Positions 1-64,000 of a DNA stretch of 64,000 nucleotides are shown in pieces. This DNA is from Entoloma clypeatum (Eukaryota; Basidiomycota; Agaricomycetes; Agaricales; Entolomataceae). Both the position numbers and the translations under genes were made by a program. Each line of letters opens with the position of its first letter. Position 1 is the first letter of the stretch. The notes below the pieces were generated by a model. The model did not search any database and was not told the DNA's origin. It worked only from the letters and a program-made list of their open reading frames with translations. The stretch covers positions 124,001 through 188,000 of the forward strand of contig OY751496.1 of the NCBI GenBank assembly GCA_963565915.1. Direction: 5' to 3'.

Positions 1-472
1 GATTCAATGTTTGCTACTTTGTGAATACCTTCAAAATAACTTTGCAAATAATGCCAATCAAAAGAAGGTATTGCTACCTGGTTAAAAGCCCTGCTTCAGG
101 ACTCTTGGAATCTGCAATAATTATGTAATTCCCATAAAAATGATCAATATATGATCAAATTACTCCTTTTTTGGTCAACAATTTATATAGCAGTATACTA
201 GGGGTACAGTCCGCTTGACGTAGAGTAAACTACATTGATCTGAGGATCTATGTATGCAGGAAGAACAAGCGGCGCAAAGCTCCGTCGAGCTGATAAGTCC
301 TCGTGCCAGGACGGGGGAGTCTGTTATAAACAAACACATTAGTATGCGCACCCAAATATTCGGCCACGCGATACAAGAGCACTCCAACCTTGTGAGGTTG
401 GCCGTTAGCGGCGCTGGGGGGTGTCTGCGCCCTACCCACCAAAGAAGTGCCTGTGTGGTTCTTATCCTTCGA
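1..472. other. Flank or 3' untranslated end of the LINE; no gene seen
   Basis: This stretch lies beyond the stop codon of the minus-strand LINE ORF and probably includes its 3' untranslated region. The overlapping small reading frames are shadows. I could not place a poly(A) tail, which would appear as a T run on the plus strand, or a target-site duplication, so the LINE 3' terminus is undefined. Confidence 0.4.
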
Positions 473-3400
473 TCATGTTTGCTTGCCAGAGGGGGCTGCA
501 CCCCTTTGTACCCAGCGTGCTACCACGCGACTACCGCCAACGGTTGTGTTGGGCATTGGACGATCCCTAAAGGCAAAAGCCCCTGGGTTATCCATAATGA
601 ATTTCCCAAAGTTGTCCCACATGGGAGTGTTCCTCGAGAAGGTGGGCATGTCTGGGGGCCTAGTGGGGTGGTGCAGACATTTGTAGAGTACGTGGGCGAA
701 GTCCTCGACGGACCCTGAACCACAGTCACATTGTTCAACCTTGTTGCCAATATTGAACCTGAGTCTATAGTGGCCAATTGGGGCGTGACTGGTGAGGCCG
801 CGGACCATTTGAGCAGTGAGGGATTGGGAGTGACCCACATCCTTAAGCCATGTGCCGCCCTTGAGGTGAGACAGTTTCATTCTTTTGGCCCGAGCGTGGT
901 CTTGGCGTCTGACGCACGACCTCGGGAATTGGTAGTGACAGCCAACATACTTGGGGGACTGATACAGGTTGTTCCAGTCGCCTAGCATGTCATCCGTGAA
1001 TTGTTTCATATTGAAATTGAGGGATCTGGAGGCTGACTCGCCACACTCAATGTGTATTGAGGAGGCGAAGTTGTGCACTGCACGATGGGGTTCGAAACCA
1101 TGGTCCGAGCAATCAGGGACATGGTGAAAGAAGACCTTGGATTTCAGATCTGGTTCCTCAAACCAAGGGACCAGGTTACTGATGATAGTGAGCGCAGTTG
1201 CCTGCGAAGAGTGGAGGTCCGGGTCTGTGGCGCGCCGAATGGCGTTAACAGAGTCGGTGAATATGTGGATTTCTTCCAGTTGGGGGAGGCCCCCTAGCAG
1301 AGTGACCAGGTTGGAGAACCCATGTCCTATTGCTAAGGTTTCAGTGTCGTCAGAGACTGCGAGGCCACCAGCCGCCCAGTCTTTATTGATGGAGTACCCC
1401 ATGTGCCAGGTTTCCCAAGCTGCAACAGCTTGATGGCCCGACACAAGGGAGGGAACGGCCATGTCAGTGACAATGACAGTGGATTTGTTAGAGCAGCTGT
1501 TGGCATTGAACACCTTGTTAAGGGTGACGAGGCGTAACTTCCTGGCTTCGGCATGCTCCTTAGCGGTTTTGCCGCAGATGAGAGTGATGTCGTGGATGAT
1601 GCAGTCAGGGAATCATTTGAGGACGTGTTTTTCTGGCTCGTTGTAATTATTAAAGGGTGATAGGGGGACAGTCATGTTTGCATGGTATGCCCAGATATTG
1701 ACGAGGGGGGATTTAAGATTAAATATAAATTCCGGGGAGTACCATGGTCGTTTTGAGGGATCTTCCTCATCGCAGACCATGACGGTCATGTGCCGTGGTG
1801 CAAGAGAGTGCATATGGACACGGTTTCTGCAGGAGAGCTTCTTTAGGTGCAGATGCACCGGAGGCAAGCCGGCAAGAGATTCTACCGCCCCTGTGGGGGT
1901 GGTACGGAAGGCTCCCAGGATCCACAGGGCTGCGCGCCTCTGCACTCTGGAGATAGACTTGATGACACCCTTATTACGGGCGCCATCAAAGTTCCATAGA
2001 TTGGCCCCATATAGAGCGATCAGTAGAATACACGATCAATATAGGGTGCATTTGTGTTTGGGCGTGAGTCCTCGGACTGAGTTTCCCAGTGATAGTAAGG
2101 CTCCCATTGCGGAGAATGCCTTAGTGGCGTACCGTTTTGCATGCTCGGTGAAGAGGAGCTTACGGTCGAAGAAGAACCCCAGGTACCTCCAGAAGGTCTT
2201 GGGGACAAGGGGGGAGTCGCCTGTGAAGGGCGCATATCCTAGGTCAACTGGGGGGTTATCGTCACCATTCTTCCTGGAAAAATGGAACACCTCCGATTTA
2301 GAGTGTTTGAGGACAAGCCCAAGGGCTGTAGTCAACTCAAACAGACATTTGTATGCCTTTTTTAGTTTGGCGAGGTTTTCTTTCCACGTTTCAGACTGGA
2401 CTATAATGGTCCCATCATCTACGTAGGAAATGAGGCTAGCCTGCGATTGTTTGGCTTGAAACACGTACATCAGGGGGGCGAGATATATGAATGATAGCAC
2501 AGGGGAGAGGGCAGAGCCCTGACCTATGCCTATGTCCACAGAGAAGAGGTCTGAGAGGTCGTCCTCCCAGGCGTATTGAGTCTGTCTCCCTATTAGGTAG
2601 TTGGAGAAGAAGTCCACGACAGTGTCGGGGAACCCCATCCTATCTAATATGAGCACGATGACCGAGTGGTTTAGAGAGGGAAAGTATTGCGCCAAGTCAA
2701 TAGCAACAACACTGGTCTTGAGTTTCCTTGACCACCCCACACGAATGAGGTGGGTGAGAAATTGTCCGGCATCTTCAGTGGAGTTCTGACGAACCCCTCC
2801 AAATTGTCCTGGGTGTAACAGACCGTAGCGGGCGAGTTCCCATTGCAGTCTGTTAGCGATAGCTTTCTCAAATAGTTTGCCCAGGGTGTTTAGAAGCACG
2901 ATGGGGCAAAATGCTTTGGGAACGTCATACGCTGGCTTATTCGGTTTAGGAATAATGATGGTCATTGAGACTTTGAATGCGTCAGGCCAGAACCCTGCCA
3001 AGAGGCAAGCGTTCAGGATCCAGACGAACAGCTTCAAGATATGCTCATGTGCAATCAGGCACTTGAGGTGAGACCACGTAAGATGATCGGGGCCAGGGGC
3101 AGACCGGCTGGAACAGCCGGCCAGGGCCTGGAGGACCTCTTGCGATGAGAATGGAACCCAAGCCCTTTTTGGTTGAGGTTCAAGAGCATTGCACAATCTG
3201 TCAGGATCGACAGGGCGCGCTTCGGCAGACTGAAAAGACTTATGAAACACCTCACAAGTCTCGGAAGTCGTGGAGCAGGTCTCGCCTTCAAAAGTAATAG
3301 CCTCAGGAGAGGCATTCTTTCGTGGGCCGACCCAGGAGGTAAGGTCCCAGGGACACTTATTTTTGTTGGATACTTCGTCAATTTTCTTGTCAAAGAAGTT

Positions 3401-3710
3401 CCGTTTAGCGGTGCGAATGATTTTGTGCATGTCGCGCCAGTCTTGGTCTGTCTTATCCGAGTTGGAGTAGGTGCGCCACCCAGCCTTGCAGTCCTTATCC
3501 CACCAGCCCTTTGACCGGAACGAGTCCCGGGGAGAGCGAGAGAATTTGGTCCACTTGGCCAGGATGAGCTCCTGTACCTTCTGGGTAATGCTTGTGATGT
3601 CCTCCCTGGAGGCCGTAGCTGGGATAGGGATGGAGGATATGGATTCTGTAAGTGCAGACAGGAAATGAGTTTTCTCTTCCGAGTCAGGGACTATATGGTA
3701 GCGTTCCTTC
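473..3710 (-). pseudogene. 5'-truncated LINE ORF2 (reverse transcriptase + RNase H)
   Basis: One minus-strand frame holds a non-LTR reverse transcriptase, an RNase H domain and a C-terminal zinc-knuckle-like segment. Seen: a linker region, RT fingers and palm with PGPDHLTWSHLK, FRPIVLLN-like (here FCPIVLLN), GQFGG, the catalytic YVDD at about 2425-2440, then RNase H with IFTDS, and finally CDCGSGSVEDFAHVLYKC near 770-720. The frame is interrupted by two in-frame TGA codons (2036-2038 and 1613-1615), each where CGA would give a plausible Arg. The endonuclease domain that normally precedes the RT is absent; LINE-like sequence stops near 3700, where Gypsy-like sequence begins. The domain order EN-RT-RNase H suggests a Tad/I-type fungal LINE. 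It is a dead, 5'-truncated copy. Confidence 0.85.
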
Positions 3711-4060
3711 GCGTTTACGCCGACGACATCCTCATCTACTGCTCTTCCTCCATCGTTACCCTTCGACGAGCTCAGTACTGTGTCCGAGACACAACTCCGA
3801 CGTCGTCCGACCATTTCCACATCAACATGTCTCTCACAGAGATCTTTCCGAGGACCTCCACACCTCCGACCTCTTCTCTGACCTCCTGAAATTGGGACAC
3901 CTTATCCAACAAACGGCGGCGCAACACATACGTTGAAGCCACGTCCCTCCCCTTCATTGTTCATCCGCATTTCCGGAGTTCCGCTCCGGTCTCAGTCCTA
4001 CGTCCGACCTCCGATGGACTCCGACGAAGCTCCGACGTTTCACCTACTTAACAAGCGGGA
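3710..4060 (+). mobile_element. Remnant of a Gypsy reverse transcriptase (Gypsy-B-like)
   Basis: A plus-strand frame here reads VYADDILIYC, the core motif C of a Gypsy RT (Gypsy-B has IYLDDILIYS), and soon loses coherent coding. The stretch is rich in TCCG on the plus strand (for example around 3780-3860 and 3970-4040). This is the same oriented tetramer that fills Gypsy-B in its sense direction, so I assign the remnant to that family in plus orientation. Only the RT core is recognisable; boundaries are approximate. Confidence 0.55.
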
Positions 4061-4290
4061 GGTTCTGTAAGATGTGTTAGAGCCTCAGGAAGTATATCCC
4101 GATAGTGGTGCGGGAGTGCATAGTTCCTGTGTGGACGACCTGCTTTCGTGACTGGAGGTGGGGACAGTGGCAGTGGAGGGGGTGAAGGACAATGTATAAG
4201 AGGTGTTTCTACATTGTCCATATCATGAGATATAGAGGCCGATGAATTAGCTTCAAGATCCGCTTCATATGTTGACTCGGCAATCTGGTA
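4061..4290. other. No feature recognised
   Basis: Moderately G-rich spacer between the Gypsy remnant and the C2H2 fragment; I see no gene or repeat in it. Confidence 0.4.
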
Positions 4291-4527
4291 TCATGTTGAT
4301 TCGGACATGGCAAAGTGAGATAGAAAGTGACATACTTCATACAACCACCTTTCACAATCCCGTTTCTTGGTTCGACGCTGTGCTTCAATGGCCTCTGGTC
4401 GCTGTCGACGTTGCATGTTCGATAATTGTAGAAATTTGCGGTATTCGGAACATTTCTTCTGATGTAGTGCCAGAGCCGTGCGAGATTTAAAAGATCCACA
4501 GATGGAGTTCGAGCACAGGTAGGACAT
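4291..4527 (-). pseudogene. Fragment encoding a C2H2-like zinc finger
   Basis: A minus-strand frame starting at MSYLCSN (ATG at 4527) shows one C2H2-like finger: C..C in CSNSIC, then H and C in ALHQKKC, followed by a basic Gln/Arg-rich stretch (MQRRQRPEAIEAQRRTKKR). Fingers of this form open the transposase-associated proteins of several agaricomycete DNA transposons (Plavaka-type, from memory), but no transposase core follows and the frame ends at 4291. A short upstream exon beginning MARPHHL near 4590 is possible. Host gene fragment or transposon remnant cannot be decided. Confidence 0.35.
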
Positions 4528-4818
4528 GAGACAGAAGAAGACAATAATAACCAAGCAAGAGGATTGGAACAGGTGATGCGGTCTCGCCATTTGCAGAGAG
4601 TCAAACCAGATAAACCGGTTGGAATATATGTACAGAGTATAGGGGCATAGTTGATAATAATCTGTTGTCAGACTAAGGCGGGGAGTGAAAAAATGCATGA
4701 TTGGTTGTTGTTGCACATTGCATCTCTGATTGTTGTCGGTAAGCTATCAGTTAAATACGGACAAAAATTCAAGAGAGTGTACCTTGGTTACCCCTCTTCA
4801 ACATAAAGCTTCTGCCCC

Positions 4819-7800
4819 ATGGACAATGAAACGAGCCCTCCTCTCATGACAGAGCAGTACAAAAGACTGTATCTTGAATTAAGACAGGATGTCCAGAACC
4901 AAGAGTCTGGCCAAAAGAGACAGTGAGTTCATGGTTACTATCAAGTGACCCACGTTGGCATACAATCTTCAAGGCGGGTTACCACCAACAAACAGCTCAG
5001 TCGAGGGATCTCGCGAGTTGTTTCCCTCTTCCAGCCTGTCCGAGATATCGTATATGAAGCTGATCGATACTTGCTTGTGAAGGAAGACAATCTAGAAGCT
5101 GCCTTCCCAAACCTTGATGCTCTAAGTCCCAGTGAGCTTGAGAGAGCTAAACGCAGGTGGGCGTGTTTATCAAATGTACTGTGACTGTAACACCTCCGTG
5201 ACCTGGACTTTTCACATTGACAGCCTTCAACGTTCACACACCGCCTTTCAAAAGCTCTGTGCTCTTGTGCCTGGGTTTGAAAAGCAAATCGACCACTTTG
5301 AAGTTGACAAATGTGCCAGTTTCTTCAACGATGTTTGTATCCAGCACATTATCCAACTTTATCTCCCTCATCACTCCATCATAGCTCAACCATGGAGCAA
5401 ATGATGCCCGTGGAGATGATGTTTTCAAAGTGCGGAGTGCCATGGCAAATTGGCTCAATCAAATGGATCCACCAGCAATACCAACTCTCGAACCCGATAA
5501 CCGAGATGGTCGTGGTCTGCAGCATGACCTTACAGGGCGCTTGCTCTGTCCCCTGAAGTTTGACTGGGACGATGAAAAGTGAGTGTGTTCCCAAAGACAA
5601 CATCTGTCGCACTCACAAATCACAGTGTTTGTGCAAAACTTCGGTCCTTTGAGAAGGACTACGATTACACAACTTGTTTTTTCATTCGCGGCCTCTATCC
5701 AAACTTCACTGGCGATGCTGAGAACCTCGAAGAAGGTTTTCTAAAGGGAGGTTTGCTCATCAAGGTACAGTTCAATCATAACCAGCCTTTCAATGTGGGC
5801 TGACAGATAATTTAGATATACAAATTCATCTTCACATCACCAAGCTCTGCAAAAGGCGGTATTGACGAGAATACTGTGACGCCGCCACCGAGAAAGAGAC
5901 CCTGCTTCAGCCGACGTAATGTAACCCAAACCCTATCAATAAAGGAGGTCACACCCCGAACGATTGCATATGCGGCTGTAATGGTAAGTGCACTATCCTC
6001 CTTGTCTGTAGTCTAAACCTTAATCATTGCTCAATGCTCGCCTCCAGCTTCTATTTGCCCTCTCAGATGCCAGCCAATGGACACGAAAGCATAAAGGTTT
6101 CGACTACTCCGCTTTTTATGATTTCATTGTCAATTATTTCGAAGTACCTGAAGGCCCCGCTGCGAGGACTCACATCTGGCACCTCCTCAAGTGGTGGAAT
6201 CAGTGTGTACCAATCTATGTGGCTGTCGATGAACTAACTTTTTTTGTCAAGGCAAATTTTCCCCGAAGCCAACCTGGCAGCTGGTCAGTCTCCAAATGAC
6301 TCGTTGAAGAGACTTCAGGCTCAACGGGCAGCTCGTGAGGGTCGTGTTGAACATATTGCCAGATATGTCACACCATGTGCTTGTCACAGGAAGTGACTAT
6401 AAGTCACTATTACCATATATGTGAGTTTATGGTATAACCACGGACACATGACTTGTTTATGTATTGTTTGTACAATGGTCCGTGCGCATATTGGATTAGT
6501 ATAAATACCCATGTATTTAGTACGGTGAATCCTAACTTCTTGAACACCCCAGTTCTTTGAGTTAACTAACAAGCTAGTACAGCTTCTAGAATTTCTCTAG
6601 TTACTCTTAACCAGGTTAGTTGAGCTTCCTTCATGCCTTCGTACCGTTACATCTTGAGCGCCCTTTGGGCTGCCTATGTCGGTTACATCATTAGGTTATG
6701 GGCCCCGGCCCTAGCGCCGCATGCTCTCAGTATCTTAGCTTTTGCGCTATTATTGGCAGCATCCGCTTTGTATGCTAGCCTGGAGACTGGTTTCCTCAGT
6801 ATCGAATACATCGAGCTCGATGGTTCCCTTAACGGTGAACCTCGCAGCATTCGAGGTATTGAATGTACCTTTCAATGGGCCATTCTTGATCGATTACTTG
6901 AGAGAATCCCTGTTACAATGATCGTATCACGAGAACAAGTCCATATGGTGCCAATGGCACAGGGCTCAGTCCCTTCAGGTCTTGATGACAATGGACGCAT
7001 CGTTGCACGATGCAGGGTGTGTCGACAACTTGTTGTTGACAGTCAGCATTGCCCGAGGCATTGCATAGACAACACCACTTTTGACTACTCGTGTACTACA
7101 TGTGATGCAGGAACAGCCAGGACTCGAGTTCTAAACCGCAGACGGCGTAATCGCCGTGCTGAGGTACCTGTTGCGGTACCTACCCAAGATGGAGATCCCA
7201 CGGATCCTCTGCCCGTGTATGTTGATGATGGGACCATCCCTGAAGCACACGGGGCACCTCCTCTTTCGCCTCCGGCCTGACAAATTTGGTTGCCGGATAA
7301 TGACCCCTTAATTGAGGCGGCGAACAGAGCGAATGAAGTCATGCTCCCTATTCAGGGAGGATCTTGCACCTGTGGGCAACACAGCACTCAGGGCGCACAT
7401 GACGATTGGGTAGAACTAGTGATGGCATTTCATATGCTACCACTAGACCAAACAGAGAACGAAGAATGATGATCGACAAGGCAGCTCGTCTATTTATTTT
7501 CTGATGCGCTTTTTCGATATTTCATATGCTGATTCTATTTATGTTTCACAGCATCATCATGTCTTCAAACTCCAAACTCGACCTTGCTTCCTCCGTTCCC
7601 AAACTCACCACCACGAACTTCTCCATCTATCAGGAGAAAATGAGCGCCTACCTTAAGGCAGCTAAAGTGTGGAGGATCGTCACCGGCGATAAAAAGATCC
7701 CGGCGGACCCTAAAGAGACAGACTTCCAAGATAAGTTAAACACTTGGCATGAACAGGACGATCAGGCCCAAGGCCTAATTCAGATGTCCATTTCGGACTC

Positions 7801-10800
7801 TCTTGTCCATCACATCAAAGAAGCTAAAACCTCCAAGGAGATGTGGGACCTGATCGCCGCTAAACTGTCCACGGTCGGCCCGTCCACCGTCTTTGCTGAT
7901 TTTCAGCAACTCCTTCGCACCTCTCTTTCTCCCGCCAATCCTTTATCTGGCATCGATAAGATGCAGACCCTTTTTCAACGACTCGAGCACAACCATATAG
8001 ACATCCCCAAGTTCGTCCGGATCATGATGATCTTGAATGGACTGCCTCAGGGCTATGATGGTCTAGTTCACAGCATCCTTTTTGATGCGGTACACTATGT
8101 GGCGCCTGGCGGCAATCAGTCCACAGTACTCGAAATCGGGAAAGTAATCGAGCAGATACGCTCGGAATACTTCCGTAAAAACCCACACGCTCCACAGTCC
8201 CAAGGAGGCGCTCACGCGAACAAAATCTCTGCAGTAAAACGCGCTCGTCCCAATCCCCCGAAGTACCAGCCTCGCACTGGACCCTCTCAGGGATCTTCGG
8301 AAGGACCGGCTGCTAACCAGCAGCATTCGCATCAGCACTCCAAGCCCTGGAAAGGCAAGGGACGTGGAACTTCCGCCGGGAAGACCAAGGGCAAAGGACC
8401 CTGGAAAGGTAAAGAGAAGGCGCATTTTGCCTCCTCTGCCATGGATAGCGCCCCTGATGGGCAGCTTCCAATCCAGACCTTGCCCAGCACGGTCATTTAC
8501 GGAAATGGGTCTATCTTCACTCCGCACCCCTCATCATCCACCGATTGGAGGATAAGGAACAATCAATTGCTTGCGATCGGTAATATTCCTGGCCCAGGCC
8601 CTTTTACGGACCTGGATGGAGCGCGCACACTGGCTAACAGCATTGGTGTCCCTCCAACAGCTCAGAATCTAACTCGCCTCGTCGAGGTTCCTGCACTTCA
8701 ACGTAATGAAGCTGCAACGTCAAGGCCGCTCTCAGCGCCTCCGACAATGGACCCCCGGAATCACCGCATTCCGGTTTTCGAAGAAACGCCGAGTAGAATC
8801 AGCTGGGCCGATGAGATGGAGACAGAAGACATAGCCCCCACCATAAGGGGCTATTACGATGAAGGATACGTCGACGACTATATGGAGTATGAAGTTTCCC
8901 GTGGTGATGGAAACAACGACGACATGGGGTATGTTTCACATTCGACAGCACGTAAAATGCAGTTAACAAATACTTCACAGAAGCCTCTTTGGAGACGAGT
9001 GAATGGACGGCGGTCCAATGTATTTTTATCACCTGCTGTACACGCGCTTATAGCGCAAATAAATTCTCATTATGCGAATTGTGCTGAATGTAAGAAACAG
9101 AATCAATCCAATTGGATTCTTGATTCAGGTGCATCATTGCACTTTACTTATGATATCAATGATTTCATTGAGTATACCCCACTAAAAGATCGACAATCTG
9201 TGCAAATTGCACAGAAAGGTCACACTATTCAGATCCTTGGACAAGAAACGGTGTTGATTAATCACACCATCAAGAAAAACGGGCGAGAACAAAATAAAAT
9301 AACTCGTCTATCACCCATTTATTACATACCAGATTTAGACGTTCGTCTTTTATCTGTAGGCGAGATCCTTAAACAAGGAAATGAAATTAGCGGACGATTT
9401 AGTTCGATCGCGCTAAAGACCAATTCAGGTCTTCCTTTGTTTATGTGTTATCCTCATAAGGCAAATGAATCGATTTATTGGCTAAATGCCACGATCATTA
9501 AAGAGGAACGAATACACTTGGTTAGTCTTAGTGTCTCACAATCTGTTGATTATGACACCTGGCACAAGCGATTTGGACACCCTTCACATGAAGTACTATG
9601 ACATGCTTCTAAACATCTCAAAGGTTTCAATGGAGTGGACAAACCGTCCACTGAGCGACCCTGCAAAGGATGCGCTCTTGGAAAGATGCCTTCAAAATCT
9701 TTCCCACCATCTCAGACACGCGCTAAAGCACCTTTTGAGCTAATCCATTCGGATTTGAAGCAATTCAAAAAGGCGACTTATGGCAAATACAATTATTATA
9801 TCAGCTTTGTTGATGACTACATGTCACACGCCTGGATCTCTTTATTGAGACTAAAATCTGATGCACACTCTGCACTTCGTGATTTTAATGCCATGGTTAA
9901 AAACCAATTCAATACGACAATTAAAACTTGGCGTTTTGATGGCGGCGGTGAGTTTGTCCTTTTCCAAGCAGATATGCGTGAGATGGGAATCCAGGGTGAA
10001 GTTACTGTGCCGCACCAGCCACAACAAAACGGTCGTGCGGAACGTTTTAACAGAACTTTAATGGATAAAGCACTTGCTATGTTGCATGATGCTTGCCTAC
10101 CCGAAATATGGATTCAATTTGCGGTAGAACATGCACTTCACTTGTATAACCGAACTCCATTGAAAAGACATGGATGGCTTACTCCATATGAGTCCCTTAA
10201 AAAGGAAAAGCCTGATGTGTCGAACCTACACGTTTTTGGATGTGGTGCTTACGTCTTTCTTCCAAAAGAAATTCGTACTACCACCGCTAAATCCGAGCTG
10301 ATGATCTTCATCGGATTTAAAACTGGAACTAAAGGTTACCGGTTTATGCGGATGCCAAACAATGTGGTCTTCATAGGTGTCACAGCAATGTTTGATGAAC
10401 AGCTGTTTCCAAAATGTTCTACATTGAACAAAATACCTTCGATAACACAATACCATGATCCAACATCAGACGATATGGGAAACGATGATGTAAATGGACA
10501 TGATGGCCCGTCTGATTTACCAACCGACGATTTCCATTCGGAAAACAATGATGCACATGGTCCTGGCGGTTCACGTTACCTGTCTAATCCAGGAACCAAT
10601 GATGACAATCATAACCTCCCTGATACAAATAGCGACCAAACTGGTCAGCTTCCCGAAGGTTCCAGTCAGACTTCTGATGGAACAAACAGACAGGACACCG
10701 CTGAGAATCAGCAGTGGGTTCCCCGGACTCGCAATCCAGGGAAACGTGTGCACACAGATGCACCAAACGATGATCGTACCTTACCAGGAGATTATCGCCC

Positions 10801-13119
10801 ACAGACTGATCGTCCTCGTCGTACTCGGGTTATACCCCAGCGTCCTGGAAATGTTTACGGGAATAGCCCGGCTGAGGCCTTGCGTCAAAATCAGCGTGAT
10901 TGGAGCAGAACCGTTCAGGAGGATTCGCGGTGATACGCCTATAATCCCCGATCGGAGACCAGACCCCAGCAATCTGGCGCTGATCCATCAACTAGCTCCG
11001 CTGATCCTCAGATGTATCAGAACAATTCCAATCCGAATCCGGATATAGATATGGAGGAATTACTCTATATTAGGGAAGGGGGAGGACAGTCACAAATGCT
11101 TGCGCATTTGCTATCTAAAGCAATCCCTGCATATGACGAAATTCCACAAGACCCAAAGTCTTGGCAAATGAAGGACATAAATAAGCTACCTGAAAAGGAA
11201 AAGCTTGAATGGAAAGCAGCATGTCGTGAGGAACTAGAAGCCCTCCGAAAGCGCAATGTCTTTAAGTTGGTTGACCTACCTAAAGGTCGTAAAACCATCA
11301 GAAATCGATGGGTATTCGACGTCAAAACTGACAGACGAAAGAAGGCACGACTCGTTGCCAAGGGTTTCTCACAGATCGAGGGTATTGATTTTGATGAGAT
11401 CTTCTCACCCGTGATACATTTCGAGACTATCCGAATCCTCTTCGCCGTAGCTGCGCTTGAAGGATGGGTGATTGAAGGAGTAGATGTCAAATCAGCTTTT
11501 CTCTATGGAGAGCTCGATGAGGAAATCTATATGAATCAACCCGAAGGCTTTGTTGTCAAAGGCCAAGAACGGAAGGTCATCCGTTTATTAAAAGCACTCT
11601 ATGGCCTAAAACAGGCTGTGAGAGCGTGGTGGATCGCGCTCAATGCATCAATGGAGAAGCTAGGTTTTACTCAATGTAGAACTGACTCAGGCGTCTTTGT
11701 TTACCACAACAAACAATCAGGTGATTTGATAATCGCTTTGATCTATGTTGATGACGGCCTGTTCATGGGATCAAACCCAGATCTTGTTCGCAAGATAAAA
11801 TCTGACTTTAAAAATAAATGGGAAAGTCGTGATCTTGGTATTGCTAAAGAATTCTTGCGTATGAGAATAAGACAAGATTCGGAAAAGCAGATCGTAACAA
11901 TCGATCAGTCAGAATACCTAAAGAAGATCATTAAGCGCTTTGGCTTAGAAAATGCAAAGGCTGCTGACACTCCACTCCCAAAGGGTTATTACCCTGCACC
12001 AAATGAGGGGGAGGTGGATCCCACACTCAAAACAAGGTACCAAATGATCATTGGATCGTTGTTGTACTTGTCCATTGGAACGAGACCGGACATTGCCTTT
12101 GCAGTTGCAAAAATGTCACAAATGTCTGCAAACCCTTCCAAAGAGCATGAGAAATACGCTCTACGGATTATCAGATATCTTGTCGGTACTCAAGACTATT
12201 CTATAATCTATGATGGTCAATCCAAAGCTTCCTTTGAAGCATGGACAGATTCAGACTGGGCATCAGACCCATCTGATAGAAAGTCCCAATCGGGATATTT
12301 CCTTAAACTTGCAGGAGGACTTGTTCTTTGGAAAAGTCGCAAGCAAAAGACAGTGGCACATTCGTCCACTGAGGCGGAAATGGTTGCTGCCAGTGAATGT
12401 TCGCGGGAATGCGAATGGGTTACTCATCTCTTCAAAGAGCTTGGACTACAGGACATTACCAAAATGCCGTTCCATGTAGATAACCAAGGCGCGATTTTCA
12501 ATGCGCAAAACCCAGTCACTGAAGGCAGAACCAAACATATAGCAATCCATCACTTTGCTATACGCGATAGAGTTAAAGATGGATTGATTGAACCAAGGTT
12601 CGTTCCGGGAACAGAAAATCCGGCTGATATGTTTACCAAGCCACTTGGTCACCAGGAATTTGAGAAATTCCGTGCTCTACTCCGAATGGAGTTTAAAGAG
12701 CCTTATACTCCACTTACGAAACCTACCCGGGATTCTAAGTGAGGGGGAGTGTTGAACATATTGCCAGATATGTCACACCATGTGCTTGTCACAGGAAGTG
12801 ACTATAAGTCACTATTACCATATATGTGAGTTTATGGTATAACCACGGACACATGACTTGTTTATGTATTGTTTGTACAATGGTCCGTGCGCATATTGGA
12901 TTAGTATAAATACCCATGTATTTAGTACGGTGAATCCTAACTTCTTGAACACCCCAGTTCTTTGAGTTAACTAACAAGCTAGTACAGCTTCTAGAATTTC
13001 TCTAGTTACTCTTAACCAGGTTAGTTGAGCTTCCTTCATGCCTTCGTACCGTTACATCTTGAGCGCCCTTTGGGCTGCCTATGTCGGTTACATCATTAGG
13101 TCGCAGTGGACGGGGCTAA
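4819..13119 (+). CDS. DUF6698-like fungal protein, last exon split by Copia-1
   Basis: Exons: 4819-4922, 4974-5156, 5224-5332, 5385-5578, 5626-5764, 5816-5983, 6048-6202, and 6252-6344 continued at 13104-13119 beyond the Copia element. They total 1161 nt, exactly 387 codons, with GT..AG introns of 47-67 nt and no internal stop, which strongly supports the model. Family-typical blocks: SRGISRVVSLFQPVRDIVYEA, LTGRLLCPLKFDW, EVTPRTIAYAAVM, ALSDASQWTRKHKGFDYSAF and LLKWWNQ. These match what I recall of DUF6698, an agaricomycete family of unknown function. The element entered after the codons for AAREG. With the insertion, translation runs into the LTR and replaces the last residues by about 15 LTR-encoded ones; without it the protein ends SGRG. 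Because only the C-terminal tip is changed, the gene may still work. Confidence 0.75.
6345..6693 (+). repeat. Copia-1 5' LTR
   Basis: 349 bp, starting TGTTGAACA and ending CATCATTA. It contains a TATA box (6500-6507), a splice donor (6615) and the first 20 codons of ORF1 (ATG at 6633). The same sequence stands at 12750-13098. Confidence 0.93.
6500..6507 (+). promoter_or_regulatory. TATA box in the Copia-1 LTR
   Basis: TATAAATA in the middle of the LTR; transcription would start some 30 bp downstream, around 6530, leaving about 160 bp of R-U5. An identical box lies in the 3' LTR. Confidence 0.6.
6633..7469 (+). pseudogene. Copia-1 ORF1: membrane, cysteine-rich accessory protein
   Basis: A 278-codon frame upstream of gag, starting inside the 5' LTR. 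Residues about 1-20 come from the LTR; hydrophobic segments at about 7-20 and 25-48 (ending SILAFALLLAASALYASL) predict one or two membrane helices. A central soluble part is followed at about 127-160 by paired cysteines and histidines (CRVCRQ, QHCPRHC, SCTTC), suggesting a metal-binding fold, then a basic patch RRRRNRR. An in-frame TGA at 7278-7280 (CGA would fit) is followed by open frame to 7469 containing CTCGQH. I do not recognise the family. Copia elements do not normally have an ORF here, and Copia-2 has none. Confidence 0.5.
6694..6708 (+). other. Primer-binding site of Copia-1 (initiator tRNA anticodon arm)
   Basis: GGTTATGGGCCCCGG directly after the LTR. Its complement contains GGGCCCATAACC, which fits the anticodon loop (CAU) of eukaryotic initiator tRNA-Met. 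Copia-type elements are known to use an internal half-tRNA-iMet primer in this way. Copia-2 has the same 15 bases at the same place. Confidence 0.75.
7559..12742 (+). pseudogene. Copia-1 Gag-Pol polyprotein with two in-frame TGA codons
   Basis: One frame of 1728 codons. Order: Gag (UBN2-like, IYQEKMSAYLKAAKVWRIV) with basic KGKGRG repeats and no classical CCHC knuckle; protease WILDSGASLHF near 9115; GAG-pre-integrase HKRFGHPS and CKGCALGKM; integrase core with D in IHSDLKQF, D in WRFDGGGEF and E in QQNGRAERFNR; RT with YVDDGLFMG near 11745; RNase H AWTDSDWASDPSD and SSTEAEM. TGA at 9599-9601 and 10931-10933 interrupts the frame, the first just before the integrase zinc-finger cysteines. Both read as Arg if CGA. 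The frame ends at TGA 12740-12742, right at the polypurine tract. Confidence 0.9.
12741..12749 (+). other. Polypurine tract of Copia-1
   Basis: GAGGGGGAG directly before the 3' LTR, the usual start of plus-strand DNA synthesis. It overlaps the gag-pol stop codon. Confidence 0.8.
12750..13098 (+). repeat. Copia-1 3' LTR
   Basis: 349 bp, apparently identical to 6345-6693. It is followed by the target duplication GGTCG and then the last codons of the DUF6698-like gene. Confidence 0.93.
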
Positions 13120-14178
13120 ATAATGTTACATATGTTGTCGTCTGGTGTACACTGTAACATGTCAATCAATGGTTTTACAATTACACCCCGTGTGTCGCGA
13201 GTGTGCTGGCTGCCCGACTGCAGAATTACCCATGACATATTACAAGCAGAAATAATCTCACTGTTTGTTGGGAACCAATTGACAGGTTCTTGTGCATTGG
13301 GAACTCAACGACAGATTGCAAGCAGTATTGTGATGGGCCGTCACTATGACATGAGATTGACAATGGCTATAAGAGGGATACATATTGTCAACTGCCATGG
13401 TGATTATGAAATTTGGGGAGCTAGCGTCATTCCTCACGACGCGTCGTGAGTGGGACCATAATCTTTGGGTATATTTGGGTCCTTTCGCCGTATTGTGAGA
13501 GATTTCATTCATCGTAATCGATTGTCAGATGCCCCCAAATTTGGCGATGACTGTAATTGTTGATCCGACTCGCAACTCGGAAGTGGACCGAGTGCCATGA
13601 CCCGCCGCTGGTTGTCTTTGAATACACCCTCGAACCATATTCTTTGGCACTTCCTCCCATCGGAGCCCCCTCCTCGCGATCTTCTCTCCTTTTCACTCTG
13701 CAGGGAATCTCGCTAACCATCTTCAGTGCCTATGGAATTCTGCGTAATGTGATGAACTCAAAACATGTGTTCACAACGCATACATGCATGCTGACTGCGC
13801 CATCTCTTTCGGTACCACAAGGCCGACCAAGCTACTAACCCTGACAGCTCCTTTCACTTTCTCCCTTGTCATGATATACGCCTGGAGAGACTTCCTCCCT
13901 CTGGAGTGCTATCACCGTTTTCACCCGCTCTCATCTAACGTTATCTAACCACTGAACGTGTCCATCCTTCTGACTTTCCCATCCCTCGTCCAGCGGTGCT
14001 CGGGTCTTAACGTCATTATGTATCTACACACCAGGTCGATCCGCGGCTCCGATTTCGTGGATTGGGGGGGTCTCGAGCGGCAAAATCGACCTTGGGAGAT
14101 CACGGGGGTGTAGTCGGACTCACGAGGGCAGCATTTAAGGTCTTCCTATGCCGCGTGTCTTTGTTTCTTGCCCTCGGT
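13120..14178. other. Downstream flank of the DUF6698-like gene; no gene recognised
   Basis: About 1 kb of mixed composition with only short frames on either strand. No repeat or conserved motif found. The 7 bp before the MITE (CCCTCGG, 14171-14177) belong to its target duplication. Confidence 0.4.
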
Positions 14179-14430
14179 ACGGTGCGCCAGCTGTATCAGG
14201 CAGGATTTCAGATCAAACGTTCAAATTATTTTTAAAAGATGTGGGAATTGTGCGGCGACAACATTGTATCCATATGAGTCAGCTTTTTTTTGATATTTCG
14301 TGTTGAGTAGCCCCCGGTTACTGTCCAAATCCCCATCAACACAGCGGCCACGCGTGTTTGCCGTTGACGTCTTTTCAAAAAAATTTGAACGTTTGATCTG
14401 AAATCCTGCCTGATACAGCTGGCGCACCGT
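14179..14430. mobile_element. 252-bp MITE with 49-bp perfect TIRs (hAT-like)
   Basis: The first 49 bases (14179-14227, starting ACGGTGCGCCAGCTG) are a perfect inverted copy of 14382-14430. Weaker pairing continues inward for about 20 bp. The flanks CCCTCGGT (14171-14178) and CCCTCGGC (14431-14438) match in 7 of 8 bases, the 8-bp duplication typical of hAT elements. No coding capacity. A decayed hAT transposase gene lies 3 kb to the right, but I could not match its termini. Confidence 0.8.
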
Positions 14431-15087
14431 CCCTCGGCGATCGGAATTATCATTGGCAACTGGAATCACAGTGTGAACTTTTCCACAATCATCTCATATC
14501 ATTTACTAATCCTGTACTTTTTGGTGTTCCCCTGTATTCAGGGCCTGTTCAGAGCGACATACGACCACGAAGCAGATGAGCCCTGGTTTACGGGGGATTT
14601 TCTTCGACATTCCTGCTGAGTCCCTGCTGAATCATCGGTGCCATTAGTGGAGGGTCGTAATCATCGAACTCCACCATACAGAGGGTGTACTGTTTCTTAC
14701 TTGGTGTGTTTCAGGCTCACTCCCATGTCTCTCGATCTGACTGGCAGCGGTTCTGGGCAAGGGATATGCCACAGTCCGACGCCACTGGCAACGAAGACCA
14801 TTGCATCCAACGCTCTCATGAAATGATCAATCTTGGACTTGGGACTTAGATTAACTTGCAGCAATTCCGATGCGGAACATATTGTAGCGTCAATAAACGA
14901 CTGCCAGTGCGAGGCAGGGGGACGGAAGCTGATTCCGCTGACGCACAGAGTCAGAGTCATTCGAGTTGTCGTTTCAGGGAATAGGGCATTGACTTTGCAG
15001 TAAGCAGATATCCTTCAGGTCCTGCGAATTTGCGCCTCATTTATTAGCGAGAAACACCAGGTGCAGATACCCGCCTCCACCCCATCA
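14431..15087. other. No gene recognised
   Basis: Unique-looking sequence between the MITE and the first copy of the duplicated block. Only short overlapping frames are present. Confidence 0.4.
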
Positions 15088-15830
15088 TATACGGATTGAA
15101 TTTCGATCACCCCACGTTATGGCCCTCAGTCCTGGGAAGACGATAACTAGAAGAAGCCTACAGATGGCCGAGTCTTGATGTCCCGCCTCATGAATACCGT
15201 TCACGCGGAGCGGCGCGGCGGTCGCGATCATTGATGCTGTTAATAATACAACTCCTTTTCGCAGGTAAAAAACCTACATTCTACCGAGTTCGGTCGGGCG
15301 CGCACCGACTCGATTCACCATTCAAGTTGATGCTCGAAACAAGGCCAGGGATACCACACCGCAATCGTCAGAGTCTGACCAAGCCTGAGGGGATCAGGCA
15401 CGTCTCTTCTAAATGGACCCTTTATCCCTGTGTGTGGGTGAACGGAGAATCGTCGGGGCTGGCACGTACGCCCTAACCCAGCCGTGATAAGTATCTCATA
15501 CAGCTTCATCTTGCCCATTATCGACGGTGAAGGTGAGCAGTTCAGTAGTAGGAGTGAGTGCGCAGTGAGGGACGAAGTCTTGGCTGTTGGCCGTGGGATG
15601 ATGAGCGGAATGAGGTATACAGAAACGTGGAGAGAGTGGGTCAGTGAGGAGTGTGACATGGAGTGGGCCCGCGATCCCTCCAAGACACATATTGGGACAT
15701 TGTCGCCCTGCCTTTGTCCTCGCAGTCCCCTCTTCTCCATCCAACACCAATCGCTTGTCCTTGGACCTCCCCCTCTCATTGAAACCCAACCCTTGATCAA
15801 GGCCCGCTGATAACTGGTAGAGTCTGTCGT
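15088..15830 (+). repeat. First copy of the duplicated upstream block
   Basis: Parts of this stretch recur at 16113-16390, just upstream of the secreted-protein gene: 15088-15215 resembles 16113-16240, and 15685-15830 resembles 16236-16385 (shared landmarks TTGATCAAGG and TGTCGCCCTGCC; roughly 85 percent by eye). The intervening 470 bp (15216-15684) is absent from the second copy, so it is either an insertion here or a deletion there. No secreted-protein gene follows this first copy. Confidence 0.65.
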
Positions 15831-15913
15831 TGAGAGGGTGTAACAAATGATGAAACTCGTGTAGGTTTGGATGATAACATGTGCTGCCCTCATTGGTCGC
15901 TGTCACCATTACG

Positions 15914-15971
15914 GAGCCGTGACTCATGTCCGGACATGTCATGGTTCATGCATTTTTATGAGTCACGGCTC
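15914..15971. repeat. Hairpin with 14-bp perfect arms
   Basis: GAGCCGTGACTCAT (15914-15927) and its exact complement at 15958-15971, with a 30-bp loop that itself contains the palindrome GTCCGGAC. Could be a cruciform, a protein site or the relic of a small TIR element. Confidence 0.6.
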
Positions 15972-16112
15972 TTTTTGGACGTCTCGCAATGGAACCCCGG
16001 CCCGAGTCGCAACGGTGGCTGTGTCATGCGTTTCCGGGGGCGTAAGTGGTTTGTCGCCCTTGGGCTCGGTGCTAGCGCTGATCTCTCGGGTTCCAACGGT
16101 CGAGAACTTCCC

Positions 16113-16390
16113 GATACGGATTGTATTTCGATCCATCCACGTTAGGGCCCTTGGTCTTGGGAAGGAGATGACTGGAAAAAGCTACAGACGGCCTCGTTGC
16201 CCGCGTCTTGATGTTTCGCCTCAACTATTGTTCACGCAGATTGGGACACTGTCGCCCTGCCTTGTCCTCGCAGCTTCCTACTCGTCCCCTCTTCTCCATC
16301 CAACGCCAATCGCTTGCCCTTGGACCTCCTCTTATTGGAAACCAAACCTTGATCAAGGTCCGCTGACCGCTGGTAACTTGGAGTCTGTAC
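16113..16390 (+). repeat. Second copy of the duplicated block, now the promoter region of the secreted-protein gene
   Basis: Matches two separated parts of 15088-15830. It ends about 35 bp before the TATA box at 16424, so a copied block now forms the upstream region of the gene at 16520. Confidence 0.6.
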
Positions 16391-16423
16391 CAGCAACCCC
16401 TGGTCGACTCTCGCGTCTAGAGG

Positions 16424-16431
16424 TATAAAAA
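16424..16431 (+). promoter_or_regulatory. TATA box of secreted-protein gene 1
   Basis: TATAAAAA, 96 bp before the ATG at 16520; leaves a 5' untranslated region of about 65 bp beginning in the CA-rich stretch near 16455. Confidence 0.65.
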
Positions 16432-16499
16432 GAGCGCTGTGGGCTCACCGTCTTCAACACAACAAATCCACTTCCGTTCTCAGAATCGCGAACTCAACC

Positions 16500-17175
16500 A
16501 AACTTCAAATCATCACCCCATGCACTTCGCCCGAACGATCATCATTTCCATCGCCCTCTCGATGATCTCCCCGTTGGAAGCGCGCCTCGGGGGAGTCGTA
16601 AACCACCTACCCTGCACTGCCACTAAAGAGCCTTGCACGGTGTCGTTTCCCAACTGTTGTGGTACCAGCCAGTGTGTGGTGGACCCAAAATACCAAGACA
16701 GACTGTTCAAAGGTCGAGGGGTAAGTCATCCTGTCGATGAAATCGAACGTCTGGCCATGACTGAGCTCCATCTGGAAATGTAGAAATGCACATAGGAGGG
16801 GGGGCAAAGCCGTCATTTTTCAAAAGAGGCGGGCGCACACTTACGATTGTGACAGGCCAGAGTTGGAAGCCCAAATTTATGTAATTTTCTATAAACACTT
16901 ACTAAATTTATATCTCGTGTTATTTTTCTTCGTCACGTCGCCACATTGACGCATCCTTGCTGAGCCAATGGAGCGGCCGACGCGTCAATGCTGAAACAGC
17001 TGTTGGGATCAGGGCAAGGTCGCAAGGTTTTGAGTTCCGACATGAGCTTTGGGTGATCTTGGCACGGTCCGCGTTAAAAGCGACTCGGGGACGGTTCGGG
17101 ATGGCCACTTTGCACGAGAAGGAAGTAGTAAAGGAAAAAGGAGGAGGCCCAAGTCGGAAGCTCATGCTAACCAGG
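16500..17175 (+). repeat. Block copied with the secreted-protein gene (partner 37395-38115)
   Basis: Besides the coding region, the downstream DNA is shared with 37395-38115: the stretch around 17010-17060 (AAGGTCGCAAGGTTTTGAG) recurs near 37925, and that around 17110-17170 (GGAAGCT..AACCAGGGTG) near 38060-38110. Reading frames differ between the copies downstream, so only the secreted-protein part is likely to be coding. Confidence 0.65.
16520..16783 (+). CDS. Small secreted cysteine-rich protein 1
   Basis: 87 residues. I chose the ATG at 16520 because it opens a classical signal peptide (MHFARTIIISIALSM, cleavage probably near residue 21-22) and aligns with the start of the paralogue at 37414. 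The mature part has Cys at about 32, 39, 46, 47 and 52 (LPC, EPC, NCC, SQC) followed by VDPKY. The C-terminus MTELHLEM is nearly the same in the paralogue. Alternative structure: GTAAGT at 16721 and TAG at 16781-16783 would bound a 63-nt intron, giving a shorter C-terminus (GRGKCT) with a sixth cysteine. Role unknown; small secreted cysteine-rich proteins of fungi are often effector candidates. Confidence 0.65.
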   Translation: MHFARTIIISIALSMISPLEARLGGVVNHLPCTATKEPCTVSFPNCCGTSQCVVDPKYQDRLFKGRGVSHPVDEIERLAMTELHLEM

Positions 17176-17355
17176 GTGTTTGGGTTTGAAATCGTGATTC
17201 ATGACACGGTGGCGAAGCGACAGCATTGGGTACTAGTGGAGTGTCAAGAGCGACCAGGCCAACTTGAACTTCTTCTAGTGCAATCCGTATCAGGACTGGT
17301 GAGTGGGCCGTTGCAGAGCACGGCAATTTCCGAGTTCGGCTGTTAGTTAGTGTTG

Positions 17356-17460
17356 CTGCAAGGTGAGGTCCAAGGTACCTTAAGGTAAATGAGATTCAAA
17401 CTCAATTGACCTTAAGGTGCCTCAACCTCGACCTTGATGTCACCTCAAATCACTTGCATC
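17356..17460. other. Possible left terminus of the hAT element
   Basis: CAAGGTGAGGTCCAAGG at 17358 onward is followed by repeated AAGGT/ACCTT motifs in both orientations (ACCTTAAGGT twice). hAT elements often begin CA.GG and carry such subterminal repeats. The opposite terminus is not available because the right end is lost at 20200, so this cannot be verified here. Confidence 0.3.
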
Positions 17461-17531
17461 ATGGCTGATACTATAAGCAGCTGGGGCACGATTGATTCTA
17501 CTATAAGTAAGTGCACATGTCGAATAATTGG

Positions 17532-20199
17532 CTAGGTGCTAGCTGGCTGTGGCCATGAATTCCATGACTCTTCAATCAACGCTGTGAGCTCCTTGATCTT
17601 CCCCTCAGCCATCATGTCACCAACCACATCAGGTGGGACATTAACTACCGAAAGCTCTTCCTCACTGCAGATCAAGTCCTCTGTAAAAGTTAGACGACCC
17701 TGCCGTAATCTATACTTGAGAATCTGCAGCCTCTTGAGCATGACAGGATCGAGGTTGGACTGCCGTTTTGAGTCTGTCTCTTTGCCTGGAAAATGGCGGC
17801 AGCTGATGCTGATGCTGAACAAGCAAGACGAGAGGGTTGAGAGGGCAGGTTTACTTCAGGATTGGGAGGTGCTGAGGTGTTCTTGAGTCTGCGATCACAT
17901 TGATATTCAAGAAGCTAATATTGGATGAGTTTAAATTAATCGCAATCAAATTGAGGACTTACAGCAGCTCTGACAGCTTTCCGTGCATTCTCATAGTCCT
18001 GTGGTGCCCAGTGGGTTTTGAGCCACTCATATTTGATGGTTGGATTGAGAGCTATGTATTGGGGTAAGTGCAGAGAAGAGGTCCTGAAATGTGGCTTACT
18101 TACCCATCGCGAGAGCATATATTGGCATCTTACGTGAGAGGGCAAGATACTCATGAAGTTTATGTAAAGATTCTGAGATTGCATGGGCGAGTTCTGGAAG
18201 TTCTACCTTCAGGCTTGATAACATAACAATGAGCCGCTCATAAAGTGGGAGAACAATGGAAAGAGTTGGTGTCTTCTCAGCTGACACAAGCTCTTGAACA
18301 CCATGGAAGAACCAAAGGAATTTCCGAACATCAGTAAGAACCTTCACTTGGAGATCATTGAGAAGAAGGTAATTGTCTTCCTCATACTTGGCCAGGTTTA
18401 AAAGAAAAACAATTGCCTGTTGGTGGAAAGCTGTCAGTTGCTTGTTGAGAGATCGAAAATGGTCCTCTGCATACCAAATAGAGTTCGAGAACTCAATCGA
18501 TCATCAAGAATGTGGATGACCATCTTGTGTCTATATCCCTGAGTAGTCCGACAACACGTAGTGGTTCACATTTATCAGTTCCCCATCCACCTTTCAGATT
18601 TTCTTCATGAATCTCTGACTGAAAATCTGTTCAACATTTTCCCGATGCTCAAATGTATGTAACAAGGCCACGCGCCAAAGAAATAACATCAGTTTTCAAA
18701 GTGTCATAGTAGGCAGTTTGACGTGCAGTGACTTCTGAATCGGCAGTAGACAAGTCTAGCTCCCAATCTGGAGTGTGTATGAGGTTCTGAATCCCAGCCT
18801 TGACAGCAATATTAATTATGTGGGGAAAACATCTATGTATGATAGAATTAGTAGCAGATCAGATGTAGACAAATGAAATCCAGATACCTAATACGATTGC
18901 CAGCAATGTCTAAGGGAACACTATACTCCTTGAGTACATCAACCATCTCCACCATCATCGTATTGTTATTCGATGCATTGTCACAGGTTATCATAGAAAG
19001 CTAGAAATTTAACTTTAAGGATCCAGATTTGATGAAGCCTCATTCGCAACTAACTTTATGAAGACAACCAATTTCTCGGATTATCTGCACAAATACCCAT
19101 CCAATATTCACCCCACTATGACTACCTTTAAGTTCTTGAAAGGCGACAAGATGAGATTTTAGTGCAAGGTTGCCAGATGATGTCTTTGCCATGTGATGTG
19201 CTGTAACCGCCATGTATGATTCGAGGCCTTGACTTGACCAGATATCACTTGTGAATGAAACACGACCCAAGGAATTCTTGTTGAACTCGAATCAGAATAA
19301 TTGGAGCCTTATAAATTGACGAATGACTTACTGCTATTTCATTAACCATTTCTTGATATTCACCTTTGAAGCGCTCTATAATTAATTCGGCCACTTTGGT
19401 ATGATGCAGAAGGTCGCGATCATCAATTCTATTCTGACCAAGAAAAAGGAGGAGCTCGCAGAGCTCCTCAGAGTCGACAACAGCAAGTGACTACAAGTTT
19501 AAAAGTTAGCAAGTAATTGATTGGTAAATAAGAAGCCTTACCTGATCATCTACAGCAATCCATTTTACAAGCCGATCGAGAAAGCCTTTCACTGAAAATG
19601 GCTCGAGATGCTGGCCATTTCCAGCAGTGCATGTATGTCCAACCTTTTCCCAACCCTTAAGTTTCATCAGCACAACAATATCCTGCCATGTACGTTGGTG
19701 TTCCTTCTGCAGGTGGTTTCATATCGTCTCCGTCATTCCATCAGCATTGGCCCAAGTATGACCTTTGTGTCTGAGAAAATTTCAATAAGAAAAAGTGCGA
19801 CGAAAGATAAGAAATGACATACACTGGCACACATAGCCGACAACCAAGGTATGGATATTTTACCTTGTCGGGCTGCTTCATGCACATCTCTTCCTTCTTC
19901 GGGGCAGTCGTGGGTTGCACATTGGAAACAAGAGGGTGGGTAAAGTACCAGACATTCGTTGCATTAGCGGTACACATTGGATCCTTGCAGGGGTTAACGA
20001 GGCTGCCCAGAGGATTTGATGATGGACCTGGGGTCCATTGATAAATCACGGGATGAAGTGTTGGCTGTATGGGAGGGGACATGCCAATGGGACCAATGCC
20101 AGGAATGGAGGGAGCTGGAATGGAGATTGCAGGTTGGGCACCTGTAGTAGTAGCAGGCCGTTGATCGGCGAGGGCATGCTGATGTTTCCGCGAGGTTGT
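17532..20199 (-). pseudogene. Decayed hAT transposase gene with BED finger
   Basis: A multi-exon minus-strand gene. From its 5' side: Pro-rich start; BED zinc finger (KDPMCTANATNVWYFTH; GCRLC ... NHLQKEH) at about 20000-19700; exon 19270-19070 with VSFTSDIWSS and YMAVTAHHM, the conserved transposase entry; CDNASNN and RCFPHIINIAVKA near 19000-18830; DIDTRWSSTFLMID near 18500; KTPTLSIVLPLYERL and YIALNPTIKYEWL near 18270-18020 at the C-terminal end. Several introns are clear. Four in-frame TGA codons (19719, 18649, 18631 and 18493 as lowest coordinates) each fit CGA, and there is a frameshift near 18480. The 5' end is cut at 20200, where Gypsy-A copy 1 begins. Not functional. Confidence 0.8.
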
Positions 20200-20201
20200 C
20201 C

Positions 20202-21374
20202 CACTTCACCATCGAAGAACAACAAACCGAGTACAACCGCTGGGCATGAAACGAGAGACTTGACCCCTTCTCGAGACCAACAGACGTGCAGGAACAGAGA
20301 TTCCTTAGAGATTTACAGAGGAAATACTCTGAACGTTTTGCCACCGATTCCGCCGACGAGTCCCCTGACAAATTTACTTTTGACTCCGCGCAGTCAGATA
20401 TCGAACAGACGCCTAGAACAGGGACTCATTTTCAATCCTTACCTGTATCCCGAACCCCATCTTCATCCCAACAACCCGACTCCTCTTCTCCTCCGCAGAC
20501 TCTAAACATGGCAGAAGCTCCGGCTGTACAAACAATGGATACATCCAAGATCATCAAGGATCCTGGGATGTTCAAGGACAGATACACCTTTGACGAGTGG
20601 TGGAAAGCCACCAAACTATACATTAGGTTCCAAAAGAGCCTCACAGACGATCAGAAGATTCTTGCGGTGCTATCCCGCATGATGGAAGGGTCCGGCAGAC
20701 ACTGGGCCAGTAACAAGTTAGACGCTCTTACCGCTGACAACGAGAACATCACCTGGCTAGGTTTTTCCGATGATATCACCACATGATTCTCCATCGCCAA
20801 CAAGTCGGTCGCTGCCAAAGCGAGACTCGAAGTCCTGAAACAAGAGAAACACACTGTTGATGAATTCTTGGATGAATTTGAAGAACTCTTGGGACTGTCA
20901 AACCTTGGCGAAGAAACTGGGAAATACATCCTAGAGAAAAACATCAACCGAAGAATCTCTGAACAAGTGGCTAGCGATGGCAAGACATACACCGATTATG
21001 CAAAGGAGATCCGAAACAAGGGACAACAGATGGAAGGACATGCACTGGTCATCCGAGGTGGCGGCGACATGCGCACCGGATCGGGTACCACTTATGGTGG
21101 TCAGGGCAAGGCCATGGAGATCGACAAAGCAGGAGTAGCCCGTTGCTACAACTGTCAACGCTTCGGTCATCTGGCTAAAGACTGTAGCGCTCCAAAGAAG
21201 AAAGATGGTCACAAGTGTTTCAACTGTGACCAAGAAGGCCATATCGCGCGCAACTGCCGCAAGCCGAAGAAGAACTCCGGAAGGGTTAGGAAGGTGTCCG
21301 AAGAAGATGCCGAGAATGATGAAACCACAATCTTAGAAGCTGACGAGAAGGATTTTCCTGAAGGGTCCGATTAA
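20202..21374 (+). pseudogene. Gypsy-A copy 1 Gag
   Basis: Gag frame with a capsid-like region (DPGMFKDRYTFDEWWKATK; DEFEELLGLSNLGEETGKY) and two tandem CCHC knuckles: CYNCQRFGHLAKDC and CFNCDQEGHIARNC. In-frame TGA codons at 20247-20249 and 20784-20786 each fit CGA (RWA|NERLDPF; DDITT|FSIANK). A possible start is MAEAPAVQ at 20508, but coding similarity runs further upstream. Ends at TAA 21372-21374. Confidence 0.85.
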
Positions 21375-21385
21375 ACGATGCTAAG

Positions 21386-24300
21386 TTGCGACCCTTATCT
21401 ATTAAACGGACTTGCTTGCCTTGTATGACTGCAGACAATAGAACCTATGTCATCCCTGCCAAGCGAGCCGCTGCATCGACTAAGATTGTGAAGGGAGATA
21501 AACCTCTGAAAAGACAAGAAATCAGGCTGTTAGCCCAGCTCAGGACACGACGAGGACCAAAGGTTATCTGACCTGAGGTTGACAGCGGATGTGAATGCAC
21601 ATGCATCCATCCCAGAATAGTACGCGAACAGAACCTCCCCACGCGAGGAATACCGCCCATAGCAATTCTAAATGCGGATGGATCACCAAATCGACAACAG
21701 AAAGCAAACCAACTTGCCGAAGTCAAACTGGATTTGGGAGCACATCAGGAAACCATGGAAGCAATGGTACTGGACATTGGGAGAATGGACATGCTCTTGG
21801 GACATGACTGGTTGGTGCACCACAACCCCACAATCAATTGGACAACCGGCGCGGTAACATTTAACCGGTGCCCAACAACATGTCAAACCAAACACTCGGA
21901 TTTCAGGGTTAACCTGGATGGTCGCAAACACCGGGTTCGCATGGTTGAGGTGCGCGACAAAGATGCACCCAAAAAGTCGGATCAGAAATGGAAGCCTGGA
22001 GACCCTATCTTGGAAGCTGTCACTCCCACACCACCTCCCACAACCAAACGACCCTCATATGTTGAACGATTTGCTCATCTTTTCGAGAAAGAGAACTTTG
22101 ATAAGATCCCAAAGGAGAGGGAATGGGACCATGGTATTGAACTTACACCGGATGCACCAAAGGAACTAGGGGGAAATACATATCCTATGACGCAAAAGGA
22201 ACAAGAGGAATTGGACGCATTCATTGACGAGGGTCTAGCAACAGGAAAGATCCGCCCATCCAAATCCCCTTATGCCTCCCCTTGCTTCTTCGTCAACAAG
22301 AAGGATGGCTCCAAACGATTGGTACAAGATTACCGCATGGTCAACAAATTTACGGTCAAAGACAAATTCCCACTCCCACGCATCTCCGACCTCTTGGACG
22401 TGCTGAAAGATGCAGTCTACTTCAATAAAATGGACATCATGTGGGGTTATAACAATGTCCGGATTAAGGAGGGCGATGAATGGAAAGCTGCCTTCCTCAC
22501 CAGTCGAGGATTGTTCGAACCATTGGTCATGTTTTTTGGTCTTTGCAACTCCCCAGGGACATTCTCTCGAATGATGGCTAGTCTATTCCGGGACCAGATC
22601 CGCCGACGTATCTGCATGATCTACATGGATGACATCGTGGTTATTGGTAAAACCAAGGAAGAACTCACGCGAAACACTGAAGAAATCCTACAGATCCTAT
22701 CGGACAATGATTTGTTCCTAAAGGAGAAAAAGTGTTTATGGGAAGTAACGAAATGTCCTATATTGGGATATGTGGTTGGTGAGGGACGTGTTGAGATGGA
22801 AACTGAGAAGGTGGATACAATTCAAAACTGGCGAGCACCCACATCAAAAAAGGAAGTTCAGAAGTTCCTTGGATTTGCTAACTTCTATCGACGATTTATT
22901 GAAGGGTACTCAAACATCGCGAAACCTCTCACCGCGCTCACAGGCGGTACAGCATTTACTTGGGGACCAACGGAGCAGCAAGCTTTTGAAGGTCTCATAC
23001 GGGCAATTACATCGGCACCAGTCTTGGCATTACTGAAACCAGAGGGACAGTTCAGGGTTGAAACCGATGCATCGGGCTATGCAATTGGAGCAGTACTCTC
23101 TCAGAAGCAAGACGACAAATGGCACCCCATTGCGTTCTTGTCGCGGACCATGTCTGCGGCCGAACAAAATTATGAGATATACGACAAGGAACTCCTGGCG
23201 GTCGTGGAAGCATTGAAAGATTGGAGACACTATCTGCTTGAAGCCAGGGAACGTTTCGAGATCTTGACCGATCACAAGAACCTGGAATATTTCCGTCGTC
23301 CTCAGGACCTAAATCAATGACAGCGACGCTGGAAAATGAAGTTACAAGACTATGACTTCGAATTACGGCATGTGCCTGGCAAGACCAATGCAAAAGCGGA
23401 CATCCTGTCATGCGTACCCTGGTATGAAGCGGAACTCGAACCACAGGACAGTGACCAAATGCTCAAGGAGGGACTATTCTTGAAATGGTTGGAATCAGAA
23501 GATGTGGTACAAATGGAGATGTTCACGGAGGAACAATTCTTTGAAGGGGGTGAAACATCTGATTCCATCAAAATTGGAAACATCACGACCATCGAAAATC
23601 CGTGGATCACACGCATCAAGGGTTCAAACCACATGGAGACAGAAGTAGCCCAGGGTCTAAAGAAGAATCCTCATTGGTATCAACAGGAAAATGGCATTAC
23701 ATATGCAGGCGAACGAGTCTATGTCCTGCCAGATCCACAATTGCGACAAGAATTGATGTTTGAATCACACGATGCACCAGTGGCTGGACATCCAGGACAG
23801 TACCGGACACATGAACTCCTCACTCGCACCTACTGGTGGCCTACCATACTGCATGATGTGAAGAAGTACGTGAAGGGTTGCGACACTTGTCAACACAACA
23901 AGATTAACCGACAAAAGCGACATGCTCCGCTACATCCCCATGCAGCACCAAGTCACCCATGGGAAGACATAGGAATCGACGTCGTGGGACCGATACCAGA
24001 ATCTGATGGAAAAAACGCAATTCTGGTCATCACGGATAGACATTCAAAGATGCTTCACCTCATTCCAACAAGCGTGGAACTATTGGCTGAAGGATTAGCC
24101 AAGATCCATCAGGATCAGATATGGAAGCTTCATGGAATCCCCAAGAAGATCATCAGCGATAGGGGACCACAGTTCGCTGCAAAATTCATGGAGATACTCT
24201 GCCGCATGTTAGGGATCAAGAGGAACCTGTCCACCGCATACCACCCACAGACTGATGGACAGGCCGAGCGATCGCATCAGGAAACAGAAGCATTCTTACG

Positions 24301-25024
24301 AAACTTTGTCAACCATCTACAGGATGATTGGGCAGAATGGATCGCAATCACAGAGTTCCAGTACAATGACAAAGAACACCAGGCAACGAAGCACACCCCA
24401 TTCTACCTCAACTACGGTTTACATCCGTGGAAGGGAGAACTCGTGTTAGAAGATACCAATCCGGCTGCCAACGACTTCTTGAAAAAACTCAAACAGGCAC
24501 GAGAAGAAGCCAATGCTGCGCTGAAACAAGCACAGGATCAGATGAAGAAGACAGTTGACACATGGCAAAGTCCGTCTCGGGACTACCGCATTGGAGACAA
24601 GGTGTGGCTGGAAGGGACTAACATCAGGACCAATCGACCCTCAAAGAAACTTGATGCACTCCGACATGGACCATTCAAAGTCCTAGAGAAGAAAGGAGCT
24701 AGCGCGTACCTTCTTGATCTTCCAAAGACTTGGAAGATGATTCACCCTGTGTTCAACGAGACCCTGTTGTCACCATATGAAACTCCGAAGTACGCCATCC
24801 AGAAAAAGAAACCAGCCCCTGATCTGATCATTGTCAAAGGACAAGAAGAGTACCATGTGTCTACAATCCTGGACTCTCGAAAGTTCCGCGGAAAGATCCA
24901 GTACCTCGTCCAGTGGGAAGGATATGGCCCAGAAGAGAACACATGGGAACCGCGAGCTAATGTTCAGAACGCTCAAGATTTGATCTGTGATTTCCATCGG
25001 CAGAACCCGTCACGTCCACAATAA
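21386..25024 (+). pseudogene. Gypsy-A copy 1 Pol with chromodomain
   Basis: In the -1 frame relative to gag. Protease VDSGCECTCIHPR at about 21580; RT with LVQDYRMVNKFT, KMDIMWGYNN (usual form LDLRWGYNN), MFFGLCNSPGTF and YMDDIVVIG near 22625; RNase H ETDASGYAIGAVLSQ and LTDHKNLEYF; integrase HHCC ([11 protein letters not shown] .. CDTCQHN), catalytic D in [10 protein letters not shown] in ISDRGPQF, E in [15 protein letters not shown] motif; C-terminal chromodomain ([18 protein letters not shown]). TGA at 21569-21571 (before the protease active site) and 23318-23320 (end of RNase H) each fit CGA. No obvious slippery heptamer was found at the gag-pol junction. Confidence 0.88.
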
Positions 25025-25146
25025 AAGACACCCGTTGAAATCAGCAACAGCATCGACCTCATCAGTCAAAAACCCACCGAGTTCTCCGCTCCGTCTTCAA
25101 TATAGCTACTCCATTCTTCCTCTATCTCTCCAACATCCTCCGCACC

Positions 25147-25509
25147 ATGTCCACCGCCACCACCACATCCACTGAAACCAACCCCGCCATCACTGCCCTC
25201 ATGGGTGAAGCCCTCTCCATGAGAGACCAGATCCACGCGCTAGAAGCCTCGCTCGCCGACATCCTGCATCGACAGATGCACATCCGCCTCCATTCTTTAT
25301 CCGACCTCCCCGTCGCACCAACCCCCGAAGAAAAACAAATCCTTGGGAACTACACCCATACGCTGGTCATTGAAAACCGGCGCATCCAACTAGCCGTCCG
25401 GAGTCTCAAGCTCGCCGTCGCCATCAATGAAGAGCTAATAGACGATTGGAGCCTCAAGGAGAATGGTGCCTGGACAAACAACAACGATGCCGGAGGATGG
25501 GGACAATGA
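25147..25509 (+). CDS. Gypsy-A copy 1 ORF3, 120-aa accessory protein
   Basis: An intact frame between pol and the 3' LTR, same strand, starting 120 bp after the pol stop. Predicted helical, with a likely coiled coil (SMRDQIHALEASLADILHRQ and IENRRIQLAVRSLKLAVA). No cysteines, signal peptide or membrane helix. The sequence is identical in copy 2 and has no stop, unlike gag and pol. I do not recognise it. A frame at this position is unusual for a chromovirus. Confidence 0.55.
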   Translation: MSTATTTSTETNPAITALMGEALSMRDQIHALEASLADILHRQMHIRLHSLSDLPVAPTPEEKQILGNYTHTLVIENRRIQLAVRSLKLAVAINEELIDDWSLKENGAWTNNNDAGGWGQ

Positions 25510-25543
25510 CTCTGTGAGGACACAGAGCTTGAGGAGGGGAACA

Positions 25544-25931
25544 TGTTACAGACTTACCGGTTTGTATGTTACACACTTTTCCCTTCCATTGTACCTTCGT
25601 TATTTCTTTGACTCATCGGACCACTTATTCATTTACCTTTACTCTACCATTCTCCTTTAGTATACTTCGCTCCCGCGCTGACTCGCACTCCGCAGTAGAG
25701 ATTACTCAGTCCGCAGTTGTCTGACTCACTTTGCACTGCCTTTCCGCAGTTACTGACTCATCCGCACTGCCTTCCGCAGCTACTGACTCACTCGCTACCA
25801 CTCGTAGCCAGTACTATATAAACCCCATGTACCATAGCTACATTCCTTAGATTTAGCAATCACTTTGCTCTTCGCCTTTCCACTTCCTGCATACTCTGCC
25901 CGAACCTTGGAATGGTTTGTTAAGCATAACA
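25544..25931 (+). repeat. Gypsy-A copy 1 3' LTR
   Basis: 388 bp, TGTTACAGA..GCATAACA, preceded by a purine tract (GAGGAGGGG). Differs from the 3' LTR of copy 2 at one CpG (AATGG against AACGG) but from the 5' LTR of copy 2 at ten positions. Confidence 0.9.
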
Positions 25932-26454
25932 CACAGAGCTCTTTGGCAATATGAGGGGACCTCAAATCCTGGAGCTCAGGTCTCAGGATGTGTTTGTTAA
26001 AGCAGGGGACACCAAACTGTGAAAAAAGAGCTCTTGGAGTGACATTAGAGTGACACTTCCAAGCAGTGTTTGAATCACATAAGGGTGCTAAATTATCAAC
26101 GTGGACGCTCGATGCGTCAAATGCTTGCAGAGACTGAAATATGACCATGATAATCATGATGATTGTTTCAAATACATTGAATTTTTGACTCCCCCTCACC
26201 GGGAAGCCTCTGACGACATGAGCACAATATTTCTTCCCAAAGTAAGGTTACAGGCTTATAGAAGAGACAAATTACAAGCAATCCTGAACAATCCTGGAGG
26301 AAATTGGTAAGGTTGTCATGGAGAAATATGTTTGTTACTGAAAATGTTTCAAATACCTGGTCATCAATAGTAGATGATGGTTTCAAACAATTTGATTCAC
26401 TATACTAATATATAATACAAAATGACCACACACTATATATATAAACTAATTGGT
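25932..26454. other. No gene recognised
   Basis: Flank of Gypsy-A copy 1. Because the left side of that element is lost, no target duplication can be checked. AT-rich with short frames only. Confidence 0.4.
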
Positions 26455-26595
26455 GGTCATTTGATGCAAGGGGAGGCCATTGGGCACAAGGGGTGGCCAT
26501 TGGGAATGAGGGGCAGCCGTTGGGGGCGAGGGGCGGCCATTTGGCCCGAGGGACGGTTGTTGAACATGAGGGGTGGTCGTTGGGCATGGTGTAGG
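26455..26595 (+). repeat. Short minisatellite, 20-bp unit
   Basis: About seven degenerate copies of a 20-bp G-rich unit (consensus GGCCGTTGGGCATGAGGGGC), the same unit as at 27508-28041. Confidence 0.75.
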
Positions 26596-27507
26596 AGTGC
26601 TATGCACCCTATGGACGCTCACTCACTCTTTTCTTCTATTCACATCAGGTGATCATTGTTGCGTGCGCGCGCGTCCACTTCAACTCTCATCAATGTCGTC
26701 ATTGCAGTCCCCGCAGACTCCCTTACTTACAATGAAGCTTCTTTTTTTTACGGCTCTGAACCGCTTCTTTTTTTAAATCTATCCTTACAGAAACTCTTAT
26801 CTCACCTTTTGGACGATCATCAATATCCTGTCACGCTGACAAAAGCAATTTGTGCAACGTCGCTATGGGGACACATGCATTTACGGATGACAAGGCTCGA
26901 GAATACTAGACGGTAGGGTTAGCATCGTGCGCCTCGAGGATAGATGTCAAATGAGCACCGTCTGGGGGAGTGGTATAGCTCTCCTCAAGTTGAAAGCCCC
27001 ACACCTGAGTCATACCTAGTAATTTGGTGGTCAACGAGTCCCATGGTGCATGGTGATCTCAACATGACTGGGCCAAAAAGCTGAAGGCGAAAATCCGTTT
27101 AAATTCATTGCTGCCATTACAAATAACTTCCATTCCCTACAACCCTGCCTGCCACCTACATTCGGACATTTCATTACCAATAATCTCACTCTCATAACCA
27201 GTCTGATTTTTCTCTTTGTACATGTTAGTAGGTACAAAATTGTTTGTATCACATTGACAAATTGATTTTCTTACCGACTCTGACTCCCCACTTTTTCGAC
27301 TCTGACTTTGAGAACTTTGCCTCTCTCGTGCACACACACACTCTCTCACTCACTTGGGCAGACCCCATTTGAGTTGTTACAACTTGATTCTGACAATTTG
27401 TGCTCGTGTACTCTGTGGTTTACGACTCGCCTCACTGCTCTCCAGAGAAAAATACCCCCAACCATCCCTTCACCATCCATAGCCAGTTCACGCCTCCACA
27501 ATGGGGG
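26596..27507. other. No gene recognised
   Basis: Intervening DNA between two blocks of the same minisatellite. Contains a CT-rich stretch near 27280-27360 and a short alternating GC run near 26662; no convincing frame. Confidence 0.4.
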
Positions 27508-28041
27508 GTGGCCGTTGGGGGTGAGAGGTGGTCATTGGACATGAGGGGTGGCCGTTTAGGGCTGAGGGGAGATCATTGGGGGCGAGGGGCGGCCATTTGG
27601 CGCCAGAGATGGTTGTTGAACACGAGGGGCGGTCATTGGACATGAGGGGCGGCCATTTGGCGTGAGGGAAGGTCGTTGAACATGAGGCTAGGCCGCTGGG
27701 CCTGAGGGACAGTTATTGGGCACGAGGGGTGGCCATGTGGTCCGATGGGCAGTTGTTGGGCATGAGGGGAGGCTGTTGAGAATGAGGGGAGGCTGTTGGG
27801 CAGGAGGGGAGGCCGTTGGGCAGGAGGAGCAGCCGTTGGGCCTGAGGGACGGTCGTTGTACGTGAGGGGCAGATGTTGGGGGTGAGGGGCAGCCATTTGC
27901 CTGAGGGAAGGTTTTTGAACACAAGGGAAGGCCATTGGGAACGAAGGGAGGCCGTTGGGGGCAAGGGACGGTTGTTGGGCAGGAGGAGTGGTCATTGAGC
28001 AGGAGAAGCAGCCATTGGGCATGGGGGACGGCCATTGGGCA
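27508..28041 (+). repeat. Minisatellite, about 27 copies of a 20-bp unit
   Basis: Tandem degenerate units with consensus GGCCGTTGGGCATGAGGGGC. Long open frames cross it on both strands, but the unit is 20 bp and not a multiple of three, so they are not evidence for a protein. The array is interrupted at 28042 by a TIR element and resumes at 28881-28950. Confidence 0.85.
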
Positions 28042-28880
28042 TAGGCAATGGCACGGGTCGGGGTAACCCCCCCGGGTTACGGGTTGGGGTATCAACAGGT
28101 CAGGGTATGGGTCGTGTTTTCGCAACCCGCGACCCCTGGCAGTACCCGTCACATGTCACGCTCTGACGTGGCACTGCCTCAGGACTCTTCGCCAATGCCC
28201 ACACCTGGTGCCCAAGGCTGGCTCTTGCCCAAACACCCAATGGCCATCTGCGGCTCTCAATGGTCATGTCTCGCCCCCACCGCCGCCCAACGGCCATCTC
28301 TCGTGCCAACGGCCGTCTCTCACCACCCAACGGGCACCTCTCGTGCCCAACAGTCCCCACATGCGCCCAACTGCCCCCCCACATGCCCAACGGCTGCCAC
28401 TCACGCCCAACCGCCCCCACACATGCCCAACGGCTGCCACTTGCCCCAACGGCCGCCACTCACCCCAACGACACCTCTCGCGCCCACCAGCTGCCACACG
28501 CGCCCAACCGCATGCCAAATGGCTGCCACTCGCCCCAACGGGTACCTCTTGTGCCCACCGGCCCCCACATGTGCCCACCGCCCTGAATGGCCACGCATCA
28601 TGCCCCACTTGCACCTGGAGGAGAAGAGTGGGGCTGGGGACAACAAGTCCCCAGCAGGGTGTAGTATGACGTGTGCATCCCGCATGCGTCTCGTAGTTTT
28701 TTTTTGGTAATTTTAAATACATGTTTTTTCTACTGCAAACACCCGCGCGGGAACCCGAACCTGTCAGTACCCGCGTGTACCCATGCTGCATCTACCCATG
28801 GGTCGACGGGTTGCTACCCGTGCAGGTACGGGTATGGGTCGGCATTGTCGTACCCGCGGGAGTACCCGTGCCATTGCCTA
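28042..28880. mobile_element. Non-autonomous hAT-like element, 839 bp
   Basis: Termini TAGGCAATGGCACGGGT (28042) and its perfect inverted copy ending at 28880. Subterminal regions are full of ACCCG/CGGGT motifs (28060-28165 and 28745-28865), a common hAT arrangement. Flanks ATTGGGCA and GTTGGGTG differ at three positions, each explained by CpG decay of an 8-bp duplication GTTGGGCG, which is the phase of the minisatellite unit. No transposase. Confidence 0.75.
28200..28610 (-). repeat. Inverted minisatellite block inside the hAT-like element
   Basis: C-rich degenerate copies of the same 20-bp unit in reverse orientation (CCCAACGGCTGCCACTC and variants). Together with the outer array it forms a large interrupted inverted repeat. 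Confidence 0.75.
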
Positions 28881-28950
28881 GTTGGGTGCCAAGGAAGGTG
28901 GTTGGGTGCAAGGAGAGGCCGTTGGGCAGGAGACGTGGTCATTGGATGAG
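28881..28950 (+). repeat. Resumption of the 20-bp minisatellite
   Basis: About three and a half further units follow the right end of the TIR element, showing that the element landed within the array. Confidence 0.7.
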
Positions 28951-29162
28951 TGCAGGAGTGGTGGTAGTGGGTTATTTACATAAAGTTCAAGCCATGTCCA
29001 ATTTTGGCCAGCTTGTCAGTTGGGTCTAGGCCATCAATGTGTCAAACAAATAACCACAATTTCATCAATTGGTCAAAAATCTGCATGATGGGAGGGGGTA
29101 CGAAAAAGTTTGGCATGGGTCATCTGGAAAAGCCGATTTCTTGTAAACTCAAACTTGGAAAG
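28951..29162. other. No gene recognised
   Basis: Short unique stretch between the minisatellite and the inverted-repeat modules. Confidence 0.4.
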
Positions 29163-29914
29163 AAGTTGTCCCCGACTTGCGCCCGTGCATCGTCTCATGT
29201 CCCTCGGCCCTCGTCACCCACGTCTCGTATGCCCCTCGCCTGCGCTTCGTGGACTGGTGCATCCAGCCCGTGTTTGTGTGTGTCCCGCGTCCCCATTCTC
29301 GTGTCTCCCACTGTTTCTCGTGTCTTGCCGTTTCTTGCATGAGTGGTCTGACGGGCAATGGATGGCGCGGTGCTTATCTATACGGGGCGTGGCCCTCGTG
29401 TGAACGGAGGGAGGGGAGGGAGTGGAGGGAGGGAGGAGGAGGAGTGAAGGTGATGGGCAACAAGTGAACATCGAAGGCTAAATACTCGGCAAGTTCTGGG
29501 CCCAGGCACCATGATGAACAGCAGAACTTGCTGACCTCGGCAACGGCCGAAAGTCAAAAACAACCCAAGTCCCACATCATGCCTGCCTCCCATCACCTCC
29601 CTACACCCACTCCCTCCACTCCCCCTCCACCCCCCATTCCCTCCTCCTCCGTCACTCACTCCCCCTCCCTTCGTTCACGAGGGACACGGAGGCCCCATAT
29701 AGGTAAGCACCGCGCCATCTGTGTCATGTCAGACGAGCAATGGCGGGAGACCTGAGAACGGGGACACGGGACATGCACAAACATGGGCGGATGCACCGGT
29801 GCACAAAGCGCAGGCGACGGGCATACGGGACGCAGGTGATGAGCACAGATGACGGCTGAGGGACATGAGACGATGCAGGTGCAAGACAGGGACCCGCCCA
29901 CGCGACACCCAAAA
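29163..29914. repeat. Large imperfect palindrome
   Basis: 29163-29460 is repeated in inverse at about 29590-29914: for example GCGCCCGTGCATCGTCTCATG against CATGAGACGATGCAGGTGC, and CCCTCGTGTGAACGGAGGG against CCCTTCGTTCACGAGGG. The inner parts are purine-rich and pyrimidine-rich tracts facing each other. This could be a TIR element of about 750 bp or a foldback repeat; I found no target duplication. Confidence 0.65.
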
Positions 29915-29926
29915 ACGGCCCCTCCC

Positions 29927-30240
29927 TTCGTTCATGCGAGGGCCAAGGACGCCCCATATAGGTAAACACCGTGCCATCCATGTCACATCAGACCACTCAC
30001 GCAAGAAACGCCGGGAGACACGAAGGAACGGCAAGACACCCAGAGCAATGGCGGGAGACACGATGAACAGGAGAGGACACGAGAAATGGCAGGAGATACG
30101 AGAACAGGGATGCGGGACACACACAAACACGGGCTGGATGCACCAGTCCACGAAGCGCAGGCGAGGGGCGTACGAGACACAGGTGATGAGGGCCGAGGGA
30201 CATGAGACAATGCACGGGCGCAAGTCGGGGACCCGCCCAC
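29927..30240 (-). repeat. Third copy of the palindrome arm
   Basis: A further copy of the arm in the same orientation as 29590-29914, with an internal expansion of a GGGAGACACGA-like motif (about 30020-30110). It ends about 65 bp before Copia-2. The flank right of Copia-2 (36098 onward) is G-rich and may continue this repeat. Confidence 0.6.
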
Positions 30241-30308
30241 AGGACACGCGAAAACAACGGGACAGGAAGGCAGAGGAGATGCAAGAATGGCGGTGATGAG
30301 AGAGACTT

Positions 30309-30617
30309 TGTTGAAACTTTTCCCATCACGTAGATTAGATTAGATTAGATTACATCACGTGACCTTTACATATCTTCATTACATACTTGTTTGGTTGGTA
30401 CAAACAGTAGTACGGTATATAAGACCAGGAAACTGTCAATATCAACAAGTTGTCTCTTGACTCTTAACCAGCTCCATCGCTCTTACCAGCCTCAACCGCT
30501 CTCACCAGCCTTACCCCTCCAAACCATGTAAGTAATCATAGCGGTATCGTAGAGTACTTCCACTGTAGCTATGTTGCTCAGTACACCTGTGGCTAGCGCC
30601 CAGGTGGAACTTCAACA
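30309..30617 (+). repeat. Copia-2 5' LTR
   Basis: 309 bp, with a short tandem TAGAT repeat near its start, a TATATAAG box at about 30416 and a consensus splice donor GTAAGT at 30528. Repeated at 35784-36092. Confidence 0.94.
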
Positions 30618-30968
30618 GGTTATGGGCCCCGGATAGCAGAGGGACCTGGGAAACGCTGGCAACAGCGAGTACCTGCCCACTCTACCCTGGTTGGCAAAGA
30701 ACCGATCGAAAGATCTAGGTTCTGAGTCATACTTCTTCACACATGAACCTGGGAAACGTCATTACGACAAGTACCTGTCATGAGGCGTCCCTAAGGGGAT
30801 TGACATAGTACACTCCATGTGGAAACGTTGATCGCACCTTATACGTTTCTGACATATAAAGGGTTTTCCCATGACCGCTATTCCTGAAGGGAATATGTCA
30901 CAAGGAATCATTCAATTGTTTTCTCGAATCATATTCATAACACATCACTGATTGAGAACCCTTTTTAG
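30528..30968 (+). other. Putative leader intron of Copia-2
   Basis: Donor AT|GTAAGT in the LTR and acceptor CTTTTTAG at 30961-30968 with CTGAT about 20 bp before it. The gag ATG (30980) is 11 bases after the acceptor. The 441-nt segment contains the primer-binding site and no ORF of note. Same layout as Copia-1 although the leader sequences differ. Confidence 0.55.
30618..30632 (+). other. Primer-binding site of Copia-2
   Basis: GGTTATGGGCCCCGG, identical to the Copia-1 site and complementary to the anticodon arm of initiator tRNA-Met. Confidence 0.75.
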
Positions 30969-30979
30969 ATTCATTCACA

Positions 30980-33900
30980 ATGTCTACCTCTCGCTCCACC
31001 ATGGACACCATCACCGCCTTTGACGGTATCGACTACCAAAGCTGGGCCGAGAAAATGAAGTCCTACCTCCTTCATCAAGGAGTCTGGCGCATCGTCTCCG
31101 GTGACATCACTCGTCCTGTGATCGCCGACTTCACCACTACGGTCTCCACTCCCGGTCCCACCGCCGCTGCTCCCCCTGTACTAACTACCACGGTCGACCA
31201 GCCCGGCTTCCGTAAGGAGGAAAAAGCCTGGATCAGGGATGACGACGTAGCTCTCGGGGCGATACGCCTGAAGGTCTCTGAGGCGATCAGACGCCACATC
31301 AAGGATAGCACCTCGGCACTTGACGCATGGAACGAGCTAAAAGATAACTACTCAAAGGTATCCCCGGCCGTCATCTTCGGCGACTTCAAGGCCGCCGCCT
31401 CCTACAAGCTCTCTGGGCGCGACCCCGTGCCTGAGATTGAACGCCTGGGGTCTCTTTTCGCCCGGCTCGCCGATTCGAAGTTTGTCGTTCCCGATCTGAT
31501 GCAGGCAATGATCTTGGCCAATGCAATTCCCGACGCCTGGTCGTCACTCTCCACCGCCCTTTTCCAAGTATATGACGCCGACGATTTTACCTACAAGGCC
31601 GTCGCCGAAAGCATCATCTCTGAATACCGGCGCAAGTACGCAGTAGGGTCTACTCGGGCGTCCAACGAGCAGGCCCGAAAAATCTCCGGGACAAAGCGCA
31701 AGGGACAGGACCCCAAATGGGAAAGGCAGCAAAAGCCGAGTACCTCGCAGAACGATGCTGACGAGCAGCCTAACTCGGCCGACCCAAGTACCGCTTCTGA
31801 GAAGAAGAAGGGAAAGGGACGTTGGCGCAATCAGAAGAAAAGCGCCAACACTGCGGACAACGCGTCCGAACATGTGGAGGAAACGGTTGAGTTTGTTGCT
31901 CCCGCCATCCACTTCCCTCCTCTTCCGCCACCGTCCTTCACCACCGTCACTGGGCGCGGGAAAACGACAAGTACTGCACAGCCAGACTCTCAGCGGATGC
32001 AGTCGCTACTTCAGCGAATGAACCCGCCTCCATCCCAGTACACCGGGCTTCCTTCGGGCAAGCCGTCCGTGTGGAAGAAAAACGACCATGTTCGCAAACT
32101 CGCACGCGGCATTGGTGCTCGCCCCTCAGGGTCAAACCTTCGCATTCTGGATACGATTATCCCAGAAGAAGACGAAAGACCGTCCAAGCAGCGTCGAGTT
32201 ACTCCGCCGCTGGACCAAACCCTTAGGATGATGGACATAGACCATCAGAGCGAGCGTATGGGGCCGGACCAATTCGAAGAAGGGCTCATTGAACTTGACG
32301 GTTCGTCATCCTCCTCTCCTGAATCTGACCAATTAAGGAAAGCTAATAACACCTCCTTACAGACGTGTAAAATATTAGCTAGTACTAGTGCAGAATGTAT
32401 GGATCACATTGACAATGATTTATATAAAAAATATACAAAGCACTTTGCGTCATGCACACACTGTAAGGAGAAAGAACGCGCACAATGGATCTTAGACTCC
32501 GGTGCCTCGTTACACTTTACCCATGAGTTCAAGGACTTCGCGTACTACAGGCCTCTCAAGGCTAAGCGATTTGTCCAAACAGCTGAAAAGGGAAAGAAAC
32601 TGGAAATTCTCGGAGTTGGGGCCGTTCCAGTACGGCATACCCTAAATGGGGAAGTAAAAACCCACCTTCTCCAACCTGTATTCTACATTCCGGACATGGA
32701 CACACGCCTATTGTCCCTAGGTGTCTTCCTTAATCATGGATACAAAGTAGACGGAATGCGTGGAGAAATCAACATCTCCAAAGGACAGAACAAAATACAG
32801 TTCTCGCCTCACATTCTTGGACAAACCATTTATTGGTTAGACACTGAAATACGCCTTGACCAGATCCATGCGATCTCTAGCGAAATCACTGTCGAAACCT
32901 GGCACAAATGCCTTGGCCACCCAAATGACCAAGCGCTCAATAAGATTCCCACCAGTACCAAAGGAGTACCCAAAACGTTAGTACGTGAGAAATCACAGGA
33001 AAGCTGCACGGGGTGTCTAAAAGGGAAAATGCCGAATCAATCTTATCCTAACTCAATGACAAGGGCTGTCAAACCCTTTGATTTGATCCATTCGGATTTG
33101 AAGCAGATATCCACGGCATCGTACCATAAGTACAAATATTTCCTTACCTTTTTGGACGATTTTTCATCCCATGTCTGGGTCGTCTTGCTTAGGAAGAAGT
33201 CAGGTGCCATCACGGCGCTGAAACAATTCCTTGCGATGATCCAGAATCAATTTGCCGCTACCCCTAAGAAGTGGCGGGTTGATGGAGGTGGAGAATTTGA
33301 CGAATACAAGGATGTACTTGCCGATCATGGAATTCTGATCGATGTCACGCTCCCATATCAGCACCAACAGAATGGTAGAGCAGAAAGGATCAATCGAACA
33401 CTATGGGAAAAATCTCAGGCATTACGCTTCGATGCATGCTTACCGCCCATGTGGTGGGAATTCTGTTTGGAACACGCAGCATTTCTCTACAACAGAACCC
33501 CCATGCAGCGTCTTGAATGGAAAACCCCTTACTTCAGGGTGACCAATGAGATCCCCGACATGTCTAGTGTCAGAGTATTCGGATGTCAGGCATATGTATA
33601 TATCCCAAAGGAGAAACGTAGGAACTCCCTGGAATCAAGATCCCGATTGATGATTTATCTCGGATCGAAACCAGGGGTCAAAGGATACCGCTTCATGGAT
33701 CCTGAGACCAACACGATTTTCATGGGCGGGAAAGCTATCTTTGATGAAAGCAAGTACCCTAGATGCCACATTGACCCGTTGCCAGAAAACCACCCAGAAA
33801 TGGAAAACCCAGAGCCGGCTGATGAGTTTGAGGATCTCATTCCTGGCAGCAACGATGACGATAGTCACATCGAAACACCTCATATCCCAGTTCCCATTGA

Positions 33901-35707
33901 ACAGGATCAACCGGAATCAGACAACGAACTGCCTGCCAGTGAGCCTGATGACGAACCGCGAGTACCCACTCCACAACCCGAGCAAGTACCAGATCGACCG
34001 ATCAGGGAACGACGAGTTCGGAAGATGCCAGGAAGCATCTATGGGGAAGACACTCCAGCATCTGATCTTGAAAAATTAGATCGAAGACGGAGATTGGGCG
34101 GTCAAACGGCATGGATGAATGACCTCCTGATGGAGGCAATATCAGTCCAAGTTGGCATCGTTGAAATGTCCCATAAAGACATATACCCTCTTCCAAATAA
34201 AGAAGACTGGTATGCGGCTGAACGTAAAGAGCTAGATATGCTCAAACGCCGCGGGGTGATCACGGAGCTAGTACCCCTGCCTGCAGGGAGGAAAGCTCTA
34301 AGGAACAAATGGGTTTACAACGAAAAGTCCGATGGGCGTCTGAAAGCGCGCCTCGTCGCAAAAGGCTTCTCACAGGTAGAAGGGATCGACTTTGATCAGA
34401 TCTTCTCACCAGTCGTAAGATATGAAACCGTCTGACTAATACTGGCATTGACAGCCCTTGAAGGGTGGTTCATGACTCTTTTGGACGTCTCATCAGCCTT
34501 CCTCTATGGAACGCTCCGTGAAGTCATTTACATGCGACAGCCTGAGGGCTACATAGTAAAAGGGAAAGAACACCTCGTGTACCAACTATTCAAAGCTCTA
34601 TATGGACTTAAGCAGGCCGCATTAGCCTGGTGGAGGGAACTTGATTCCTCCATGAAAAAGCTCGGCTTTGTCCGGCTTCACTCCGATGCGGGAGTGTTCA
34701 TTCACAAAAGTACCAATGGGGAAATTGTAATCGCCGTCATCTATGTCGACGACTCTGCTTTTCTCGGCACAAACCGGGAATATACGCTAGAAAAGAAGAA
34801 GGCCTTCATGACAACATGGGAATGCAGGGACCTAGGTCACCTAGCGCCCGATGGGGAACCAAAGGAATTTCTCTCAATCCAAATAAGGCAACGTGGGAAG
34901 AGGATCTTCATTGATCAAGTACCTTACCTTGAGAAAATTCTGGCACGCATGGGGATGAGCGAATCTAATGCCACCCATACGCCACTCCCTACGGGCTACA
35001 AACCCATGGCGTCCGAAGATGAACCCAATGCAGAACTCCAATCCAAGTACCAATCCGTCATCGGATCACTCCTATATCTGATGATTGGAACGAGGCCTGA
35101 CATCTGCTTTGTTGTAATCAAAATGTCCCAATTTTCCGCAAATCCCACCAAACGCCATTTAGAGGTGGCTAGGGATATTTGCAGATATTTGAAGGCAACG
35201 AAAAATTACGCGATCATGTACGATGGGGACTCAGGGAAAGGGATCTATGCATTCACAGACTCCGACTGGGCGTCAGATGAAAACACGAGGAGGTCTACCA
35301 CCGGCTTCTTCATATCACTGGCGTCTGGAGCAATAACATGGGTATCATCGGCGCAAAAGACCATCGCCCTCTCTTCTACAGAAGCAGAGTATATGGCACT
35401 ATCAGATTGCAGTCGCGCAGCAACATGGCTGAGAAGCATGCTTGCCGAACTTGGAATGCAGATCGGGTCAGTACCGATCTACGGAGATAACAACGGCTCC
35501 GTCTTTATCGCATCCAACCCTGTAACTGAGAAGCGATCCAAGCACATTGACGTGCGATTCCACTTCGTCAGAGAAAAAGTCTCCGAAGGAATTATTACGG
35601 TCGAATTCATCGAAGGAGTGAATAACCCTGCAGACCTTTTGACTAAGAATCTGGGGAAAATCCTCTTTTCCAAGTTTATCCCGTACTTCGGACTGATAAA
35701 GAACTAG
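30980..35707 (+). pseudogene. Copia-2 Gag-Pol polyprotein with one in-frame TGA
   Basis: 1576 codons in one frame. Gag (MDTITAFDGIDYQSWAEKM) and a low-complexity region with KKKGKGRW; protease WILDSGASLHFTHEF near 32485; HKCLGHPND and CTGCLKGKMP; integrase core with D in IHSDLKQI, D in WRVDGGGEF and E in QQNGRAERINR; RT with FSQVEGIDFDQIFSPVVR and YVDDSAFLG near 34743; RNase H AFTDSDWASDENTRR and SSTEAEYMALSD. TGA at 34433-34435 interrupts ETV|LILALTALEGW in the RT, where Arg (CGA) is the family residue. As in Copia-1, no CCHC knuckle is present in Gag. Ends with TAG at 35705-35707. Confidence 0.9.
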
Positions 35708-35776
35708 GCGAAACAAAAGTACCTATATACATATGTGGGAAAAAGTAAGATGTATTTAGAAGTATGTACTAAATAT

Positions 35777-35783
35777 GGGGGGG
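35777..35783 (+). other. Polypurine tract of Copia-2
   Basis: GGGGGGG directly before the 3' LTR. Confidence 0.75.
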
Positions 35784-36092
35784 TGTTGAAACTTTTCCCA
35801 TCACGTAGATTAGATTAGATTAGATTACATCACGTGACCTTTACATATCTTCATTACATACTTGTTTGGTTGGTACAAACAGTAGTACGGTATATAAGAC
35901 CAGGAAACTGTCAATATCAACAAGTTGTCTCTTGACTCTTAACCAGCTCCATCGCTCTTACCAGCCTCAACCGCTCTCACCAGCCTTACCCCTCCAAACC
36001 ATGTAAGTAATCATAGCGGTATCGTAGAGTACTTCCACTGTAGCTATGTTGCTCAGTACACCTGTGGCTAGCGCCCAGGTGGAACTTCAACA
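35784..36092 (+). repeat. Copia-2 3' LTR
   Basis: 309 bp, apparently identical to 30309-30617, followed by GACTT. Confidence 0.94.
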
Positions 36093-36097
36093 GACTT

Positions 36098-36905
36098 CGC
36101 GTGGGCGAGGCAGGGGACACGGGGCATGTGGGATGCATGGGTGGCGAGGGACGACTCCCAATATCTCCTTTGTATATTTTTAGTGTAACACAATATTTGA
36201 TGCCCGTTTCATATTGTAATTTGGTTTTGAGCAGCTTTGTGGCATGCAAGAGTGTCAATCTATAGAAATATTGAGTACTACACCAGGCTATGAGACTACA
36301 ATACTATGGTGCTACCAGGCTTCTACACTACAATGCTATTGTGCTGTGGTGCTACATTGCTACACCTGTCAGTGAGGTCACTATATAGTGCTATGGCTGC
36401 TATGTATGTGAGTGTGTTTGCTATGGTTTGCTACCAGCTTGGGGACCACTTTGCTGATGCTGGCCGGGAAGAAGACCTAGTCTGGGGAGGAAATGGATTG
36501 AATTGTGATTCCCCACTTTTAGCAGCTCCATGACGCGCCAAGGGCATCTCAGCCCCGGTGGGAGGCTCTACGGTATCGCAGCATTTTATGCTCATTGAGC
36601 TTGAGGGAGGATGCCCTTTCTGGAGTGAGTCGAGTTTAAAATGTTTCGTGATACTACATGGAACATACTTAACATGGTGGCCTGCATGTTCCAAAGCACC
36701 GCGTTCGCCTGTAACCATTATCAGCCACGAACAAGCAAAATGTACCTGTTATTTTAGGAGGTTCCCATGGTTCTTCATCCATGCTCCCCTTCATGGTTGA
36801 AGCGATACGCCACACGTCTGTTAATCCATTAGTCATTCTGAAGACAACCGAATAACGAATCAACAGTAGTTCACAATGAGGTAAAAATACATACAAGACC
36901 AGAGT
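36098..36905. other. No gene recognised
   Basis: G-rich start, then a stretch with irregular GCTAC/TGCTA repeats (about 36290-36370). No convincing frame. Confidence 0.4.
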
Positions 36906-36913
36906 GTAGTACT

Positions 36914-37287
36914 ATAATCAACCAGTAGTTCGCGTCCACCAGTGGTTCGTGTTGTCACAATGTGACCCCTGGCAAAATTGACACCCAGCTGATCGCATTG
37001 ATCATTCTTCTCCTTTCAGTTGACACCTTCGCATCGCCTCAGGCAAACTTGGATGATAACGCAATAACAGATCACTTGAAGTCCGGCATGGCAGGCTGGT
37101 GGGCGTGACAACTCACCAAAATGGGCCAACTTCTCATCCTCAAACTTTGGAATATATTATCAACAAAATGTACTCCGTCATAGGTATATAAGACTAGGTC
37201 AAAATATGAGAGCGACCGGTGGAGGGATACCTGAGATATTGAGCCAACGCGAACCAGTGGTGGACGCGAACTACTGGTTGACGATAG
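36914..37287. mobile_element. MITE of about 370 bp with imperfect TIRs
   Basis: TCAACCAGTAGTTCGCG at 36918 onward and CGCGAACTACTGGTTGA ending at 37281 are perfect inverts. Pairing extends to about 37 bp (36918-36954 with 37245-37281) with two mismatches. Beyond the TIRs, TAT/ATA and GTAC occur on both sides, so the duplication may be TA or GTAC. No coding capacity; family undetermined. Confidence 0.65.
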
Positions 37288-37394
37288 TACGTACTACTGT
37301 ACCATGTGTTACGGCGGGTGCGATCATCGTGTGTCCAGGATGGCCATCAATATGAAAAGGATGCTGTGGACATTTGTCGTCTTCAGCATCCTGA

Positions 37395-38115
37395 GGCTTT
37401 GAACCATCACGCCATGCAATTTTCTCGCACCGTCATCATTTCCATTGCCCTCTGTGCCGTGAGCGCCGTGTCGACTTCCGCCCCGTCCCGCGGGAAAATC
37501 GTAGGCCCCGGCGAATTACCCTGTATCTGTGAAAACAGTCCTTGCCGTGCCTCGTTTGACAACTGTTGTGGAGAACATACAAAGTGTATCGTCGACCCGA
37601 AATACAAGAATACAGTTGTCCCAGATCGAGGGGTAGGTCCTCCCGTCGATGATCCTGAAGGTCTACCCATGACTGAGCTCCAGCTGGAAATTTAGACATG
37701 CCAGGGTAGGAAGGAAACAAAGCCATCGGGTTTCACCCCTTCGCGCCGTAGACTGGTAAGTCTACAGTGGCGACCTCACGATTACCCACACTTACGATTG
37801 TGATGGCAGGAGTGTGGCATCGATTGAAATGGTCGGAACTTCTGATTCTTCTTCATCGTTATAGGCTCTTGCTGTGGTTTGGAATGCCTCAATGCTCAAA
37901 CATTTGCTGTAATCAGGGCAAGCCTCAAGGTCGCAAGGTTTTGAGTTTCTACATGGACTTTGGGTCAGGATTGAAAGCAAGAGGAGGGAACAAGAACCGA
38001 GAGTGCGCATTGGTGACACCTGACCTGGGAGGGGAGCGATGGCTGGTCTCTTGCGCTTCGCACGAGGGGGACGTAAAGGAAAAGGAGGAGGTCTGAGTCG
38101 GAAGCTAACCAGGGT
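37395..38115 (+). repeat. Copied block carrying secreted-protein gene 2 (partner 16500-17175)
   Basis: Shares the coding region and dispersed downstream segments with the first block, including AAGGTCGCAAGGTTTTGAG and GAAGCTAACCAGGGTG. Similarity is patchy, so the duplication is old. Confidence 0.65.
37414..37695 (+). CDS. Small secreted cysteine-rich protein 2
   Basis: 93 residues, paralogue of the gene at 16520. Signal peptide MQFSRTVIISIALCAVSAVS; mature part with Cys at about 37, 39, 44, 51, 52 and 58 (LPCIC, SPC, NCC, TKC) then VDPKY; C-terminus MTELQLEI. Start chosen because the signal peptide and the paralogue both begin at this ATG. The same cryptic intron is possible here with a weaker donor (GTAGGT at about 37632) and acceptor TTTAG at 37695. 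No TATA box as clear as in gene 1. Function unknown. Confidence 0.6.
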   Translation: MQFSRTVIISIALCAVSAVSTSAPSRGKIVGPGELPCICENSPCRASFDNCCGEHTKCIVDPKYKNTVVPDRGVGPPVDDPEGLPMTELQLEI

Positions 38116-38539
38116 GAGATGGTGACTACGAGAAGAGCTTCTTCTTGTTAGATTCGTATCGGGAAGAAGTTGACTCTGGGAGTGAGGATGAGGGCGAGGT
38201 AGAGGCGGGTAGATGGGGAGGGGGTCGCGTTGGATATTGAATGGGGGATCTTGAGGGGTGAATTGGTATGTGCGTCTTGCGTGGACGCTTCATGAGTGGG
38301 TCGTCCTGAGCACCGGCGCTATCACCCGCTTCGGAGGTATTACGAGGAAAGCAATGGCCATAGGGTATACAACTGCCTCGTTACCGCCTGGCAGCCTCTT
38401 GTCATCCGGAATGCTCTCTTCACCGTTCTCTTCTCACCCGTATTGATCACTGTGGTGGAATACACGAGCTCGGCCGCATGGATTTCGCAGTGGATTTGGA
38501 TTAATAAACTATTACTGTAAATTAATTACATAATGTAAA
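38116..38539. other. Spacer with an unrecognised frame
   Basis: A plus-strand frame at 38296-38520 (YYEESNGHRVYNCLVTAW then a hydrophobic stretch) looks coding-like but I do not recognise it, and it has no clear start or partner exon. It might belong to the broken gene that follows. Confidence 0.3.
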
Positions 38540-40690
38540 AACCCATATGCCGGCGTCCTTGCCCTCCTCATCCTCATCCTCTGTCTCTTCACTTCTCCCG
38601 CAACGAAAGCCATAATCAGCGAATAGAGGTAAACGTTCACATAAACGCTACCAGAGGCCCCAGAACTTTTCGGCATACCCAGTATCATCGATCTCTCCGG
38701 CGCCAAGACACGAACAGCTTTCGATGGCCAGAAGTATGGGCTCGTCTTTTCCGACCAGTTCAACACCACCGGACGCGCATTCTTTCCTGGAGATGACCCG
38801 TTCTGGGAGGCCCAAAACCTTTGGTACGACTTGAAGTGGTACGACCCTCAGCAGGCGACGGTGCCCTCGCCATCACCATGGACCCGACATCGACCACGCA
38901 ACCCGGTCTCACGCCCGGTAAGCTCTCTGGACAGCCTCCCCTTTGCACGTTATTTATTTCTATCATTAGATTTCACTGCGCCCATCACTGCTGCTGACAC
39001 AACCTCGGAAGACCCGGCTATGCCGCGACCACGGAGGGCATGTGGCACTATACGTACGTCGCTCGCCGTCCTTTTAGCCTCATAGTGTCTCAACGATATA
39101 TCACACAGATACGCTCGACACCGTACAAATCCTTTCCTCTTCCCTGCCCATCTCATTAGAAATCAGTGAGATTGCATCACCACAGCCTGCCCTCTGTCCA
39201 AGTAGGGCTTGATGAAATCCCTTTTTGGCGCCATTGTACTCCTCAACATGCCCCTCCCTACCTCTGCGCGATTCGATGCAGAGCATGCCTCAGTTCCACC
39301 AACGCGAGCTTTCAACTTACAAGCGGGAGGCGGCCCCGTCCCTCCACCCGTCCTTTCTCCACTCACGTTCCATATTATGGACGCCCCTCTTATCAACCTT
39401 CCTCGTGGTTATCTAGCGCACGTCAGGCGAGCTGCCCAGCCTGCTTCCCTTGATACCATCCTCGCTAGATCGTCTCGTTTCGGGTCAACGTCCGCCGGGA
39501 ATCGCAGGCACCAACGGAGAGTCCTTTATGGCATGATCGCGTCAAAGGCAGACTCGTGATAATATTCGGAGGCAGGTCTTTGCTGAGAGCTTGCCAGGTA
39601 GCACGAGGCTCCTTCCCGTTTCTTCGCCTTGCTTGGTCGCCAGTCACGCTCACGTCACGCGTGACACATCCCTCCTGACATATTCAACACTCAACACCCA
39701 ACCTGTCAAGCATTCCATCTGGAGATACGGGTAGAGCAGACCTGAGGTATGTCGGGCATTTTAGTAGTCTTTTCTCGTCGCTAACTCTCTTCGTTGCCCC
39801 AGGAAAATCTCATTTCATCGTGATCAGGGTCACGCCGGACATTTTCGACAACGAAAACCCAGGTTTCCAAGCCTTAGTTAGAGCTTGGGATGGAGGATGA
39901 GCAGGCCTGAGGTACTGCAAACCTTTTGGTGGCTTTTACTTGTTACCAATGCTCCTCGTTATGACAGAACAAACCCATCTAGGGTCACGCCGATTATTTT
40001 CGACACTGGAACTCAAGTTCTCAAGGGCTATGTCTGGAAATGGGTAGAGCGGAGGTGCGTAGAAAATTTTGATGTCCTCTCCCTCTTGCTAACTCGTTGC
40101 GATAGGGCGAACGCATTTCATTAATTTAGGGTCGTGCCGGACATTTTTGACAATCGAACTTCAGGTTTTTCAATCGTTGGAGCTGGCGTCTGAGTGGGAG
40201 CAGGCTTAAGGTGCGAAGATCACTGGTAGTCTTTTCTTGTCGCTCACTCTCTTCGTTACGACAGGACAAACCTATTTCACTCAACTCAGGATCACGCTCG
40301 ACATTTTCGACAACCAAAATCCAGATTTTCAACCGTCGGAGCTGGCTGCGGGGCGGGACCAGGCTTGAGGTGTATACAACATTTTGCTGATTATTCCTTG
40401 TCGCTAACTCTCCTCATAACAGGAAAATCAATCTCATCACTTCATGGTCGGATCGGGATTCAGATATTCAGAGGCGCATATGGTTGATTTGGGACGCAGT
40501 ATGAAGTTCTCGTTGGAGGAGTGATGGGCTATGGTATGTTCGGGGTTCTTTTCGTCTTTTGACATGGCTAATACTTCCTTTTGCTCCACCAATCAGCCTC
40601 CGACGCGTAATAATTCCCCCCACAATGAACATTGGTTGTGATCCAGAGGCCTACCCGACGGCAGCCTACATCAACAACCACTATGACCCA
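38540..40690 (+). pseudogene. Broken KRE6/SKN1-type beta-1,6-glucan synthesis gene
   Basis: Family pieces in order: membrane helix AGVLALLILILCLF near 38545-38590; PELFGIPSIIDLSGAKTRT, YGLVFSDQFNTTGRAFFPG and DDPFWEAQ near 38655-38830; after a frameshift near 38865, GALAITMDPTSTTQPGLTPG; then, with about 50 family residues missing, RPGYAATTEGMW near 39015; finally NIGCDPEAYPTAAYINNHY near 40630-40685. KRE6/SKN1 proteins are type II membrane proteins (glycosyl hydrolase family 16 relatives) needed for cell-wall beta-1,6-glucan. Here the catalytic middle is gone and replaced by 39080-40600, and there are stops after the membrane helix, so it is a pseudogene. Confidence 0.75.
39640..40596 (+). 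repeat. Tandem array of exon-intron units, about 160 bp each
   Basis: Five to six units, each an exon-like part of about 87-111 nt and a 51-63 nt intron-like part with GT, mostly a CTAAC/CTCAC-type branch point and AG. Intron-like parts: 39747-39802, 39912-39967, 40055-40105, 40211-40264, 40370-40422 and 40534-40596. The exon-like parts share GGTCACGCCGGACATTTTCGA (read in one frame as VTPDIFDN). Two are exactly 105 nt. Some frames contain stops. The array lies between the surviving ends of the KRE6/SKN1 pseudogene. Confidence 0.65.
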
Positions 40691-42096
40691 TACCAGGTGT
40701 TGAACACTATTATTTTTTCATGCAGGACATTGCCTCTCTTACGCTGCCTCGCCTTCCTCATCGCTATCTTCCCTTCGCCTTGCTTATTCTTTGTTATTGT
40801 CATCGTTTCCCTCATCGTTTCTCATAGTCCTTTAGCCTTTTGTACGATGCGAAGACCATATATATACGGCCGGGGGCGTGAGGCTGACCTCACGGCGGAC
40901 CTTGGGTCCCATGTCGTTTTCCTATCCCTCATCGCCTCTGCAAGGCCGAGGAAACGTCAGATTGGCCGTTCAAAGGATGTAATCGTAAATTCACACTAAG
41001 AACAGGACATATGCCCAGCAGCTACATGGAAAGCTCCACCTCGCGCAAAATCTGATTTACACTGATTCCACCCCTTTGACCAGCTTTCCTCCCATGCCGT
41101 ATAAAACACTCGCTTCAGGCGAGGGAATATCTGCATCAACACGCAGGCCACGTCTGACGGTGAGTCAATCGGGGATGGGCTCAGTGTTCCGAGTTCGAGT
41201 TTACGAGAAATCGGTTTTGCCAGACGGGCGCCAGCTATTTTTTTCGTTACCCATCTAACGTGCCATCATGATGCGTGCCTTGTTTGTATATAACCTCCGA
41301 TCCGACATCCGATGGCATGGCCCACACATCTAACATGCCATCATTTTGGACGGCTTCTCCCGTTCTCCCATCTAACGTGCCATCAGCCGGACGGCTTCCG
41401 GTCCCGAAATCCGCCCATCTAATCTAGGCGTCGAATCGAAAATTATTCCAAAGTCATTTCAATCTCTGCTTGATTTCCTTTGGTAAGTAAGTTTATTTCG
41501 TCGTTCTTACAGGATCTGGTAAGTCAGATCTCGGGGCTGTGAGAGGCGATCGTTCACGGAGACTCACGATCGCGGGATCAGGGGAAATATCTTGTTGCTT
41601 GAAAGTAAGGGAGAGCGGCAAAGAGTGGCGGAAAGGGTTTATTGATGGATATTCAGACCGGTTCGGAGGCGAACATCAACAATGGGAATTGCCGAGTGGT
41701 TGTTGCTTCGCGCGCTGTGTGCAAAGCAAGTGTAAAGATTCAAATATTCATGATTGGGAGAGGTGAATGTTTCACGAGAGATTTGTTTTATTGGACAGGA
41801 TACAAGTGTTGAAATTAGTAAAAGGGTATTGAGATGTTGCTGACCTGAAAAAAGGTACAACTCACTTGTTCGGGCCACCTGATTCTGAGGCCAGAGTCAC
41901 GGCAACAAACACTCAATGCATTCTACAAATCCTCATTCCTCCGGTCATTTCATCAACGAAGCACAACCTTTTTTCATTTATGCACGCAGTGAAAACTGAT
42001 CCATTCCTAGAGATGAGTTCTTTCCATGGCTGTCTATTAGTACAGTTGCAGAAAATACATTTGCTCATTGATAATTGTCGTACCATACATAAAATG
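40691..42096. other. No gene recognised; short repeats
   Basis: Contains three copies of CATCTAAC(G/A)TGCCATCA at about 41254, 41327 and 41377, two of them followed by GGACGGCTTC. Otherwise only short frames. The last bases AAATG (42092-42096) are the target duplication of the next element. Confidence 0.45.
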
Positions 42097-42685
42097 TGTC
42101 ACGTAGCGTGTTTTTCAATGTTGGAAAACGTCGGATGCATCGGAGCAGTCGGAGCGGAGTAGCGGATGAACGGATGCGACAAGTCCGACGTCTTGCAGAA
42201 AGGACCTGGCTTCAACTTATGTGTTGCGCCCCATTCTTTGACGTGGTCCTAGATTTCGGATTGGCAGATGTCGGAGGGTGAGAGGAGCGGATGTGCGGAG
42301 CGGATGTGCGGAGGTGGAGACGTGAGAAGGAGGATGAGGACGAAAGGCAAAGGAATAGATTGGTGGAACGTATGGCAACGTATAGTGACGTATAATATTC
42401 GAACTGAGGAACTACGACAGAATTCATACTACTTATAGTAAACCAGAAGTGGGTCAGTAACTACTATAGGTAAGGTGTGGATGTCGGAGTTACTCATCGG
42501 AGCAATCGGAGTACGGAGAGGAGCAAATGCAAAATCAACATCAAGATGTCTACTTGTCAGGATAATTAGAATGTTAACTAGTAGAGATGTCAATAAGTAC
42601 TATTATGAAGATCATCGGATGTCGGACCGGATAAAACGTCGGAGTCATTGGATGTGTCGGATGTATGAATTGCATGGTTATGACA
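42097..42685 (-). repeat. 3' LTR of the non-autonomous element
   Basis: 589 bp; plus-strand ends TGTCACGTAG and GGTTATGACA. Adjacent interior GTATTTTCCCCTTAGGG is the polypurine tract read from the other strand. Confidence 0.88.
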
Positions 42686-44197
42686 GTATTTTCCCCTTAG
42701 GGCTGAACCCTTGAGGCCCATAGGATATGCCATATAATTGTGTGTTGGATGCTTGCCAGAAAATGTAATCATCCGATAATGCAAGTCACTTTATACTTGG
42801 CTGCATAAGGGCCAAGGATCAGAGGAGGTCGGAGGTGCGGAGATCCGAGGTGCGGAGGTCGGAGGAAAATGCAGATGAGAAAGGATGTGCCAGCAGATAC
42901 AGAGATGATCCATATTTTGTGTCCAATTGTAAACATCATTGCAAAAGTAAACAATGACAGAAAAAGCGGAGTTGATCTGAGCAGTCGGAGGAGCGGATGT
43001 CGGATCGGAGGTGGTGGACATGGCTTGGGTGCGGATAGCAAGTGCAATCAAGCAAATGTTATAGTCTTAGGGCCAAACCCTTGAGGCACATAAGGTGAGG
43101 AATGGCAAGTCCGATGTGAGGATGAGGGAATTTGTGATGAAGGAGAGGAAGCGGAGGTACCAAGTGTGGAGGGCAAATGAATGTGTGTCGGATTGGACTG
43201 AGGTTGCAAGATGCAATGGGATGGGAGTGACAGATGTCAAGATGTCGGAGATGACTGGAGCGGAGCGGATTTGTCAGAGGTGATCGGATGTGGTATAAAA
43301 TGTCGGAAGGGATGAAGAAAGTGATTGGTGTTTTCACTGGTTGACTATTTTCCCCTTAGGATAGACGTCCCATCGTCTATCTCCAAAGATGAGAGTCATA
43401 AAGGAGGTGAAAAAAATGCGGATGTCGTCGGATATGAGAGCGGAGTAGGTCGGAAATCAGAGGTGGAGGTGTCAGAGGTGTCCTGAAAGAATCAATGTGT
43501 CGAAAAGATCATAATGCCAATTTATTGACGAGTGCCAGAGGTTGTTTGGAATGCTTGCAGATGCAAGTAGTGAACTGTCTGCAGCCAGGGTTGCAAGTAT
43601 ACACCATGTAACTGCAAGATAGGCATAGTGCAGACATCGGAGGTGACCAGAGGTCGGAGTGACCAAAGTTGGAGGACAGAGTTTGCAAAAGTGGCAACAA
43701 TACCATCTTAAGCAATAAGACGTCGAGGGCTTGCACTCTTCAGAAAATGGATGGAAAAGGTACTGGCCCAATACCCAAACAATGCAAAGATTGTGAAGTG
43801 GGTGAGCTAGTGGTATCCTATAACCATAGAAATTCGAGCCAAGCAAGGGTTTCACAAAATGTGACAGGCGTTCACCAAAAGCAAGTGGAGCGGAGTTAAC
43901 CGGAGGTCGGAGATGATCAACCACAAATGAATGGGTCAACCAAAGTGAATGGACATAAAGACAGATGATTTTGTGAATGAGGACAAGGTGGATGTTGATG
44001 ACCCAAAAAATGCGGAGACATCGGAGATGTCGGAGGTCCGCAAGCGGAGTAGGATGTTGAAGGATGAATGGAGAGATGTGTCCTAATCCAGACCTAAACT
44101 TGAAAGACCAGATTGTAAGGCCAGGATGGAATAGGATCGGAGGGGTGCAGAGTGATTGAAAGAGGGTGTCAAAGGAATGGTGTGAGTTCGAATATAC

Positions 44198-44786
44198 TGT
44201 CACGTAGCGTGTTTTTCAATGTTGGAAAACGTCGGATGCATCGGAGCAGTCGGAGCGGAGTAGCGGATGAACGGATGCGACAAGTCCGACGTCTTGCAGA
44301 AAGGACCTGGCTTCAACTTATGTGTTGCGCCCCATTCTTTGACGTGGTCCTAGATTTCGGATTGGCAGATGTCGGAGGGTGAGAGGAGCGGATGTGCGGA
44401 GCGGATGTGCGGAGGTGGAGACGTGAGAAGGAGGATGAGGACGAAAGGCAAAGGAATAGATTGGTGGAACGTATGGCAACGTATAGTGACGTATAATATT
44501 CGAACTGAGGAACTACGACAGAATTCATACTACTTATAGTAAACCAGAAGTGGGTCAGTAACTACTATAGGTAAGGTGTGGATGTCGGAGTTACTCATCG
44601 GAGCAATCGGAGTACGGAGAGGAGCAAATGCAAAATCAACATCAAGATGTCTACTTGTCAGCATAATTAGAATGTTAACTAGTAGAGATGTCAATAAGTA
44701 CTATTATGAAGATCATCGGATGTCGGACCGGATAAAACGTCGGAGTCATTGGATGTGTCGGATGTATGAATTGCATGGTTATGACA
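44198..44786 (-). repeat. 5' LTR of the non-autonomous element
   Basis: 589 bp, differing from 42097-42685 at about one base (GTCAGC against GTCAGG). About 20 CGGA per LTR on the plus strand. Confidence 0.88.
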
Positions 44787-44791
44787 AAATG

Positions 44792-45317
44792 CATGATCCT
44801 GTTCCGGTGCAGGGTAGTATAATAGACCCTGTCAAAACACAGAACTGAGAAACGGCCTAGAATGCCGTAAAGAAGCCAAGTGACACATCTATCTTACAGA
44901 TTATTTTTCCTGCTGTTTGGTTATGAGCTGTTATATGAGCCAGGCCGTAAGATGACCTGTAAGATGAGCCATCTTACAGTAAGTTGAGCAAGAATAAGCA
45001 GCTTATTTTCACTTAGCCAGCATACCCTCTCCTTATCTAGTCCAACTGGTTCAGCTTCTTGTTTTTGTTCTCAGAACTCCCACACATCAGCCATGTGATC
45101 CTCCACCTCAACCACATCATATGCTGTCAGTGGGGACTCTGTTTTCTCTTGTAACTCACAACTCTGAACCAACGATTCAGAAGACAGCACGAATGAAGGT
45201 GCAAGATCAACAAACACAGCATCAACGAATGTGATACCATCGAACGTGGCATCAACGAGCACGGCAACCACTCCCCCTTTTGTGTGTCTCAACAGGCCCA
45301 CCACCTCTGCTCTCACA
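44792..45317. other. Upstream region of the gene at 45318; no further gene
   Basis: Contains imperfect short inverted motifs around CTTACAG/CTGTAAG (44894-44980). No TATA box that I would call with confidence. Confidence 0.4.
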
Positions 45318-46908
45318 ATGGCATCCAACGGCTGTATTGCACGGCCATACGAGATGACTGACCTTGAGTGAGTGCCCCCACTGATTTGGATTACAGATAT
45401 ATATATATTCTTTCCTAGAAACTTGACGAGAAACCAACTCCTGAAACTAGTCAAGCTGCAGAAGAAATGCATCCCACGAGGCATGGCATTTGTCGAGTCA
45501 AAGATCAAGAAGGATGTGCTCTGCAACATCCTTCTCAATTCCGCCAATGGTTTCAGCATGACAAAGCTGACCAGGGAAGAATTAGGGGTCACAACTCAGG
45601 CAGCTCACAACATGGCCTGTGAAGGGGAGGAGGCTATGCTAACGTGTCCCACAGCAATGCCCAGTGTCAACGATTCTGCTATTGCAGAACCTGCTTCGAC
45701 AATGGCAATGGGAGGCATTGAAGCTGCTGAGTCCCCTCCTTTGCCAGCACAATGTGTATGTGCTGTGAGTTTGGAGGGAGAGAATTCGCTAATGTCCTTG
45801 TTTTTGCAGGTACTACATATCTATCTTGTGGATGAACGTGACATGAATACTCCCAAAACTGCTGTTGACATTGCCGTGAACTTGCTTGATGGTGCTGATA
45901 TTCCTCCAGGCATGCAGGTGATCAAAACCAGCAACATGCTCGAAATGCTGCAAGGCAGCATTGGGGGGATCCGCGGCAGTGGTGAGTTGTCGCTCTTCTC
46001 TTTTTTCATTTGCTGCATTGCAAACTGATGATCTTCAGGTCGTGTCATGGTCGGTATGCCTGACGAACACAATGTTGAATTCACACACTGGATCACAGAG
46101 GCTGCTGTCGCTAATCTGGCATCAACACCACCTGCCATTGAGCACATCTGCATCTCCCCTCGGGGCGGTGAGGGCATCTTGGAGCTGGGCATTCATTTGG
46201 TAGGTTTTTCTCTTTGTTGAATGGAATAAACCATCCCTACCCTGATGCAGGTGCTGTCTCATCCCAGATCCTCATTGGATGTATCAGAATGTGAGTTGCC
46301 CAACAATGCTGTGCCACTGTTTCTCTTTTACTGACCTCCCATCCAAAGATGAAAATGACGACAAGCCACTGCCCTCAACGCAACATGTCAAACCCCCTGA
46401 GATCATCTCCAAGAGCTATCACAAGATTCGCAAGCAATCCATGAACATGCTGAGCAGCGACTGTGTCTGGTGGCTGAACAGCCTCGTCGAGCCACGCGAG
46501 GGCTTTGTCTGGTTCCGGGACGTCCAGTTTCTTCCCCTCCAAAACGCAGACATCATCAAGAAATGGGCATTTGCTGTTGACTTCAAAAATGAATACCTCA
46601 ATTGAAGCAGCCCCAATGTATGCCATCATCCTCCTCTCTGCTCCGTGTTTTCTCAACTGCCATTCTTGCACCAGGGAAAGAAGACAACCAAGGCTGCAAT
46701 AGCTGCCGCCCTCGGCGTGGGAGACACCTGGCTCAGGGAGGCTGAGGACAGCATCCAGCTTGTCAGGCTCTATGGGAGGGGAGGTTCGTACAGTGCACCA
46801 GAGGTGGTCGCGGAGCTGGAGAGGGTGCACGGAGTTGTGCTTGGGCAGAAGAAACTGTTAGCATTTTTGCGAGGCTGGAGGGTGGCACATCCCACGCCGG
46901 CATGGTGA
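45318..46908 (+). CDS. Unrecognised seven-exon gene next to the recombinase
   Basis: Exons 45318-45367, 45419-45755, 45810-45981, 46039-46199, 46251-46290, 46349-46617 and 46675-46908, all with GT..AG introns of 51-58 nt, giving roughly 420 residues. Segments seen: NQLLKLVKLQKKCIPRGMAF, ELGVTTQAAHNMA, THWITEAAVANLASTPPAIE, WWLNSLVEPREGFVWFRDV, and a C-terminal GVGDTWLREAEDSIQLVRL with YSAPEVVAELERVHGV. No signal peptide or membrane helix. An in-frame TGA at 46603-46605 (CGA would fit) interrupts exon 6, so this copy may be a pseudogene. Intron 2 is a multiple of three and could be retained. It is codirectional with, and 170 bp upstream of, the tyrosine-recombinase-like gene, suggesting a linked pair. 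Function unknown. Confidence 0.6.
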
Positions 46909-47539
46909 ACTGTCGTATATTGTAGTGCTACAACCAAATAGTAGCCCATATAAAAAAAAAGAACAAGAAAAAAAAAATTAACCGACACGCGCCAAGATCC
47001 AAAAAAGGGGGGAGAGACACCCAAGACACTTTGCTGAACTCAGACCACCACCAGCATTACCCACCTCTGCATTGCAATATGTCCTTGAAGACTGCAAGGA
47101 AGAGATCTGCGAGCCCAGCGGAGCACGCCGACAAGCTGCACCAGGCCAGCAATGACTTTGTCCAGAAGTACATGAAAGTCAAGCGGACCAAGAAGGCATA
47201 TGCGGGCTACATCCGCCACCTGAAGACCTATGTCCAGGCCACCATCAATGACATGACACAGAAGGGAGAGACCATCCGCAAGTACAGAAATTACGAGCTG
47301 TCCCTCAGCGAGCTGGAAACTGTGTTCGACAGAAAGCCATTGGAAACGCTGGGCATGGTTATCGAGATGTTCATGACCCATGAGTGCGTGTCTCAGAAGA
47401 AGAAGAAGGGGGTCGCAGAGGGGCTCCATGCTGCAGTCTGCCAGTGGATCAAGGAGATGTGAGTTCATAACCAACTTTCTCCCTGTTCTGAAGCTCACAG
47501 CGGGTTGGGACAGGTTCGGCGATGAATATGATGCCGACT

Positions 47540-49346
47540 TGTCACGTAGCATGTTTCTCAACATCGGAAAATGTCGGATGAGTCGGAGCGGAGTAGCGGA
47601 GGAGCAGAATGCGGTAAGTGCAATGTTGGCAGAAAGGACCTGGCTTCAACTTGTGCGTTGCGCCCCACTCTTTGACGTGGTCCTCGATTTCGGATTGGCA
47701 GATGTCGGATGAGCGGATGAGCGGATGAGCGGAGGTGACGGAGAGAATGCTCAAAGGCAAGTAGAGACGGATGCGAATGAGGTATAACATTGAAACGAAG
47801 GAAGTGAGTCTGGGGATGAGCGCGAGCGATATCTCTATCACACACACAAACACCAAACACAACAACGAAGACCGAACAAGTCTCGCGATGTGTACTTCTC
47901 AATCGATATAGTTCGGGGTGATGAGTGGGATCACTCAGGATGCGACTCTTCCAAACAACAATTGAATAACTCGTTTAGCGATGGCTCGATAGGTCTCGAA
48001 CAAGACTTAGAGATAGTTCTCAATAGATAATGAACCGAGGTTTGTGATTTCCGAACCAACAAGACTTCGCAAACACGACAATGACCAATACGACCAATAG
48101 ATAACACGATTTGACGATTGACAAGTTCTCGAACACACAAAACACAATTGCGACTGACTTCCGATGCAAACCAAACGATCTCGAGGCTTCAATGATACTC
48201 GCGAACGATGACAGATGCACAAGACAAATGCTATCAATTCTGGGGCACAATCTAACCTAACCTATCTACCACAAAACTACGAGATTTTATACATGAGCAG
48301 CAATAAATATAGAAAAAGGTTGCATGTGGTATCGATAAATGGTATCCAGTCAAGTGACCTTTGCTAGAGTCGTTTTGATGCGCCCATGTGGTAGACAACG
48401 CCACAGGTACGCCCCTTTTCCATATCCAAACCTCTGCCACACTGGAGAGGCCACTATTTCAATATCTTGGTTTTGCGATGTACCCGGGACGATGCCGATT
48501 AGTTACCGTGAGGTATCAGCTGCATCAATTAAGGGTCGCCTTGATAAGCCACCCATCAGATTCGGTCCCTATCAAAGTTCACCATAAGGTCATGTTGATC
48601 GCGATGTATCAAACCCGATCTCGGTCTGTATCATCCGATGTCATTTCGATATTCCTGATATGGACGATTTGGACGTGGAGCACGGCGCACGTTGACCAAA
48701 CCTCTCGCGAGAATGTCTCCGGTCAAGCCCCGATGTAGGGTAGACAGTGCTAGTGTCATTGATAACTCCAATATAACCCATCTCCTTGTTTCACGCTTCG
48801 TCGCGAGAGGCACTCGATAGTCTTTTCTATCTCGCGAGACGATCCCATAGCTCTCGAGTATCATAGCTAAGCCCATAGTGGTGACCAGCGCTATGTCCTA
48901 CATTGCCAGGGTCGCTGGTCTCTCTCTCTAACGTTGCCACTAAGTCCTCAGAATCGGAGCTCATCTAGGACTCTCTATATCCCTTAGAGATAGTGTGAAA
49001 GGGTGCAAAACGCGCAGATTTTAGGCCTAGACGCATCGCGGCCTTATCAACGTATGATATTTGAACTGAGGTTCTACGACAGGTTTGTACACTATTTATA
49101 GTAGACTAGAATGATCAGCATCACTATAAGTGATGTGCAGATATCGGAGTTGACCATCGGAACATTCGGAGTACGGAGAGTAGCAAATGAAAAGTGAACA
49201 ACATATGTCTACTTGTAAGTATGGTTGAGATGTTACGTAGTAGAAGTATATTCAATATAAATAGAATGTTTGTTGGAGTGGATGTCGGAGCGGATGAAAT
49301 GTCGGAGTTGTCGGATAAGTCGGATGTGAATCGTATGGTTATGACA
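47540..49346 (-). repeat. Gypsy-B 3' LTR, interrupted
   Basis: LTR pieces 47540-47790 and 49054-49346 (544 bp in all) flank the 1.26-kb insertion. One 8-bp unit GCGGATGA fewer than the 5' LTR accounts for the length difference. Confidence 0.88.
47791..49049. mobile_element. 1.26-kb insertion in the Gypsy-B LTR, probably a solo LTR
   Basis: Starts TGAAACGAAG and ends CCTTATCA (TG..CA), flanked by ACAT (47787-47790) and ACGT (49050-49053), a 4-bp duplication with one CpG change (5 bp AACAT/AACGT if the final A is excluded). No coding frame. Rich in short CGA/TCG-containing words. No partner copy in the window, so 'solo LTR' is an inference from the termini. Confidence 0.5.
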
Positions 49347-49372
49347 GTATTTCCCTCTTAGGGCCGAACCCT
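49347..49372 (-). other. Polypurine tract of Gypsy-B
   Basis: Read on the minus strand, CCTAAGAGGGAAATAC directly precedes the LTR start TGTCATAACC. The non-autonomous element has the counterpart CCTAAGGGGAAAATAC. Confidence 0.65.
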
Positions 49373-50019
49373 GAGGCCCAGATGAGGTAATCCACGTGAC
49401 CATTGGTTGAAAAGCTTTGTGCGTGATCTTTCTCTCTTGGCACCCAACCACAACATCTATCCCGACGTCTATCCGTTATGTCCGCTGAGAACTCACCCCT
49501 CGCCGCTCTTCGTGCTGAAAGGGAGCGCCAGAAGAAGGTCACCGAAGAGTTGGAGAGGAAGCTGCAGGAGGCAGAGGAGCGCGTGAAGGAAGATGCAGAG
49601 CGCGCGGAGGCGAAGAGGGCGGCGAAAGAGCGGAGACAAGCAGAGAGGAAGGCAGAGAAGGCGAAGGCGAAGGAACCAGTTGCGGGTGCGGGTGCGGATG
49701 TGGATGCGGATGCGGCGAATGCAGAGGTGAAGAAGGTCCGGCTGCAGGGGGTTTTCAAGAATATGCCTGCGAGTTATGAGCAGGGGAAGGAGGATTGCAC
49801 CTCCTGCTTGAAAGCGGGGGACTTGTGTTTTTGGCCATCGGAGTGAGTTTTTCCTATTTCTTTATACGCTTCGTTATTAACTTGTTCTTTAGGAATGACA
49901 ATGCTTCGTCGTGCTGGCGGTGCCAGCGTTTAAAACGAAGCTGCAGAACGGGAGCGGAAGCGGAGTCGGAGGTGAAGCGGAGGATGACCAAGGCGGTGAG
50001 GGTCGGAAAAGCTAAGGTG

Positions 50020-50407
50020 TGTTATGGACTTACCGGTTTGTATGTTACACACTTTTCCCTTCCATTGTACCTTCGTTATTTCTTTGACTCATCAGACCGC
50101 TTATTCATTTACCTTTACTCTACCATTCTCCTTTAGTATACTTCGCTCCCGCGCTGACTCGCACTCCGCAGTAGGGATTACTCAGTCCGCAGTCGTCTGA
50201 CTCACTTCGCACTGCCTTTCCGCAGTTACTGACTCATCCGCACTGCCTTCCGCAGCTACTGACTCACTCGCTACCGCTCGTAGCCAGTACTATATAAATC
50301 CCATGTACCATAGCTACATTCCTTAGATTTAGCAATCACTTTGCTCTTCGCCTTTCCACTTCCTGCATACTCTGCCCGAACCTTGGAACGGTTTGTTAAG
50401 CATAACA
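50020..50407 (+). repeat. Gypsy-A copy 2 5' LTR
   Basis: 388 bp, TGTTATGGA..GCATAACA, with a TATATAAA box at 50291-50298. Contains several CCGCAG/ACTGACTC repeats near 50165-50270. No standard primer-binding site starting TGG follows it, so priming is unclear. Confidence 0.93.
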
Positions 50408-50465
50408 AGTTGCTAAATCTCGTTAGGTTCGCCCAGAGCGAAGAGAGCAACTACCAGATGAGTCA

Positions 50466-52065
50466 AGACGTCGCGCTTCTTTGAAGACTTCACCAGTAAC
50501 CCATTCAGCACGCCAGAAGCCCGACAGGGGGAGCTAAGTCCTCGAGACAGTATTGATTTTACACTCATCCAGCAGTACATCGAATCGGAGATCCGTCGCA
50601 TCCTACAGCAGGTGCTTGACGAAGAACTAGACAACGACGAGCATCGCCCCCATGGCGAGATAGCAGAGAGCATCCATCTTGCTCGGCAACACCAGATCGC
50701 GCGTTACAACGCCCGACAGAATGAACTCGAAAGCTTTCGCGTTCAAGAAGGACCTCAGACAGGTCGGATCACAGAGATCAGAGAGTTTATCGGTGTCCAG
50801 ACAACCGTTATCAGAAGATTGATTAGGACGCTCACACCGAGACGTCCCAGAGCCACATCATCACGTCTTACTCGAAGCAGCAGATCTACACCCACTTCAC
50901 CATCGAAGAACAACAAACCGAGTACAACCGCTGGGCATGAAACGAGAGACTTGACCCCTTCTCGAGACCAACAGACGCGCAGGAACAGAGATTCCTTAGA
51001 GATTTACAGAGGAAATACTCTGAACGTTTTGCCACCGATTCCGCCGACGAGTCCCCTGACAAATTTACTTTTGACTCCGCGCAGTCAGATATCGAACAGA
51101 CGCCTAGAACAGGGACTCATTTTCAATCCTTACCTGTATCCCGAACCCCATCTTCATCCCAACAACCCGACTCCTCTTCTCCTCCGCAGACTCTAAACAT
51201 GGCAGAAGCTCCGGCTGTACAAACAATGGATACATCCAAGATCATCAAGGATCCTGGGATGTTCAAGGACAGATACACCTTTGACGAGTGGTGGAAAGCC
51301 ACCAAACTATACATTAGGTTCCAAAAGAGCCTCACAGACGATCAGAAGATTCTTGCGGTGCTATCCCGCATGATGGAAGGGTCCGGCAGACACTGGGCCA
51401 GTAACAAGTTAGACGCTCTTACCGCTGACAACGAGAACATCACCTGGCTAGGTTTTTCCGATGATATCACCACATGATTCTCCATCGCCAACAAGTCGGT
51501 CGCTGCCAAAGCGAGACTCGAAGTCCTGAAACAAGAGAAACGCACTGTTGATGAATTCTTGGATGAATTTGAAGAACTCTTGGGACTGTCAAACCTTGGC
51601 GAAGAAACTGGGAAATACATCCTAGAGAAAAACATCAACCGAAGAATCTCTGAACAAGTGGCTAGCGATGGCAAGACATACACCGATTATGCAAAGGAGA
51701 TCCGAAACAAGGGACAACAGATGGAAGGACATGCACTGGTCATCCGAGGTGGCGGCGACATGCGCACCGGATCGGGTACCACTTATGGTGGTCAGGGCAA
51801 GGCCATGGAGATCGACAAAGCAGGAGTAGCCCGTTGCTACAACTGTCAACGCTTCGGTCATCTGGCTAAAGACTGTAGCGCTCCAAAGAAGAAAGATGGT
51901 CACAAGTGTTTCAACTGTGACCAAGAAGGCCATATCGCGCGCAACTGCCGCAAGCCGAAGAAGAACTCCGGAAGGGTTAGGAAGGTGTCCGAAGAAGATG
52001 CCGAGAATGATGAAACCACAATCTTAGAAGCTGACGAGAAGGATTTTCCTGAAGGGTCCGATTAA
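50466..52065 (+). pseudogene. Gypsy-A copy 2 Gag
   Basis: From 50893 on it equals copy 1: capsid-like part and two CCHC knuckles, TGA at 50938-50940 and 51475-51477, TAA at 52063-52065. Upstream, 50466-50880 is coding-like in a different frame (FFEDFTSNPFSTPEARQGEL; QYIESEIRRILQQVLDEEL; ITEIREFIGVQTTVIRRL), absent from copy 1. It would need a frameshift near 50880 to join the knuckle-bearing frame. Whether this is a mutation or a separate leader protein is open. Confidence 0.7.
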
Positions 52066-52076
52066 ACGATGCTAAG

Positions 52077-55000
52077 TTGCGACCCTTATCTATTAAACGG
52101 ACTTGCTTGCCTTGTATGACTGCAGACAATAGAACCTATGTCATCCCTGCCAAGCGAGCCGCTGCATCGACTAAGATTGTGAAGGGAGATAAACCTCTGA
52201 AAAGACAAGAAATCAGGCTGTTAGCCCAGCTCAGGACACGACGAGGACCAAAGGTTATCTGACCTGAGGTTGACAGCGGATGTGAATGCACATGCATCCA
52301 TCCCAGAATAGTACGCGAACAGAACCTCCCCACGCGAGGAATACCGCCCATAGCAATTCTAAATGCGGATGGATCACCAAATCGACAACAGAAAGCAAAC
52401 CAACTTGCCGAAGTCAAACTGGATTTGGGAGCACATCAGGAAACCATGGAAGCAATGGTACTGGACATTGGGAGAATGGACATGCTCTTGGGACATGACT
52501 GGTTGGTGCACCACAACCCCACAATCAATTGGACAACCGGCGCGGTAACATTTAACCAGTGCCCAACAACATGTCAAACCAAACACTCGGATTTCAGGGT
52601 TAACCTGGATGGTCGCAAACACCGGGTTCGCATGGTTGAGGTGCGCGACAAAGATGCACCCAAAAAGTCGGATCAGAAATGGAAGCCTGGAGACCCTATC
52701 TTGGAAGCTGTCACTCCCACACCACCTCCCACAACCAAACGACCCTCATATGTTGAACGATTTGCTCATCTTTTCGAGAAAGAGAACTTTGATAAGATCC
52801 CAAAGGAGAGGGAATGGGACCATGGTATTGAACTTACACCGGATGCACCAAAGGAACTAGGGGGAAATACATATCCTATGACGCAAAAGGAACAAGAGGA
52901 ATTGGACGCATTCATTGACGAGGGTCTAGCAACAGGAAAGATCCGCCCATCCAAATCCCCTTATGCCTCCCCTTGCTTCTTCGTCAACAAGAAGGATGGC
53001 TCCAAACGATTGGTACAAGATTACCGCATGGTCAACAAATTTACGGTCAAAGACAAATTCCCACTCCCACGCATCTCCGACCTCTTGGACGTGCTGAAAG
53101 ATGCAGTCTACTTCAATAAAATGGACATCATGTGGGGTTATAACAATGTCCGGATTAAGGAGGGCGATGAATGGAAAGCTGCCTTCCTCACCAGTCGAGG
53201 ATTGTTCGAACCATTGGTCATGTTTTTTGGTCTTTGCAACTCCCCAGGGACATTCTCTCGAATGATGGCTAGTCTATTCCGGGACCAGATCCGCCGACGT
53301 ATCTGCATGATCTACATGGATGACATCGTGGTTATTGGTAAAACCAAGGAAGAACTCACGCGAAACACTGAAGAAATCCTACAGATCCTATCGGACAATG
53401 ATTTGTTCCTAAAGGAGAAAAAGTGTTTATGGGAAGTAACGAAATGTCCTATATTGGGATATGTGGTTGGTGAGGGACGTGTTGAGATGGAAACTGAGAA
53501 GGTGGATACAATTCAAAACTGGCGAGCACCCACATCAAAAAAGGAAGTTCAGAAGTTCCTTGGATTTGCTAACTTCTATCGACGATTTATTGAAGGGTAC
53601 TCAAACATCGCGAAACCTCTCACCGCGCTCACAGGCGGTACAGCATTTACTTGGGGACCAACGGAGCAGCAAGCTTTTGAAGGTCTCATACGGGAAATTA
53701 CATCGGCACCAGTCTTGGCATTACTGAAACCAGAGGGACAGTTCAGGGTTGAAACCGATGCATCGGGCTATGCAATTGGAGCAGTACTCTCTCAGAAGCA
53801 AGACGACAAATGGCACCCCATTGCGTTCTTGTCGCGGACCATGTCTGCGGCCGAACAAAATTATGAGATATACGACAAGGAACTCCTGGCGGTCGTGGAA
53901 GCATTGAAAGATTGGAGACACTATCTGCTTGAAGCCAGGGAACGTTTCGAGATCTTGACCGATCACAAGAACCTGGAATATTTCCGTCGTCCTCAGGACC
54001 TAAATCAATGACAGCGACGCTGGAAAATGAAGTTACAAGACTATGACTTCGAATTACGGCATGTGCCTGGCAAGACCAATGCAAAAGCGGACATCCTGTC
54101 ATGCGTACCCTGGTATGAAGCGGAACTCGAACCACAGGACAGTGACCAAATGCTCAAGGAGGGACTATTCTTGAAATGGTTGGAATCAGAAGATGTGGTA
54201 CAAATGGAGATGTTCACGGAGGAACAATTCTTTGAAGGGGGTGAAACATCTGATTCCATCAAAATTGGAAACATCACGACCATCGAAAATCCGTGGATCA
54301 CACGCATCAAGGGTTCAAACCACATGGAGACAGAAGTAGCCCAGGGTCTAAAGAAGAATCCTCATTGGTATCAACAGGAAAATGGCATTACATATGCAGG
54401 CGAACGAGTCTATGTCCTGCCAGATCCACAATTGCGACAAGAATTGATGTTTGAATCACACGATGCACCAGTGGCTGGACATCCAGGACAGTACCGGACA
54501 CATGAACTCCTCACTCGCACCTACTGGTGGCCTACCATACTGCATGATGTGAAGAAGTACGTGAAGGGTTGCGACACTTGTCAACACAACAAGATTAACC
54601 GACAAAAGCGACATGCTCCGCTACATCCCCATGCAGCACCAAGTCACCCATGGGAAGACATAGGAATCGACGTCGTGGGACCGATACCAGAATCTGATGG
54701 AAAAAACGCAATTCTGGTCATCACGGATAGACATTCAAAGATGCTTCACCTCATTCCAACAAGCGTGGAACTATTGGCTGAAGGATTAGCCAAGATCCAT
54801 CAGGATCAGATATGGAAGCTTCATGGAATCCCCAAGAAGATCATCAGCGATAGGGGACCACAGTTCGCTGCAAAATTCATGGAGATACTCTGCCGCATGT
54901 TAGGGATCAAGAGGAACCTGTCCACCGCATACCACCCACAGACTGATGGACAGGCCGAGCGATCGCATCAGGAAACAGAAGCATTCTTACGAAACTTTGT

Positions 55001-55715
55001 CAACCATCTACAGGATGATTGGGCAGAATGGATCGCAATCACAGAGTTCCAGTACAATGACAAAGAACACCAGGCAACGAAGCACACCCCATTCTACCTC
55101 AACTACGGTTTACATCCGTGGAAGGGAGAACTCGTGTTAGAAGATACCAATCCGGCTGCCAACGACTTCTTGAAAAAACTCAAACAGGCACGAGAAGAAG
55201 CCAATGCTGCGCTGAAACAAGCACAGGATCAGATGAAGAAGACAGTTGACACATGGCAAAGTCCGTCTCGGGACTACCGCATTGGAGACAAGGTGTGGCT
55301 GGAAGGGACTAACATCAGGACCAATCGACCCTCAAAGAAACTTGATGCACTCCGACATGGACCATTCAAAGTCCTAGAGAAGAAAGGAGCTAGCGCGTAC
55401 CTTCTTGATCTTCCAAAGACTTGGAAGATGATTCACCCTGTGTTCAACGAGACCCTGTTGTCACCATATGAAACTCCGAAGTACGCCATCCAGAAAAAGA
55501 AACCAGCCCCTGATCTGATCATTGTCAAAGGACAAGAAGAGTACCATGTGTCTACAATCCTGGACTCTCGAAAGTTCCGCGGAAAGATCCAGTACCTCGT
55601 CCAGTGGGAAGGATATGGCCCAGAAGAGAACACATGGGAACCGCGAGCTAATGTTCAGAACGCTCAAGATTTGATCTGTGATTTCCATCGGCAGAACCCG
55701 TCACGTCCACAATAA
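52077..55715 (+). pseudogene. Gypsy-A copy 2 Pol with chromodomain
   Basis: Same domains as the pol at 21386-25024, with TGA at 52260-52262 and 54009-54011. One amino-acid difference noted in RNase H (REITSAP here, RAITSAP in copy 1) and one near the protease end (CpG change at 52558). Confidence 0.9.
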
Positions 55716-55837
55716 AAGACACCCGTTGAAATCAGCAACAGCATCGACCTCATCAGTCAAAAACCCACCGAGTTCTCCGCTCCGTCTTCAATATAGCTAC
55801 TCCATTCTTCCTCTATCTCTCCAACATCCTCCGCACC

Positions 55838-56200
55838 ATGTCCACCGCCACCACCACATCCACTGAAACCAACCCCGCCATCACTGCCCTCATGGGTGAA
55901 GCCCTCTCCATGAGAGACCAGATCCACGCGCTAGAAGCCTCGCTCGCCGACATCCTGCATCGACAGATGCACATCCGCCTCCATTCTTTATCCGACCTCC
56001 CCGTCGCACCAACCCCCGAAGAAAAACAAATCCTTGGGAACTACACCCATACGCTGGTCATTGAAAACCGGCGCATCCAACTAGCCGTCCGGAGTCTCAA
56101 GCTCGCCGTCGCCATCAATGAAGAGCTAATAGACGATTGGAGCCTCAAGGAGAATGGTGCCTGGACAAACAACAACGATGCCGGAGGATGGGGACAATGA
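55838..56200 (+). CDS. Gypsy-A copy 2 ORF3
   Basis: Identical to the 120-aa frame at 25147-25509; intact helical protein of unknown role between pol and the 3' LTR. Confidence 0.55.
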   Translation: MSTATTTSTETNPAITALMGEALSMRDQIHALEASLADILHRQMHIRLHSLSDLPVAPTPEEKQILGNYTHTLVIENRRIQLAVRSLKLAVAINEELIDDWSLKENGAWTNNNDAGGWGQ

Positions 56201-56234
56201 CTCTGTGAGGACACAGAGCTTGAGGAGGGGAACA

Positions 56235-56622
56235 TGTTACAGACTTACCGGTTTGTATGTTACACACTTTTCCCTTCCATTGTACCTTCGTTATTTCTTT
56301 GACTCATCGGACCACTTATTCATTTACCTTTACTCTACCATTCTCCTTTAGTATACTTCGCTCCCGCGCTGACTCGCACTCCGCAGTAGAGATTACTCAG
56401 TCCGCAGTTGTCTGACTCACTTTGCACTGCCTTTCCGCAGTTACTGACTCATCCGCACTGCCTTCCGCAGCTACTGACTCACTCGCTACCACTCGTAGCC
56501 AGTACTATATAAACCCCATGTACCATAGCTACATTCCTTAGATTTAGCAATCACTTTGCTCTTCGCCTTTCCACTTCCTGCATACTCTGCCCGAACCTTG
56601 GAACGGTTTGTTAAGCATAACA
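56235..56622 (+). repeat. Gypsy-A copy 2 3' LTR
   Basis: 388 bp, TGTTACAGA..GCATAACA. One difference from the copy 1 LTR, ten from its own 5' LTR. Confidence 0.93.
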
Positions 56623-57182
56623 AGGTGGCAGGTGGTGCGATGAAGAACGCGAAGGCGGGATCGTCCAAGGGAGAGGGGACCGCGGAGGGATCGCGGATAG
56701 CCGCAGCGTTGGAGGAGCCAGAGTTCATGCCGGAGGGGTTTGGTCCGCCGGAGGTGGTCATAGGCACGGAGGTGGTGAGAGGACTTAGGAGCATGATAAG
56801 GGAGATGGGGCTGATAAAGGCAGAGTTGAAGGAACTGCGGGAGATCAAGGAGCTTTTGATGGTTATCACGTGGAGGGAGGATTCGGAGGCTTCGGAGGAG
56901 GGATCCGACGAGGATGAGGATGCGGAGGAGTATGGCTTCGGAGGAGGGATCCGACGAGGACGAGGATGTGGAGGAGTATGATAGGGTATTGGAGGAGTTG
57001 GCAAAGGAGGTAGAAGATGAAGAAGAAAAAGAAGAAGAAACGAAGAAGCGGAAGCGGATGGAGGAAGCGGAACAGGAATCCAGATCAGAGTGGAACGAGG
57101 AGATGGAGGGGGTATCTAACAAAAAACAGCGAAAGTAGTTTTTTGTTAGTATAAAATTTTAATAGATTTTCTTTTCTTTTTG

Positions 57183-60100
57183 TTACAAGCGCGATAAGGG
57201 GCCTGGCTTAGTTGGTTGAGCGGAGTGGAAGTCCACTACCGTATCCGCTGCGTGTTCAAGTTTGGATGCGGGTATCCAAGAAAACTCTTCACTGGTGTCT
57301 TCATAACCTAACCAGCGGACGAGGTAAAGGAGTTTGCAGCGTTGTCTTTTATCGATCTTTGAGTTGATGATTTCCGCAATTTCATATTCAGTTTCTCCGT
57401 CCATCTCAAGTGGAGGCGGAGGAGATTGTATCCGATTTGGAATCTCGTTAGGAGTTGCTGGTTCGAGCATGGATATAAGGAAGACGGGGTGTATAGCACG
57501 CATAGTGTCGGGTAGACGTAGTGTAAAGGAGTGCGTGCCGGGTTGGGCTATGATTTCAAATGGGCCAGCATATTTGTCGGATAACTTTTGGGTGGGTCAT
57601 GTGGTGCGGAAGAACTTGGCTTTAACAAAGACTTCTTGTCCGACGCGGAGCGGAGGAGGCGGAGAACGTCGGACGTCCGCAGGGCCTTGATAACGTTGTT
57701 GTGCCTCTGCGACAGCAGTCTTTAGTTCTTGACGTAATTCACCCAAGTCGACGATGTATTGTCGAGCTTTATCAGATGCTAGATCACATTCTGGATGGAG
57801 TGTAATGTCGGGATGATAACCTTTGTTGGCGAAGAATGGTGATACACCTGTAGTGGCACTCGGAGTGTTGTTGTAAGCGAACTCCGCAAGCGGAAGCAAA
57901 GCGGACCAGTTGTCTTGCTGGTAGTTGCAGAAAATGCGGAGGTATTGTTCGAGTGTCTGGTTGGTGCGTTCAGTTTGACCATCGCCTTCAGGTCCACGAT
58001 CGGATGTGACATTTTGCGGAACTCCGTGCTTGGAAAAGACGTGAAGCACGAAAAGGTTTGCTAGGTCTTCGGATGTGCAATTAATGGTGGTAGGGATGAA
58101 GATGCCTTGTTTAGTGAGGCGGTCTACAATGACCAGAATCACATCAGAGCCAGTGGATGTCGGAAGGGGTTCAATGAAATCCATGGAAATAGAATGCCAG
58201 GGACATTCAGGAATAGGGAGTTGTTTAAGCAGACCGTAGGGTTTATGACGTTGGGGTTTGGCGCGCATACAAGTGGTACATGACTTGCAATACTTTTTGA
58301 TGAAGTCGCGCATTCCAGGCCAAGTGTATTCTCGTTGGATAAGACTAATAGTCTTATTTTGACCAGGGTGTCTAGCGAGGATATGGTCGTGCTTATTGCG
58401 GAGGATGTGGAGACGGAGGTCGGATGAGTCGGGAACATAGATACGTCCATTGTGGAGTAGATAACCTGCTTCATTCACGATCCAGCGTGGATTAGGATTG
58501 TTGAGGAAAGAGGTGTAAATGGGATTGGTCGGAAGAGCGGAGAGGATGTCGGAGCGGAGCTGATCCGTATCCATGATGATTGTGGCACGGAGGACAGGCG
58601 TATATAACTCTGTTGCGCGAAGTGAAGTGGTGAGCTGTTCTTGTGTGAAGATGGGTTTGAAGTTGCTTGGATTGACGGACGAATAGTCGCTATTTCCCTC
58701 TTTAGGGTAGACGTCCCATCGTCTACTTAAAAGATCGGGCTTCGTACCTAAATGGCCAGAGCGGAAGCGGATGACGAGATTGAACTGGCAGAGGTATTCG
58801 GACCAACGAGCTTGTCGACGTGATAAAATCTTGGTAGTAGAAAAGTACTCAAGATTTTTGTGGTCTGTTATGACATCGATCGGAGCAGCGGAGCCTTCAA
58901 GGTAGTGATGCCAAACCTTGAATGCATTGTGGATCGCTAATAGTTCTTTGTCGTGGGTGTCATAGTTTAACTCGGGAGGTGTAAAGGTGCGGGAGTGGAA
59001 AGCAACCAGATGGATTTCGTCGTCGGAGGTGTGGATGGAGAGGATCGCACCCAAAGCGTAGTCGGAGGCATCGGTTTCGACGATAATAGGGCTGTCGGGA
59101 ATCCAATGCGTAAGAACAGGTGCCATGGTAAAGGCTTTCTTCAAAGTTTTGAAAGATTCACGAGTGGAGTCGGAGAAATGCCATTGTGTGTTTTTGCGGG
59201 TGAGTTGAGTGAGCGGAACAGTGATTTCGGAGTAGTAAGGAATGAATCGTCGATAAAAATTTGCAAAACCTAAGAAAGACTGAATGTCTTTGACCTTCCT
59301 TGGTTCAGGCCAATCTTGAATAATTTTGACTTTCTTATCCGACATGCGGAGGCCTGTCGGAGAGAGGATAAAGCCAAGGTATTCAACAGTATCCGTAGAA
59401 AACTCGCATTTGTCTGTGCGTGCATATAAGCCATGTTGTCGGAGACGTCGGAGGACTTCGCGGACATGCTTCCAATGCTCGGAGGGAGAGTCGGAGTAGA
59501 TGAGGATGTCGTCGAGATATATGGTAACATACTTATCGAGCAGGTTGTGGAAGATGTCGTTCATGAAGCATTGGAAAACGGCTGGGGAGTTGGTGAGTCC
59601 AAATGGCATGACAAGCCATTCAAAAGACCCGTAGCGCGTGCGGAAGGCAGTTTTCCATTCATCTCCTTCCGCTATGCGGACGAGGTGATAGGCGTGTCGG
59701 AGGTCGAGAGCCGTATAAACACTGGCTTTTCCAGCGGTCTGGAGAAGGTCGGATATGAGCGGAAGCGGATATCGGTCCTTCTTTGAGATTTTGTTAAGAC
59801 CACGGAAATCGACGCAAAGACGAAGGGAGCCATCCTTTTTATGAACGAAAAGGACAGGAGCAACGTGCGGAGAGGAAGAGGGTCAGATGAATCCAATGGT
59901 GAGGTGTTCGTCAATGAATTCACGGAGGGCATTGAGTTCGGTTTGTGAAAGGGAGTAGATCGGACCGAACGGAGGAGCGGAGCCCTCTTCAAGTTCAATC
60001 TTGAGGTCGTAGGGACGGTGGGGTGGAAGAGTGTCTGCTTTTCCTTTACTGAAGACATCAGCATAGTTGTGGTATTCTTCGGGTACGTTTGTCAAGTCAG

Positions 60101-60776
60101 GGGTGTCGGAAGCGGATGCGGAGTGAGCGGAAACGGAGGGAGTCGAAAGGTGAAGTCGAAAGGATTGTGTACCAGGCAATTTGCATGCCCTCATAAATGC
60201 GTTAATGAGTGAAATCTGCGGAGCGGACTGCGGAGGTACAATCAGAGGTTCCGGAGGAGGAAGCGTAGCTGTCCTACCTTGGGAGGAGGTTGACGTCGAT
60301 GTCGGAAACGGCTCTTTTTGCATCTGTGGACGGAAAGTGATACTGCCCAATATCCAGTCAATCATAGGATTGTGGCGGGTGAGCCAGTTGTATCCAAGAA
60401 CCACGGAAGAAGCGGAGTCGAGCGGAGTAACATAAAAATCCTGTTCGAAAGATTCACCTGAAGGAAAACATATAGGTATTGTTACAACTTGAGTGATAAA
60501 CATGTTAGAAGAACCATCGAAAAGCTTTAGTTCTAAAGGCGGAATAGCGGAGGTCAGAAGATCATAAGCGGAGGAAAAGTTAATGTCAATAAAACAGTGG
60601 GTAGATCCTGAATCAATAAGTGCTGGGACAGAATGTGAAGAGAAAAAAGAAGATGAGATATTGATACGTAAAGAGTTTGGATTGGAGAGAGTGGACGCGT
60701 TAAGTTGGATGGGAGCGGAGGCACGGAGAGAGTCAACGCAGTCCTCAGACCATGCTTCATGAGGACCACTGCCTAT
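57183..60776 (-). pseudogene. Gypsy-B Pol with integrase deletion and two TGA codons
   Basis: In the -1 frame relative to gag. Protease ALIDSGSTHCFIDINF near 60620; RT with FVHKKDGSLRLCVDFRGLN, MPFGLTNSPAVFQ and IYLDDILIYS near 59515; RNase H ETDASDYALGAIL and TDHKNLEYFST; integrase zinc finger (HILARHPGQ .. CKSCTTCMRA); core D in SMDFIEPLP and D in VTSDRG; then directly PEGDGQTERTNQT with the E. In intact relatives about 25 residues stand between DRG and PEGDGQ, so an in-frame deletion (near 57990) removes most of the D-35-E spacing. Chromodomain YLVRWLGYEDTSEEFSW at the C-terminus. TGA at 59883-59885 (GFI|PSSSP) and 57597-57599 (FRTT|PTQKLS) each stand where the family has Arg. Confidence 0.9.
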
Positions 60777-60782
60777 TTTTTT
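60773..60782 (-). promoter_or_regulatory. Likely -1 ribosomal frameshift site between Gypsy-B gag and pol
   Basis: On the minus strand the gag end reads TCA AAA AAA TAG. The heptamer A AAA AAA fits the X XXY YYZ rule, and the pol frame is exactly -1 from gag, open from ATA GGC onward through the protease. The stop follows the slippery codons at once, as in classical cases. Confidence 0.7.
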
Positions 60783-62056
60783 GACTCAATCTCCTTACCT
60801 TTTTCCTTGGCTTGAGTGCCAACTTGGGCGGCTTTCCCTTTAGCCTTGGAAGCGGAGGAGGTGGACTTGGGACAGTCCTTGAAAGCGTGTCCAACGCTAC
60901 CGCAGAATAAGCAAAGGTTATTATCGAAACGATGTTTGCGTTCTTGATACGTCAGTTTGCCGTCTTTGCCTAATTTACTGGAGAGGTCGGGTTTCGGAGC
61001 GGATGTGGAAGCAGAAGCGGTAGTGGGAGCGGAGGGTTTGGTTGATGATGTTTGTGGAGTGGATTGGTTCGGAGCGGATTGTTTCTTGAGAGTGGGTTTA
61101 TCGGTTCTGGATTTCTCTCGTTGACGTTCCCAGTAGCGAGTGTCAATAGTATGAGCCGCGGATCATAGGTCTGGTAAAGACTTGATCTTGGGTTGTTGGG
61201 AGAGGATGTCCTTGATCCGATCCAGAAGTCCGACATAGTAGCGGTGTCGGAGGGAGTTTTCATCCCAGTCAGTCTTGGTAGCAAGACGTTGGAATTCAAT
61301 GTTGTACTTCAATATCTTTTGATTTTCCTTCATCCGTAGGTTGTCCAACTGTTCTTCGGCTTCGCCCTGAGGGTCAATGGTACCAAACTCGGAGCGGAGA
61401 AGTCGGACGAACTCGGGGAAAGAACCCCGCCAATTGGGTTCATCATCGTCTAGAATGAAGGGTTCAAAAAATTCGAGTGCTGTGCCTCGGAAGTAAGACA
61501 TGGCAAAGTTGACTTTGGAATGTTCTGAGTCGAAGTTGTCATTGTCGGAGAAGTAAAGTTTGCATTGTAAAATGAATGCGGAGAGTTTGCGCGGATCGGA
61601 TCCGTCGAAGGTATCTGGTTCGTTGGCATATGACTTTTTCTTCTTTGTATCTCGATGTTTCAACTCTTTGGTCATGAGCAGAATGGCTTCAGCTAGATTG
61701 GGTTCCTGATCTGCATTGGAATCGGAGTCGTCCAAATCTCCATGTAAACTACCATCGGAAGGAGGAGGAGATCCTCCTGGAGGTCCGCCGAATAAGCCAG
61801 AATTTAGAGGTGCGGAGGGTTCCGTTGGTGGGTTTAGTGGAGGACTGGCAGGAAGTGGTGGGAGCTGAGAGTCGGAAGAGGGCGGAGGAACAGATGGTCC
61901 GGGGGTAGGAGCGGATGATGATGCTGTGGCTCCTCGAGGGGTAATGGTTACATTGCGTGTTCCTCGAAGAAAAGCAGAGCGTGGTGTGGAGGATGAACGT
62001 TCTGCTGCTGCACGAGCAGTCCTAGTTGTTCAAACTGTATTACGGGTTTGAGACAT
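60773..62056 (-). pseudogene. Gypsy-B Gag with two TGA codons
   Basis: 428 codons from ATG at 62056. Ser/Pro-rich start, Gag domain (PDTFDGSDPRKLSAFILQC; YFRGTALEFFEPFI; EEQLDNLRMKENQKILKYN), basic linker and one CCHC knuckle CLFCGSVGHAFKDC. TGA as codon 9 (62030-62032) and at 61163-61165 (SLPDL|SAAHTID), both fitting CGA. It ends in SKK-stop with the stop TAG at 60773-60775 right after a run of seven A. Confidence 0.85.
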
Positions 62057-62107
62057 GTGGGTAGAGGTTGTTGGGTAAATCAAAGAATGGTGGTAGTTCA
62101 AATATAC

Positions 62108-62659
62108 TGTCACGTAGCGTGTTTCTCAACGTCGGAAAACGTCGGACGAGTCGGAGCGGAGTAGCGGAGGAGCGGAATGCGGTAAGTGCGACGTTGGCAG
62201 AAAGGACCTGGCTTCAACTTGTGCGTTGCGCCCCACTCTTTGACGTGGTCCTCGATTTCGGATTGGCAGATGTCGGATGAGCGGATGAGCGGATGAGCGG
62301 ATGAGCGGAGGTGACGGAGAGAATGCTCAAAGGCAAGTAGAGACGGATGTGAATGAGGTATAACGTATGATATTTGAACTGAGGTTCTACGACAGGTTTG
62401 TACACTATTTATAGTAGACTAGAATGATCAGCATTACTATAAGTGATGTCCAGATATCGGAGTTGACCATTGGAACATTCGGAGTACGGAGAGTAGCAAA
62501 TGAAAAGTGAACAACATATGTCTACTTGTGAGTATGGTTGAGATGTTACGTAGTAGAAGTATATTCAATATAAATAGAATGTTTGTTGGAGCGGATGTTG
62601 GAGCGGATGAAATGTTGGAGTCGTCGGATAAGTCGGATGTGAATTGTATGGTTATGACA
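62108..62659 (-). repeat. Gypsy-B 5' LTR
   Basis: 552 bp. I count about 21 CGGA on the plus strand, including an 8-bp tandem GCGGATGA (three units), against about two expected for a random tetramer; TCCG is nearly absent. It differs from the 3' LTR mostly by CpG transitions. Confidence 0.92.
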
Positions 62660-62988
62660 CGACTACAAGATTGACAGGAAAACGGGCAAGGTTTCCGGCT
62701 GCCCTGCGCATGCGCTGCCAATCCTCGCTCTCCTCAAAGCAGTGAAGTTGCGTGACAAGTCCCACGATGGTGCACCACGTCAGCATGCAGAGGCGATGAT
62801 GGCGGAAGAGCTTATCCAGCTCATGAGGTCGTCAGTGAGTATTTGCCCCGATGCAGCTGTTGAGACAGCAGGGGCAGGGCTTGCTGTTGCTGAAAGGCTG
62901 CTACTGTGGGACCATGCCAGTTTCTGAGCAATCGTGACTGTTGGATGGACCCTCTGGGCTTGGTGAGCATTGTCCCCAATGCAGGAAC

Positions 62989-63577
62989 TGTCACGTAGCG
63001 TGTTTTTCAATGTCGGAAAACGTCGGATGCGTCGGAGCAGTCAGAGCGAAGTAGCGGATGAACGGATGCGACAAGTCCAATGTCTTGCAGAAAGGACCTG
63101 GCTTCAACTTATGTGTTGCGCCCCATTCTTTGACGTGGTCCTAGATTTCAGATTGGCAGATGTCGGAGGGTGAGAGGAGCGGATGTGCGGAGCGGATGTG
63201 CGGAGATGGAGACGTGAGAAGGAGGATGAGGACAAAAGGCAAAGGAATAGATTGGTGGAACATATGGCAAGGGATAGTGACGTATAAGACGTTAATATTT
63301 GAACTGAGGAACTACAATGGAATTTGTACTACTTATAGTAAACCAGAAGTGGGTCAGTAACTACTATAGGTAAGGTGCGGATGTCGGAGTTAGTCATCGG
63401 AGCAATCGGAGTATGGAGAGGAGCAAATGCGAAATCAACATCAAGATGTCTACTTGTCAGCATAATTAGAATGTTAACTAGTAGAGATGTCAATAAGTAC
63501 TATTATGAGAATCGTCGGATGTCAGATCGGATAAATCGTCGGAGTCGTTGGATGTGCTGAATTGCATGGTTATGACA
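62989..63577 (-). repeat. Solo LTR of the Gypsy-B-like subfamily
   Basis: 589 bp, same length and near-same sequence as the LTRs of the element at 42097-44786, flanked by GGAAC (62984-62988 and 63578-63582). It lies four bases after an intron acceptor of the recombinase-like gene. A solo LTR arises by recombination between the two LTRs of a full insertion. Confidence 0.9.
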
Positions 63578-64000
63578 GGAACCCAGAGCTGACATTGCCG
63601 CTCAGCGGAAACAAGATTTGTGCGCTTCGGGTTGGAGACTTGACGCTCAGATGCAACGGACCAGCACCGCTCCATGCGCAGTACATGGGCATGCATCTCA
63701 CCAACAGGAAGGGATGGCAGCAGGTGGAGAGCAACGAGAACTGGCAAAGTATGTCAGTTTGTTGAACATATGTTGGTGGAGCTGATAAACCTGTTCAATC
63801 AGGCAATTTCTATGAGATATATGAGCAAGATGTCATCGAGATGGACATGTACACTCACCTTCTGCGTTGGCTGGGCTTTCTTGAAGCTCAGCTTGGGCGA
63901 AAGCTTTTGCCGACTGATCGTGTCTTCCCGCACATCTCATGCAATGGTACAATCGATCCGAACCGCGAGATGTCATATGATGCATACTGCGACCTCCTCT

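Follow-up and report, generated by a model that had tools for sequence, protein, structure and literature searches.

Antisense gene and one-strand CGGA arrays in a chromovirus of Entoloma clypeatum: a candidate self-recognition system

The retrotransposon Gypsy-B of Entoloma clypeatum carries a gene in antisense orientation to gag and pol, and the strand that encodes this gene is saturated with the tetranucleotide CGGA. Both features, noted in a preliminary description of the same window (the whole analysed stretch of 64,000 nucleotides, positions 124,001 to 188,000 of contig OY751496.1), were confirmed. The antisense gene is real and is conserved across two families. From the sequence patterns we infer that its product may act as a DNA-binding protein that counters silencing. 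The explanation that best covers the whole, to which we give an even chance, is that the antisense protein binds its own family at the CGGA sites and so keeps the LTR promoter open.

Structure and conservation of the antisense gene

Gypsy-B occupies positions 47540-62659 of the window, with its sense strand on the minus strand. The order gag, PR, RT, RNase H, integrase and C-terminal chromodomain, together with the LTRs and 5-bp target duplications, identifies it as a Ty3/Gypsy chromovirus. All of the following parts lie on the minus strand. LTR matches delimit the 5' LTR of 552 bp (62108..62659), and Pfam matches delimit gag (61163..62029; Retrotrans_gag, DUF4939), the protease region (59883..60785; RVP_2), the region of reverse transcriptase, RNase H and integrase H2C2 (57597..59882) and the 3' end of pol with the chromodomain (57183..57503; Chromo, E 2.7e-8). 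In the window copy the integrase is represented by H2C2, and no integrase core family is among the Pfam matches listed. The 3' LTR, again recognised by LTR matches, is split by a 1260-bp insert (47789-49048) into a part that matches the U3 side (49049..49346) and another part (47540..47788).

The antisense gene lies between pol and the 3' LTR, on the plus strand. Its first exon (49478..49842) encodes a charged, helix-like region and a first cysteine triad (CTSCLKAGDLC), and is followed by an intron of 50 nt (49843..49892; GTGAGT..TAG). The second exon starts with the second triad (CWRCQRLKRSC; 49893..50019). In the window copy it is then interrupted by Gypsy-A, a different LTR element (50020..56622, plus strand, target duplication AGGTG), after which it resumes with a helix-like region, an acidic tail and basic patches up to the stop (56623..57138). 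Intact antisense proteins end in NKKQRK, and a short stretch of the tail is also duplicated in the window copy.

The genome contains at least 145 matches to exon 1. Among the best 30 Gypsy-B loci, 23 encode an intact protein of 305-322 aa with one 50-nt intron, two others (L011 and L014) being counted as non-intact because their start or splice site could not be parsed. A homologous gene is found at the same place in a sister family, D, which was read over its last 1.9 kb (gag and most of pol lie outside that stretch) and whose chromodomain is 69-70% identical to that of Gypsy-B. The antisense proteins of the two families are 33-37% identical and agree in the residue position of the intron, in six cysteines and in the C-terminus. 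The frame is kept in other Gypsy-B copies as well as in the sister family, contrary to the lack of conservation that had been named in advance as refuting the idea. Searches of a protein database with the whole protein, with residues 93-170 and with a three-sequence alignment returned no match, to which we attach little weight as the collection may be poor in fungi.

The preliminary description proposed purifying selection on the antisense gene as a check, and the outcome differs between levels of comparison. Across the 30 Gypsy-B copies, after removal of CpG-type changes (127 in the two exons), no clear purifying selection was observed: the N/S ratio relative to neutral was 0.58 for exon 1 (P 0.13) and 1.47 for exon 2 (P 0.81), against 0.35 for pol (P<0.001). 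Variants common to at least two copies, 4 synonymous and 2 nonsynonymous in exon 1, hint at constraint there (P 0.04), unlike those of exon 2 (1 and 6); gag variants numbered 11 and 17, versus 7.7 and 19.2 (P 0.12, 17 copies). Between the sister subfamilies D1 and D2 the dN/dS of the antisense gene is 0.38 (140 aligned codons, Fisher p 3e-5). One might argue from the Gypsy-B counts that the gene serves mainly through its antisense transcript, or by drawing off RNA silencing as a decoy, with a dispensable protein, and antisense LTR transcripts may indeed feed RNA silencing (according to the accessible part of PMC7264820). The D1-D2 ratio, the intact state of most B copies and the features retained at such low protein identity speak against this reading, which we consider quite improbable.

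The six-cysteine domain

The spacing CX2CX6CX11CX2CX6C given in the preliminary description is exact; in D the linker between the two CX2CX6C triads measures 8 residues instead of 11. The further assignment to the Zn2Cys6 type holds for this spacing and fails for canonical membership. Pfam Zn_clus (PF00172) scores 9.5 bits on the Gypsy-B protein versus a cut-off of 21, and the match is limited to the second triad (profile positions 2-15 on residues 132-145). It is listed for this one of the three antisense proteins, below the cut-off, and not for D. Every one of the 18 Zn_clus matches of the host genome exceeds the cut-off. Isolated triads of the Gypsy-B and D proteins gave no Zn_clus match in Pfam, and a comparison of the zinc region with solved structures yielded one chance-like match (E 1.2).

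The basic DNA-contact loop, expected in the first triad, is found in the second in both families. The net loop charges of the first and second triad are 0 and +3 in Gypsy-B as well as in D, whereas the canonical domains of the same genome (three domains, from four of eight loci that could be parsed) show +5, +4 and +4 in the first loop and +2, -1 and 0 in the second. In addition, CTSCLKAGDLCFW presumably resembles canonical second triads. These loop charges, the weak and partial Zn_clus match and the presumed likeness of CTSCLKAGDLCFW, none of which amounts to a significant score, suggest that the domain is possibly a permuted Zn2Cys6 cluster with its triads in swapped order. CGG is the typical core of zinc-cluster binding sites.

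Density, orientation and spacing of CGGA

In a young copy with identical LTRs (L045), 188 CGGA were counted on the strand of the antisense gene versus 34 TCCG, where dinucleotide shuffles of the same copy expect 47 and 28 (z 22.8 for the one-strand enrichment of the whole element); a single LTR of this copy has a CGGA:TCCG ratio of 22:0. The window copy agrees with the number stated earlier for its 5' LTR, 21 CGGA on the plus strand and 0 TCCG, and contains 96 and 20 in gag plus pol and 22 and 5 in the antisense gene. The densities do not bear out the earlier statement that gag, pol and the antisense gene are as dense as the LTR, since the LTR reaches about 38 CGGA per kb versus about 19-22 elsewhere. 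The excess extends into coding DNA at the synonymous level: pol holds 88 CGGA versus 45.8 +- 4.5 in synonymous shuffles, distributed over all codon phases (36/27/25), and gag is enriched under the same shuffling.

When all 4- to 6-mers were scored, CGGA ranked first among the 4-mers of Gypsy-B, of D1 and D2 and of element C (see below); this did not hold for Gypsy-A, Copia1 and Copia2. No CGGA excess was seen in four other elements of the window, e.g. Gypsy-A with 23 CGGA and 42 TCCG; the density in Gypsy-B is far above that of the unrelated elements of the window, the opposite of what had been named in advance as evidence against the idea. Further stretches dense in CGGA lie on C1 at about 473, 510-515 and 1104-1109 kb. 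The density of Gypsy-B might still arise incidentally from composition, codon use or mutational bias. AGGA is strand-biased too (61:23 in B, 28:4 in C, 29:3 in D1), as is GGAG, so part of the signal belongs to a wider bias towards a G-rich strand, and some CGGA of the antisense gene stem from the codon pairs GCGGAG and GCGGAT. Yet the counts lie far beyond chance under both dinucleotide and synonymous-codon shuffling, and the LTRs, which are non-coding, are the densest part. Moreover, an old copy (L061) has lost most of its sites (13 CGGA in 1556 bp versus 44 in 1440 bp of L045), so mutational decay runs against the motif. Composition and codon use were rejected as the cause by the shuffles and the 4- to 6-mer scoring, and we hold an incidental origin to be very improbable indeed.

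Within the LTRs the sites are clustered head to tail, with gaps that are often 7-10 bp long. Gaps of this size number 14 of 21 (random 3.5) in the LTR of B, 11 of 21 (random 3.8) in that of D, 9 of 20 (random 2.9) in that of C, 10 of 30 (random 2.5) in the internal region of C and 21 of 87 (random 8.3) in pol; the excess is absent in gag (2/24) and in the antisense gene (2/30). The LTR clusters flank a TATA-like word on both sides (TATAAA is present in the LTR of L045). Such a placement would suit promoter elements used by a host zinc-cluster factor, for which the genome offers its 18 Zn_clus matches, or by another host DNA binder, the antisense protein then doing something else, such as restricting or assisting particle assembly. 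A promoter does not need enrichment at the synonymous level throughout pol, and the base that flanks the motif differs between the two families in this one host, as a separate binder for each family would predict. T precedes CGGA in 22 of 22 LTR sites of D1 and in 10 of 22 of B (p 6e-5), and over all available sequence in 43 of 57 sites of D1 versus 62 of 166 of B (p 6e-7), a difference that rests on two families. A host factor is an unlikely explanation. The LTRs of B and D are 56% identical, and CGGA is in place at 11 of 22 positions versus 84 of 530 for 4-mers overall (p 1e-4).

Element C (42097..44786, minus strand, target duplication AAATG) is a non-coding LTR element, a derivative, with an LTR 75% like that of Gypsy-B; no gag, pol or antisense-gene match was found in its internal region. 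Over positions 42097-44757 it contains 72 CGGA versus 6 TCCG, and its internal region keeps the motif (36 to 4). The retention of these words by C is what one would expect of a packaged parasite, and hence fits a use at the level of RNA: UCCG arrays of the sense genomic RNA could serve its packaging, export or stability through binding by Gag or by a host protein, with the antisense protein unrelated or itself an RNA binder. The near-total orientation bias agrees with this. Counts in the reverse orientation stay close to or at the chance level (34 in L045 versus 28 expected; under synonymous shuffling, 17 in pol versus 14.5 and 11 in gag versus 6.3), as expected if one RNA strand alone matters. 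On the other side, same-orientation arrays also occur in the targets of VANC21, a DNA binder (PMC5735166, accessible part), the motif contains the CGG core (compare the TCG(G/C)A site of Pho7; PMC5559640, accessible part), and words across the whole element would exceed what packaging needs. We regard the RNA-level use as a live rival, improbable on balance and the strongest of those considered here.

Proposed function and known systems

Under the explanation that we favour, the antisense product would be a DNA binder of the nucleus whose binuclear domain resembles a zinc cluster with its triads swapped. The helices that flank this domain may allow self-assembly, with the acidic tail beside them, and the protein would act in trans, binding CGGA sites across its own family and coating the element cooperatively. 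The LTR promoter would be kept open by activation, by countering DNA methylation or by both, much as VANC does for VANDAL. With sites dense through coding DNA, the whole element rather than the promoter alone would become the target, and element C would keep the sites to exploit the protein. Since candidate target sites are present in the element itself, the function of the antisense protein is directly testable.

More tentatively, and with a probability that we place below even, fungal LTR retrotransposons may have independently evolved a VANC-like self-recognition. A circularly permuted Zn2Cys6-type protein, encoded in antisense, would bind closely spaced head-to-tail CGGA arrays on one strand, coding DNA included, and thereby defeat silencing; protein and motif would diverge together from family to family, recombination would have exchanged one part of the protein, and non-coding elements would parasitise the system. 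If so, anti-silencing by sequence recognition had an independent origin outside both plants and DNA transposons, and selection for binding sites altered synonymous codon choice throughout pol. The permuted zinc cluster would be a new arrangement of a common fungal DNA-binding fold.

HBZ of HTLV-1 is an antisense-encoded bZIP regulator of a retrovirus. Gypsy-B resembles it in having an antisense gene near the 3' LTR, in this case coding for a probable transcription regulator; we know of no self-enriched motif for HBZ. An antisense promoter of HTLV lies in the 3' LTR (PMC7264820, accessible part). With the fungal Zn2Cys6 regulators, e.g. Pho7, which has an asymmetric site with a TCG(G/C)A core, and AlcR, a monomeric binder (both from the accessible part of PMC5559640), the Gypsy-B protein shares six cysteines in two CX2CX6C triads and a basic loop in one of them; it differs in that the basic triad comes second and the Zn_clus cut-off is not reached.

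Plants and fungi have for years been known to harbour antisense genes in this position, between pol and the 3' LTR, to which no function is assigned (aORF-3R; PMC7264820, accessible part). An example in a fungal Gypsy element is brtn of Boty (cited in PMC7264820 and mentioned in PMC8365987, accessible parts), and a nuclear location has been reported for the antisense product of Grande (PMC7264820). Gypsy-B, compared by position and description, has its gene at the same place, in the same orientation and in many copies. The earlier statement that no fungal retrotransposon was known to be described in this way thus does not apply to the antisense gene itself. As for the link to a self-enriched motif, among titles and abstract openings, with subscription papers mostly uncovered, no fungal retrotransposon protein tied to such a motif was found. 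In the accessible part of PMC7264820 no DNA motif is named for aORF-3R, whereas the Gypsy-B protein combines a zinc-cluster-like domain with a matching motif enriched in its own element.

The closest parallel, already drawn in the preliminary description, is VANC of the Arabidopsis VANDAL elements. Gypsy-B is an LTR retrotransposon (with RT, RNase H, integrase H2C2, chromodomain and LTRs), whereas VANDALs are DNA transposons. Both systems have an element-encoded protein and a short motif that is enriched in the own element, dense and uniformly oriented. The VANC21 motifs form dense arrays of a single orientation, and one position of the motif varies between VANDAL21 subfamilies (PMC5735166, accessible part), like the base before CGGA in Gypsy-B and D; targets that diverge with the protein, as in VANC, would be a further likeness. 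The VANC21 motif sits mainly in tandem repeats of non-coding regions (PMC5735166 and PMC10398659, accessible parts), whereas that of Gypsy-B also fills coding DNA, with both pol and gag enriched. Binding and loss of methylation have been measured for VANC, and the Gypsy-B system is known from its sequence.

The Gypsy-B copy and the surrounding nest

A nest of LTR elements lies in the window, which covers 64 kb of contig C15 in a genome of 60 Mb and 20 contigs, probably fungal to judge by its Zn_clus genes. Gypsy-B (62659 to 47540, sense on the minus strand) has Pfam matches to gag, protease, RT, RNase H, integrase H2C2 and a chromodomain. Its LTRs of ~552 bp share two blocks that are 96-97% alike, and the 3' LTR is interrupted by a 1260-bp insert. 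Between the chromodomain and this LTR lies a plus-strand antisense gene with one intron. A different LTR element, Gypsy-A (50020-56622), has inserted in exon 2 of this gene and left a 5-bp target duplication, so that 49478-57138 represents the antisense gene holding a later passenger.

Gypsy-A has a 120-aa sense ORF between its pol and 3' LTR (55838-56200), and each of its LTRs carries five TCCGCA words (50165-50254 and 56380-56469), a modest repeat in the orientation opposite to that of Gypsy-B. A second copy of Gypsy-A sequence (20200-25843) has 300 nt in common at 100%, an LTR-like match at 97% and pol frames that are near-identical, as judged by eye. The Copia element at 30309-36083 possibly has another self-enriched motif, the one-strand word AGTACC (15 on the plus strand versus 0 for GGTACT; 8 in the first ORF versus 1.8 by synonymous shuffle). 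A repeat search identified an array with 20-bp periodicity at 26432-28043, where a 137-nt stretch recurs in 20 register copies, and an inverted repeat at 29168-30232 has 157-nt arms, 91% complementary and separated by 751 nt.

The antisense gene and its product

The antisense gene is real. Its exon 1 has at least 145 matches in the genome, 31 of these 145 with a stop (hand count), and among the 30 best loci 23 encode the protein in full (305-322 aa, C-terminal NKKQRK) and 27 show the six-cysteine pattern. LTRs are 100% identical in five of the 11 Gypsy-B copies for which both were found, with a perfect 5-bp target duplication in each. One of the five, L045 (its antisense gene is the same place as L016 in the intactness survey), combines an intact antisense gene with long frames that are open in both gag and pol, and on these grounds the family has been recently active. 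The sister family was examined at two places, representing the subfamilies D1 (L059) and D2 (L060), whose chromodomains are 69-70% identical to that of Gypsy-B. In each of them the corresponding site holds a homologous gene whose intron falls at the equivalent residue and whose product has six cysteines and a nearly unchanged C-terminal end; the cysteine linker is 8 in D1 and D2 versus 11 in Gypsy-B. The sister-family exons have at least 152 and 164 genome matches. The antisense frame of the preliminary description thus recurs both in other Gypsy-B copies and in a second family. Since protein identity to Gypsy-B (33% for D1, 37% for D2) is far below that of the chromodomain, the gene must be fast-evolving.

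Between D1 and D2, four windows over the later part of exon 2 match in 64-77 of 100 columns, whereas the flanks on both sides match at about 97-100%, gaps excluded. It looks as if the C-terminal part of the protein has been exchanged between lineages by recombination. Amino acid identity is 65% in this part, and elsewhere D1 and D2 are near-identical over the stretches compared. Over 140 aligned codons of the diverged part dN/dS is 0.38 (synonymous changes at 41 of 92 sites, nonsynonymous at 72 of 328; Fisher p 3e-5), and the protein is therefore constrained. The variants among Gypsy-B copies, counted after removal of CpG-type changes, do not extend the proposed purifying selection to recent times: exon 1 (8 synonymous, 11 nonsynonymous; neutral 5.5, 12.9) and exon 2 (5 and 20; neutral 6.3, 17.3) are indistinguishable from neutral, whereas pol (49 and 41; neutral 25.8, 61.8) is clearly constrained. 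These counts, small for the antisense gene, speak against strong recent constraint.

The cysteine spacing is compatible with a binuclear zinc cluster, in line with the original Zn2Cys6-type assignment, but other features depart from the canonical domain. In Gypsy-B and the sister family alike, the first triad has a neutral loop (charge 0) and the second a basic one (+3), the opposite of the order in three canonical domains from the same genome, and only the first part of the Pfam profile (Zn_clus) aligns, weakly and without significance, to the second triad of Gypsy-B. This suggests a permuted zinc cluster. As read from the sequence, long charged helix-like stretches flank the cluster on both sides, with an acidic stretch and basic ends, a layout that resembles that of a regulator.

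CGGA words in coding and non-coding DNA

On the antisense-gene strand L045 contains 188 CGGA versus 34 TCCG, where dinucleotide-preserving shuffles expect 47 and 28 (z 22.8, 1.3). The bias runs through the LTR (22:0), antisense gene (31:5), pol (88:17) and gag (25:11). As had been proposed, the density exceeds that of unrelated elements: no CGGA excess was found in the four other window elements (two Gypsy-A copies and two Copia elements) or in four further stretches (z -1.8 to 0.7), although the Gypsy-A copies show a modest TCCG excess (42 versus 20.7 and 37 versus 16.8 expected). Synonymous shuffles yield 45.8 +- 4.5 CGGA in pol and 14.5 in gag (observed 88 and 25), and the pol words occupy all three codon phases (36/27/25). 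The words are therefore selected as nucleotide sequence, whatever the reader. CGGA is the top-scoring 4-mer in Gypsy-B, D1, D2 and the non-coding element C; AGGA and GGAG score lower and are likewise strand-biased, so there is a wider G-rich-strand bias as well. G or T is preferred before CGGA and, less sharply, after it.

Because the orientation bias is nearly complete, the main rival explanation is that the words work at the RNA level. However, the DNA-binding VANC21 likewise has same-orientation arrays (PMC5735166), and one Zn2Cys6 protein, Pho7, is described whose site has a TCG(G/C)A core (PMC5559640).

Element C (42097-44786, target duplication AAATG) has 36 CGGA versus 4 TCCG in its internal region, which gave no gag, pol or antisense-gene match. 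The first 464 bases of its two LTRs are identical, and 36 of the 41 genome matches listed for the LTR are 97-100% identical (40 of 446 candidates scored), from which we infer recent activity. This apparent parasite has shed every gene yet retained the CGGA words, a sign that the motif may work in cis while something else acts in trans.

The LTR sites are clustered head to tail, most commonly 8 bp apart (gaps pooled from three LTRs: 7 bp, 7; 8 bp, 15; 9 bp, 10; 5 bp, 5). The Gypsy-B and D LTRs are merely 56% identical, yet their gap lists are similar. Although CpG words should mutate the fastest, CGGA is retained in place in 11 of 22 cases between B and D (4-mers generally, 84 of 530; p 1e-4) and in 15 of 22 between B and C (187 of 530; p 0.002), p values that are generous because alignment programs favour words that both sequences have. 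In the 1556 bp of an old copy, L061, only 13 CGGA are left, and CAGA occurs 29 times and TGGA 18 times, a pattern that would fit the CpG decay expected of methylated DNA. The families also differ: T precedes CGGA in 22 of 22 cases in the D1 LTR versus 10 of 22 in the B LTR (p 6e-5), and in 43 of 57 versus 62 of 166 over all sequence compared (p 6e-7), while the basic loop of the protein reads QRLKRS in B and IKDKKK in D. This is consistent with co-evolution of motif and protein, the pattern expected from a changing binder, but two families cannot prove it.

Genome-wide, there are 7873 runs of three CGGA with gaps of 1-8 bp on one strand and 7934 on the other, versus 750 and 804 for the reversed pattern. 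Some dense stretches on contig C1 (~473, 510-515 and 1104-1109 kb) are not among the B or D matches listed, so further families may have the motif.

A proposed mechanism and known systems

The antisense gene starts 131 bp from the 3' LTR edge, beside a cluster of CGGA words, and points away from the LTR. We propose that the protein would enter the nucleus, bind the CGGA arrays head to tail and keep its own family transcribable, either by activation or by displacement of silencing.

Antisense genes placed as in Gypsy-B, between pol and 3' LTR, are known from plants and from the fungal element Boty, with no function assigned to them (PMC7264820). A literature search (titles, abstract starts) found no LTR retrotransposon that combines an antisense gene with a self-enriched motif running also through coding DNA. 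The permuted cluster and the mechanism are proposals. The working model for the antisense protein is VANC of the VANDAL transposons.
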